Notes under the pieces: model-generated
Seen by the model: the letters and a program-made list of their open reading frames with translations, nothing else
What the model was told of the DNA's origin: nothing
Database searches by the model: none
Part shown: in pieces, positions 1 to 64,000 of the stretch
Layout: each line of letters starts with the position of its first letter
Numbering within the stretch: position 1 is the first letter of the stretch
Program-made: the position numbers and the translations under genes
Source: Lineus longissimus
Lineage: Eukaryota; Nemertea; Pilidiophora; Heteronemertea; Lineidae
Assembly (NCBI RefSeq): GCF_910592395.1
Contig: NC_088320.1
Span: 5,208,001 to 5,272,000, forward strand
Direction: 5' to 3'
DNA: 64,000 bases

Positions 1-242
1 GGTGAACTGGATTTAGCAAATTCACCCAATTTACCCTTTTTGTCTTCTCTGGACACTGCATAAGTTTCAACGCAAAGTATACTGTGGTTTAGAAAGAGAC
101 ACAAAAACGCTACAGTTAAATTGCCCCATCTCATTTGCGAGGTTCTAGTGGGGGATCGATATCCTTTAAGTAGGAATACTTGAAATTAATCAGAATTTGC
201 ATCGAAGTCGTCCTTTCTAACTTGATTGTTGTTTTTTTTCAG

Positions 243-3200
243 AAAAAACAAGTAGCGCCCTATTAGTGGATAGTGATGGAAAGTTCAAGGTTTCACAGAT
301 TACGGCATCTGGGATCACGGATAACAAAGTACTACAAAGACTGCAACAAGATTGCTGCGAAACGGGTAAATCAATTTGATAGCTCTAGCTCTGTTTGAGT
401 GTAGACTAGTTAATACGGTAGCTGGAAAAGGACATAGTGTGTGGGTTTTTTTCAATGACGACGTTTATTTTTTATCTCAGGCGCCTGACTTACTAACTCA
501 AGCGCCTCACTTACGATGACTTCCATCTTGAACTCACCAACCACGTTTCCGTAAGTTTTCAGGCGCCTGAGATAGTAAGTCAGGCGTCTGAGTTACCAAG
601 GCAGGCGCCTGAGATAAAAAATAAATGTCGTCATTGAAGAAAAGAAAAAATCCCCATGTCCTTTCCTAGCCACCGTAGATTAAGTATTCAAAAGATGTAA
701 ATTATATTTTGAGACTCATGAGGTGTTTTGAACACAATAGGTATCGACAGCGGTTTGTAATTTTGATAGCCTGCAGTCCCCTCCGCACTCTCGCCGTCGT
801 GGGTCAGGCAGCAACAACCGTCTATGTACATTGTAGTATGTAAACAAAATGAAGATCAAAGCGGCACCAGACAGATTGTTTTCATTGCCCAAAAAAATCA
901 TAGGTGCACTGTTTTGAAAAACCAAACCTGCCAAATCCGGCCGGCAGTCACAAGATTAGACTTTATCGCCAAAATGAAAAAATTGACGAAGAAATAATGA
1001 ATACATTTTTTTTTTAAATTGTGCTATACAAAATAGCATGCCTATGATAAGAGAACCGAAATAAGTTATATTTACTTGTACGCTTGCAGAAGTCTTATCT
1101 CCTTTTCGGTACTTGTTTTACAGCAGCGGGAACCGCAAGTGGACTTTGTCTCAGCCCCACCAGCAACCTAACCATTGAAATTGAGTTCGAACACCAAACC
1201 TTAGTCGACACTCTCTTAATCCAGACGCCAAAAGATTTCTCTTACGGCTATATAAAGACGTTCAAAATCATGTACAAGAAGAGAAAAGCCGATAAAGGTG
1301 TATTATATTTCACTAAACCTGAACAAGTAAGTGATGATAGAAAGTTTTTTTCTGCACGTATTATTTAATCAAGGCCATTACTTTTTGAAGTGACTCTCCG
1401 CCGTCGTTATAAAAAAAATGTCATCAGCTGTCGGTGGAAGCATTCGCAGCGAATCAGTCTAAGAGTTAGCTCAGGATATGGCTCCATTACGTAAGTGATG
1501 GAAACAAATAGCGGAGTACTGTCAGAAGAATGGGCAGCCAACAGTGTGGTAATGATGCTCACTAGGGGAAAAAATAATTTGGCATAGGATAATAATCATA
1601 GTGGTGAAAACCGCATAAATATCGAACTACCCATCTTCAAGATATGGAAGGTAGAAAATTCAGACATTGCCGGTGGTGCAGGAAGAACAAACTGATGATA
1701 CACATTGTGCTGTACTTTTTCCCATCCTGCCTCATGGATATATAATACTGATTCCACATTTATACGGCCCCAAACATTTTATTCGTGTTTTGTTGTCGCG
1801 GGGAAGCCATTAAAGATTTTGGAACAAGGGTGTGTGCACTTGTGTGTGAGCTAAATTACTTAGCCTTGAAATGTGATGGAATATTTTTTTGTTGCGTTTC
1901 GTACGCGCCAGAAAGCGCTGGAATTAAATACTAGTATGCCTTTCCCTGTACCGATCGTTCTCCTATGAGTCAAAACGCACGCTTGTCGATTGAACCTTTA
2001 ACCTTTAAGCTGTTGAGGGTATAATGGCCTCTATGGAACAATAAACCAAATCTATCAGAATACAGAAGTATGGTTGGGGACTTTTTCCAGGGGGACATTT
2101 TCTACTTCTACATCGATGAGAACAATCATGGCCTTTGGTCTTTTCATTTTTAGACATGGACTGTTTTTGCTAATGATCCGGCGATAAGTGATAAAGAACA
2201 GACCATTTCGTTAGCGGGGAGAGAAGCTCTTATAGTGGAAAAGTTTATTATTCAAATTGAATCGTTTCAAAACCAGCCTTGTCTGAGAATGGAAGTCCTG
2301 GGATGCTCGGAAACTGGTAAGAATTCATTTCATTTTGAGTGATTTCATCGTGATTCCAGGATATCTCCCCCTGCGAAAGAGAGAATGCTTCTGGAGTAGT
2401 CTGGAGTAATCCATACTGACCATACTTCGACAACATTGGTCTGGACCAGAATCTTATTATGGAAATGATTGGGATTTTATGTAGAGTTTGAAACTGTGTT
2501 GTTGTCTTCATGCACTGTGCTCCGAAGATGTGTTTTACACTATTTTATCCCTTAAAGTCAGAATTATCATTTATTATTATTATCTTCGCGAGACAAGAGA
2601 TTGATACAGGAAATCCTCTAAGTGCTATGATTTGTCATCAAAATTGGTTGACAAAATCTCTATCGTGCATCCAAAAATTCCGAACGCAGAAGAAGTAAGT
2701 TGACGAAATGTCATTTCTGACAATCTGCTAACCAGCGAATAGTCGCTCCTCAGCTTTGGCCCCATAGCGATTTTCTGGAAAGTAAAAAAGGTGCACAGAG
2801 GTAATCAGTAGTCTGTTGTATATTTTTGCATTTTAAGTCACTTTATAGAATACTTTGAGCCAAGCGCTTGAAATCACATCTTCCTATTCTGGTGTACATG
2901 CTACACAACACAGCCCGTACAATAATCTCCACAACTCAGGCAATTATGGTAAAAATAAGAGCAAATTGTGCCATTCATTTGGCATAGAGCTACAAAAACA
3001 ACGATTTATTTAGTTATTCAGGACAGTTTCATCAATAAAAACCTTTTAACGGGTGTGTTTAAGCTATCATCTAGAAATACCAACCAGCAAATCCACGTCG
3101 AGCGCATAGAACAGGAAATATTTGCAGTTGAATCTGCCTATGCTTTCAATTTATTTGGTGTCGTCTGCTGGCTGCTTAGGTAACCACAGCGGACTGTGAT

Positions 3201-6200
3201 TTGCTGACACCGTCCGAATCCCCACACTGAGGGCGTAGTGATCGGCAAAGGCCTCCGGCCAGTTGTTGGCAGGCTTCAATCGAGGAAGAGTGGCGAATTG
3301 TGACATCGATCAAACTTGCTGTCACGAATATGTCTAAATTGGTCCATTATTTAACTTTCTATATTTTCTTCTCTCGCAAATTCTGTCTACTAATAGCGCG
3401 AATCTCAAAATTGAAAAAGTGAACGATTCTACGGCAACTCGGAAGTTATTTGAACCTTAAAAGATCCAACCACGTCAAATGTCAATAAAAATGGTCTCAT
3501 CAGTTTGCCCCATCATATCCACTGTTATATTCTATCCAGATTGCCCTTTGATGTGGAATCCACCAATATTGGATGCAGTGGATACAGGAGCGAATGAAAA
3601 CGCTGTGCATTTCCGGTGCCGTATTAGTGATCGTGACTCGAAACCAGATGGCGTGTTGCACAAAGCATTTTGGATTTATGACAGCAAAAATCTGAGTATA
3701 GATGAAACGGCCAATCCAACAAAAGACATTATCGTGAGCACTCAGCATCAGAGTAAATTCTATGACCACCTTCCACTCATCGGTTCGAATCAACACAACG
3801 GGGTTAGTATAAGATACTCAAGTGATCAACAAGATTAAGTATTGGATAAAGTGATCAGCAAAGTGAACCGTAAACTGCCAAATATTGTTTTTTTTAAAAC
3901 ACTGTAGTGCAAAGATAAATTGACCAAACTGTCTTACCTTCTAAAAATCAACACCAACGTAAATGCATCACTCTAATTTTTAATATCAAATAGGTCTTAA
4001 AATACTTTCTTAACTTTCTCAAAATGCATTCTAACTTGAGATCGCGGATTGGAGATTTCAATGAGATTGAGGTATATTCACCAGAAATGTATATACACTC
4101 ACGAACATTTCCGCATGCTCGGCATCGACCTTATACTTTATTACTCGCGAATGTATATTTGACCCGTCTGCTTTACCCGCCCTCTGTAAGATAACCATAT
4201 TACAACAACAGCATAGTGGGGTATTCGAAAACACATAGGCACTTAACATTTGAGGAGAAGGTCATTGTTCTCCGTCACCTGGATCAACCTTGCATCTATA
4301 GGATGTTTCACCTCGTACCTCTCCATTAAGGACAACCTCTCTATAAAGGACACTAGTTTTGGTCCCAAATGGGTTGTTTCCATTCAATGTCACCTCTCTA
4401 ATCAGGACACCTCTTGATTAAGGACAGCAATTTTCAGTCCCGTGGGTGTCCTTAATAGGGAGGTGCTACTGTACTTACGTTTCGAGGGAGTTGAATCATA
4501 CGTTAGCCTCATAACAATTCACTGCATGGGCCATCTTTGACATACATTTTGTATTTATAAAAGGTTCTTCAGATAATTCCTTGCTGACAACGACTTAATC
4601 AGCTTATTAAATTAACCTCTTCATAAGATAAAAATTGTCATTTAAATTATATTTTCCAAAAATAACCCGCAGTTAATTTATTTCCCCTTATTTATTTAAA
4701 ATTCCCGCTAACTCACAATCTTGCAGACAGTACACATGGAGGCCACAGGGCCTGATCCGCGCGAGGTGCTGTCTGCACCCCATTTCTGGAGTGAGACCTT
4801 GCAATTGTGAGACCTACAACTGCCGAGGGTTGATCCAGGTGACCTTCCCCAGAGGCCAATGCCCATTATTAAGCTAAGTGACTAGGGTTTTCGAATACCT
4901 ACAGTGATGGTTATCGGTAACAAAGGTTCTTTTGCGTAAACACTAAGGGCCTAAAGCTTTAAGACGATAAAAGAGTTTTTGATAATGAAGATGAACTAGC
5001 TCTCTTGACATTACTTGACAGCGGGCGATAACCTCCGACTTCGTATGATGTAGGCAGTTAAATCCAACATTGTTTCTTTGATTTGGCTAGGGGTTAAAGT
5101 GTTCTGTAGTTGCATGTCCTGCAACAGGCTGTACTGATTGGACGAGTTCACCAAAGGAGAGCAACGAGCTGCTGCCAAACATCACGGTAGGTTGGCTTTT
5201 TCTTCTTTCAAAAATACTGGCAAAATATTAGTGATTGATTCTTTCTGACCACGTCGGCTGCAAACATTTCAAATGTGGCGAGCAGTGTTGATATTGGTCG
5301 TGATGCTATATTTTCATGTGCAGTTCGAACCCTATAGTTAACGCACACAACGGGTGCACATGGAGAAGAAGAGAGAACAATTATAACATAGAACCCTCTT
5401 AATATCCGGAAGTATGGAACTCGAGGAACATGATACTCCTACGTAAATAAACCAGAAACACGGTAATGATCCCACACGCGCACATCACCTCTGGAACTAA
5501 CATGTCTTAAAACGCCATCATCGTTTCGATGTGACTGCCAATACAGGTCGCCATTTTGGAATCGATACTCGTCGATCTGTGGGGAGCGTAAGTCACCACA
5601 ATCGTAGCAATCGATCAGCCCAGAATTAATTATGTCCAGATATTTGAATTAACTCTGTACATTTTACTCTTATATGTCCAGGTTGCATGTATGTTTTGTT
5701 GTAACTATACAATGGGTCGTTAATTGATCTATTCATCAGTGTAATTGAAAGCAGTGTTCGTAGTTCCTGCGATCTGCTTTGGAGAATGGGCACCCGCGAG
5801 AGAGCGAGGATTAGATGCAGTTTCTCAGCTCTCATTTGAGTTTGCATGAATTTGACGAGTAAGCTGCACAAAGTAAATGGTTTGTTTAATTTCGTTCCAG
5901 ACTACGGCTTATTTATGATTGCTCTCGACTGTTGCTTTATCTTTATTTTAGTATGATTTAGGAACTGGAAAGAGCAATGTCACACTTAAAATGGGAAGGG
6001 ATGGAGTTCCTATACACTTTAAACTGAATGCTCCGCCAGTTCTTTTCCTCAAGAGAGACTATTTGAAAAGTCATGGGAGCAGCGTATTGGTCCAAGCCCT
6101 ATTCGAGAAACGCCCTGACGATCAATGCAAAACATCTACGAAAGGACGAGACGACGTAAAACTTCTGCATGTGTAAGTAGCTAACCATGTTTCGTAACTC

Positions 6201-9200
6201 CTAGAGCTATTGACTTGAAACTCGGTACGTAGCCCTTTGTTCTGAAACTTTGCAGACTAAATTTCGTTCCGGCTCAATTCCTGGTTTGGCCATCAGGTGG
6301 CTAAAATTGAAAACAATCACATTTCTGTGAGGTAGGTGAGTACAATGGCCCGGGCCATTTCATTTGTTCATAATATCGACAAAGTATGAAGGAGTCCTGG
6401 CCATTTTGGACACGGCAAAGTACACTGGCCTGCAAAAATATTAGCACAGTAACAATATTTGCTCACCTGGTGAGCATAATACCGTTGGTCATTATCACGG
6501 CACGGTTCGTGACCGCTGGGGCTTTCCACTTGAAACTTTACACATATGTAGCACTAGGAAAGATCTAATTGTGTTCCGATCAAAACTAATTTCGGTTGGA
6601 GGGGCAACATGTTAAAACATCACCAAAAAAAGAACTCTAGCTCGTTAACGAATGGCCAGAATATCACCAACTTGTTATGGTACATGTATGTTGCCATGTA
6701 TGTAAATTGACCGTTTGGCTGTATGGCACGCAATGACGATAATAAAAACAAAAAATAGCACCACCGTGCCTTTAAATTAAAACATAGCGGTTCTACACAC
6801 CGTAATCCATATACATTGGGAACGAATTTACCTATTTATTTACTACATTACGTAAATAAGCTCTTACCCTGAAGGAACAATCAGCAGGATCTCTAAAATT
6901 ACCACAAAATGCGCTCAATTGTGAACCCCATTTGCATTGCCGCAAAAGTGACATAAGTGATTAGTGGCGTGTAAAACATGACGAGAGAAAACTTGAATCG
7001 AATAACTATGTTTATTGACGTTCAATGAGTGCATCACTGGCTCTTTTGGCCAATTTATGGCCTGGCTACGACATTTCTAGCAAATGATGTACCAATTTGA
7101 ATGCAAAAATCCTCAAAAGGACACTGGCAGAGCGAGGGGGTTCTTTTTTATCATTTTGGATCTTGTTTTCTTGCAGCTGTGGTCGCGATGTAAATTCAGT
7201 AAATTGGGCAACATCGCATAAGCTCGTACTGAAGGCAGTAACGCATGGTCTCTACAGTCCGGCACAAGTCACCCGAAGATTTTCTTTCGAGTTGAAACAC
7301 ATTGACAACAGTAGTAACCATATATGGAAAACCAATTTAACGAAGACACTACTTGACGTACGTACATTTAGTTTTTCCAATGATCGATCAAGATGGTCAA
7401 TCTCATCACTTAAAACCATAATACATGTAGCGTCCGTAATAATTCAATATTTTTTGGATTTTTGTTAATCCATGTGTATGAATAAATAACTTTTTCCTTT
7501 CTTCTAAAGGATGGAAACTGCTCCTGTAGAATGCAAAGGATCGTTTTTAGTAAATATACCTTATTCGTACACTCAAGGTACAATTTGTGCGAGGGTGCAT
7601 CACAGTGACTTGAGCATTAATTTGCTCAGTTAGCAAATAATACAAAGGATAATACAACGGACACACTGTTCAAAAAGCACATCATCAGTTTACCTTGTCA
7701 AAATGCCCAGTCCCCTGTCCTTTCCACTCATTGATTCCCTAATTTGCCTCCCCTTCCCCATTTTTTGTTTCTCGTTATATAACATCACTATCCCTAATTT
7801 GAACATCCCGTGTCATTATGAATTTACTGGGTAAATCAAATCTAATCCCCCCCCCCCGCCCACACACACTTTTGATACTAAGGACCAGTTCAGGAACCAC
7901 CATGAAATTTAAATGATAGGATTTTTCGTCTCTGATGAAAATCAGTTCCCCAAATGACCGACAATCTGATCGTTAGGATGCCTTTCAACTTAACTAGCAA
8001 CCTAGCATGAATAGTGCCTTGTAGAGGTCTGGAGAGTGGTACATCTCAGCCGAAATTTGCGCTCATGTGGGATTAGTCTGGTAACCTGGAAAATATGACA
8101 TCATATCCTGGTCGAAAAGCAGATAAGATTCTAAGATTCTCAGTTAAGATATACATCTACCCTGTAAGGTATACTCTGATCCAAACGTGAATACTTTCGA
8201 CAGTCTGTAAGTTATCCGACTTTTTACGCAAATCTATCTGGTAAACACTGCCGACAAAACACTAAGTAAAGTGAAATATTTGAAAATTTCCTTTCGCATT
8301 TATATGTCCTTGGTTACTACAGGCAAATGGAGGTGAATAACCATACCGTTTCGTACGTTACCTTCTAATGGAACATTCATTACAACAGCACCATACGCTC
8401 GGCCATATCACTCACTGCCCATATGCACGATAATAGATGCGTTGCAATTCACTCTCAATGCAAACTTTGTTACGTATATTGCAGGTTGTAGTAGAATCCT
8501 CCTGGCGTCGTGGATGGGATGCATGTAGTGTATTCTCTGATCCACACCTTTATACTTTCGACCATTTGTAAGTCATCCTACTTTTTACACAAATCTATTT
8601 GGTAAACGCTGCCGACAAAACACTAAACGTTATGATGGAGCGGGTCCATTCTACTTTAAGAATCTTTGCAATCGATGCAGTTACTAACGTATTATTTCAT
8701 GTATGTACGTAGCAGCCGATGCATTGTGACACAAAAAAAAAATATTCAGACCAGTGTGGGGATTACAGGACCGTGTCAGCAAGGCACTCTACTGTGGTTG
8801 CCACAGCGCTGTAGCAGACGACAATCACAAATTTGAAAACTCAGGCAGATTCAACAGCAAATAATTCCTGTTCTATGGCACTCGACGTGGATTTGCTAGT
8901 AGGTATTTCCTGAATGAAAAATGCACCTGGGGTCCGTTGCGATGGTTACGTTGGTTGCTTTGATTGGAATAGCCGAATCTGCAGAGCCCAAGCGCACGTT
9001 CGGCAACACCCCCTCGACCAGCAAACCATAAAAATGACTATTGCATTTCGTCTGTACTCTCTGCGACCCGAGTTCGTCAGCTTGACTAATGTTCTTTGGC
9101 GTGTCGTCGATTGACTACAGGGATATTTCCTCTGTTAGCGATGAACAGGGTATATATTTATAAACTTATGATAAACCGAGGAGATAAACCTATTTTAATT

Positions 9201-12200
9201 CTGATATAATTCAAATCAAAGAATGGCGGAACCAAATCCGAATTATTTGGGTTTTTTTTTCTTCAGACGTTACCAGACTCACGTTCAAGGCGAATTCATC
9301 CTTTACAGAAACAACAAACACAGATTACAAGTAAGTTTTTAGCCTCTTTCTTCTATGCATGAATACAGATTATGGTTCTTTGAATGAAGCAGACATGATA
9401 TTCAAGCATATTCTCTAAACCAATATTGGCTTATTGCACGCGTGTTGCATGTGTGATACTCTATTTTACATATTAAGAGGTCAGTCCCAAGAGTGTACAG
9501 AAAACATGATTGGCAGGCAACACAGCCACAGTCTCTTTCTGAAACGTTACAAAAATAGTGGAAACGGAGTCACTGGTGGTGCTAAAAAACGAGCTTAACA
9601 TTGGATCTATGGCTAATGGATGATGCATTTTATTTCATCACACCCGCCCTAACTACACCGGTAACAGCATTAAGCATTCATAGTTTATTCCAGATTAACG
9701 CTATTTTTACTCCGTGTTCTTGGTCGAAAGAGGCAACCTGCACCTGCGGTGTTGCGGTCAAAGCAGGAGACGACGTAGTTGTTCTTAGCCGTTGTCCAAC
9801 GGAAACGCCTAGTTCAAATCTCCTGAATGTTTACGTCTGGCAGAATGGAGACCTTACTCCAGGCTTTAGGATTTACACCTCCAGCCGTTTCGAATATCAC
9901 GTGAGTAAATATCACAGCGGTACCTTTTGTAAGTCAAGGCTGAGCCAAAATTCGAAATAGGTCGCTTAAAAGAATGGGCACCTTTTTACTTCAATACGGT
10001 TCTTTTCCCCTTGTTTGTATAAGCAACGTATACTTCTGAAACATTTTGACGATGTTTTAATTTTGTTATTACGCTTTTTTTGAAAAAACACAGTTTTCGG
10101 TCATCTTTGCCCCTAAAGATTCAATGAATTCCTAGCGCGGGAATTGCTTTCGCGCTTCCGAAGCTGGTGAAATTCCTCGACGTCATTTCGATTTGTAATA
10201 AAGGAAATATACTAGTATATACTAAAGTACACACAGCGTTCCTCAAATATTAAAATTGCAATATCAAAAAACAACAACTTCTTTAGAAGTGAATCACGAT
10301 AGCAATGGCTACACCAGTACTTTCCTAGAATGCTATTCTTTTATTTTGTGACAGATAAACCAATTTTGAAAAGTATTGATTAAAATCCTTCACCTAAAAA
10401 ATAAGATGAACAGTCGCGGCTGTCTTAAGTGAGACTTCATTTTAAGATCGACAATCTCTCTTTACCTCTTACATTGAAAATGTTATGTTGTCTTTTTCAG
10501 GTGTACCTACCTATAGGTACGTACATTATAGTGTGGTCGTATCCATGGACTGTTAACCTGTTGGTTCAAGCAGCCCTGGGCGATATAGGTGAAACGGAAG
10601 GTATGTGCAGGTTTGCGTTAAAGGAATTGGCCGCTTTTTCTGCAGTATGTTTGTTTTTCTTCGAGCTCATCAGTAAACTATTTTTCTGAACGTGTTTGTT
10701 GCTTTTCCAATTTTGTTTCAGCTCCTAGATAGTAGGAAAAAACGTTATTCGTCATATTAAGTACGCACAAGTCCTGGCACGAAAGACCTTTCCCGCCACG
10801 TGAATGTACACCGAGATCTGAGTTCACGACACCCCGCTATTACGACGCAACGTCATTCCTAATATCGTCGCAGTAGCGGGATAATCGAGCGCAATCAGAG
10901 TGACGTCGGAAAAATCGATGTCAACACCAGGTCGTCACGGGATAGATCTATGGCTCCAGGAAGCGCCTACTAGTGCATCGTTCAACATGTAAAGGATCGA
11001 CGCATGGAGAGCTAACTCGGGTCAAATCGGAGTCAACATCGGAAAAGCGTGATAATTCAGTCAGATTTTGAATTCCTTTTTGGTGCAATTTGTTGATGGA
11101 AACTACTTTATAGAATAGGAGGTGACTGGGCAGCCGACAGTTTGGTAATATTGCCCTTGATGATACCAATGGTACTTTAGAGGAATACGATGCTAAATGT
11201 GCGTTTTTTTACTGAGCCCTGCTCCATAAATTAAACCCTTTAGACTGTACCAACAACTTTCATCGATAACGAACCCTTAAAATGGAAAAAAAAGTTTGCA
11301 TTTAATCTTCCGAAGTCTCCAGCTCGGCATTTCTCGGAAACATCTTGAACTCAAGCCCTCCAGTAAATCTTTTAAACTCACGAGGTAACTCCGTCGTTAT
11401 AACGCAGTTAATGGAGAGTGATGCCCCCCAGGCTGGCGTACACCGCGAAGTTAAGGTTACACAGGCTTTACTAATGCTGATTGGACGAAAGGGTACGGGG
11501 TTACATTGGGCATGTTGGAAAGGAATAAGGCTAACCCGTGCCTTGGCCTTGGTTATGTCCAGCAACTGGATTAACTTTAGACACGGTAAGAGCAGCATTA
11601 GGCAAGGAATTGGAGCCAATAACCTTTATTCAGGGCATAGCAAAATGGTTGATGCATGGCATGGAGGGCCCAATGTGCAGAAATATATTGTAGACACAAA
11701 TGGTTGTATAGGAGTATGCACAGGGTTACACGAGTATCCACAGAGCTGCATAGAAATTATGAATATTAGTGGCATACATGTAAAGGAGATCCAGTCGGGT
11801 TTTTAGGGGTTTAACTTTGGGGTAATGGGGAAGTAAGTGTTGTGTTTCGGGTGTCTTGACTACTGGGGTTCTATGTATATTGATACACGTGGGTGATTGG
11901 ACAGGTTTGCCTATAAGACTCTCTGAACACCTCGTTATTGAATTATCGGGGCAAGCGTGGTCTCGCAATGCTCTTACCGGAGCTCGGACGCGGCCGGCCA
12001 CTGGGATACAAGGCCATTTCCGCAGTTTTATTACCCGCAGCTTCCGTTGGAACAATTTTGTGGCGTCGAGTTAAAACAGACTGTGTGTCGCAAAATGAAA
12101 ACGATAAGTTCCTAAATTTTTCTGTCGTCTTTCCAGGCCTGTGTGGGTATCACGATGGAAATCGAACTGATGACCTCAGAGACAAGAGTGGCAATGTGTT

Positions 12201-15200
12201 TTCGGTGCCAAATAATCGCTCTTATTTTCCTTTTCTCAATGATTATACAAAGAAATGGTAAGTCAACATAACAATTGCTTATTGCACCGCTAGACATGTT
12301 AGGATGTCATTCTAATATGACAAAATGAGGTTAAATGTTAAGCTGCTTGATGGCGATATCAAAAATATGAAACTTGCCCTGAACTTTCGCAACATCAAGC
12401 ATATCAATAAGGATATAACCCAACGTTTGCGCGCAAACCTGCTATAGGGTAACCAACCTTTATCACGATCTACTAAAAATCATGCATATAAACAAAAGAT
12501 CAGTGTTGAAACTGAAACTAGTATTATTTTTGATATGATTGAGAATAGAACATTGTTATTGTTTAGTTAATAGCGTAATTCACCCTGATATTTCCAGGAA
12601 AGATGACACCAAGCCGTGCGAATCAATCTTTAAGGGAGTCACCCCGGATCCGAAGCCGGTCCCTGTCAAAACTTACTGTGCCTGTGTCGTCGGTTCGGAC
12701 TCGTGGGACTGTGGCGAAAACACGGACTCCGTGCCCTGCCTTCCTTCATGGGGTGAGCAACAGGTTCTTATTTCTTTTCCACTTTGTGGATTCCCTTTAG
12801 CTACTGTAAGTAATATTTCGAGTGTTTTCTGGTGTGATTCAGCGTTTTTTACCCAATGAGTCCGATTCCATGCAGTTTAAAAACATTTCGTGCAAAATAC
12901 CATCATGAAAATATCACTTTTTCAAATCCTGCGACCATGAAATCAGACTCTCACCACGAAATAAAATATCCATGACTCTGGGAAATAGATCCCTGACCGA
13001 ACAACCCCTTCGTTACAAATGAAGTTATTTCGTGATTTATTCAAATTCTTTTGTGTTATCAAAGTAGGCTCCTTACTAAACGTCTTTGAATTCTACTCAT
13101 GCGCATATCTCTCTTATTTGTACAGTTACTGATATTACTGATGATACTGAGAAATTACCGGTTAGAAGACCAAGCCTAAATACATGTGAAGAGAAACCGA
13201 TTCCCAAGGGAAGAAAGAAACGTGAAGCGGTATATTCCCCACCTGCTGGTGAGGATGACGAGTATCGGTCAATTGTCTTTGACCCCAAGTTTGTTCCAAA
13301 GGTGATTAAAGCTCCAAAATAAATAAATAAAGCTCCATATATATTTACGCTATTGTCTACAGCCATCAATGCATGACCCGACGAGAGAGCTCTGTCATAA
13401 CACGCGCCTAGCGAAACAGGCAGTGACTTTGATGTTAAAGCTGAACTGCATGCACAAAACCAGAGCACCCCATGCGGCAATAGTAAGAAATTCAAACGAC
13501 TGAAAAGCCCTTCTCAATACTGCCTGAAACATGTTAGACATCCAATGCTTCGATGCGCTTGATTTCACAAACCAGCAAGCCGTGGGACGATGCGGACCTT
13601 CGCAGAGAATTCTGGAAGGAAAAAAATAAAAAGGTCCTCTCATCGGGACTCGAACTCGAGACTCGAACTCGAGACCTCTGGTTCTATCTACCAACACTCT
13701 TATCCTCAAGGCCACTGGACTGCTTGAAATGCCTGTCGTCTTATACGCATTTATAGAATGTGCAAGCATTTGTGTGTAATCTTTGTTCAACATCTTTGAG
13801 CGGCTTCCAGTGGGCAATTGCAGGAAGAAAGTCATTTTTTCTTTGCTGTGCGTGATTATGTATGCGTTTTCTCTGAGCAATGTTCACCTTTGTCTTGGTA
13901 TCTTCTTCTATTACATGTACTTGAGAAAATTTCTGGTTCATCTCTCAAAAATAAAGCATAATCGCCATTCATATAAGATATATTTGCTGGCAGCAGTTCA
14001 CAAGAAAGCCCCCCTCGCTTAGACGGTTAGAGCGTTCGTATTCTGAGCCCGAGTTCCCGGGTTCGAATCCCTGGAGAATATTTATATTTTTTTCTCTTCC
14101 ATAATTCTCCGAGACTGTCCGCATCGTCCTGTGGCTTGCTGGTTTGTGAAATCAAGCGCATCGAAGCATTGGAGGTCTGTCATATTTCAGGCCGTATTCA
14201 GAAGAACCTTTCGGTCGTTTGAATTTCTTACTATTGCCGCATGGGATGCTCTTGTTTTGTGCATGCAGTTCAGCTTTAAACCATATATTCCCTCGTTTCC
14301 TGACTCTAGAAAGACTCTGGCCTAACAAAGCCAATAGTTGCATGCGAAATGACAGACAGAAAACATTTGATGTGCTAAGGTCTTTGGTGTTTCGATCAGT
14401 TTTCACTAACCACTTGTTATTTAATGCCGTCTGTTTTTCAGAGTATTTCTTGGCCGACAGCCAGTGGCTGGACTAAGGAAAAGGCGAAGAAATACTGCGA
14501 AGATTTCCTTAGTACAAACGCCGCTGTGAAGAATTGCGAAGTATTTATGGGAAAAACCTTCGAGAATGAAATCAACGCCTGTGTATTTGACATTCAGGTA
14601 ATGGTAAAAGTCATCGTCATAGTCACTTGATTGCTTCCAAAGAAAGATTCCTCAATGATTTAATTACTTCCTTAGGTTTATATCTCATGTATCACTTGCC
14701 CCAAAACTAGGTATGCCCGGTGAAATGCCCCCGGTTTGGGGAACATTTTTGTCTTGGTCAAAGCACAAAGGGTTGAGCATTACCCTCTGGCATCCGCTTC
14801 ACAAACAAATAATCGACTGAGTTATTTTTTTACTACTCATAAATTTGATAAATGAATTGCTAATTCTTGGTAAAAAATTATAAGTTTTCAAAAACCGTTC
14901 TTTTTCACCAAAGTTTTGTTTTGCAAATTAAATACTGGCGAGGCATGTGGCATGATAAAAAATGGGAACCAAATAGCCATTTCGATAACCATTTAGAGAG
15001 CTTGTCGAATAACTGCCTTGTCTAAAGGGTTAGAAATCCGACGAAGGGCTGTATAGGTTTTGATACAACTCTAATTTTATTTAGAAAAAGGGCAAAGCTT
15101 AATAAATGATAGTTGAAAATAAGTCAAACTTCTGACTTCGCTCAAAGAACTAAAAAAAGAGAGTAATGACGACTTTCCTCCATACTTTGATACGTTTTCT

Positions 15201-18184
15201 CTTCATGGTGTAGGCGAAGGCCATTTTCTCAAAGTGATGCACTTGGAGAAGTAAAGTCAGTTGAGAACCGAAGTTTTGTTTCATACACTATTTGAATAAC
15301 TACATGTATTCAATTCACTTATCTGAGAGTAGAAGATTTTGATGTTCGGAGGATGGCTTAATTACATGGCCCAAAAAATCTTGTTGCACGCTTGTAAATT
15401 TGTTTTTGTATGAGGTTTGCCACCAGGTTGAAATTATATTTAATTCTAGGCCACAGATGGAACCGAATTTGCCCAATCAACCCTTGAGAGTATCATTACC
15501 CAATGTCTTTCTGAGGCACACAAGTATCCTGCTACGACCACAGTCCTGCCAGGCGGTTTACAGAGGTCTTTTCTTTACGAATCACTCTGTTTGGACAATT
15601 GCAGCAATAATGGAGTGTGCAAGGATGGTAGGTGGTTAGATTTAGATGTCCAGATATCCGTCAAATAGGAAACCGCGCGATTTCCGGCACTGCAAATCAT
15701 TATGATAAAGAGCTACCGTGGTGTTTGTAGTAATTGATACGCGATCACGGGGTCCCTGGTTCGATCCCCATTGTCAGTGAAAGACACTCTGCTCCAAATC
15801 AATTCTACACCAAAGTGTTAAGGGGTATACCGATTGGAAATGCCTTATAGTGCTGCTTGAGCAGATCATCTGCGTTCTAACAAAAGGTTTCAGTATAGAC
15901 TGGGGTAAAGGTGCCGGTTAAGCCGGATGGTAATCTCTACCGTTTATGATATCACCTTGAAAACAAAACGAAAGTTTAACACTTTAACACTTTAATATAA
16001 TATGCTGATATAATATGCTGGTTTTTACTCTCGTAGCTGTTTGTGTGTGCCACCCAGGATTCTACGGCAGTACATGTTCCCTAACAAAGGACGTCCCACC
16101 GAATATTGTCTACATGGCCCGCAATGGTCTCTGCAACACCAGAACTCGGACCTGTACGAAGAGCTACATATATGGAACTGGACAAATCGATTCGTCAGAT
16201 TTGAAGTGCAGGATGACACCGTATAATGTAAGTACATAGGGTATAAATTCCGAAATTGTTCCAAAACCTGCCAATTCTCTATTCGGTCGTCAATGAGAGA
16301 TACCTCGCTTTCTTGTTTCTGGCTCATCAATGTGAATGTATAACTCAGATTTGGCGGTCTACGATATATCATAATTGTGATATTTTCTTCTGTTAGGTGC
16401 AAGCAGCAAATTCGAACCTAATGCATTAAATATAATCTTTCCAGTACCACAGTGGCATTCGTGACCTAAAGAGTCAGTTCACCTCGAGTGCCATTTACCT
16501 TAACTTCAACAAGCTAGCCTGCCCCCACAACGAGAAGAACGGAACATTCCTTGTGGCGGTCAGCAACAATAACGGAAAAGATTACAGCAAGGATGAGCTA
16601 CTCTTCTTGGCCTATGACTCCGCTTGTCACAGCTGCTCATCTGTCGACCAGGAAGACAAGAAAGCAATATGCACACAAGAGGTGGGCGCACGTTACTGAC
16701 AATCATTTTGTTCAAGCGGGAGAGAAATCCTTCATAAGAATGTTCTCTTTGACGTTGACTTGTGATGCGTGTGTATGCAGATTGTTCATAGATACACATT
16801 CGCCTTTAAGCTTAAAGCATGGTCGATTTCTTTAGCTTAAAATTGACAAGAATATCATTACAAGCGCAAATCATTAAATCAAAATGCATTCATACGGTGT
16901 ATAATAATTTCGAACCCAGCTGGGTTCTGCAAGTCTTGTCCGAATACACATCGAATTGTATTGTTTCAGACTACTGGGTGCGCTGTTGGATTAGCCTGTT
17001 ACCTTGACGGCGAAGTCGACGAAGAAAGCATATGCAGGATATGCGACACAAATCGAAACATCGATAACTGGTCTGTCAACACAGGCAAGTTACCTTGCTC
17101 TTTTTAATTCACCTGTGCACGTTTATAGGAACACGCCGTTCGCCATAACTGATGACCCAGGAAAATAGAAATGCTGTTTATGCACAATGCCTCAGACTAA
17201 GTGCAGTTATTGTGCATATGAATTTGCTGAAACTTGGTATTTATAGTGTCTGTACAGCTGTCCACACAACCGCAATGCTGAAGTCTAGTACGTATCTATG
17301 AAATTTTCAAATTCAAATTCAATTACAATTTTCAAATTTTTAACGAATGGCATAGGCCTTTAATTTGTTTGAAACAGAATTTGAAGAGATACGGGCCAAG
17401 TACTGCAGAGGTCAATGGAAAACGCGTACCCCTGGTCAGGAGTCACCACTAATTTACTTTCGAGTTCTCAGCGAATGGTTTAACACATTGATCGACTTTC
17501 TGTCGATCATATGAAATAATTTACTAGTTCATGTAGTTTGAATATTTTCCAACAAGTAAATACCACCTCAATCCTTTACAGCATACAGCAACTGTACAAA
17601 GGTTCCAGGTGATGATATTGCTCTCATAGCCGGAGTAACCACAGCTGCAGTTCTTGTGGTAGCCATCATCATCATTGTTGTGTTAACACTAAAGTTTTGT
17701 GGAAGGTACGTTTTTTGATCGTCTTTGTTACAAATCGCCTCGCGACACCTTCTAGTTTTTGAGGAATCATTATTTGAACACTTAACAACCTCTTCTCCGT
17801 GAAGTTTTTGGCCAAACGAATCATGTTTGGCCAGAGTATCTGTAAAAAAGGGAGTGAAGAATGTAGAAATTAAACAGAAATGAAGTAGAAGTGAGTACAT
17901 GTATTTGTCAAAGTGACATTGGTGCAAAGGTGGGGCCTGGATGAAACATCTTAGAATCTTATCTGAATTTGCGACCTGGTAACAGATATTTAAAAGCCTG
18001 TTACAACTTATGCACGCATGCATATTATCTTTTCAGGAAGAAATCTGTCGGCCCGCCCTCCGCCGCTGACATCAAAACAGAAGCACGCGCATCAGAATCG
18101 ACAGCATCCGAAACGCCAGAGAATGCAGAGAGAAAACTGTCAAGTGTCAGCGTTAATTTCATAACGCCTGCTTTGACACCATAA
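243..18184 (+). CDS. VWDE-like multidomain membrane protein, 5' partial
   Basis: Exons read from splice borders: 243-365, 1124-1326, 2154-2316, 3540-3802, 4727-4838, about 5091-5186, 5952-6172, 7177-7357, about 7510-7549, 9267-9330, 9694-9900, 10501-10600, 12137-12257, 12598-12752, 13126-13301, 14442-14597, 15450-15627, 16037-16227, 16445-16681, 16970-17084 (GC donor), 17582-17705 and 18037-18184. About 1,100 residues are visible. The first three exons form an F5/8C (discoidin) domain ending LRMEVLGC. Exons 9267-12257 carry a VWD domain (HVQGEFILYR, then TEGLCG). Exon 13126-13301 has a furin-like RKKR site. The border 15627/16037 splits an EGF module (DNCSNNGVC, CVCHPGFYGSTC). Exon 17582-17705 gives a transmembrane helix (AAVLVVAIIIIVVLTL), followed by a Ser/Thr/Glu-rich cytoplasmic tail of about 50 residues. 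The order resembles VWDE proteins, so an adhesion or matrix role is likely. Phases do not join across 2316/3540, 3802/4727 and 7549/9267, so small exons are probably missed there. The start codon is not seen. Confidence 0.8.
410..683. repeat. Long inverted repeat (foldback/MITE)
   Basis: The arms 414-490 and about 600-679 are inverted copies. Both contain caatgacgacgtttatttt or its complement, followed inwards by the palindrome CAGGCGCCTG, and outwards by a shared tacggt(a/g)gct border. The centre holds further copies of the GGCGCCTGAGT motif. TTAA stands next to each outer end. It lies in an intron of the VWDE-like gene. The class is not determined. Confidence 0.7.
3060..3232 (+). repeat. 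Dispersed repeat, copy 1
   Basis: This stretch, from ataccaaccagcaaatccac to atccccacactgag, returns in reverse complement at 8745-8912 with roughly 70-75% identity by eye. Both copies lie in introns of the VWDE-like gene. No coding capacity or terminal repeats were recognised. Confidence 0.65.
4300..4487. repeat. AGGACACC-type transposon fragment
   Basis: The stretch carries several copies of a motif like ACCTCTCTAATAAGGACAC on one strand and ends with its complement (tgtccttaatagggaggtgc). Inverted ends of this kind are seen in pogo/Tigger-like DNA transposons and their MITEs; that assignment comes from memory of the motif. No transposase is present. Confidence 0.4.
8171..8626 (+). repeat. 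Direct repeat of about 95 bp, two copies
   Basis: Positions 8171-8265 and 8531-8626 share the same order of blocks: ctctgatcca, atactttcga, gtaagt(t/c)atcc, ctttttac, caaatctat and ctgccgacaaaacactaa. About 265 bp separate them. They are intronic in the VWDE-like gene, with no coding content recognised. Confidence 0.65.
8745..8912 (-). repeat. Dispersed repeat, copy 2 (inverted)
   Basis: Reverse complement of the repeat at 3060-3232. Shared blocks include gcaaatccacgtcgag, atagaacagga, gttgaatctgcct and gtcgtctgct. The two copies are diverged, so they are probably old insertions of one family rather than a recent duplication. Confidence 0.65.
13435..13740 (-). repeat. tRNA-derived SINE, copy 1
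   Basis: Read on the minus strand, this begins with a tRNA-like head (gaggataagagtgttgg as box A region, gagttcgagtccc as box B) and continues into a body of about 200 bp. The body is nearly the same as that at 14085-14283, including atttcttactattgccgcat. It lies head-to-head with the second copy, in the intron between 13301 and 14442. Confidence 0.65.
14005..14283 (+). repeat. tRNA-derived SINE, copy 2
   Basis: The head at about 14008-14085 has a box-A-like ttagacggttagagcg and a clear box B, gggttcgaatccc. The body matches the reverse complement of 13435-13640. It is unlikely to be a working tRNA gene because no proper acceptor stem closes and the same body follows both heads. Confidence 0.65.
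15725..15800 (+). repeat. tRNA-like SINE head fragment
   Basis: A good box B (ctggttcgatccccat) is preceded by a weak box-A-like region. It is intronic in the VWDE-like gene. No complete cloverleaf was found, so a SINE remnant is more likely than a tRNA gene. Confidence 0.3.
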
Positions 18185-18312
18185 AATGGACGAATTGCAG
18201 ACCCCTTGTCCGATGTCTAGCATGGTCACTTTCATACGAAGCGAGAGATAGAAATATAGCATCATTATTTAGGCCACGATGTTACACAGTTAACCTTTTC
18301 CCGTGTATGGTG

Positions 18313-18853
18313 GGGAGTGCCTAATCTGAGAGCCAAGAGCCAAAGAGCCCAAGAGCCCAAGAGCCACGAGTCACAACATAATATGTCATCGCTCTTCACC
18401 GCCTGAAATTAATAGATGTGAAATTATGACTGGTCTCCTCTCCCACCCATACACTTTGCATAGGAAGTCTTGATTTCCTGAATCCCTTTCGGTTCTCATC
18501 ACCTACATAACAATGGAGGAGGAGGTGCTAGATTCTCCATGCATTTGAACTACTGTCTTGTTTAGAGTAGACCGAGGAAAGTGGCATGCCTAGCCTGCGA
18601 AAGCCTGATTTTAAACTTGCTACTGCCCCCATCCCCTCCAAAGATCTATTGCCGCCCCCCCCCCCCCCCCCCCGGCGAAAAAGTTGAATAGGCTCACAGC
18701 AGGCTCTTGTGAATGACTAACTCATAACTGTCCCTTTAAGCCTAAGCCTAAAATTACAATGAGGTGAACGAAATTTGCAAGGAAGTCCTTCCTGGCTCGT
18801 GGCTCTTGGGCTCTTGGGCTCTTCGGCTCGTGGCTCTCAGATTAGGCACTCCC
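18313..18853. mobile_element. MITE with 9-bp target duplication
   Basis: A 541-bp non-coding element lies between two perfect direct copies of TGTATGGTG (18304-18312 and 18854-18862). Its ends are inverted repeats that begin gggagtgcctaatctgagag on the left; the right end is the exact complement for 22 bp and near-identical for about 57 bp. The inner arms are made of GAGCC(A/C)AGA-like units. A poly-C run of about 20 lies inside. A 9-bp duplication is typical of Mutator-type elements; that class is an inference. It sits in the presumed 3' UTR of the VWDE-like gene, 129 bp after the stop codon. Confidence 0.85.
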
Positions 18854-20562
18854 TGTATGGTGTCGCTCTCTTTCATGCGTGACAAAAAGAAGGAACAAAG
18901 ATTGGGCTACATACGACTCACTGTGGCACTTTTCATCCACAAATCGTGTTTTCAGGTCTAAGTCTGTTAACTCGTGACAAGTGAGACATGGCAAGTGACA
19001 GCGTGAATACTGTGTAGCTCCAGCCTAACATATACATCTGAAAGTAATATGACCTAACTGGACATGCTAGAACACCCTTCTACAGTAATGAAAATTACGC
19101 AATTTGTAAAGAGTGGCATCAAATTTACACCTCGGCCGTAGGAATCGATTTGATTGACGTAACGTCAATGAGATAAATTGGCGTATTCTGTAAATAGTCT
19201 TAAGATCACATTTGTACTATCATGGCCGGTTTGTTTAATGTACATATCTTTATGATAGTTTTTGTATATTGTAGGGTCAAAATGTAAGACTCATCTGAAG
19301 TCTACATTGGCCAAGCTTGCTAGCTTGCCTATCAGCAGCATCTGTGATCAAGCATAATCCCTGTGATAAAGCTGACATATTTTTAGCATGTATATTACAG
19401 AAAGGCACCCTTTTTCTTTCTTTTAGAAATAAGATTGGACATTTACCAATCAAAATACATGTACTCAAGTTTACCTTTATTACATTTTTTGCTTTTAAAT
19501 GATTCATGCAGACGACGTATTTTGTCTACTAATTAAAGCAGTGTTAGACTTATTTGTTTGTTTATTCGTTATTTTATTAACAAAATACATTGTTGTTTAC
19601 CATTAAAATATTTGTATATTTGTAATCAAGACATTCACAAGGGCATCTTACTCCACCCCTCTTGGCACAAATTCCTTCAAAATCTCTTAATTTGAAAAAC
19701 AAAATTTGAAGGATCATATTTCGATGATAACGTGTCGGCATCTCAATAGGCGGCGCTAATTTTCACGAGGACACCAAAACAAAATGGACATCTCGTCTGT
19801 TACAACAATGCGATTACCCTCGACCTTGTGACAGTTAGCGCCACGTAGCGGAGGTCGTAGTTTGCTAAATACACACATGATCGTGTGCTCGCAAATTTCA
19901 CGAATTACTAATTCCTATTAAGCCGAGAAATTGACAACACGTTTGGCAACACACTTAGAATCAAGGTTTAGAAATCACGCCGACTGTCAACACCAAGTTG
20001 GTTTTTGAACGCCGGAGAAATAATCGCAAACGCAAAGTCACCATGCTGATACCAGCTGCATTGTCTTCGCTTCTGGTGGCAATGGCGGCCGGGAGATGAT
20101 CAACAATTGGGTTTCTCGATAAGGGAAGTCTTTAAGAGTTGCCGAAGAAGATGGAAAATTACTGAAATATGATTTTTTTATTATTCGTCGATGATGATTC
20201 GTGATGAGCCTATCTACAATATAATAGTGGGAAATGGGCTTCGATCGTTTCCGTTAAACGTCCTTGTGACTTTGTCTCAGACATTTTTGTATAAACAAAG
20301 GATCAAGCTAAATGCATTGGTCTTCTGAGACCAACTTGGAGCGAATGAAAACTATAATCGAAAGACAACAAAAAATATTTTCTTCGCACAGCCCTCATAA
20401 TGGTAGACTAATAAGTTCCTATCATAAAAATGCCTTACTATGCACTCGCGTCCACGTACACGAACCCCTGATATTGCGGGATGTAGCTTACATAACAGTC
20501 CACAGAAATAGATGATTTGACAGTGGGATGACATCACTTTAACCAAATTCATGTTTAAGAGT
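18854..20562. other. Spacer between VWDE-like gene and first paralog
   Basis: The 3' UTR of the VWDE-like gene probably extends into the first part, but no single poly(A) signal stands out (an ATTAAA is near 19531). No exon or RNA gene was recognised. The sequence is AT-rich. Confidence 0.4.
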
Positions 20563-23500
20563 TTACCAATCTTGCCCTTCCCCATCCGCTGAGGCATCAT
20601 CATACAAGTCACGATAAAGATGAGGGTAGTAGGTGTCATCATAGTATTGATCCTCATCGTCTTCCGAGACAGCATGCCCGTGTCCGGACGAATCATCTTC
20701 CGAGGGTCCGTGCCCGGAAAAGTCAGTGTCTTCTCCTGATGTCTCTGGTGGCGGACTTGTCTCCCCGTCGTTTTCGTCTACGTCTACGACCGTTGAAGAA
20801 TGGAACTGTGTAATTTTGTCGAAGAGCACTGTAAGGGTCTCACTGCGCATAGCTGACAGTTCGTCCACGCTTGGGAACTGAAAACAAGCATTATAATCAT
20901 AATTCATCATAATTCTTGATCAGTTTCTTCAAGACAACGATTTCGATACATGAACATGCACTACCCATTCCTCACTGAACATTGACAACAACGCGCGGAA
21001 GATGAAAGTGAATTTGGATTTTGTATGATCGTAATTATATGAGACTAGTTTATCAATAAATGCATGATAAACATTACAAAAATGGTCCCGGCTGGCGCTC
21101 TGGAGGGTGATGACATGACAGAGAGTGCACATCGTCCTTACTCCCATCTTCGGTTTTATTCCCGAAGTTGAATTACAACTATCTCGGGATATATTAGATT
21201 AATCTAATTGACCAAAGCTTAACACGTATTGCTATTACACCTGCAATGTTTGATAATTAAAATCCCTGAGAATAGTAGGATGTAAGAATTCGTTTTGTAA
21301 GTCGGAGGCTGTCAGCAGGACTTCGAAATACGACTTCATTATTTCCGCACGCACAGGCAAAGATCAAGAATTCAAATATGTTTGTACCGATACATTTTCA
21401 TGTTGTTTATCAATGTGAAAACGTTCGTTAGTTTAGTTTTAATCGTAGTTGTCATAAGACGACCATAATTCACTCGTAGTTGAAGTCGAAGCCGTAAGTG
21501 AGGCGCAACCTCCGTATGACATAAATCCGGACCAAGACACTAAACTTCCGAGGTAAAATGATTGTACAGAACGCTAACTTACCGATATGGCATATTTGTT
21601 ATTCCGTCCCTCATAGCACGGGGCCACGAGCTTGATGCCAAATGTCTTGACCTCCAGGACGTCGATTCGCGCCTGTACGTATTCTGTTAAAGTAGGAAAA
21701 TAAGAAGGAATTGTTTTAGATGTTTCTCCGTGTCAACCTTGACGTCATGAGTTGGTCTTTTCACCCTTAAATTGTATGAATATTTTTGTGTCATAAAGGA
21801 AACCATCTCCTTTCTTTTTTTGCAAAGTAAGACATCACACGTTATGTGTAACATAATTTAATACTTACTGTCAGCACCAAGAATAATGGCAAGCACTTGT
21901 TTTCCAAATAGTTGGCAGTTTTCTTCATTCATGTCTAAGTGTCCGTACAGTTTGGCAACATTTGCGAGCACCAGTTGATAATTCTTCTTTGTCCTCTTGA
22001 CCAGGTTCTTGTTGCCTGAAATTCAAGAATAACGTCAAAATTGCCTGACTCAATTTTTGGTCAGGTTGATAGGTAAAAATATTGCTTTACGATATTAATT
22101 TGTAGCTGTTCTTGGCACAAAAAATGAAAAAAATAAAACTGGCAACGGTCTTATGGTGGACGATGCTTTAAAGTGCATGACAATGATTATAAAATAATCA
22201 GAGGTAACATCATGCAGAACATGTCAACTCTGAAGTCCCGGTTTCAAATATTTGTAGGTCACTCTATACCCACGTGATAGAGATAGGTTTACCCCTACTT
22301 TACATTTCAATCGCTCGATATTGCTTATAGAGCCAACAATGTCCCAGTTGATCCTCATCAGCCCAAACTCAATCTTCACTTATTTCACGAATAGTCTATC
22401 AAGAAATCAATGTATGAAATCAATCTGCATATTGTTCTCATTTACATCTCCCAGCTTCTTCTGGGGACGAGAATCTCTTCGCCTTATGAGCTGTGTACCA
22501 AGAGCTATGTTCGAGTATACCGCCACTCAGCTAGGGGTGACGGCTGCGAGGAGGAGGTGCTTCTGGTGCATGTTATCCAAGACAACTTTTTTCTTTGGCG
22601 CCATTTTCGCCCCTGGACTTACCCAGGATGCATTTGTAGCTTTTGTTGATCTGTCCGGTGAGTGGATGAATCCGACATGTTTCTGAGCGTTTATCTGTCG
22701 ACACTCTGTGATGGTAGACGTATTCGCCCTGAAAAAAAGGAAAACTCTGATCGTATGCATATGAATCGTGCAGCGAATGAACTACATGAATCTGATCTGT
22801 TAAGACTAAGAATCTCATAATAATTTGGAGTTTTGCCAAGTCCGTTTACCAATTTTGCTCTTTCTCTTCAATATCAAAGACATACCGGTACCCTGAATGT
22901 AGTGGCCTACCATTAATGTATTGCTTACCTTGTAATGGCCACTTTTTGTCATTCTTCCTATCATTTAAGACCTATTTAGTAACTGGCCTTCGTCATTTTT
23001 GTTGTTCAGCAATGTTTTATCATTCTACCAGGAATATTGCAAAAACATACCTTTGCAAAGTCGAAGAACCAGGTGTTGGATGTTTTCTTCTTGTGATCAG
23101 TGTAGTGAAGACGAAATCGTTCATTTTCGAAATCTGCGCCGAGGCTGAAGAAGAAGATGGCAGTTAGATATCCTGCACTCTTAAAGATGAAGGTTTTTTA
23201 TCTTCTGAAAAGCCTTTTTGGGTTTTTTTTCAACCAACACAAAGATTTTGTATATATGCAGCCACAGAGGTTTTTCAGAGAATTGACAATCCCCTAAATG
23301 TATTTGAGTTCATGAAACATCTTAAAGGGTTTTCTATTTCGATGAAAAACCTCTACGGGGTGAATATTTGCTTAAAAAACCTATAAGGTATTTCAGAAGC
23401 TCAAAAACATTTATATCTAGAAGTCAGTGGTGCAATTAGTCGCAGTGTAGTCTTTTGGCAGGAGCCAAGAAGTAGAGACAAAGTTAATTACATAATGCCA

Positions 23501-24105
23501 CCTATAGGGGTCTCTCCCATTTGGCAGTACATCAACGGTATTCAGACATGCTTTTAGGAAAATATATTTTATTCCTAACCAATCACGATCCTAGTCACCT
23601 GCAGATGACCAATTTGACCCCATGGCTCATGCCTAATACGTTATATAGTCCCCGTTCAAGGCCAAACTTCTTTTTAATTTCTGTTTCTTAGGTGCCCCAT
23701 GGTATTTCAAAGAATGAACATTTTCATGCATCATGCCTTCGTCCTTCTTTTGCTGTACTACTCATGACCGAAACCAGCTTCAATTTCAGAACTGATTTTT
23801 TTAATGTGTGTAGGTCATCTCAGGTCGTCACATTAAAACAGCGAAATACAGCACATACATGTACATGAAATGTTTGACCAAATTGGCGATGCGTAAGTTT
23901 GGCTGTGACGTCACTCAATTACCCATGCTCCTTACCTTCCGGATACATCGTAAACTTCCGTTTCCCGGGCCGTTTTCCCCTCATAGTCTTCTTTGTGGAT
24001 CTCAGCAGAGAAGTCCATGGAGAATTTGTCCGGTAGACAACAGGCTTTAATTCCGCTGGCCATGACCGCGAGACAGGTCATCAGGATCAGGGAATTCATC
24101 CTCAT
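20563..24105 (-). CDS. Secreted ependymin-like protein, short acidic tail (paralog C)
   Basis: Six exons on the minus strand: 24105-23936, 23144-23051, 22728-22623, 22015-21869, 21683-21583 and 20877-20563, stop included; about 310 residues. It starts with a signal peptide (MRMNSLILMTCLAVMASG) followed by CCLPDKF. Later landmarks shared with the two paralogs are LGADF, FDFAK, C-x-x-HPL-x-GQ and Y-x-C-x-LGNK. The CCLP...F start, the Y-rich strands with C-x-x-x-PL, and a late cysteine recall ependymin-related proteins, but the match is weak. The last exon has an amphipathic stretch, then an acidic tail with TSGEDTDFSGHG and DSSGHG, ending in Tyr/Asp-rich sequence and QDW. Intron phases are 2, 0, 1, 1, 0, identical to the genes at 27344 and 32370. 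It lies divergently from the 27344 gene. Function unknown; probably extracellular. Confidence 0.85.
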
Positions 24106-27100
24106 ATCTGAAGAAAAACACAGAAAATTGGTTCTCTGCCATTGGCCTATTATGGCTAATTGTTTGGTTCAGATACTCAGTTTTGTTTTATGTAGTCTTG
24201 TGGGTTTGTGCATTATACATTACATTACAGTCTTTTTGAATCTCACATTGTGGAAAGAGTAGGCAAAATCGGATAAAGAGTGGGCAAAATCGTGTAAAGA
24301 GTGTGCGATGTACACGAAATTGAAAACGATCTTTAAAATGAAGTCTTATAAGAATCTTATCTGAAGTTTCTACCTGGGCTTGGCAAATACCTGGACGGAC
24401 TCCAACCAACATTGCATTCATAAACGTGCAGTCAGCATTACAAACTTACAGACACTTTTTTCTGCGCCAAACGTTTTCGTTATTCCTACTACTACTACTG
24501 CGACACAGCAAACCATGCATTGGTTGCAACCGTGTATACGTTTAAGTCAACGATGAAATGTTGAACAGGTAAAACAAAATGCGAAGAAAATTCGTTTCAA
24601 GTTTACCTTCTCCAAACAATTAGAATGGTGATAATAAACTCCTTTAGATACGATATGGTCACGAATACAACTCAACAGAATCCTTTATGAAAATCGGAGA
24701 GGATGATCAGAAAGAACTTCCCACTACCAAGATACTAGTATATTATTATAATAGGTGATGCACATTACAACTTTGTCCCCAGGAGCATTGTTCTGCATCC
24801 TACAATAACATTATTAGGCAGGCACTTTTTTACCAAGATGACCCAATTCTTCGCCTCAACTTCCAGTAACAATGCCTCCTTCTGTCTAATTATTGATAAT
24901 TGCAGAGGAAGTACAATCCATATTCAACAATTAAACAAGTGGAGCAGTTGATCGAAGTTCCAAGTCTCAGGAAATAATCGGCAGGAGGCCTATATGGTCA
25001 GGCTGCTTCCTTTCTTCGAAATTTGCGAGAGCAGTTGACGTATGTAATCGACTCATGTCAATGTACTTTTAAGGAAAGCACAAATACTTGCGTTTGTACC
25101 AATATTTAAGGGAAAAAATCCAAGGAGAACTAACGCATAATCTTATTCCTCTTTATAAATGTAAGCCAAATTTCTTTTTCTCCATCAGAAATGTGAGTTT
25201 TGGCCCATAGCTACAAAATTTTAGACGGGAGATTCTGTCATTAAGTGTTTTTTGCGGTATTCGGCACTAACCCCTCATGAAAAATAACGAGAACCTGCTT
25301 CAATATGTTTAAATGAAACTTTCTATTCTATCATAACTTTGATGACAACAACCGCAAAGTAGGCTACTATTCGCCAATTATGTTTGGAAAAATTGCGACA
25401 TTCATAAATAACAGTTAGTCTATCGTACCCAATAATGTTATCAGTTAAACGGTTGAATCCTATCCCAATTACGAACACTCATTAAATCAGAATAAAATGA
25501 AGAGATGTTTTGACCCCGATGTAAGTGGTCATTGTTGCAAAATGTCACCACAAGTGTGTTAGCTATTAACTCTGGGCCGTCTCAAAGGTTGGCTCAAGCT
25601 AACATACATATACGTAGCTGAATCGACAAATGATGTACAGTCACACCGGCAGATTGATTGACAAAGGCGTGCGGGTATCTCTCAATGGCGCAATTATCAC
25701 TACAGTCATGGTCATCCAACATTCTAATTTGCCCACATCCGGGCTTTTCTCACACAGAGCCTCTTCAAATGTTTTCCGCAGGCCGTTTTTCAACTGAAGC
25801 TCCCCTAAAATAATAGAATGGTGCGAGTGTGTGGTGACACCCACATTCAGTAGTGAAATAGCGTCCCAAAGTACATTCGAAGCCAAGTTTCCCTACTCAA
25901 TGTACATCGCGGTAAAAGTTAAATGTCATCAGGTACACAGGGAAATGTTTTGTGATAGTTTGTCCGTGTACCTGCTGGGGTCCTCTCGCAGTGCGTTCCA
26001 TGGGCGATTCATTAGTGTCTAACCAGCCATGTATGTACATTGCACCTTACAGTGACGACATTCGGTATGTTGCCCGGCGAGTTGGGGTATATTGCTTATC
26101 TCGCAACAAAAATCATCTTGATAATAACTGTAGGCCTACCGTTCTCTGGTCGGCAGCGATCAATTGTCGGACACAAAACTTGCTGTCGATGTCATAAAAA
26201 TTCATTTGAGATGTTCTAACGGTTGCTTATCATCAAAAAATACATTCACATGCAGTACATTTTCACCGAAACAACTTTCGTCAACTATATGGGCGTCGCC
26301 CGACAACTGTGAACCGATCGAGCGATATGGCGAAAAGTCGACGGGCGGGAGTCGGCATCATTGCTAACACAACACAGCGTCCCAGCCAATCATAATCAAG
26401 ATATTCAGAATGTCTATGTGTAGGTGATATCAATTGGATTATCCTTGGTGATATTCAGACAACCCATTAAGGGTAAACAGACAGAATCTGTGTCCATCGG
26501 AAACAGCGGATAATTTTATAAATATATAATATTTTTCCGTTACTGTTAATAGAAATAGGCAATTATAAGTAGGTTGCAATAATGACGATTGTTGTGTAAT
26601 TACACAGATTTGACGGAGCATGTATATGTAGAATATTGAAATGTCAAGTTATTTGGATCAACTGCCACGGAGAGCTTGGAAGTGGCCAGGATAAGCGTCG
26701 AGAACGGCAAGTCAACATTTCCAAATTCTGTTAAATTTTGTCGTTCCTTCTTTTCTTACGCTCGTTCCATCTCCCGGTAAAGTGGAGTTCTAACAGCGCC
26801 TTATGGTGATTTAGGGTTGGTTTACACGTTGGATTTTTGTAGGAGTCTCCAGCTTTATTGAAGGACCAGACTGAGTGCACATGGTGGAGTGGTTATAGGT
26901 GCATAATTTCCACACTGTCGACTGCCCAGTCGCCTACCACAGTACAGTTATAGTAGCTTGTCTATCATCAAAATACACGGTAAAATTTAAACACCGAGAA
27001 CTGCTGGGTTTCTCCGATTTTGATTTCGAGTCTCTAACCTGATCGTGAGTTTGTGTGCCGATCGGTGCATAAGCAATGTGTAGCGTGGAGCTTTGGAGAT

Positions 27101-27343
27101 GACAGTGTGACGTTCACCCTTAACCCCGATAACACCACTCATACTGGCCATCATCGGGGTGACATAAAATGAGACACTCAGGCACGAGAACCTTCCATGT
27201 TTTGACTATTCGCTTAATTTTTTGGACATTCAATATATTTGTTCGGCGTTTGGCAAAATATTTATTATCAGGAGTCTGTTCAGAAATAAACCTTTCTTTA
27301 TCATCCCTGAACCTTTCTTTATCATCCCTTTGCAGATAAGGTA
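24106..27343. other. Spacer between divergent paralogs
   Basis: About 3.2 kb separate the start codons of the minus gene ending at 24105 and the plus gene at 27344, so promoters of both should lie here. A dispersed AAGAATCTTA-type repeat lies at 24316-24400. At 27288-27333 a 21-bp unit like aacctttctttatcatccc is duplicated. The bases tttgcag just before the 27344 start codon suggest a non-coding 5' exon upstream. No other exon was recognised. Confidence 0.5.
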
Positions 27344-30300
27344 ATGTCGCACTCTCGGGCTCTCGTGTCTGCTGTCTGCACAGCGCTTGCGCTGCTGGCC
27401 ATGGCCAATGCCTGCTGCCTGCCGCATAAGTTTGTTATGAATTTCATTGGAGAGGTTGACGAGGAATATTATGGTGCCAAGAAAATCTACAACATCACTG
27501 GAAGGTAGGATTTTTCAAAACATTTCCTGGAGCATTTGATCGTCACAACGTCAAAACTGTACTTGGTTGGTCAATATTACTCACTAGCGCGGTTAGCGTA
27601 AGTATTAAAATGAAGAAGCCTGTATGGTAACAATAGCGGTGATGATGACGATGATGTCGACGACGACGGCAGCTGGCGCCGATGAGTGCCAGTTGGTGTT
27701 ACAAAGTATTGAAATGTGTGACCTAAAAACTAACTGGAGCTCAGTGCGTACACCAACGTATGCATGTACAGTACAGTACAGTACATGAATGCACTATGAT
27801 GGCAATCTGTGTAAATTGTGCTGTACTCATTATCGTTAAGTAAATTAACCTTACAATTACATATACATTGTATTAGCAAATCAGGTACTAATAATAAATT
27901 CATCCTAACTTGCGAATTCTATTATATGTGTTTTGTGATGCTAACATTTGTTTAACTTTTAGCATTGGTGCCAACTTCTACACCCAGAAATTCAGCCTTC
28001 AATACAGTTTCGACTCGCGTGTCAAAGAGATATTGATCTTAGAACCTTTACAGGCAAGTCACGGAAGATTTCCAAGAGATATCCATTGCTTTTAACCGAT
28101 ATACTGTGAACCAGCATGACACCGAACTTGATGGTGATGATGATAAAAACCCTTGAGGTCTTGAAAAGCTTTAAATGTTTTCAATTATAACTAAAGGAAA
28201 ATGATACATTTTTTTCGCATATTTGTGCCTGATCAAACAAAACTCAGCAGTCTAGACTCTCTGTGATGACAGAAAAGCGGGGAATCGAAAAAAGCAGCGA
28301 TAAAGCAGGGAAAGGGTTGCGTTTTGGTTCCGTTTCTCGGTATCTAGCAGTCAACTTTGTATGTGCATCATTATGTACAAGTTTGCTAGTAAAGATGTAC
28401 ACCCAAATCGACATCCGTTACTTGATATAATAAGGAAAAACATTTTTTTCCAGGATAAATTCCTCCACACGCGCCAAGTCAATCACGAGCCAGCTGTCTG
28501 CCACGTGGCTCAGGGTGTTGATGGCTATTTGAACATGGACTACCGGTGTTTCCTAGGTAAGTATTCACTACTTTCCTTTTCATTATTTACCGTATACTGC
28601 TTTGGTCGAGATAACTTGAGAGCCCATTATATCAGTTGAAATCACAGCATGATTAAAAAATTGTATGCAATGATAGCATGCCCTCCGAAACGATTATATC
28701 AAGTTATGAATTTGCCAAGAGTATAAAGCACAAGAGAATTTTGATCAAAAGGGACTAAAGCGTAAAAATGATACTTTCAATTTCAGGAAACAAGAAACTC
28801 GTTAAGACTATTGGTAAAACATACAAACTTAAACTTGGAAAATCTATGAAGATGACGGGATTTCTCCAGAGATCGAGTGAATATGTGGATATTTGTGAGC
28901 TCCAGGGACTACAAACATTCTCACTAGTGACTGGGTCGGGCAGTAAGTACAGGCTACACTGATACACTGATACACTGATACACTGATACACTGATACACC
29001 GGCGCAGTGATAGTTGTGAAATTATCATGAGGTGGCCAACTCTCACTGCTTGACTTGGGTGCATATATTTGTGTTTGCTGAAAAACTCTAAAAAAGCTCA
29101 ATAGCCTTTATTTTCAAGAGTACAGAGACCTCCTCCAGAAAATCTCATTTACAATTTAACCGTTAGGACTGATCACCAACGTTAGTGCCTTTGCCGATTC
29201 TCTAAATACCAATGCAACGATGAAAAATTTATCATGAAGCCTAAAATGATAATTATATGATTTGTTATATATAAATTACATGATTAAGATGATTGTTACA
29301 CAAAAATTACCATTTTATTCTTGCAGAAGCACTGCGAGTGGGGCTCTTGGTGACAAGTTTCATGACAGGGCCTTTGATCGACGTCACTCCAACTTGTACC
29401 GAACAGCGGCCACTCAGCCAGAATGTCATTACGGTGAGTGGATGGGCAGATGAACACACATACGAGTATTGTTTTACGGATCTGAGGCCGGTTCTAAAAT
29501 TGGAAGCCTAGCACCGCACAAGGTGGATCGTCTCGCAGTCGGGAAAAAGAAAATGCCTTAGGTTTTTTTTTAGATTGTAAAGCCGCGTGTAATATGCCGT
29601 TTGTCAACACGTGCGGTGAAATATTATTTCTATACAGTTCGATGTAAAATACATGGCTGTTACGCGTGCGTGGACAGAACGGGTAGGGAATATTGGCATC
29701 AGTACCTAACTCATCCATCAAGTAATTCACTGGTAATGGTTTCTTTCCCTAGATTTATTGACGGAAAACTATCAAAATCGGTGACTTGACAATTGTTATC
29801 AACGACGACTAGAATTTCCCTCAAATTCTAATTTTCTGCTCGTAGATTACCCTAAATACATTAAAAAGCTACTCCGCCGAAAAATAAAGCCCTCTCTATA
29901 TAACGGTATAATTTTTATCATTTCCAGATTCCCCTTATGGCCACATTTTCGAAAATGAGTGGAAAGGGTATCGCCTCAATGTTCAGTAAGCTCTGGTCAA
30001 CTGATGTGCCCGCCGTGCCAACCACTGCGAGGCCAACCACTACCACATCAACCACTGCCGAACCAACCACTTCCGAACCAGCCACTGCCGAACCAACCAT
30101 TGCCAGGCCATGGGTGGGGGTGACTGATGGTGATGTAGTTCAGGGAGGCAGTGGAAGTGGTAATGGTGGCGACGACGACGATGATGACAATACCGATGGC
30201 ACTATTGTCGATGAAAGTAGTAGTGGTAGTGGCAATGGAGATACAGACGACGAAGATGGAAGTAGTAGTGTTGGTGTCGAACCACCCTTTGCCGTACCAA

Positions 30301-30722
30301 CCACTGCCGAACCAACCACTGCCCGGCCAACTACTATCGAACCAACCACCGAAAAACCAATCACTCCGACGCCCGGTGGTAGATATGTTTGGCAAGGTAA
30401 TAGCTGGGCTTGGGTGATTGATGAAGTTGTAGTTCAGGGAGGCAGTGGAAGTAGTGATGGTGGCGACGACGACGATGATGACAATACCGATGGCACTATT
30501 GTCGATGAAAGTAGTAGTGGTAGTGGCAATGGAGATACAGACGACGAAGATGATGATGGTGATAAAAGCGAAAGTAAGGAAGAATTTGTAAACGACTCAG
30601 GCCACGGTGATGTCGATGGTGATGGGGACTATGATGACTATGACAGAGAGTACTGGTCGTACTATTGGAAGGACGAAGACCAGGCTATAGAAGATTGGGA
30701 AGCGCAGTATGATGGTCGTTAG
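27344..30722 (+). CDS. Secreted ependymin-like protein, PTT and Asp/Ser-Gly tail (paralog A)
   Basis: Six exons: 27344-27504, 27963-28053 (GC donor), 28454-28556, 28787-28942, 29327-29433 and 29928-30722; about 470 residues. The signal peptide MSHSRALVSAVCTALALLAM is followed by ANACCLPHKF. The head keeps the shared landmarks IGANF, VCHVAQG, YRCFLGNKKL, ICELQGLQT and GLLVTSF...TPTC. The last exon opens with IPLMATFSKMSGKGIASMF, aligned with FPTLAALSKMSERGMAAMF in the 32370 gene. A mucin-like stretch of T-T-A-x-P-T units follows, then two near-identical copies of about 45 residues with VVQGGSGS, DDDDDDNTDGTIVDE and SSSGSGNGDTDDED. The end is acidic and aromatic (EYWSYYWKDEDQ). The acidic Ser-Gly context fits glycosaminoglycan attachment (inference). 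An AATAAA lies at 31409-31414. Function unknown. Confidence 0.87.
28957..28999 (+). repeat. 8-bp tandem repeat (ACTGATAC)n
   Basis: About five perfect copies of ACTGATAC stand just after the donor of exon 28787-28942 of the paralog A gene. It is a simple intronic microsatellite. Confidence 0.9.
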
Positions 30723-32369
30723 TCACCAAAAGGTTGCCACAATTCTGCATGAATTTGTTAATTGAACGCAAAGAAGTTTCACATACTATATATAGCGTAT
30801 TTAAATAGGGTTCACGTTGTCACTTTATAACGTTTCACTTTAAGACGAACTAGTCGTTTCCAAAGAGCGGGCTACATATGATTCACGTTTCACCTTCATA
30901 TCGTTACATGTCATGGTATTACGCCTGAGTCAATTGACGAACGTTAGTGATGGCCTTATTCTGTTTAAAGGCCATATATCAAGGTTTGAAAAACACTGAA
31001 ATATTGAGAACACTGGGATATATATGTTACGCCGGCATTCTGGTTGTCACTCGACTTTGTCCTCAAAAGACTCATTTGGGATGGAGTACCATACACGGCA
31101 GACCCACATTCTGTGCAGCAAAAACTGTATTAGGATGCCTGATGCGAGTTTCGTCAGAGAACTCACATGGATAGGTTTAGAAGGAACACGTCAGGATTGA
31201 AAAAGGAGGTACAATTTCACAGCCCACAAAAATGAATTTGTTAGTTTGTATGTGAAATATTTGCATGGTGGGAGTTTGAATCTTAAATGCAAATGAGCAA
31301 ATATTTTGTTACTGTCAATTTATTTTGTCATTGTCCTAATTAACCGCGGAAAAACTTAATAATTTATTCGGAAACTGACTGCATAAGTGTATCCGTTGCA
31401 GTTTACACAATAAAAAAGACGCAATGTTAGTAGGCCGTCGATAATTGCGGTTGTTCTTTTATCTTATTATATCATACTAGTTATGAATTAAAATTACACG
31501 CATGTACGTTCTGTTGGATGGCATATCAAGGGATGTGAATCAACAGTCTTGGAGGGGTCAAAAGACGACAACAGGAACTGAATAAACGGTAAGGCCCTGT
31601 TCTGAACTATTATTTTACCGAATGTTCCGCCTACAAGCAGCAACTTCTTAACATTTGAAATGACCTTATTAAAATGCTTTACTTTAAAATGCTTGCCTGA
31701 CATGTACAGTCGTGTGCATATTAATGTCCACACCTACTTAATACGGTATCGGCATGAGCATGCTGAATGTATCTCTCTCTCTGAAATACATTCACATCCA
31801 ATGAAAACATTTCCAAATATCGTAAAGACTCTATTGGCTGAAACATGACCTATGACGCCATCAAATTAAGCGGATTTTAGATCACTCTGGTAAGCTATTA
31901 CAACCGACCTTAGTGCTTTCTACTCCATTAATCGCGCAAACTTCAACAGATAACCTATCAAATGTACCTTTATTAGATCAAAAATCCAGATACCGTGGCG
32001 TTTCCTGTTAGATTCTTAGTCTAGATGTTATTAAGTTCGTGTACATCATGTACATGACATTCGTTACAAAGTTAGACACCCAGTTAAGGTCTTTCATACA
32101 TACAAAACTTAATAAGATTTTAAGTGAGAATCTTACAAGAATCTTTTATGCTTTCTCGACCTGGGATAACATTTATGCACTACAGGATCTTAATTTCCTA
32201 ACTGAGCTGCAAAAAGTTAAGCAATAGACGACTACAAGACTGGGATAGGACTATGTCGCCAAGACGTTCCTTTAATCAACTCCATAGATATTCAATGCCA
32301 AATAAAGTACGACCCGTTTTTTTCTACCCCTTTTGATATATTTACTGAATCGGCATTCCAGGTTCAGTT
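30723..32369. other. Spacer between tandem paralogs A and B
   Basis: Holds the 3' UTR of the upstream gene (AATAAA at 31409) and presumably the promoter of the gene at 32370. A bit of the dispersed AAGAATCTTA family lies at 32095-32170. The bases cattccag just before the 32370 start codon look like a splice acceptor, as in the upstream paralog, so the 5' UTR is probably split. No further exon was seen. Confidence 0.45.
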
Positions 32370-35300
32370 ATGCAGTACTATCGGGCCCTCCTGTCCCTCT
32401 TCTTCGGTGTGCTTGCGCTGCTGACTGCCACCTACGCGTGCTGTCTGCCAAACAGGTTCGTTATGACTTTCCTCGCCGGAATCGATGAGATGAAACAAAA
32501 TGGCGATAGGCGTACGTACAATGTTCTTGGGAGGTAGGTACACTCTTAAAATAATCAGTAAAATGAATATATGTCGTGTAACATCATATACTACGATACA
32601 TGGCAACATGGATGCATAATTTATAACTTGATGTTTCAATTTTAGATTCGGTGCTGATTTCGGCCAGCAGAAATTCGGTATTTTCACCAGGGAACCAGGG
32701 GATACAGCTGTCGAAAACCGATGGACTTTTGACTTCGTTAAGGTAACTGACCAAATCTCTTTGAGAAACAGCACCGTGCTATTTCATTCAAGGGAAATTA
32801 TATATGGTTTCTCATATTCTTAGGATTAATCGGGGAAGTTTTTAAAAGAAATCGTCTACGAAGGCTTGCAAACCTGCCGAGTGTTCAATTTCCCCCAATC
32901 AATGAGGTTGCCAGGTATGTAACACGTGCAATGGCACAACTTTGGAATATATCCATATACTTTATGTTGGAAATACTGGTGAAGATCCATGGGAAAGAGA
33001 CGAAAGCATATATTGCTTAACCTAAGATACCAACTAATTTTGGCAGACGTTCATAAAAATAAGATGAATTTATTTTTCAGCGTGAATTATTGTATACTCG
33101 CCGGACCAACAACGAGCCAACCGTGTGTGATGTTCATCCTCTCCACGGCCAGTTGGGCAAGGATTATAGATGCTTCCTCGGTAAGTCTTCAAATCGGTTC
33201 CGCCAAAAAACAACATCGTTTAATATTTATCGCTGGTCGAAAATCCTGATATGATTGTTATAAGAATCTTAACTTAAATATTTAGTTTGTACACATGTGC
33301 ATGTACATTGTCCACGATATCCTTGTAATATTCTTTGTCAAGATCTTAACTTAGTAACTTTATACACGCATCTTGTAACGAATGCATATGTTCATGGACA
33401 CAAAAACTGAATACGATCTTAAGAATCTGATACGAATCTTATCGGAATTTTCGACTTTTAATGGCTTTACAAATTTTTCTGTAGTGCTAAAAGCAGAAGG
33501 TTGACGAGGAAAGATTGCTTCATATGTTTCCTTTGCAGATTTATTGATATCAGTTGGGTTAAAAACGTGAACGCTTTACAGGCTTTTCTGTTGTGCGAAA
33601 AACTAAAGGTGGTGTCGAAAATAAGATACATGAAGGATGCATTTCACCAAGTCTGTCCCGTATCTCGGCGTCGATGCTTACCCCTTTTTTGATCCGAAAT
33701 GGTCGTAAATTATAAGGAATGAAACGTGTCTATTTCATATTCAGAGAACAAGAAGTTTGTAAGGATAACTCGACAATCCTACATGTACAAGGTTCATCTG
33801 GGAAAGTTTGCGAAGATGTTCGGTACCTTCAGACGGACAGATGACGACTATCATATTTGCGAACCTCGAGGACTACAAACAATCGCCATATTGACGGGCT
33901 TAGGCAGTAAGTATACGCCGTGTCTCAAAAAAGTGGTCTGTAAAAGACTTGCTAGATGTAAAACATGACCTTTTGCAGTTTTTCTTTACTTTTCGCTGTA
34001 AAGATGGGACGAAAAACATAGGATTTGTACATATTGTATGATTTTTATGCGGCCTTGCGCTCATTGAGCAACCTGATCTGAAAATCAAATTGCCTCTTTA
34101 CTTTTGTAATTCTACATGTTGTGTACGTCAATTTGCATAGATTTGGTCTTCATTTTCTTCTTTCGTGCTACTTGAATTATAAGAACTCACCCGGGCGTTG
34201 TACTCGGACAATTTTCATTCTTAGATTTTAGCGGGCTCTTATGAATTTAAGCCACGAAGGTGAAGTAGGAGGAGAGTGAGAGAGGGTAGAAGAAAACCGG
34301 ATATACCATCAAGAACATTTTATGAAATCTGAATAAACTATTATCATAAAGAGGGCGGACCCGTTCTCCAACAATACAAATTGCACTGAACTTGTTGTGC
34401 CGAAAATTATGTGGTTACCTTCTTTCAGAGACAGTGCACATACGATTTTTCGTCACCGGTATTGAGACAGGGTCGAGAATTGATATGTCCACTACTTGCT
34501 CAAAGAAGAACAGTGCTAGTAACGGAATGTCGGTGAGTATATTAGCAGTTTTTTTGGGTCAAGGGACAAGAGTTGTGCGACAATAGCCAGATGGAGAACG
34601 ATGCATCAGATCGCCGGTCTGAAGCTTACGTACTTACCTTTACACTACGACACAGTGGGTCAAGCCATCAATTGTGCGAGAGTTCTCTTCTGTGACGTAC
34701 ATATAGCTACGGAATTGGTTATTATGACTAGTAAAACACACTCACACAAAGTAGACGCGACCCAAAGGCTTGCTGAGGGAAGATGAGGTCTATATGGAGG
34801 GATGGTGGTATAGTACGAACCTTATCAGAGTAGGACATTTCCAACCACATGCTCGAAAATGTCAACACCTAACGCCCTCTATGTTACCTTTTTCATTTGC
34901 AATAATGGATTGTACTTGTATCATTATTTCTAGTTTCCAACTTTGGCCGCGTTGTCGAAAATGAGTGAAAGGGGGATGGCAGCAATGTTTCGTCGGTTTG
35001 GAACAAAGCAAGAGGCGAATGTACAAGCTGATGGCAGACCACCACTCATTACTTCCAAGTGGATAGTTGGAAAATGGGTGTGGAACGGCCACAGGTACCA
35101 GTGGTTACCTGATGAAGACCTCGTTACAAAGGGTGGTGAAAATGATGATGATAATCCTGATGGTAGTGTTAATGCTGTTGAAGGAAGTGGAAATGGCAGT
35201 GGCAGTGCCAGTGGTAATAGTGGAGATTATGGTGACGACGATAATCCTGATGGTACTGTTACTTATATAGAAGGTAGTGGAAATGGCAATGGCAGTGGTA

Positions 35301-38113
35301 ATAGTGAAGATTTTGGTGACGATGATAATCCTGATGGTAGTGTTACTGCTCTGGAAGGAAGTGAAAATGGCAATGGTAGCGGTAATAGTGACGATTTTGG
35401 TGACGATGATAACCCTGATGGTAGTGTTACTGCTGCTGGCGGAAGTGGAAGTGGCAATGGCAGGGGTAATAGTGACGATTTTGGTGACGATGATAACCCT
35501 GATGGTAGTGTTACTGCTGCTGGCGGAAGTGGAAGTGGCAATGGCAGGGGTAATAGTGACGATTTTGGTGACGATGATAACCCTGATGGTAGTGTTACTG
35601 CTGCTGGCGGAAGTGGCAATGGCAGCGGTCATAGTGGTGATTATGATGACGATGATAATCCTGATGGCAGTCTTAATGCTATCGACGGAAGTGGAAGTGG
35701 CAATGCCAGTGGCCTTGTTGATAATTATGGTAACGATGATAATCCTGATGGTAGTGTTGCTGTTACTGAGGGAAGCGGAAATCGTAGTGGTGATAATAAA
35801 AACGATGATACTGATGGCACTATGACTGGCTGGGGAAGTGGAAGTGGTCGTGGTAAGGTTGGTGGCAGTGGTAGTGGTGCTAACGAAGATGATGATGGAG
35901 ATGACGACAATACTGATGGCAATACTGATCGCAATATGACTATTTGGGAAAGTGGCAGTGGCAGTGGTAGTGGTAGTGGTAATGGCAGCAGTAGAGGCAG
36001 TGAAGATGATGATGAAGACGACGACGACATAACTGATGGCACTGTTACTTTTCCGAAAATTTGTAGTGGCAGTGGTTGTGGTAGTGACAGCAATAGTGGA
36101 AGTGATGTTGGTGTTGGTGGTGATAGTGGCAATAAAGATGATGGTGGTGATGACCACAATACTTATGGCACTGTTTTTGTTCGGGAAAATGGTAGTGGTA
36201 GTGGCTGTGGTAGCAGTTGTGACAGTGGTAGCGGTGGTGGCAGTGGTATGGGGAGTGGTAGTGGTAATAAAGATGATGATGGTGATGACGACAACACTAA
36301 TGGCACTGTTACTGTTCACGAAAATGGTAGCGAGTGCGGTTCTGGAAGCAGTTGTGACAGTGGCAGCGGTAGTGGCAGTGGTATGGGTAGTGGTAGTGGC
36401 AATAAAGATGATGATGGTGATGACGACAACACTAATCGTACTGTTACTGTTCAGGAAAATGGTAGCGAGTGCGGTTCTGGAAGCAGTTGTGACAGTAGCA
36501 GTGGTGATGGTGGTGGTAGTCGTAGTGGTAGTGGTAATAAAGATGATGATGGTGATGACGATAACACTAATGGCAATGTTACTGTTCAGGAAAATGGTAG
36601 TGAGTGCGGTTCTGGAAGCAGTTGTGACAGCAGCAGTGGTGGTGGTGGTGGTAGTCGTAGTGGTAGTGGTAATAAAGATTATGATGGTGATGACGATAAC
36701 ACTAATGGCACTGTTACTGTTCAGGAAAATGGTAGTGAGTGCGGTTCTGGAAGCAGTTGTGACAGTAGCAGTGGTGGTGGTGGTCGCAATAAAGATTATG
36801 ATGATGACGACAATACAGATAAGACTCCTACATTTGGGGAAAGCGGTACTGGCATAGGTAGTAGCAGTAGCAACGGCAGTGATAGTGCCAGTGACAGTGG
36901 CAGCGACAGTGGCAGTGTAATTGGCAGTGACAACATCAGTGACAGTGGCAGCGACAGTGGCAGTGACAGTGGCAGTGTAATTGGCAGTGACAACATCAGT
37001 GACAGTGGCAGCGACAGTGGCAGTGACAGTGTAGTTGGCAGTGACAACGGCAGTGGCAGTGGCAGTGGCAGTGACAGTGGCAGTGACAGTGGTACTGGCA
37101 TAGGTAGTGGCAGTGGCAGTGGCAATTACAGTGGCAGCAGCAGTGCCAGTGCCAGTGGTAGAGGCGATGGCAGTGACAGTGGTACTGGTAGTGGCAGTGG
37201 CAGTAACAACGGTAGCGACAGCGGTAGTGTTGGTGGCAATGGGAATGACAATGGTAGTGGTGGTGCTAGTGGCAGTACCAACGGTAGTGACATCGGTAGT
37301 GTTGGTGGCAATGGGAATGACAGTGGTACTGGTAGTGGCAGTGGCAGTAACAACGGTAGTGACATCGGTAGTGTTGGTGGCAATGGGAATGACAGTGGTA
37401 CTGGTAGTGGCAGTGGCAGTAACAACGGTAGCGACAGCGGTAGTGTTGGTGGCAATGGGAATGACAGTGGTACTGGTAGTGGCAGTGGCAGTAACAACGG
37501 TACCGACAGCGGTAGTGTTGGTGGCAATGGGAATGACAGTGGTACTGGTAGTGGCAGTGGCAGTAACAACGGTAGTGACAGCGGTAGTGTTGGTGGCAAT
37601 GGGAATGACAGTGGTACTGGTAGTGGCAGTGGCAGTAACAACGGTAGTGACATCGGTAGTGTTGGTGGCAATGGGAATGACAGTGGTACTGGTAGTGGCA
37701 GTGGCAGTAACAACGGTAGTGACAGCGGTAGTGTTGGTGGCAATGGGAATGACAGTGGTAGTGGTGGTGGTAGTGGCAGTAACAACAGTAGTGACATAAG
37801 TAGTGTTGGTGGCAATGGGAATGACAGTGGTACTGGTGGTGGTAGTGGCAAGGGAGAAGATGAAGATGAAGAGGAGGAGGAGGAGGAGGAAAATATTAAT
37901 GGCAGTGTTGCTGAAAAGGGAAAAAGCAACAGTGATGGTGGTGACCATGGTAATAGATATATTGAAAATAAAAGTAACAGTGCCGGCATAAGTCAGGAAA
38001 CTCCGCAGAAATCCTTCAACCGCGGAAGTGAAGATAAAGACAATGACAAAAAAAAGGAAAAATTCGTTTTGTACTATTGGGTCTGGGTAGATCAGTACTG
38101 GGATGATACATAG
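32370..38113 (+). CDS. Giant Ser-Gly/Asp-rich secreted protein (paralog B), proteoglycan-like
   Basis: Six exons: 32370-32533, 32646-32742, 33081-33180, 33745-33906, 34429-34532 and 34934-38113; about 1,268 residues. The signal peptide (ALLSLFFGVLALLTATYA) is followed by CCLPNRF. The head of about 210 residues matches the two neighbours exon by exon with the same phases. The last exon encodes about 1,060 residues. It starts with FPTLAALSKMSERGMAAMF and a Trp-rich WVWNGHRYQW segment. Then come tandem blocks: about 28-residue units (DDDNPDGSVTAAGGSGSGNG) over 35146-35760; 45-residue units with a C-x5-C pair from 36266; Ser-Asp/Ser-Gly runs at 36850-37200; and 24-residue units at 37232-37849. 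A Glu-rich run and an aromatic end (YYWVWVDQYWDDT) close it. Very many Ser-Gly pairs beside acidic runs suggest a glycosaminoglycan-bearing core protein (inference). Serine codons in the arrays are mostly AGT. Confidence 0.85.
35146..35760 (+). repeat. 84-bp coding minisatellite
   Basis: In-frame repeat of about 28 codons (Asp-Asp-Asn-Pro-Asp-Gly-Ser-Val followed by Gly/Ser/Asn-rich and Asp-Asp-Phe-Gly-Asp). Copies near 35400-35590 are almost identical, and the edges are more diverged and of variable length. It encodes the first repeat block of the paralog B tail. Confidence 0.85.
36266..36805 (+). repeat. 135-bp coding tandem repeat with cysteine pairs
   Basis: The motif aataaagat(g/t)atgatggtg begins at 36266, 36401, 36536 and 36671, an exact 135-bp period, with a shortened copy at 36788. 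Each unit encodes NKD(D/Y)DGDDDNTN, a TVTV-x-ENGSECGSGSSC segment and a Gly/Ser run. These units hold most of the cysteines in the tail. Confidence 0.9.
37232..37849 (+). repeat. 72-bp coding minisatellite, eight full copies
   Basis: Units start at 37232, 37304, 37376, 37448, 37520, 37592, 37664 and 37736, with a partial ninth at 37808. Each encodes GGNGNDSGTGSGSGSNNGSD followed by S/I-G-S-V. The central copies differ by only a few bases, which points to recent expansion or conversion. Confidence 0.95.
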
Positions 38114-39638
38114 TGACATTAGTGAAGAAACCATCATTTACCCACCCCCTTCCCGCGCGTATCGTGGTCGAAGAAGACAATCCTTCAAGATAAAGGTCAA
38201 GAACTCTTATTTTCGCACCTCTAGTTTCTATCAAAACAAGAACACATTTCTTCAAGAAAAGTGTTTTTGATTAACCATATATAGGCCTACATGAAAAAAC
38301 CATGATCTCACCCAGTGTATCATATCCATTGGCGCAGCTAAGATTTTCAGAAAAAGGAGTCGTTTTCAAGAAAACAAGGGCATTTCGTGAACAGATTTGA
38401 AAATGAATTTTAGCTCAAAGGCTTTGCTCTTATGTATTTTTATTATAAGATAGAGCATACTACTATAAATCGGGCGGTAAAAACCAGAGTCTACTATAAA
38501 ATAACAATTTGGTCAAAAATGAGTTAAGTGTATTAGCAACCTCTGACCTTAATACTATTTACTGACAGAGGTTCATCATTGATGCAGCTTTATCTGTGTA
38601 CTCATAGCTGACAGCACTCCACTTTCCTTTCCATGAAAAATCAGACGTCAACGCATTGTTCTCAAGATGTGCATGTCAGGTGGAGTCTGGTTCTCACCGC
38701 TTTTTATAAAAGTTGATAAATAAAAATTACTGAGTAGTATTTTAAGACGCGTGCGTTCGATGTGTTCTTCATTTCTGTCTTTTTTCTTCACGCAGTCCTC
38801 CGTAAACATCTGCAATCACGGTAGATGTATACAAGTAATATAGAAACGTTTGGACGCGAATCCAGGATGAAGGGCACAGGAAAAGAGGACGACCTGGACT
38901 CGACCCTGACATACAGCTTTGATGTATACCTGGCTGTTGCACACATTCCAAGGGCCTGGAGTCAACTTTGAGATGTGGGTAGGTGAAGGCCCACCACGTC
39001 CATATATCTCGCTCGATACTACGGTCGTGTAGGTTAATTCCAAATGCGAAGACAATGCAAATATATATCCAAACAATTAACACATTGCATAGCAGACGTT
39101 TTTTATCTTTGCGCCCAGCTTAATTAGGAATCTGTTACATCAGATGTTTACTTTGGATAAAAACGCCTCCTCCTCTTGGAGAAAACTTCTTCCAAAAGAA
39201 AGTGAAGTTACACTATTTGCCAATTCTAAAGGTTCGCCGCACACTTGCATTCTCTGGATCAGAATGTCGTAATGTCATGAACTCTGTTAAACCACTAAAC
39301 CATTAAACATTTTGACATGCATTGCAGAGTTACCAGTGTGTGATAAACTTTTTCAAATATTGCCCCATTCATACCAGTCCTTGCACTGTGTTCAATGTAT
39401 GGCCTTTTGATGAATGCAGTACATGCACTGATCAACAGACAACAGAGGCCCGCAGGCAACAAATGTTAGTCCGACACGTATATAGGAATGAGGTGCCTGG
39501 ACAAAAGGTGGCTGGACAAAAGGTGGCAGGCAAGTTGGCCTGATGATGTATTTAATTTGAAATGTTAGGCCTCTTGAACTAACATTCAGACGAAGGAAAG
39601 CAAACCGCACAGGTCTTGATCTATCCGCTTGTTTACAG
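38114..39638. other. Spacer upstream of LASP
   Basis: The 3' UTR of the paralog B gene probably ends near an AATAAA at about 38718. A short tandem of ggtggctggacaaaa lies at 39500-39530. Open frames on the minus strand at 38769-39083 show no recognised domain and no splice context. A non-coding first exon and the promoter of LASP are expected here but were not located. Confidence 0.4.
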
Positions 39639-42353
39639 CTCTAACACTGAAGATGAATCCCCAATGCAGCAGGTGCACGAAGACAGTCTACCCAATGGAA
39701 AAATTGAATTGTTTGGACAAGGTGAGAAATTGTTGCGAGTGACTCCTTATTTATGATAACTGGAAGCTCTCTTCGGATGAGATGAATGTGGACGTCATTT
39801 TGGGCTGCTGTGTGAAGGCTACTCGGCTGATTTCGTCACAGTTTAGAATCTTAGCTCTTTTTTGTATCCGTATCCACATTTTCGGTGCTGTATCTTTTTA
39901 TGTGTTAACTTTCAGTACTGGCACAAAGCATGTTTTAACTGCGAAACATGCCACCAGACCCTAGACATGAAGACCTACAAGGGTTTCAATAAGCTGCCGT
40001 ATTGCAATGCGTAAGTTATCATTAATCACATAGATAAATTAGGGTTTTGTTACCAGCAGCCATTTTGGTTCAAATTTTCTGAGGAATATTTCCAATAATA
40101 TTTATCTTGTGCATTGTCTTTGGACGTCAATAAGTGCGTTGAAGAATAGCAAGAAGTGCAAAAACCGTTACAGGAGAAAGAACCCTAAAAAAATCCAAGA
40201 TGACGAAGACTTGTCGATGTATAAGTAGGTCCACAAACCTCCTTCGATAAGCCAGCACTACTTTTCAACCAAGTTGATTGTGATACCACTCGACTATTAT
40301 TTGTGATGATGCTAGTACATGTATTTTGGTTAGATTATAAACCTTGATCGCGGGAGAAAACTTGCATCGGGTCAACGTGTCAATTTGCATGCATAAGGTA
40401 TCCTTCAGTAACGTATGTCAGTGTGATGCACTAATACATTCCTCATACTTTCAGTCACTACCCGACAACGAAGCATACCACTGTGGCAGATACTCCGGAA
40501 AATTTGCGTCTGGCACAGGCCGAAAAGGAACAATCGACTTTGGTAAGCGAGCAATGCAAGATCCTTAATAGAGAGTCGATTGTATTCTCGCATGGGTACC
40601 GGTTATTTGGTAGCGCTCCAAAGTCCAAGTGCATCGTTTCAAAATTACTGTCAGATGGTGCTGAAGGTTCGTGTGATAGATACGTTAAACTACCGATGGC
40701 TGGGTGATTAAGGCGTATGCCTCTTGGAAGGTCGAAGGTTGCCTCTTCCGATGCGGCCGGTTGGTCAGCCGCCGACTGGTTAAAAATATGGTATAAACTA
40801 CCTTCTCGCCAGGCGCTGTTGGAGATACGAGTTTGAAAGTACAGTGTAAATAAAGAGTGTCTCATAGTCTCAAGCTGACTGGCCCTTTTATTAGGGGTGA
40901 CACTTAAATTAACGAACTCTACGACGTATTTCCTTCATATAACATGCAAAGGTGTGCGCTTGTTCATGTAGCTTTTCTACGCCAGTTTATTTTCTAGATG
41001 TCTACAGTGTCGACGCTATTTAGCCAGATTTGGTTGGTCTGTTTCGGAGAGACCTATCACGCGTGAAATAGCCCTTTGTGCAGGCGCTCTTGCACAGTGT
41101 AGACACTATTTAGCCAGCTGATACGCACCTGCACAAAATACCCATATTATGTGTAATAGGCCTATGTGAAGGATGACATAATTGGCTAAATTGGCCACAG
41201 TATATATAACCATGGAGGTATTATTAATAATACCTCCATGATATAACATACATGTTAAAAATGCCTCACATTTTTCATCTCCCCAAGGCTGAATGCACTT
41301 TTAATGGGCCACCCGATACGATGTATTAAATGTCCTGTAAACTGTCTTTGACCAGGTGTACCACAAAGAGTTCGAGGCTGGGAAGGGAAGTTACACAGTC
41401 GTAGCGGATGACCCGGAGTCACTTCGCATAAAGAAAGCACAGGCCCAAGCCAGTGATATTGGATACACCACCAATATATCGGGAAAACCAGCTCCTAGGA
41501 TCAGCACCAAACCACCCAATAGACATAGACTGCCAACTGAAGTCCCCCCACCAACACCGGTAAATCCCGCAAACAGATTTATTACGCTTGTCCTTCTTTA
41601 TGAGAGAGGTACAGATTTTGATCCAAGAACGAGAACGACAGCGAGAAGGAGGTCATTTTTCTCTTGTTGACGTCATCAAGTCAAGTCGATTGTTTTTTTG
41701 TACTAATGTTTCCAGGCATACCAGACATCGAAGACACACTGTTTTAATACATTGTGGCAACATTCGACGCGTGATCCGTCGTCAACCCGTTCTCATTCTC
41801 GTTCTGGGATCTGCTGTACGAGATTTTGCGTTTCAAAGATTTTCGCACCTGAATAAGTAACATAAAGTAAGATCAAGCATATGTTCTCTTTAATAATCTA
41901 TGCTTGGTAATATATAGGTTTGCGAAAAACCTTTTTCAAAACCCCCGACGGAAATAATTTTTTGGGTACATTGCTTACATTTGCGCATTTCAGATCTCAG
42001 TTATTTACCTGGCGACTTAGTGCGACGTGTCCGACTGGCACCACGAGTGCGAACAGCCTACTAAAGTTTTGTTTTACCTTATCTCCAGGTAGCTGGAAAA
42101 ACGTACGTGGCAGTATACGATTACTCGGCAGCTGATGAAGATGAGGTCAGTTTCCAGGAGGGCGACATCATCATTGACGCTACGGTCATAGATGAGGGTT
42201 GGATGCAAGGACGTGTCCAAAGAACCGGGCAATACGGCATGTTACCTACAAACTATGCCGAGGCTCAGTAATGTTGTGGAGATAGAATAGAATCACCCTC
42301 GTCACTTTTCTAATTAATCTAAACTTATCTAAGTATAATAGCATGATAATAAA
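39639..42353 (+). CDS. LASP1: LIM and SH3 protein, LASP/nebulin family
   Basis: Five coding exons: 39653-39721 (exon from acceptor at 39639), 39916-40010, 40455-40542, 41356-41559 and 42089-42271; 212 residues and complete. The LIM domain opens [20 protein letters not shown] and continues [12 protein letters not shown] to YCNAHYP. Two nebulin repeats follow ([11 protein letters not shown] and [11 protein letters not shown] with [15 protein letters not shown]). A Pro-rich linker of about 35 residues is shorter than in vertebrate LASP1. The C-terminal SH3 domain has [21 protein letters not shown] and GMLPTNYAE. The family binds F-actin and works in focal adhesions, muscle and the cell cortex. 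The first exon carries 14 bases of 5' UTR, so an upstream non-coding exon is likely. A poly(A) signal stands 77 bp after the stop. Phases are 0, 2, 0, 0. Confidence 0.97.
40690..40860 (+). repeat. Possible tRNA-derived SINE in LASP intron
   Basis: The start (gatggctgggtgattaaggc) resembles the first part of a Leu/Ser-type tRNA gene, and ggtcgaaggttgcct could be a weakened box B. The sequence runs on for about 100 bp to a gtaaataaagagtg end. It is intronic, and no folded tRNA can be drawn with confidence. Confidence 0.3.
41211..41240. repeat. 30-bp perfect palindrome
   Basis: The half site catggaggtattatt is followed directly by its exact complement. It lies in the LASP intron between 40542 and 41356. 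Just upstream (41006-41120) a motif like cagtgt(c/a)gac(g/a)ctatttagccag occurs twice. It may be the collapsed end of a MITE. Confidence 0.7.
42348..42353 (+). promoter_or_regulatory. Poly(A) signal of LASP
   Basis: AATAAA 77 bp after the TAA stop codon; the nearest such signal downstream of the SH3 exon. Confidence 0.7.
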
Positions 42354-43925
42354 CTGTGTGCTGCAGCTAAGGTAGTGAAACGACATCCCGCAACCGCAAT
42401 CCGTACTTTGCCATCATTGATCATTATACCCTTATCCATGATATCCCGCTGATGCCAAGTGACCATTCACGGAACCAAACCGATCTAGCCCAATCCGCTT
42501 CGGTCTCGTTTGCTGTCTGAAGGCTCACGGATACGATCTTGGCGGGGCTGGTTCGATGTGGTCGAAAGGTTGACGTTCTCTCTTTCTTGCCCACATTTTT
42601 TGTATCGTGTTCGCAATCTCAAAAACCATGAGTTTTTTTCATTTTAGCAAAAAAACTCTTCGGGGTGTACATATGTGTTGGCCGAAAAACCCTTATGGTT
42701 TTTTTTCAAAAACCTAGTTTTTCAAACCTATAAAGGTAAACTAAATGGTAATATCACAAAATCATAAGACATTTATTAAACAAATAATATTTTAATCCAT
42801 TTCATTTCAAATTGACATGCAAGCGGTACCCTACGAACTGCTATATATTGGCAAGTTATGTACTATACACATATTCAGTTTGGGTAAAAAAGGCAAAGTT
42901 GGGAAGAGTTTCAGACATTATCCAAAGGAAGACTGAGAACATTTGTAAGACATAGTAAAGATTTTTCTTATTCCCTTTGTTCCATTGGCTTTGAAAAAAA
43001 AATTGCTGAAACAGTTTGTGTTTTTTATTGTTGAAGATCATACCCATGTAAGTTGATCACTGTTACCAGAAGTTAATAAAGACTAAGAATGTGGAAGCAT
43101 TACTACGGCATCTTAACTAGCTCGATCAAGGTACTAAATTCTGACAATAGGGGACTTTTACAAGATAATTCGGTCTCTATTCAATGGCTATCGCTACTAA
43201 TTGACTGGTTGTTGCTCGATTCCTTGTCACAAAATACATACCTCAAATAGTGTAAGTCTTTTAGTAGAGAGTGGGTCATCATATTCGCGTAGGAATTGAT
43301 GATCTTAGTACTTCATCGTTTATTTTGGTTGGGGAAACCTTCCTATTAAGTATGTCATTGGATGTAAGTACCCGGGTCGAAAATCGAGATGCGATAATTC
43401 TTTAGGTTCCGTGTAAACGTAAATGCAAATGTAAGTGTTTTTAATTGTGCATGTACATGCACATGTAAATGCACATGTACATGCGTGACATCATTGTTGT
43501 AAGATTCTCAGTTCAGTTCTTTACTGAGAAGTGACAAGATTCCTTCAGATTGTCAAACTCTTAACTAAGAATCTTACTCGAATCTTGTAAATACATGTAT
43601 CGTAGATGCACATGTAGAGCATACAGAACTGAATAGGATCTTTACGAAGAATTAGCTTGTAAGATAATGTTATCTGGGTGTTCAACCTATAAAGTTTCTC
43701 TATTACGTCTAAAATAAAACTGATCATTTCGATCTTTGTCCGTTGTGCACATGGTCAAACTATGTATTCTATGACGTGGTTTATTGTTTTCTTCAGTGTA
43801 CATTTGTATACAAATGCAATCATTTTCCTTGTCAATATCAGAGTAAAGAGTGGAAGCGCCATAAATTAGTGGTAAATGTTTAAAACGGGCGGGTTCGGTC
43901 ATCAAAAGTGTTTTGGAGGAAACTT
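42354..43925. other. Spacer between LASP and achatin precursor
   Basis: Contains three repeat traces. Positions 42600-42740 are rich in aaaaaccc/ggtttttt motifs also seen at 23190-23400. Positions 43080-43250 resemble 63808-63960. Positions 43500-43640 belong to the AAGAATCTTA family. Near 43447 there is a short alternating acatgtacatg stretch. No exon was found. Confidence 0.4.
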
Positions 43926-44748
43926 TCATCTTTTGTCACCGAAACCTCGCTTATCGCCGAATCCACGCTTATCACCAAAACCACGTTTGTCCCCGAAGCC
44001 TCGCTTATCACCAAATCCGCGCTTATCACCAAAACCACGTTTGTCCCCAAAGCCTCGCTTATCACCAAATCCTCGCTTATCACCGAAACCACGTTTATCA
44101 CCAAAACCACGTTTTTCACCATATCCACGTCTTTCCTCTTCTAACAAATCCCGAGCGGCCATTTCTGCGTATTTAGCGGGCTCACACGGATAACCTAATA
44201 TTTCACAAATATAAGCGTACTCTTCTGCAGGTTGAGAGAATTCAAATATTTCGGCTTCGTTTCTTTTGTCCCCGAAACCTCGTTTGTCGCCGAAGCCACG
44301 TTTGTCAAAAAAGGTGCGCTTGTCACCAAAACCTCTCTTGTCACCGAAGCCGCGTTTATCTCCAAAACCTCTTTTGTCTCCAAAACCACGTTTGTCGCCG
44401 AATCCGCGTTTATCACCAAAACCTCGCTTATCGAAAAAAGTTCTCTTGTCTCCAAAACCTCGCTTGTCTCCAAAACCGCGCTTGTCACCAAAACCTCTTT
44501 TGTCACTAAAGCCTCTCTTTTCACCAAAACCTCTTTTGCCATCCTCTTCTAACAACTTATCGACTATTTCCTCCTCCTCTTTAAGTATACCTTCCTCTTT
44601 TACGGCGCATTTCGTCAAATCTGAGCAATCTTCTGCGATCACCGAATGGCACGTGACGCAGATTAAAAGAAACAAAAGAGCAGCCATCGTCTGTACGGTC
44701 GTCATGGCGACGCTCTTCGAACAGGAACCGGAAGTGGAATAGACCAAA
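43926..44748 (-). CDS. Achatin-like neuropeptide precursor
   Basis: The coding part is 44705-43926 (259 residues), in one exon whose acceptor lies just before 44748. The signal peptide is MTTVQTMAALLFLLICVTCH. A spacer with two cysteines (EDCSDLTKC) and a Glu-rich run follow. Then come 15 tetrapeptides ending in KR, a spacer of about 45 residues with CEILGYPC, and 11 more tetrapeptides to the stop. Counts: GFGD 21, TFFD 2, GFSD, GFGE and GYGE one each, 26 in all. Every unit is 18 bp. G-F-x-D flanked by dibasic sites is the layout of achatin precursors; in Achatina the Phe is converted to the D-form and the peptide is excitatory. No Gly precedes the KR, so no amidation. The start at 44705 is preferred because it opens the signal peptide; the frame is also open up to 44792, but that part is likely intron. 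Confidence 0.9.
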
Positions 44749-45590
44749 CTGAAAAGAGAAAAAGAAAAACCGCTTGAGATAAAATATATCATTTTGACAT
44801 TTCTACTTGGGGGTCCAATCGGTATTATCTGATGATATGACGGTATATGCCCTGTAAAGCTGACAGTCGCTTTGAATGAGTACCGGGTAATGCAGTTAAT
44901 GTATTAAGGGTTTATTGCAAAATGCCTGCGTAATGCATATCCAGCCTATCCTACTGCTCGACATCATATTTCGAACAAAAGTGATCGGCGTTAGGGTCGG
45001 TTTTTCGGGGGCTTTGACAGCGACGGAACGTTAAGGGTTGACCATCGGTAGCACCATTTCGGCGAGAACCTGAGATCCAAAAGCGATGCGAACTCTTTCA
45101 AAACGATGTAAATACCAATTTCAAAGGTGGGAGTCCGTTCTTTGTTTTTCAGAGAACAGTCTTTGACCCTTGAAATTTACATTCACTTCATTTTCAAATT
45201 GAAGGAGTTCTAGTAAGATTTCAAGTTCTAGCCAAAGTGGTGCCTATGGGTAGTCCTTTTACCAACACCAAAGTCTACCCCATTGACATTCAGCGGGTAA
45301 AAACAGGAGGGTTTATATGTTACATTCCACGCCATTCAAACCTTATTAAATATCAAGTTCTATCACGTGAGATATCGGGTCACTCAACATGAAATGTCAT
45401 TAAGTCTAAAAAGAAACGGCTGCCCCGTGCTTAAAAAGAAAACGGATGCTAAACGAGTAGGTCTGTTTATTGTCGTATACATTTTATATCATCGTTGATA
45501 CGAAACACTCAGCCATAGACAATGTAAAGCATGACCCAATTATGACGTGTTCACAGTTGGCCTACTTTCAAATTAAACTATCAAAACAGG
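44749..45590. other. Spacer between achatin and lectin-like genes
   Basis: Should hold the promoters of two divergent genes and a non-coding first exon of the achatin gene. No coding signal or clear promoter element was recognised. Confidence 0.4.
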
Positions 45591-46601
45591 ATGAAAGGAG
45601 AGAGTACACAAGACATGGCGAAACTATTGGTCACTTGCACGTTACTCTGCTTGTTTCGCGGACTCGCGTCCCAACTCACTTGGATTCAGGACCCTGTCTA
45701 CGAGTACGCGGTCGTGGAGACGCACCAACTCGAGAAAGGATACACATGGTACGATGGCCAGGAAATTTGCGCCTCAGAAAAAGGGGAACTGTTGTCATTT
45801 TATCGTGAAGACAGCGTCATGCCTACACAAGTGATACGAGAAAATGTCTCGAGTGTGTACTACTGGACAGGTGCGAATAGATTAAAAGACCCTAGCAAAT
45901 GGACTTTTTCGGATATGACTGAGGATACTACGGTTCTGTGGAGCATCGGGCTCAACAATCGAAATCAAAGATGTGCCGGACTTCGCGTCCAGCAGCCGAC
46001 GAAGCAAGATTGGTGGCAGCGCCTTAAAGTTCACTCATGGAAGACCATGAATTGCGGAGATTTTTTACCAGCGTTTATTTGCAGACGGAGGAATGGATTC
46101 AATCCGCCAAGGACGTTGCCCGTTCCGGTTGAGGTCACGAGCAACTGCCCACAGGGTTGGATTGACGCCGGGACCAACAGGTGCTACATGGCGTTCGAAC
46201 ATTCATCGGAACTAGACTGGGAGGTGGCAGAGCAGACATGTTTTTCTCTCCCGTATTACAAGCCGAATTTAGCCTGTGCAAATTCACGTGAGGAAGTTTA
46301 CACCTTGACGCAAATAGCGACGGGCGTTAAGGCCGCTGCAACATTCTGGTTTGGGCTGTTCAGGGACCGGGTGGACGGCTCATGGATGTGGACTGACAAC
46401 TCCAAAGTGCAGGCCACCAACTTTCACCGCTATTTCGAGCAAGTCTCGGACTACGGGGGCGGTCTGATAGATAACAGAGCCATCCCCGAAGGAAGCTGGG
46501 ACCTAGTCTCGGGACGTGATGGACTGAGGGCGCTGACCAAAATGGCTATATGCCAAATTGAAAAGGATCCCAACTACAACCACACAATCATCCAAAACTG
46601 A
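45591..46601 (+). CDS. Secreted protein with two C-type lectin-like domains, intronless
   Basis: A single open frame of 336 codons, or 328 from the better start at 45615 (MAKLLVTCTLLCLFRGLASQ, a clear signal peptide). The first domain (about residues 25-165) has YTWYDGQEIC, YYWTGANR, RCAGL and MNCGDFLPAFIC. The second (about 180-325) starts CPQGWIDAGTNRCY and has DWEVAEQTC, FWFGL, GSWMWTD and AICQIE. Neither has an EPN/QPD or WND motif, so calcium-dependent sugar binding of the classical type is doubtful. There is no membrane segment. The lack of introns is unusual beside the intron-rich neighbours and could mean a retrocopy or an intron-poor subfamily. Likely secreted binding protein; ligand unknown. 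Confidence 0.88.
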   Translation: MKGESTQDMAKLLVTCTLLCLFRGLASQLTWIQDPVYEYAVVETHQLEKGYTWYDGQEICASEKGELLSFYREDSVMPTQVIRENVSSVYYWTGANRLKDPSKWTFSDMTEDTTVLWSIGLNNRNQRCAGLRVQQPTKQDWWQRLKVHSWKTMNCGDFLPAFICRRRNGFNPPRTLPVPVEVTSNCPQGWIDAGTNRCYMAFEHSSELDWEVAEQTCFSLPYYKPNLACANSREEVYTLTQIATGVKAAATFWFGLFRDRVDGSWMWTDNSKVQATNFHRYFEQVSDYGGGLIDNRAIPEGSWDLVSGRDGLRALTKMAICQIEKDPNYNHTIIQN

Positions 46602-47111
46602 AATTGACCGTTGTAAAAGTAAAAAAAGGAAAAGTGTCCGGCCGTATAATATTCTGACGGATTACTGTAATGTATATCGTTGATCGTGGCCGTTCAGATA
46701 TTAAATCGCATGATAGAATCCTTACTTAGTTCCTGGGACTGACATTCTACCTTGGGACATTTCAAACTTCTACATCTGAACTACCACCGAATAGGGCCTC
46801 TTGATCTATATATTATTACTGGAGACGTCTGGAGAGTAATTTGCTCTATCTCCTCTGAAACCACTGAATGAATTGGCCATGTTGAGGGTTATTTAGGGGT
46901 ATTTGGACGTCCCGAAGACGATCCGCTATATTTCGAAACCAAATTTTCATCGGAATATGCTGTTTTTCGTGATTTTTGCCCTATGAATGGGCCACCTCCA
47001 TCATCAGCAAGTGCTGCTATCTATGAGGAAAATATGTAAGTTACTTGACCTGCCAGGCAGCCTCAGAGCTGTTTTCAGCAGTTAGGGCACTCATACCCAG
47101 GATTAGACTTG
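46602..47111. other. Spacer downstream of lectin-like gene
   Basis: 3' UTR of the lectin-like gene and non-coding sequence; nothing else recognised. Confidence 0.35.
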
Positions 47112-47384
47112 CGCCGTCCGACGCCAACGTTCACCCTACAACGAATACAGTTCCCAGTGCGCGTTGCCTACTCAATTACAATCAGCAAGGCCCAATGAAA
47201 AACATTCAATAGACTAGGCATATATCTGCCCACCCCGGTCTTCCCACATGGCCAACTCTATGTCGCCTTCTCCGGCGCTAGGACATTCAACAACATACAC
47301 GTCAAAGTCGACAACAACAGCAACCAAGGACTACGATAGGACAAAACCATAACACGGAACGTTGTCTTCAAAGAAATACTGTAG
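47112..47384 (+). pseudogene. Helitron/Pif1-type helicase C-terminal remnant
   Basis: Translation gives FTLQRIQFPVRVAYSITISK, a TGA where the family has a Gly-containing SQGQTF-like motif, then LGIYLPTPVFPHGQLYVAF, ARTFNNIHVKV and, after a TAG, NVVFKEIL. This is the conserved end of Pif1-like helicases encoded by Helitrons. Two in-frame stops and the lack of upstream domains mark it as dead. The 3' terminus of the element was not found. Confidence 0.75.
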
Positions 47385-50267
47385 ATCAATCTATGACATT
47401 TTCCGCACACAATCACATTCCCGGCAAGATACTGGTACGCAAAAAACGCTCCTAACAACTTCACCACAAATGAAACTGACACTTTATTTTATATAAGCTC
47501 CCTCAACCACTGTGCAGAGCACGGGTTTAAGCTAGTTGGCTTATATTTGTTTTACTATCTCGTCAGGAACGATAAGCGTGAGGAGAACTATGAATACGTT
47601 GACAAACAACGGTTCAATTCATGTCAATTGGCCTACCAGTTAGCCCTTTCGACAATCATGGTGGTTTTCGCTGAGAATTAAAGAACATACATGACTTCTA
47701 CAACAACTAGACAGGGAGAAGAAGAAAAAAATCACTTACCTAATTTTCGTTCCCTTGCTCTAAAGATACATGATGAGACAACAGGTCTAGCGTAGTGTTT
47801 CCTTCCTTGATTTGTGTCCAATTTCGCATCGCGGGTTCCATTTTATAATCACCAATGATACCATTGTTAATTCCCCAGGTATTCGCCGCAGCCCCGTGAA
47901 TACTATTATCCAATAGGGCACTGCCACGTCACGCGACCATCCAATCTCCACACAGAGATGATGAGAGTAGGCAATACCTGCGAAGAGATGTGGGCGATCT
48001 ACTCGCGGCAAATCTGGGAAACGCGTGATTAATTTACTCGTGATTTACGGATCACTCGGATGATGCTTTAGGTTGGGTTATCATGTTGGGTAAAATGTAT
48101 CCGTTTACCATAAAAATACTTGCTTACTTCGAGATGAAACACGATGCAAAAGAGGCAAACAAAAGGCTGAACAATTTTGAGGGGCGTAAGGCCAAGCGTA
48201 ACTCAAGTTTATTCCATTATGATACCTCCACCCCTTTTCTCATCACAGTAATGGAAGACCCTTATTTCTTTTGTCCTGTTACGGTAAAACAATACACTTA
48301 TCCACTATGGTTATGTTTGGGCTGATGACTGATGGCTGATTGTCATAGTCAATTCTGACGATCCGACCTTTAGCTTCAAAGCGCCCAGATTTGAACCTCC
48401 TTCGGTTCAAAATATAGCCGTCATGATTCGCAATACTTTTCATTATTTATTTTATGTTATTTTTTTTAGCACCCTTCATGGTACTAGATTGTCTGCAAAG
48501 TTTATGTAAACATATAAGTTGAAATCCATTCATACCAATCACTCTGTGCTGAACACGTGATGCTTTCAAATGCGGATGTCCCCTAATCTGGGGCGATTCA
48601 TGCCGGATAACTGGGATATAAGAGGTCCATTTGTCTAGTTAATTGTTTTCCGAATCAAATCAATTAGTTGCAACACATCACAAAAGAGCGCTGCCCATTT
48701 TGGATTACACGAAATTCCCACTCTAATGGACTGTCTCAATGTAACAGTTCGAAAGGTCCCAGAGTATAATGTCCGGATTACAAATGATTCTATTCCGCTG
48801 ATGTCGAAGGTATTGACAGTCATGATCTTTATAGAACCGTACCTTACTCCTTAACGATACAATAAAACTGATCACTTATTCGGGGGGGGGGGCGGGGCAT
48901 GGGAAACAAAACATTAAGGTCGAATCTGAGAAGAAAGTGTTGGTTTAATGAGGACTATATACAAGTACATGTGTATATTGAAACTAAACATAAATGAAAA
49001 TAAACAAAAGTGCTAGAATACGGATGACATGAATACCAGGCATGCTAGCCACAGACTCCATTGACACGAATTTGTGTTTTTACACGTACCCGCGTAAAGA
49101 TTCTTACACTGGTACCTTTTATTTCGTCAGAATTGAAAGATTCTCTCGTCTTAACAACATTTTATCACAGTGCCGAATTCGGTCATCTGCTGTTCGTATT
49201 GTGGGGTTTCGGGAATAGTCCCTGCTGGTGAGATACATCTTGAACGTAATATCATGTCTCGGTATAACAATGTTCCAAACTTATCACATCGACCCAGCCG
49301 AGTCTTAGCAACTTTTTCGCCAAGCAAATTAATTATCAAGGATTAGTAGGGTTCGCACCTGTATTAAGTGTAAGATGGCAGGACTAGTAAAGGAAATAGG
49401 TATCGGAATGCAATCAGTGACGCGGATTACCTCAGAACCTGTACAGGATATCGTGAGATCGACGAATGGGTGCGGGTATCGCCCGACTTCAGCCCGTGCG
49501 TTTGAGCCCTGATAAAAATAATTGAGATCCCATTTTCTTAGGAGTGTTATTCGTAAAATAATGGCCCAATGTGTTACATTGTGCGTCATTCTCCGATTTC
49601 TCATTTGCAATGCGCTCTTATTTCTCGGATGTACTATTCGTTTACAAATGTCGACTTTTCTAACCGTCATTGGAGTAAGAAGAAAATAGGGCTTTAATCT
49701 GGGACTGACGACATGAACGTTGGTCCGGACTGAAGAAATAACATGCTAAAGGCCTGATTCCACTAGAGCGGGAAACCACAGCGGTATTACAATGGAACAT
49801 GAATGAACGCTGATTCGCTGTTCCGTTAAATAACGAATCCGAAGCTCCTGAACCAGAATTCTCAAAAACGACACTAACTAAAATTTGTCGGTCATTTCAC
49901 ATAGACACTTTTTCTGGGACACATATTACACGAACTGCAATGAGTTACAGCACAGTTTACTGGTCAATCAACATTCATTATCTACAAGCCTATGATGTAC
50001 AATTTAATGCTCATCGGTGCACTTATAAACAAATAATTATGGAAATAGGGAACATACAAGGGGTAACTCTCTTCCTTAACCTTACTCAGTCAATACCAAT
50101 AATCTTATTTTGACGGATGACAAAATTGCTTAGGGTTTTTCAAATGAAAAGTGCATTAAAGTTTTTACAATTAGTTTTGCGAATCGAGAGTATTTGCAAA
50201 TCCGCGAAAATAAAGCGCGGTTTACAATATTCACCTCTTTATACATGTATATCTACAAAGTCAGACT
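47385..50267. other. Gene-poor stretch
   Basis: No confirmed gene. On the minus strand at about 47766-47950 an open stretch of roughly 60 codons (contains TWGINNGIIGDYK) ends at a stop that overlaps a strong GTAAGT donor; no family was recognised. A G-run lies at 48881-48897. The rest is AT-rich without visible exons. Confidence 0.4.
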
Positions 50268-51998
50268 CTATTCACAAATCTGCAAATCAAAATTTTCCAG
50301 GTCTTTTTCAGGACACCTGCCATACTTCCTTGTCTCCCGCATCCACATGGGAATCTTCAAACCATAATTTAAACTGTGGATTTTCTCCCCGCCACAAATG
50401 TCTGAATTCTCCATAATTGATGTGTCAACCTTACCGAGTTCAATTAACCAAAACAGAGGACAGTCACACTCTATTTTGTTTCGCTCCAAGTAAAGTCTCC
50501 TCACACTGGAGGCGAGGAAGCACTGGTCTATCTTGCGAATTTTATTGGATGATAAATCAACCGTCATCCGCGCATGCGCACTTTCAAAAACCTTCGCGCT
50601 GACTCCTGTGAGTTTATTATTGCTTAAGGACACAATCTTTAAGTTTACTAACTGGAAGAACGTGTCTTTATGAATATATTGGATCTGATTCCCACTCATC
50701 GTGAGTAGTTTTAGATTCTTCAAATGTTTCATTCCACTTGGCACTATTTTGAAGGCGTTCCTATCAAGATGAAGTACCTCTAAATGTTTAAATCCTTTCA
50801 AAATTTCATCAGAGATGTCCCTTATTCTATTCCCGGATAGATCTAGAACCACAGCGTCATGTAACTCAACCAGCACTGGCGGCATCTCGCTGAGCTCCGC
50901 GTTTGAGACACGAAATTCCTTAATTCCGCTTCCCAGTTTGAGATATTGATAAAATCCCCGCAGAGGATTGTAAGACAGGTCAATGCTCTCCAAACGAACT
51001 TGCATTTCGGAGGCGTGAAAAACGAAATTCATATCATCCTCGTGACGATATGTTATTGCATTATGGGAAAGATCTAACTTCCGGAGATGCTTAAGCTTCA
51101 TTATGGCATCAATCGGAAGTGACGTCAGTTTGTTGTACCTGAGGTCCAGCAAGCGCAGGTCCCGTCGGATTGCCTTGAAAGCATTTCTTTCTAAGTATTC
51201 AATGTTGTTGAATCCGAGTCTTAGCCCTTTCGTCTTGACCCCCTTAAACGGGTTGTTGGTGATGGCGGTTATGGAGTTCTCAGAGAGGTCGATTACGTTA
51301 ACTGGTGGGATATTGTGGTTGAAATGAGGCACCTGAAACAGATAAGAAGGGAATTTCGAGAAAACTTTGCACGTACAGAACTTGTCACTGCAAACTTATC
51401 GTGTAGGAGATGAACGTCTATCCGCCTTTGTAAGGTGACTACTTCAATCTGTATCCGTTAACAACTCTTCATCGAAACGTTCCCGGATCCCGAAAATACG
51501 GGGAGGCAAAGGAAAGGCTCTGATTGCCACCCTCTCGTGGAATCCTGGCTGACTCAGAGACCTGCACATACACGAACCTCAGCCTGAGTAGTGAGGAAGA
51601 GTGGGAGAAAATGACCTAGATATCATGATGTCTACATGAGTGACACAAGGAGCAAAGCTTCTATAGTGCTCACACAAGTAGATTATTTGCAATTGGGAAA
51701 CCATCCGCCCAGATTAGGTATTCGTATACCGATCCCCTGCATTTGTGCCTCGGGGCCCCATCATTTGCCATAATTTGAGGAGATTCCAGAGTTTTATTGG
51801 GCCTTTTTGCTGGATGGGCGAAGTTGCTTTTTCAAATCTTACCCTGTTCATGTTCTCCTTGGCACATGATAGCGTGGCCTCACCGTACTTGTAATATATC
51901 CGACATGATTGGGAGGCGGCAGGGTGAAAGGTGATGACTAGGTCGAAAAGCAGGATAATAAAATGGCTTGTAGCCAGCGACTGATGGCCAGGAATCAT
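50268..51998 (-). CDS. Secreted leucine-rich repeat protein
   Basis: Two exons on the minus strand, 51998-51843 and 51332-50268 (stop included), joined in phase 0; 406 residues. The start at 51998 opens a signal peptide (HFIILLFDLVITFHPAAS). A short cysteine-bearing cap (SCRIYYKYGEATLSC) comes before about 12 leucine-rich repeats with the L-x-x-L-x-L-x-x-N-x-(I/L) pattern, such as VNVIDLSENSITAI, LRKLDLSHNAI and VRRLYLERNKI. A C-terminal LRR cap follows (CDCPLFWL...CGG...YGRC). There is no transmembrane helix or GPI-like tail, so it is probably secreted. Extracellular LRR proteins of this form bind matrix or receptor partners; the partner here is unknown. Confidence 0.88.
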
Positions 51999-54900
51999 CT
52001 GAAATTCGGTCGAAATATGCACGGATTAATTACAATGTTGATATCAATGGTTGCATCGGTACAGAAGGTTTTGCAGGCCGTACCTATTGCTTCTTTTGTA
52101 GAGGGGGAGAGAGGGGGCAAAGTTCCTCTTCCGGCCTTCATCAGTCTGTAAATTCCGTCCGTCTGCAGAGGAAAATTTGGCTATCCGAGGCCTGCATATT
52201 ACGACATCGAACGGATTTTTTTCGCGTATATGGAGGTGGCTAGTGACACCTACTCCTGGACCTACTCCTGGAATAAGATCACGGGATGTTTGCCGTTCAA
52301 CCTACTGCCTTGCACATTAATATTTTTTTATGCGACGATGTTTCATCGGGTCACCTTGTGGTTAGAATAAACCTATTACTGACGTGAAACATATCATATA
52401 CGAAATGATAGCTATCTCTTTAAAATAATTAGATGTTTAATGTCCGTCCTTGATGTATGAGCAGTGATTATTGATGTTGCGTATGCCACAACAAGAATGC
52501 CCCACTGCCCTTGTCATCACAATTACGTGTTATTGTTCTTGGGGTTTTTTCTGCATTGATCTGGTTACTGGGCCAAGGCTATTCCTGTAGACAACAGCGC
52601 GCGACAAACAGGTAGAAATAAGTTTTTTTTTCAAAATGCGTCACCGGTATTTCATCAGACTGTGCTTCCAAAAACGTGAAATCACTGTTTCTGGAGTAGA
52701 TTATTGTAGAAAAAAACCGAACATTTGAACGCTACATGTATGAATAATGAAAAGCTGAAAGAATCAATGCAAGTGGACAACGGTGTAGGTACGCGCTATC
52801 TTTTTTGACATTCGGCAGGGTTCTCAGTAGGCCTACCATTACCTTTACAGGCCCCTAAGAACCAAATTCGAACAATTCATTTTCCCAAGATTGGGCCTAT
52901 TGTTCCGTGAGCCTAATCCCTGAACAGATGGTCGACCATTACAATGAAGGGGATCAGCTCTCGGACAATGGCCGGGTTAGATCGAACAATGGCCGGGACA
53001 GCGTCACACACACTTTTGAGGAAGTAAGGGAAAGACAACCGAAAGGTTAATAATACGCTGTTACGCGATTAATTTATCGGACATGTACCACACACTAAAC
53101 AATAAACCAATCAAAACAACAAACAAGGCAACCATGGCACACGTACGGTAACCTGTACATGTGTGTTATGTGTTCGTCCGCCGATTGACAGCGAAATGGC
53201 TGCCCACCCACTCTCCCCCTAGACGGATGGAAAATAGTCACTTCCCCCATGGCATCAAGCAGTTTTGAAATGATCCCTCATCTGTTACTGATAGCCCTTA
53301 TCCTGGTCGAGGAAGTCGCTGGATGGAGTATTTTCTATAGGCATGATGTATACTGCCAGAACCACTGATCACGCGGAAAATGATACCCAAAATGCAATTC
53401 CATCACATTATTTCCCGAACCTCAAGCAAAGAATTAACTTACCATTTTAACCATTCATTGTACCTCGTCACATCGTTTCATCGCACTAGTATATATATCG
53501 TTCACTTAACACGCTATCGAGTCACAAATCGGCGTCATATCATTCAGCCATGCAACTGTCAATACAGAGAATATCCATTCATCCTGACCCATTCAGATCG
53601 CAAACCACATCATACTATGCCAAAGTGTATTGGATTCTCCTATATAAACTGGTCATGACAAGTATATTGGTAATGACATTTCCTACTAGGAAATATAAAT
53701 AAACATAGGCGAGATTAGTTGGTAATTTTCGGGGCAAATGGCCGCCGTATGACCTAACGATGGGGTGATTAATCGATTTGGTGTAAGAGAAGAAAGTCAA
53801 AGATCAGCCAACACGAGATGTGTGATGGTGAGGAATGCTCTGAATGTTTACTTCAAAGTTATATTTTCACGGATTTCGCAAGCTAACTAGATTTACACAG
53901 TACAATAATAGAGACCTTGATAATTTTTTTATTATTATTTGAAAACCGACGAGCATTTCATTATCCGCCAAAATAAAAATCGGGATTTTTTTCTTCAGAA
54001 ATCGCAAAAATTGAGAGGCCGGAAAAGTTGGCTTTTTACTTAAGTGCCCGGTTAACATATGATATATGAACTCTTATATCCCCTTGGCCCTAATATATAG
54101 CATCGCTCCCGACATCCCCACACTGCTGTGCACTGGCTGTTGCCAGTATCAACACGAAATCCTTATGATAAATGTGCTCAGTGCAAACGGTTGATAGTTG
54201 CTTTATTATAGTACATAGGATCAATTTATCAAGAGTAAATTTCAATTAGTGTAATGAAGTCTGCTGCATCCCTGTGATCGATATCCTGATGTGTGCGTCC
54301 AAACTTTAAGGGTACGCATCAGTACATGTATTTCCTGAACTATCAATAAAATCGAAGAGAATTGCCCAATTTCTTTCGAAGTAATCCTATAGGAAACCTT
54401 TATTAAATAATCTCAGCATACGATATCATAACAGAAATAACGACGAGAACAATAAAATCTACCAGCAAAAAAACAATGGCATTCTCAGAAAAGGATCCTT
54501 GCAGGCACATGCAGGTCACATCGCGATGACATCACAACCGCTGCCCATCAGGTGAATGATTTCCCTTTATAGTCACGATATGATTGTAAAATTATGCCAA
54601 ACAATTTGCCTGTTTGTACTCATGATCAAAAGTACTTCAAAGGAAAAACTTCGTGCCGATAGGTCAAATTATTGTTTCTATAGTTCTTGTAAAATATTGT
54701 GATGTGACGAAGCATGCAGCTATGAAAATAGGCCTGAACGTTTACGTGTTGACATATGATTGCGATGAAATTGCTAAATGAAGACCAAAAAAGGCATGGA
54801 CGTCTGATACAAAATAATGATCTACTAGTATAACAAAGTTACCGACGATTCCAGAAATGCTATTTTATGCATGACCTAAATTTTATCCATGAAGAAAAAA

Positions 54901-57055
54901 ATGAATCCCTTAGTAATTGTCAATGGTCATTGCAATGTCATTGCTTATTTTTGCTGTCCTCGGCAAAGGCAAAAATAAAAATATTACTTGTCGAGATTTC
55001 CTATTTATACGGTTTAACAATAATGGCTCAAATTGTTTTACCAGACGGATATCACGGGAGCGTGGACAATTTAAGGAATTTATTTCCCTTTGCAGACATT
55101 GTTATAACAATACAAATGTAATCATAGCGCTTATTAATAATGCAAATTTCCTAATTAGTTTCCACTGATCAACAGTTCTTGTAAAACAATGTGCCACTTG
55201 TTACTTGTCATATCAATGCACTCCACAGTGTGTCACAGAAAAAAACCAGGGTCCAAACCATGATCGTTCATATTGCAGGGTGTTTCTAAAAACACGACAC
55301 AGTTGTAATATTGAATAAATGTTTGAAAAGTTATGTAATAATGATACATACCTGGGCAAGTAGTTTCTCTTTACTCAACGATAGAAATATCAACTTTTCA
55401 TTTCCGAATTTGGTACGAAGGTGAACGAATCATCGTCTCTCGTCGTACGGTTAAGTACACATCAAAACGCGAGGTGATCTTGGACCCGAATCTTCTCGGT
55501 GTACTCTCCTGAACTGAACCGATACATCGGGTATTTATACCTTTGCATGTTCACGAATTATCAAAGTTTACATGTGTCCTTTCGTATAGTTATTGAATGA
55601 ATGTCACGTTCGGCGCGTGTTATTTGCCTATTAGAGTGATATTTCCTGAATACTGCCATTGACCGGTCCGCCGGAACAGGCCAGTTAGACAAGGGTTAGG
55701 TAGAGGCCAGCCCAGGAAGACATGAATTAAATACTTCTTCCGCTCGATTCATTATTTCTATTGCTACCTTTCCTTTCTTCGTAAATTTGAGACCACACAA
55801 CCACTCATTAAAGGCTGGTTGGTTGATGAAATTTGAAATTGAATTTGAGACTTTCTTATCGTGTAGCATTAAGTACAAATTTCGACAATGCTAAAAGTAC
55901 CCAGTCAACATTGGCTTGCTGCCAAAGCCGCACCCCTTCAAAATGTAAGACTTGTGAGCCTTTCTGAAAAGGCCTTAGTGTGTATTACCAGAACTCTGAA
56001 TGCTTAGCAAACGTAGGAATGGATGGTTCATCCTGTCCGGGATGTCTACCTCAGTGCATTCTATCTTTAAGGAGCTTCATACGGGTTTTGGGTCTCACAA
56101 ATGTAAATAGTTATGAATGCTACCTTACCAATTATCAGTTGGTCAAAAACTAAATCTCATGCTGATTTATATCCGGGTAATTGTGCATGGCTATATCAAT
56201 AGTGAGCTCTTTGAAAGTTGACACGCAGTTCATCTTTGACAGTGAAAGGCCACCGCCCTGCAATAATTTTACAAGTCCTAAACTGTTTGCCCAGCAAATT
56301 GACTATTACTCACTGCTCTGGTCGCATACATACTTGTATATCTTTTTTTCAAAATCAAATTTAGCGTTGTCCCTTACTCATGGTGGATACAAAGAAGAAA
56401 ATTATAAATGTCTGGTTCCACTAAAGCGTTTTAACGCTGCGGTAGAACTTTGCTCGGCTCCAGCGCCATTTTGGTTATCGTAAATTACCCGCTTGGTGCG
56501 CTTGGCCACTTATGATGATACTTCCGCTATCATTAAACCGCACTAGTAGGTAATTTGCATTACCAGATACCGCCGAAAGCAGTCCTCTCGCAATGTTAAG
56601 ACCTAAAGTGCTAGAGGGGCTTATTCGTGTACATGTTTTTTTTCTCGATTTGTTGGAATGTTATTATGTACAGGTACAAAAATGATTCTGGCCGCAAAAA
56701 CTTCAAAAATACATGTATCACGAAACATGTTAATTGTCAATTATTTGTTGAAGCAGACCATGTAGGATGGTCAGGCCTATCAATACCAAGGTTTACAATC
56801 AGAGAAAATATAAGTGCAAAGTACACACAACGTTCTTGAATGAAAATATAAGTGTACTGTATATACACAAAGGTCTAGGATAATATACTTTCGATGTTTA
56901 CCTATCAAAATTTGAGACTATTCAGCAACTATTTTGTGTACGCAGGTGCAGAAATAATTCAAGATGTTGATCTAAACATGAAGGCCTAGCCCGCTCAACG
57001 ATAGGTCTTGAAAGGAGCTTGAGCTAGTGCACTATCTCGTCGTAGAAGCGCAAGG
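51999..57055. other. Gene-poor stretch upstream of the DNase I locus
   Basis: Five kb of AT-rich sequence with no recognised exon or RNA gene. Small features only: a tandem cctactcctgga at 52250-52275, a doubled caatggccggg at about 52965-52995, and open frames at 54867-55168 and 55696-55878 (minus) that match no family known to me. The promoter of the LRR gene should lie near 52000-52300. Confidence 0.35.
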
Positions 57056-57056
57056 T

Positions 57057-57465
57057 CTCACTCACTCACTCACTCACTCACTCACTCACTCACTCACTCA
57101 CACACTCACTCACTCACTCACTCACTCACTCACTCACTCACTCACTCACTCACTCACTCACTCACTCACTCACTCACTCACTCACTCACTCACTCACTCA
57201 CTCACTCACTCACTCACTCACTCACTCACTCACTCACTCACTCACTCACTCACTCACTCACTCACTCACTCACACACTCACTCACACACTCACTCACGCA
57301 CTCACTCACTCACTCACTCACTCACTCACTCACTCACTCACTCACTCACCTCACCTCACCTCACCTTATCTCACCTCACCTCACCTCACTCACTCACCTC
57401 ACTCACTCACCTCACCTCACCTCACCTCACCTCACCCAACCTCACCTCACCTCACCTCACTCACT
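57057..57465 (+). repeat. (ACTC)n microsatellite passing into (CTCAC)n
   Basis: About 290 bp of nearly pure ACTC tetranucleotide repeats, with a few ACAC variants near 57270-57300, change at about 57349 into about 115 bp of CTCAC pentanucleotide repeats. The open frame across it (Thr-His-Ser-Leu repeats) is a by-product of the repeat. Confidence 0.97.
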
Positions 57466-57791
57466 CTATAACTTCACAGGATCTCAAGGGCAGACCCCAG
57501 TTCGTCAAAACAAAGAAGAACCTTAAGACAGATGCAGGGCATAACAATAAACATTCACTAGTAGCCAATTATGGATTCTAATCCGTACTTAATATCACCG
57601 AAGTAGAAGTCATAATCAGTAGGCGCATGTGTTTGGGTACTTTTTTGACGTAAACTTGATAATTCAACATGATTTAGGTCAGAAATCATGGCCTTTGCTT
57701 TCAGTGCATATACCTATATTGTCTTGTCGAAGCTTAAGACATCAGAGGCTATTGTTTTAGACCTGTGTGATTTCAATATTTCATTACAGAC

Positions 57792-57974
57792 ATGGTCACA
57801 TATTGGACATATACTTTATTCTTTTTTACTTGCTATTGGAGTAACTTCGCCAATGGAGCAAACAGTACCATGCCTGACCTAGCTAGGGCTACCTTAAGGG
57901 TAGCTTCCCTTAACTTGTGTGTATTTGGACAAGCAGCTATCACTGACAAAATTACCATGGAAGTCTTCACAAAG
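57792..57974 (+). CDS. DNase I family first exon, copy a
   Basis: Sixty-one codons from ATG to a GTAAG donor in phase 0. A hydrophobic leader (TYTLFFFTCYWSNFANG) is followed by ATLRVASLNLCVFGQAAITD and ends in VFTK. The L-x-(I/V)-A-S-x-N-(I/L)-x-x-FG motif is the first strand of DNase I, where the Asn helps bind metal. Its phase fits the shared second exon at 61323. It may be an alternative first exon or the remnant of a duplicated gene. A possible acceptor (tttcattacag) stands just before the ATG. Confidence 0.65.
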
Positions 57975-58383
57975 GTAAGAGTCTAATCAATTGAAGTGCG
58001 CGAAATATTTAGATATACATTTATTTTATTCAGGCTATTACCGATATGTTGACCTACAAATACAGAGCAACGATCTTCTAATGTTTCGAATCGGGCGCAT
58101 CTTAATGGAAGAAATGATCAAAAACGATTTGCGTTTTCATTATGAATATAGATTTTCGATATCATGGTCATTCGATCAAAGGCTTTTCAAGTCATTCAAT
58201 ATCACACTGCATGTCCAAAATGTGAACAATAAGGTGTACACCTGCTAGCCCAGGTGTACACGCAGGGACTTTGGCTTTTTCAAGTATAGGTCAAATAATG
58301 TTATGTTGTGTTATTTCCCCCCTATAGCATACCCAAAACTGTGGAGAGTATATAAGCTTGAATGGTATATACCATACACAGTC

Positions 58384-58578
58384 ATGGCGCATGATGGGAT
58401 AGCCTTCGTTCTGTGTTGCTTTTTTGTTGGCCTCGTTAATTCAAATGCATCATACTATGAACGTAAAACAAAAGTACCAGGCCTGGCGAAGGCGAAGCTG
58501 ACGATTGCGTCTATTAACTTGCACATCTTTGGCCAGTCTGCTATAAAGGATGATGAAACCATCGATATCGTAACCGAG
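58384..58578 (+). CDS. DNase I family first exon, copy b
   Basis: Sixty-five codons from ATG to a GTAGG donor in phase 0. The signal peptide (IAFVLCCFFVGLVNS) is followed by AKLTIASINLHIFGQSAIKD and ends in IVTE. It is more similar to copy a (shared FGQ-A-I-x-D) than to copy c. No second exon lies between this and copy c, so if used it must splice to 61323. Confidence 0.65.
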
Positions 58579-60914
58579 GTAGGGTTTAACATACATTTTT
58601 GGTTAACCATATAATTATTAGCGTCACGTCCATGACGTCACGGTGCAGATTCTAGTCTCCGCACAGCCGCTATGCGTCGACAATGCATCAACCCGCATTA
58701 AGAAAATGGCTGCATATGCCAATCGGGATTGAACTCCGAGTAGCGTAATGATGATTCACTCAGATTTTGAGTATTTTAATTTTTTGGGCATTAGAAAGAG
58801 GGTAACAGCCACTGTAGATTGGAAGGTGATAGGGCGATAAAACCAGCATCCATAATTCCGTTAGTTTTTATTACCAGCCGATGTAATGATTCGGTACACT
58901 TTGCGTTGTGTATACAGAACATAGAAGGAACGTGAACTCACTTAAGTCGGAGATACCAAATAAAAACCAACCGAAGCGAGGAAAATCGATGCGGACACTA
59001 CAATATCAAATACACGACATGTATACATATCGTAATACTCAATAGCATAAGCGGAAAGAAATTTAAGATGGCGACGAGCCGTTTATGACAGAAACAATAA
59101 ATTTATATCGTTTTGAGAAATATTGTGCACTGCGATGCATTAGGCCTATTGTTCTTGTGTGGGCTGTCATAAGACATCGCGCTTGGTTTAATCACCTTGA
59201 CCCGCCATGTCTTTGACATCGCAAGAGTGCTTTTGCCATCACAAGGAACCTAGATTGGTATAACAGGCAGTCTCGATTCATTGCAACCAGACACTGTTAG
59301 TCCCATTCTATTTGAAATATAAGAAAACTACAGCTAACCGACAATGATCGAGGTATCTGCGCTAAGTGGCCACAAATTACAGCGGATCGATGATGTTTAT
59401 CAAATGCAGACCTAAATGTCGTCAGAGGAAACGCGAGCTATTCATTACCGGAAATAAAGCATCTCCATCTAGAATTCGTCAGGCAAACTAAGCTGCGCCA
59501 AGGCCCTGACTGTAACTTATTTGATCGTACCAGTTAGCCCCATTCAGCGGCGGAAAGTAATACTTTAGACTATTTCCGATGAATGTATCTCTAGCCGCAC
59601 GTACACCACGTGAAAATGGACCACCAATCTTGGTTCGCCAACCAATGCTATCTGCTCATCAATGCAGTTAATAATGCATTCGTGTCAACGAGGACACGGG
59701 CATCCTCAATGATTACTGATTGATTTAATCGTTTCCTGCTGGATAACTAGGCCTTGTAATTGCAAATTTAGCACAGTTTCGTGATCACCTTTTGAGAATC
59801 AGTTTCCCAAAAAAACGAGAAACGTGTCATATACATTACTAGTGAGGTTTCGCAACAACCCGGTTCGGCCCTACGACGACGTTTATCTATTGTGTGAGTT
59901 CACCCGAACAATAGATAAATGTCGTCGTCGGGCCTAACCTCACGTACCACCAGTAGACCACACCGAGTGGTGGAAAACCTTTGGTGATACAGCATAATTT
60001 TATCACGTACCATCATATTCACTTCATTCCGTCAATTCGATTAGGTCCATAGCGTGTACACCTTCTTGATGCTTGTTTCTTGCATATTCTGGAATTACAA
60101 CATCCATGAGGAAGCCATCGTTTAATGTTCGCTTCTCCGTCCATACGCACATGGGTTAAGGGTTTAGGCACCACCATATTTTGGCTAGAACTTAAAGCAA
60201 TTAGAACTCCATCAAAATGTACGGAATGGCCATTTGAACATGGGAGGCTGTTCGCTGGAAAAGGACAGACTTCTCTCCTTGAAATTGAAGTTCTAAATGC
60301 TTTTGGATTTTCAAGTTCTCGCTAAAATGGTGGTGCCTGTGGTCAACACTTTATGTTCGCTTCTCCGTCTATGCACAGCGCGCAGTGCCGGCGAGGTGAG
60401 CATTAAACAAACCATTTGATCTGCCTTAGTGCTCCTCAGCTCGGCAGTATGGGGTGCTGTGCTGATGCGGGGCACATTGGGTATTTTATCAACTGACACT
60501 ACTCTCCCGTGGTGATATCTCGACCAAGTGAACCAGTGATTCAATTAACAAACGATTGATCACAGCCTGCCTATCGAATCATTGTGTCGACGTGCATGGT
60601 AATAGATCTTACAGCCTTTCAGAAGATAATTGGCTGAAGGATGACAATTATTCAATGATGATTATTTCGTTGTTGGCCTTGGGTAAATGGCTGCACTGGA
60701 TCCTGTTTATGCAGTGTTCACATTACCCGTAGGGGCCCGCACGTTTTCTGCCAGGCCTACATACACTATACTGGGCCTACCAGCCTACCCATCTTATCAC
60801 ATAACCCACGCTTTTGTCATATCACTGGCATATAAAAGGCCACTTGGTATTTTGGCGACATCTGCATTGGTGGTTGCAAATACATGTAGTCGAGACTCAC
60901 TCTCTGATATTTCA
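58579..60914. other. Region between DNase I first exons b and c
   Basis: No exon was recognised. A hairpin lies at 59874-59927 (arms of 19 bp, one mismatch, loop 16). A possible inverted tRNA-like box B (tcgggattgaactccg) is near 58724. Confidence 0.4.
59874..59927. repeat. Hairpin sharing ends with repeat at 410-683
   Basis: Arms cgacgacgtttatctattg and its near-exact complement flank a 16-base loop. The outer motif gacgacgtttat also forms the arms of the inverted repeat at 410-683, which suggests one MITE family. Confidence 0.65.
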
Positions 60915-63540
60915 ATGGATATTCTAAGGGTCGTCCTCTGCCAAGCCATCGTGCTAGGGCTGGCTCTGGCCTCCACGCAGCGTGACCCAGGAATAGCGTA
61001 CCCCGCTCTAAAGATCGCCTCGTTCAATATCCAGGCTTTCGGAGGGAGTAAGACACGAAAATTGGAGGCTTTTGAAGTCATAAAGGAGGTAGTGTGATCG
61101 GGGACCTCGTTATTTTGAATTGTCTTTTTTTTCATCCGTTAGTATTACAGGGAAATACCAATAAATATAAGTCAGTACGTCGAATGGTCAGAACTTTTAT
61201 TGAATGTATACAAACTTCTTCTTCATTTTCTCAGCTATAGTTGCAGTGACGCACCTTCTCATTTCATTTTGTTCGTTCTCAAATCTTGTTACCAACCTAC
61301 TTCCACGCTTTTTGTTCTTCAGATCATTCGCCGCTATGACATTGTTGTGGTACAAGAAATTAGAGATGCAAAGATGACGGCTTTTCCATATCTCTTGGCC
61401 CAAGTCAACCAGTACGTATCTCTTGATAGGTGAACAAAGGATCGAGTTTAGAGATCGGATGTGCTGAGCTCATATCCCGATATCCTCCAGTACGGATGGA
61501 AAACTGCCTTTTTATGAACTTGAACGGCTTTTTACTCGCGGTTAAAATAAATACCTTAGTGAAGAGGAAGGAAGCCATTGCGAGCACAACAAACCAGCAT
61601 CAAACAAAAGAATATGTGGTCGGACACCAAGTGCTCTGGTTTGTTTTGGCGCTACAGCCACTTCAGACTGGTACAATGTCAACTCATTGTATATGTACAT
61701 CGGGTGTAAAATGTTTTATCTTCATATCATCATGTTTTGCTCATCTTTCTCAGGATGGACCCAAGCAATCCCTACGAGAGTGTGGTCAGCGCTCGCCTCG
61801 GACGGACCAATAGCAAGGAGCAGTATGGCTTCCTTTATGAGTAAGTAAATTAGAGTTTCTTGCTAAATCTCAAATGAAGAGGAGTTTAATGCAGTTCGAT
61901 TACCTACATGAAAATAAAACGTCTCCACATAAAAGCCCGGGGTTTCACGCGGCGCATTTCGCCCTTGGCCTTTGCTACTGCACGCACTTTAGCCCACAAA
62001 CATGACGGATATACGCGGCGTGGATTGCTTCTATAACACCATAACATTCCTCCACTTTCAGTCCAAACAAGGTATCTGTGACGGACACATATCAGTACGA
62101 AGATGGGCCAGATGACGGGTTAGATGCATTCGAAAGGGAACCATTCGCTGTCAGGTTTTCCTCTCCAACCACTGGTACGTTCTGGTTTCCTCCTACATTT
62201 CTGCACCACATGCGACGGCTATCTTATATCAGCCTATGCTAAGTCTACTTAGTGTATCATGATGATCACTTTTATGCCCGGGATTGCTTGTTCCATTCGA
62301 AAAGAGAAATTGTACTTGTGTCGGTGGAGGGGTTTTATGTTCCCTGGCTCCTTTGCGGGTTCTTTGTTCCCGGGAAACACTGTTCTTCCGATCATTTTCC
62401 TGGTCCATGTTCCCTTTTTACGATAGAAATACCAAATTCATGGTTTGCAAAGGGAAATGACAAAGGAGATGCCGGGCCTTGACTTCAGACGGATGCAAAA
62501 CTATGGTTAGAGGCAAGCAAGCCACCGTCAATCACATTTTCCCTTCGTTTGCAGAGGTGAGTGATTTTGCCATCATCAATGTCCACATTAAACCAAATGA
62601 CGCTGTGCGAGAGATTGGCGACTTGACGCATGTTTATGATACCGTTGAAGCCCATTGGGATCTCGAGGTAGGTCTGATTGATACCTGCTCAGTTGTGTCA
62701 TCAAAATGGCAATATAAATGCATGTAATGTTAAACGAGTGATGAGGGTAAAATACTATTTCCAACTTCTGATGCTACTGATCAAACCTTGTTGCTTCTGT
62801 GCACTGCAAGAGGTCCAGTCTTTCTCATTTTAACAGAAGGTCTGTCCAAAATAAGTTTGCACTGACTTAACATAACCTGTTTCTGTCCGTTACCCCGTAG
62901 ACAAAAGAACTCGGGCCGAGTCCAATACACGGTCTATTGTCTTTGAACAAAGCCCGCTCACATCTTTGCGTAAATTCCCTTTGTTCGACTGTCTTCGGTA
63001 TAACCGCCACATATGACCTTCACCATAACTTTTCTTCAGGACATCATGTTCGCTGGGGATTTCAACGGCGACTGCAATTACGTCACCAAAGAGGAATTCA
63101 AGTCCATCTCACTGCGGACCGATTCGAGATTCAGTTGGCTGACTTCGGACTGCGAGGACACAACAAGCGGGAGTACCAACTGTGCCTACGACAGATTCGT
63201 GGCCGCCGGTTCCAAGTTGATAGACAGCGTCGTTCCTGGTAGTTCGGGAGTTTTTGATTTTAAGGAGGCGTACGGGCTGACACAGGAACAAGTAAATATT
63301 TGCTTCATAGTTTTTGTGTCCGATTCCTGTTTGTGGTTCGTTTGCGACATCATCCAAGCCCCAAAAGAATTGATCCCAATAAGCTACATTTTTCAAATAA
63401 CGCGCCGCAGTGCAACTAGGTAAAATGTCATGGAATAATGTACTCCCCTTGTTCGAACCGCTGACTTTAAACCTATTTCACCTTTCAGACCCGCAAAGTC
63501 AGTGACCATTTTCCAATCGTCATAGAGTTAGCAGGAGAAA
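60915..63540 (+). CDS. Secreted DNase I family endonuclease
   Basis: Exons 60915-61088 (copy c first exon), 61323-61411, 61754-61840, 62062-62174, 62555-62667, 63040-63291 and 63489-63540; about 293 residues plus a short last exon not placed. The signal peptide is MDILRVVLCQAIVLGLALAS, then LKIASFNIQAFGG. Catalytic landmarks are in order: VVVQEIRD (Glu), INVHIKPNDAV (His), GDFNGDCNYV (Asp/Asn), WLTSDCEDTT...CAYDRFV, and SDHFPIVIEL (His). Length and motifs match secreted DNase I, which cuts double-stranded DNA using Ca and Mg. The protein ends after GE with phase 1; candidate last exons start after acceptors at about 63747 or 63933, both giving a stop within a few codons. Upstream copies a and b of the first exon could use the same downstream exons. 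Confidence 0.92.
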
Positions 63541-64000
63541 GTAAGTCATTGCATAAGTAATACAACATCAGATGGCATTGCTGGGACGGTAGATTCGCTT
63601 TTCACTGCAGTGTGATCAAACGCTTTCAATCAGTGTGATAAAGGCTTTGGCCTGCTCATGCTGGTTCCTGATGTAACATAATCCTCTCCCAAGAACTTAT
63701 AGATTAAATACACCCACATTTCGTTATCAATTATAAACTTTCTCCAGCGCGATCGGTTTTAATATTCTAAAATACTCTACTCTGCTCAATAATCAAGAAT
63801 GAATAAACACTAAGAATGTTGAAGGAATACAATTTTACAGCACGATTTCAAGCACAAGGTTCCAGATTCTAACACTAGGGGGCTTTTACAAGCTACATCG
63901 GCCCTAGTGCTTTGGGTGTCGGTCATTTTGTCTGTTGTAGCTTGATTTTCGTCACTAAACATACGCGTCGAATACATGTAAGTAAACTAATTCAGTAGGG
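63541..64000. other. 3' end region of the DNase I gene
   Basis: Probably contains the last few codons and the 3' UTR. Positions 63808-63960 resemble 43080-43250 (shared actaagaatgt and ggg(g/a)cttttacaag blocks), a dispersed repeat. Confidence 0.4.

Follow-up and report, generated by a model that had tools for sequence, protein, structure and literature searches.

What does the bootlace worm, Lineus longissimus, produce from three neighboring paralogs that join similar, apparently secreted heads to acidic tails of widely differing length? The first-pass annotation of the window (the whole 64,000-nucleotide stretch analyzed here, C13:5208001-5272000) placed three such paralogs at positions 20563-38113, with six exons and intron phases 2,0,1,1,0 in each, and our gene models bore this out. 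Gene 1 (LOC135498496; 20563-24105, minus strand) is transcribed leftward from exons 24105-23936, 23144-23051, 22728-22623, 22015-21869, 21683-21583, and 20877-20563 and encodes 310 amino acids. Genes 2 and 3 run rightward: gene 2 (LOC135497878; 27344-30722, plus strand) encodes 470 amino acids in exons 27344-27504, 27963-28053, 28454-28556, 28787-28942, 29327-29433, and 29928-30722, and gene 3 (32370-38113, plus strand) encodes 1,268 amino acids in exons 32370-32533, 32646-32742, 33081-33180, 33745-33906, 34429-34532, and 34934-38113. Splice sites were GT-AG throughout, except for a GC donor (GCAAGT) at exon 2 of gene 2. Our models of genes 1 and 2 were identical, over the full length and letter for letter, to the public predictions P0001 and P0002, respectively, and both public entries are named as uncharacterized proteins; the model of gene 3 was supported by alignment of its head with those of genes 1 and 2. 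The long open frame of gene 3 is weak coding evidence, since one reverse-strand frame over the same array runs for 1,010 codons without a stop. We consider exon 6 of gene 3 to be coding because exons 1 to 5 are paralogous to those of the other two genes, the intron phases are equal, and segments of the tail are common to gene 2. The heads are just 29-40% identical in pairwise comparisons, indicating that the duplications were not recent. Beyond genes 1 to 3, a tblastn search of the window with the heads gave one stray 24-codon match (E = 0.65).

Each head comprises approximately 205-210 residues. All three proteins begin with a hydrophobic leader (best 11-mers of 2.4-2.7 on the Kyte-Doolittle scale, a measure of hydropathy alone), in agreement with the earlier description of the head as secreted, and this leader presumably acts as a signal peptide. 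Past the leader, no 19-mer in genes 1 to 3 exceeded 1.4 on this scale, and a transmembrane proteoglycan was rejected due to the absence, by hydropathy, of a second strongly hydrophobic stretch. Of the two sequence motifs previously ascribed to the heads, CCLP..F was found at the start of all three and fits CC-x-P-x-x-F, whereas LGNK was found in genes 1 and 2 (YKCILGNK and YRCFLGNK) and is replaced by LENK in gene 3 (YRCFLENK). Six cysteines are invariant among the heads, at 1, 2, 85, 100, 136, and 174 in gene 1, at 1, 2, 77, 93, 132, and 171 in gene 2, and at 1, 2, 80, 95, 136, and 175 in gene 3.

This arrangement resembles that of the ependymin-related (EPDR) proteins of clade 2, profile 2, whose cysteines are given in PMC6280359 as alignment positions 23, 24, 94, 107, 148, and 186, with 23, 94, and 186 invariant and 24, 107, and 148 specific to the profile. 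Also in common with that group are the leader and a head of about 200 residues, and gene clusters have been reported for EPDRs of other species (PMC6280359). All six cysteines of the profile are present in each of the three heads in the same order and with similar spacing, the deviations summing to 20, 11, and 11 residues for genes 1, 2, and 3, respectively. Random six-cysteine layouts came as close to the profile in 150, 18, and 8 of 400,000 trials for genes 1, 2, and 3 and, when the CC start was given, in 1,054, 108, and 108 of 400,000, counts that assume uniform placement, treat published alignment columns as positions, and come from three heads that are not independent. Two residues past profile cysteine 148, EPDRs have a proline (P150) that is conserved yet not absolute; gene 3 has it (C-E-P), and genes 1 and 2 have leucine (C-Q-L and C-E-L).

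The worm's own EPDR genes provided a further comparison. PF00811 (Ependymin) had 12 exon matches in the Lineus genome, none of them inside the window. Of seven Lineus EPDR loci (L025 to L031), the reading frames of L025 to L028 were compared and the intron places determined by eye. Exon 1 was located for L025 and L027 only, and the two begin with CCAPREW and CCSPRLF, respectively, the same CC-x-P-x-x-[W/F] start as in the heads; a [DN]-x4-[RK] that follows CC-x-P-x-x-[WF] is likewise common to heads and EPDR. An intron just before the exon of the third cysteine is in phase 0 in genes 1 to 3 and in L025 to L028 (four of the seven EPDR loci, by eye), and the other four of the five introns differ in position from those of the Lineus EPDR genes (by eye). 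Because the six-cysteine layout of profile 2, the CC-x-P-x-x-[W/F] start, and one intron of the same place and phase coincide, the heads of genes 1 to 3 are probably divergent EPDR domains. Among the Lineus loci, L029 and L030 on C6 are weak PF00811 matches whose open frames look alike and unlike those of the other Lineus EPDRs, and L026 and L031, on opposite strands of C6 and approximately 3.3 Mb apart, look nearly alike by match scores and in exon 2.

Profile searches did not add a firm match to this evidence. The comparison with PF00811 that the first-pass annotation had recommended gave no match for any of the three heads, and the related PF25544 matched the head of gene 1 alone, with E values of 0.029 and 0.011 (14.8 and 16.2 bits, below the cut-off of 27). 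When the gene 1 head was shuffled, 4 of 6 shuffles matched some unrelated Pfam family, 2 of them with better E values (0.0069 and 0.0076) than the real head; the PF25544 match still counts because the family that it names is the ependymin one already proposed. A consensus of the three heads had no match in Pfam, and the trimmed head of gene 3 gave TDP-43_C at an E of 0.24, a kinship that we rejected as chance. PF25544 matched nothing across the Lineus genome and nothing in the control genomes either, making that search uninformative. Genes 1 and 2 had no match in NCBIfam, nor did the gene 1 head in the PDB sequence search, and a profile of the three heads retrieved six PDB matches, all to the hepatocyte growth factor receptor (E ≥ 0.84), and no EPDR. 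With hhalign, heads and EPDRs aligned at P values of 0.25, 0.078, and 0.049 (probability of about 1% or less), and in the runs at 0.078 and 0.049 the start of the head was aligned to the start of the EPDR, the expected register. The alignment score of the head profile against six EPDRs was above all 300 of 300 column shuffles, and with the cysteine columns fixed, 17 of 300 shuffles equaled it. In pairwise alignments to three vertebrate EPDR1 proteins, shuffles did as well in 156-191 of 400 cases for gene 2, in 35-47 of 400 for gene 1, and in 6-32 of 400 for gene 3.

The absence of a firm profile match and the four introns placed elsewhere would suit a nemertean secreted domain with six cysteines that is distinct from the EPDRs and converged on the same layout. 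This alternative would have to account for the combination of cysteine layout, CC-x-P-x-x-[WF] start, [DN]-x4-[RK], C-x-P in gene 3, and the one common intron, and we consider it quite improbable. Moreover, the sponge EPDR of solved structure 8i34, which was present in the PDB set searched, was missed both by EPDR1 alone and by an EPDR1 profile; because an accepted EPDR is likewise missed, the failure of such searches to place the heads says little about EPDR membership. The ependymin-like character proposed for the heads thus stands as probable on layout, start motif, and one intron, and a firm Pfam, hhalign, or PDB match did not accompany it.

EPDR length is reported to be highly conserved, with a median of 213 amino acids (PMC6280359). 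In contrast, genes 1 to 3 encode 310, 470, and 1,268 amino acids, so that the heads alone fit this length and the tails add 104-1,059 residues. EPDR-cathepsin proteins described in PMC6363788 likewise carry a C-terminal addition after the EPDR domain, but theirs is a cathepsin domain, whereas the addition here is a low-complexity acidic tail. In Lineus L025 to L028, the distance from the last cysteine to the stop codon is 1, 3, 1, and 20 residues, respectively. The gene 3 head gave 10 exon matches in the Lineus genome, all in the cluster, and recovered no more than a single gene 1 exon and three gene 2 exons; diverged members elsewhere could therefore escape this search. Since the gene 3 head matched the cluster alone and L025 to L028 stop near the last cysteine, the worm may have the tailed form at this locus only. 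In the protein database, only the worm's own gene was retrieved by gene 1 (1 of 748 candidates, E ≤ 1), by the three-head profile (1 of 4,003 candidates, E ≤ 10), and by residues 1-232 of gene 2 (1 of 1,812 candidates, E ≤ 10), searches that are weak for establishing absence, since the gene 2 query missed its true paralog gene 1 and proteins of the size of gene 3 lay outside the search range.

The tails are encoded by exon 6 (20563-20877, minus, in gene 1; 29928-30722, plus, in gene 2; 34934-38113, plus, in gene 3) and measure 104, 264, and 1,059 amino acids, matching earlier estimates of approximately 105, 265, and 1,060 residues. They had also been described as acidic with Ser-Gly (SG) pairs, and this was confirmed: acidic residues outnumber basic ones by 29 to 3, 63 to 13, and 191 to 44 in genes 1, 2, and 3, respectively, and SGxG occurs 2, 8, and 59 times against means of 0.1, 0.5, and 13.9 in composition-preserving shuffles. 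SG pairs number 3 (TSGED, DFSGHG, and SSGHG), 9, and 107, against shuffle means of 1.0, 3.6, and 54.1, and these counts were reached by 58, 3, and 0 per 1,000 shuffles. Hence the SG count of gene 1 is by itself unremarkable, and its SGxG count was reached in 1 of 1,000 shuffles. The excess of SG and SGxG in gene 3 is not independent evidence because this tail is built of tandem 84-, 135-, and 72-nt units. The gene 3 tail has 43 N-glycosylation sequons, where shuffles averaged 26.2 and none of 1,000 reached that number. A phosphoprotein reading of the tails was rejected, since genes 2 and 3 had fewer S-x-E, S-x-D, and S-x-x-[DE] sites than shuffles had on average, and gene 1 about as many.

Three features of the tails had gone unmentioned in the first-pass annotation: EF-loop-like repeats, Thr/Pro-rich stretches in gene 2, and a Trp module in genes 2 and 3. 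The gene 2 tail also contains two of the EF-loop-like motifs (DDNTDGTI) and has an aromatic acidic end. A segment at the start of exon 6 and the Trp module are both common to genes 2 and 3 (0 of 500 shuffles each). The start of exon 6 in gene 1 was slightly similar to that of gene 3 (12 of 500 shuffles) and no more similar to that of gene 2 than shuffles were (413 of 500). The C-terminal ends of genes 1 and 2 showed a weaker similarity (8 of 500 shuffles as good), and neither was significantly similar to that of gene 3 (196 of 500 shuffles as good for gene 1 and 147 of 500 for gene 2).

The three genes had been read as secreted proteoglycans, with Ser-Gly pairs beside acidic residues. Taken fully, this would make them serglycin-like proteins with many Ser-Gly sites xylosylated for chondroitin or heparan sulfate, and tail length would set the number of chains. 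Serglycin, too, is acidic, secreted, and rich in repeated Ser-Gly but is not known to have a head of this kind, and the glycosaminoglycan is hypothetical for the present family. The SGxG excess in all three tails favors this reading, as does a xylosyltransferase domain (Xylo_C) encoded in the Lineus genome (two exon matches above the cut-off). In gene 1, all three SG pairs follow [DE]-x, and at least two acidic residues lie within six residues on one side of all 3 SG pairs of gene 1 and of 7 of the 9 pairs of gene 2, levels reached by 26 and 11 per 1,000 shuffles, respectively. The acidic context previously noted thus holds mostly for genes 1 and 2 and not per site in gene 3, where 28 of 107 SG pairs had at least two such neighbors compared to a shuffle mean of 27.4. 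Although 48 SG pairs of gene 3 have an acidic residue no more than 4 residues upstream, above any of 1,000 shuffles (mean, 29.6), this high count arises because SG pairs are twice as many as in shuffles, and the share was 45% (48/107) compared to 55% (29.6/54.1) in shuffles. Furthermore, [DE]-x-SG occurred 4 times against a mean of 9.7 in gene 3 and 0 times against 0.9 in gene 2. Because SG pairs with acidic neighbors form no larger share in gene 3 than in shuffles, approximately 100 glycosaminoglycan sites in this protein are unsupported by acidic context, and the array richest in these pairs lacks a purifying pattern, as described below. We consider a serglycin-like family somewhat unlikely, and glycosaminoglycan on some of the tail SG sites possible.

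The acidic runs of genes 2 and 3 pointed to a different property. These runs lead into the pattern D-x-[DNS]-x-[DNS]-G-x-[ILV], which in this family reads D-D-N-[PT]-[DN]-G-x-[VIL]. The octapeptide D-x-N-x-[DN]-G-x-[VIL] occurs 11 times in the tail of gene 3 and twice in that of gene 2, compared to shuffle means of 0.49 and 0.06, and is absent from the gene 1 tail. Eight of the 11 in gene 3 fit an EF-hand loop at all 12 positions, the twelfth being E or D (shuffle mean, 0.10); this form has no instance in genes 1 and 2 or in the five other frames of gene 3 exon 6. The copies arose by duplication, so the independent events behind them are few. The motif D-x-N-x-[DN]-G-x-[VIL]-x3-[DE] recalls the loops of EF-hand, dockerin, and DxDxDG proteins, likewise in repeats, but no helices are apparent near the Gly/Ser-rich flanks. 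An EF-hand proper was excluded, as the tails contain 0 matches to PROSITE PS00018, from which they differ at the 13th position, and neither gene 2 nor 640 residues of the gene 3 tail matched a Pfam EF-hand. We infer from these motifs that the loops, together with the Asp runs, bind calcium.

The gene 3 tail contains three tandem arrays, all on the plus strand. An 84-nt (28-amino-acid) unit at 35143-35780 combines DDDNPDGSV with an SG-rich linker, a 135-nt (45-amino-acid) unit at 36120-36784 carries cysteines (ECGSGSSC) and DDNTNGTVTVQE, and a 72-nt (24-amino-acid) unit at 37163-37850 is rich in SG and N. In four 135-nt units, the variable columns numbered 7, 5, and 15 by codon position, with 10 extra synonymous versus 13 extra amino-acid states, so that change was mostly at third positions. 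Nine 72-nt units varied at 8, 11, and 10 columns, with no excess at third positions, and had 4 extra synonymous versus 18 extra amino-acid states, close to the 20% synonymous share that random change would give; this array looks unconstrained, varying as neutral repeat DNA would. Fifteen acidic blocks pooled from the tail (7, 6, and 8 variable columns) were without a clear third-position bias. Because third-position change predominates in the 135-nt units and not in the 72-nt units, a thin case can be made for two portions of different age in the tail, the older one containing cysteines and somewhat constrained, the younger one rich in SG and showing no constraint. These data also bear on the possibility that function resides in the head, most of the tail having grown by slippage from a short acidic end and been tolerated for its position outside the fold. 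The tenfold spread of tail length among paralogs, the three arrays themselves, and the patterns in the 72-nt units and acidic blocks are what slippage would leave, but most variation within the 135-nt units is at third positions, and the acidic EF-loop-like motif and Trp module are common to genes 2 and 3. We regard this explanation as unlikely.

Our preferred reading, tentative and somewhat short of an even chance, is of a tandem family in which a secreted, ligand-binding EPDR-type head is joined to a polyanionic tail that binds calcium and offers some sites for glycosaminoglycan. The readings weighed here overlap, and their likelihoods need not be complementary. EPDR1 is described as a clam-shaped dimer whose grooves are hydrophobic (PMC6363788), and a sponge EPDR as binding carotenoids (PMC10470211). 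The head would be an EPDR domain, an 11-stranded beta-clam of the LolA type that is stabilized by disulfides and binds a hydrophobic ligand, and the tail would be flexible and polyanionic, taking up calcium through its Asp runs and EF-loop-like motifs. Packed in secretory granules in its calcium-bound form, the protein could swell upon release into a mucus or matrix gel, in which the head would carry a lipid-like ligand, its pocket placed on the extracellular gel by the polyanion. Some SGxG sites might bear glycosaminoglycan, the best candidates being those in gene 1 and near acidic runs, and the Thr/Pro part of gene 2 might bear mucin-type sugars. A more far-reaching version, which we hold to be rather doubtful, is that the family is a nemertean invention pairing EPDR-type hydrophobic-ligand pockets with calcium-loading, partly glycosaminoglycan-bearing tails of stepped length, yielding a lipid-carrying mucus or granule gel whose swelling would be tuned by tail length.

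Among the settings initially suggested for these proteins, byssus and chaetae are out of place in a nemertean, and the natural candidate is mucus or some other product of glands. A role in a biomineral matrix, raised by papers on mollusc shell matrix that name ependymin-related proteins, was set aside, as Lineus is not known to have a shell or stylets. The first-pass annotation knew of no described family with this combination, and none was met in the literature searched, a search that most subscription journals lie outside. There, ependymin and Nemertea coincided only through Nemertea in a reference title; among the matches listed for ependymin and proteoglycan, none looked related by its title and abstract opening; and the papers that brought together three of C-terminal extension, glycosaminoglycan, Asp-rich, serine-rich, and nemertean did not include ependymin. 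The combination of head and acidic Ser-Gly tail therefore looks new, the EPDR kind itself being already known. EPDRs are widespread and poorly understood, and a branch whose tails are polyanionic and very long would illustrate how the pocket can become part of an extracellular gel. Three side-by-side paralogs with graded tails form a natural series for relating tail length to calcium binding, swelling, and sugar load. Ribbon-worm mucus is toxic and studied mainly for its toxins; its structural proteins deserve equal attention.

Elsewhere in the window, we observed a LIM domain exon at 39850-40014 (plus; E = 9.3e-07), which we take to be LASP/nebulin-like. A frame at 43929-44903 (minus) starts with what resembles a signal peptide and carries some two dozen units of the RGFGDKR type, in the manner of a repeat peptide precursor; its sole Pfam match was a sub-threshold Pericardin repeat, and neither "GFGD" nor "FGDK" occurs at word starts in the main text of a nemertean neuropeptide paper (PMC8557429). 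C-type lectin domains are encoded in two stretches at 45594-46598 (plus; Pfam Lectin_C, E = 4.2e-18), a leucine-rich repeat protein is encoded at 50271-51395 (minus; LRR_8, E = 3.2e-38), and a tetranucleotide CTCA array of approximately 98 copies occupies 57057-57466.
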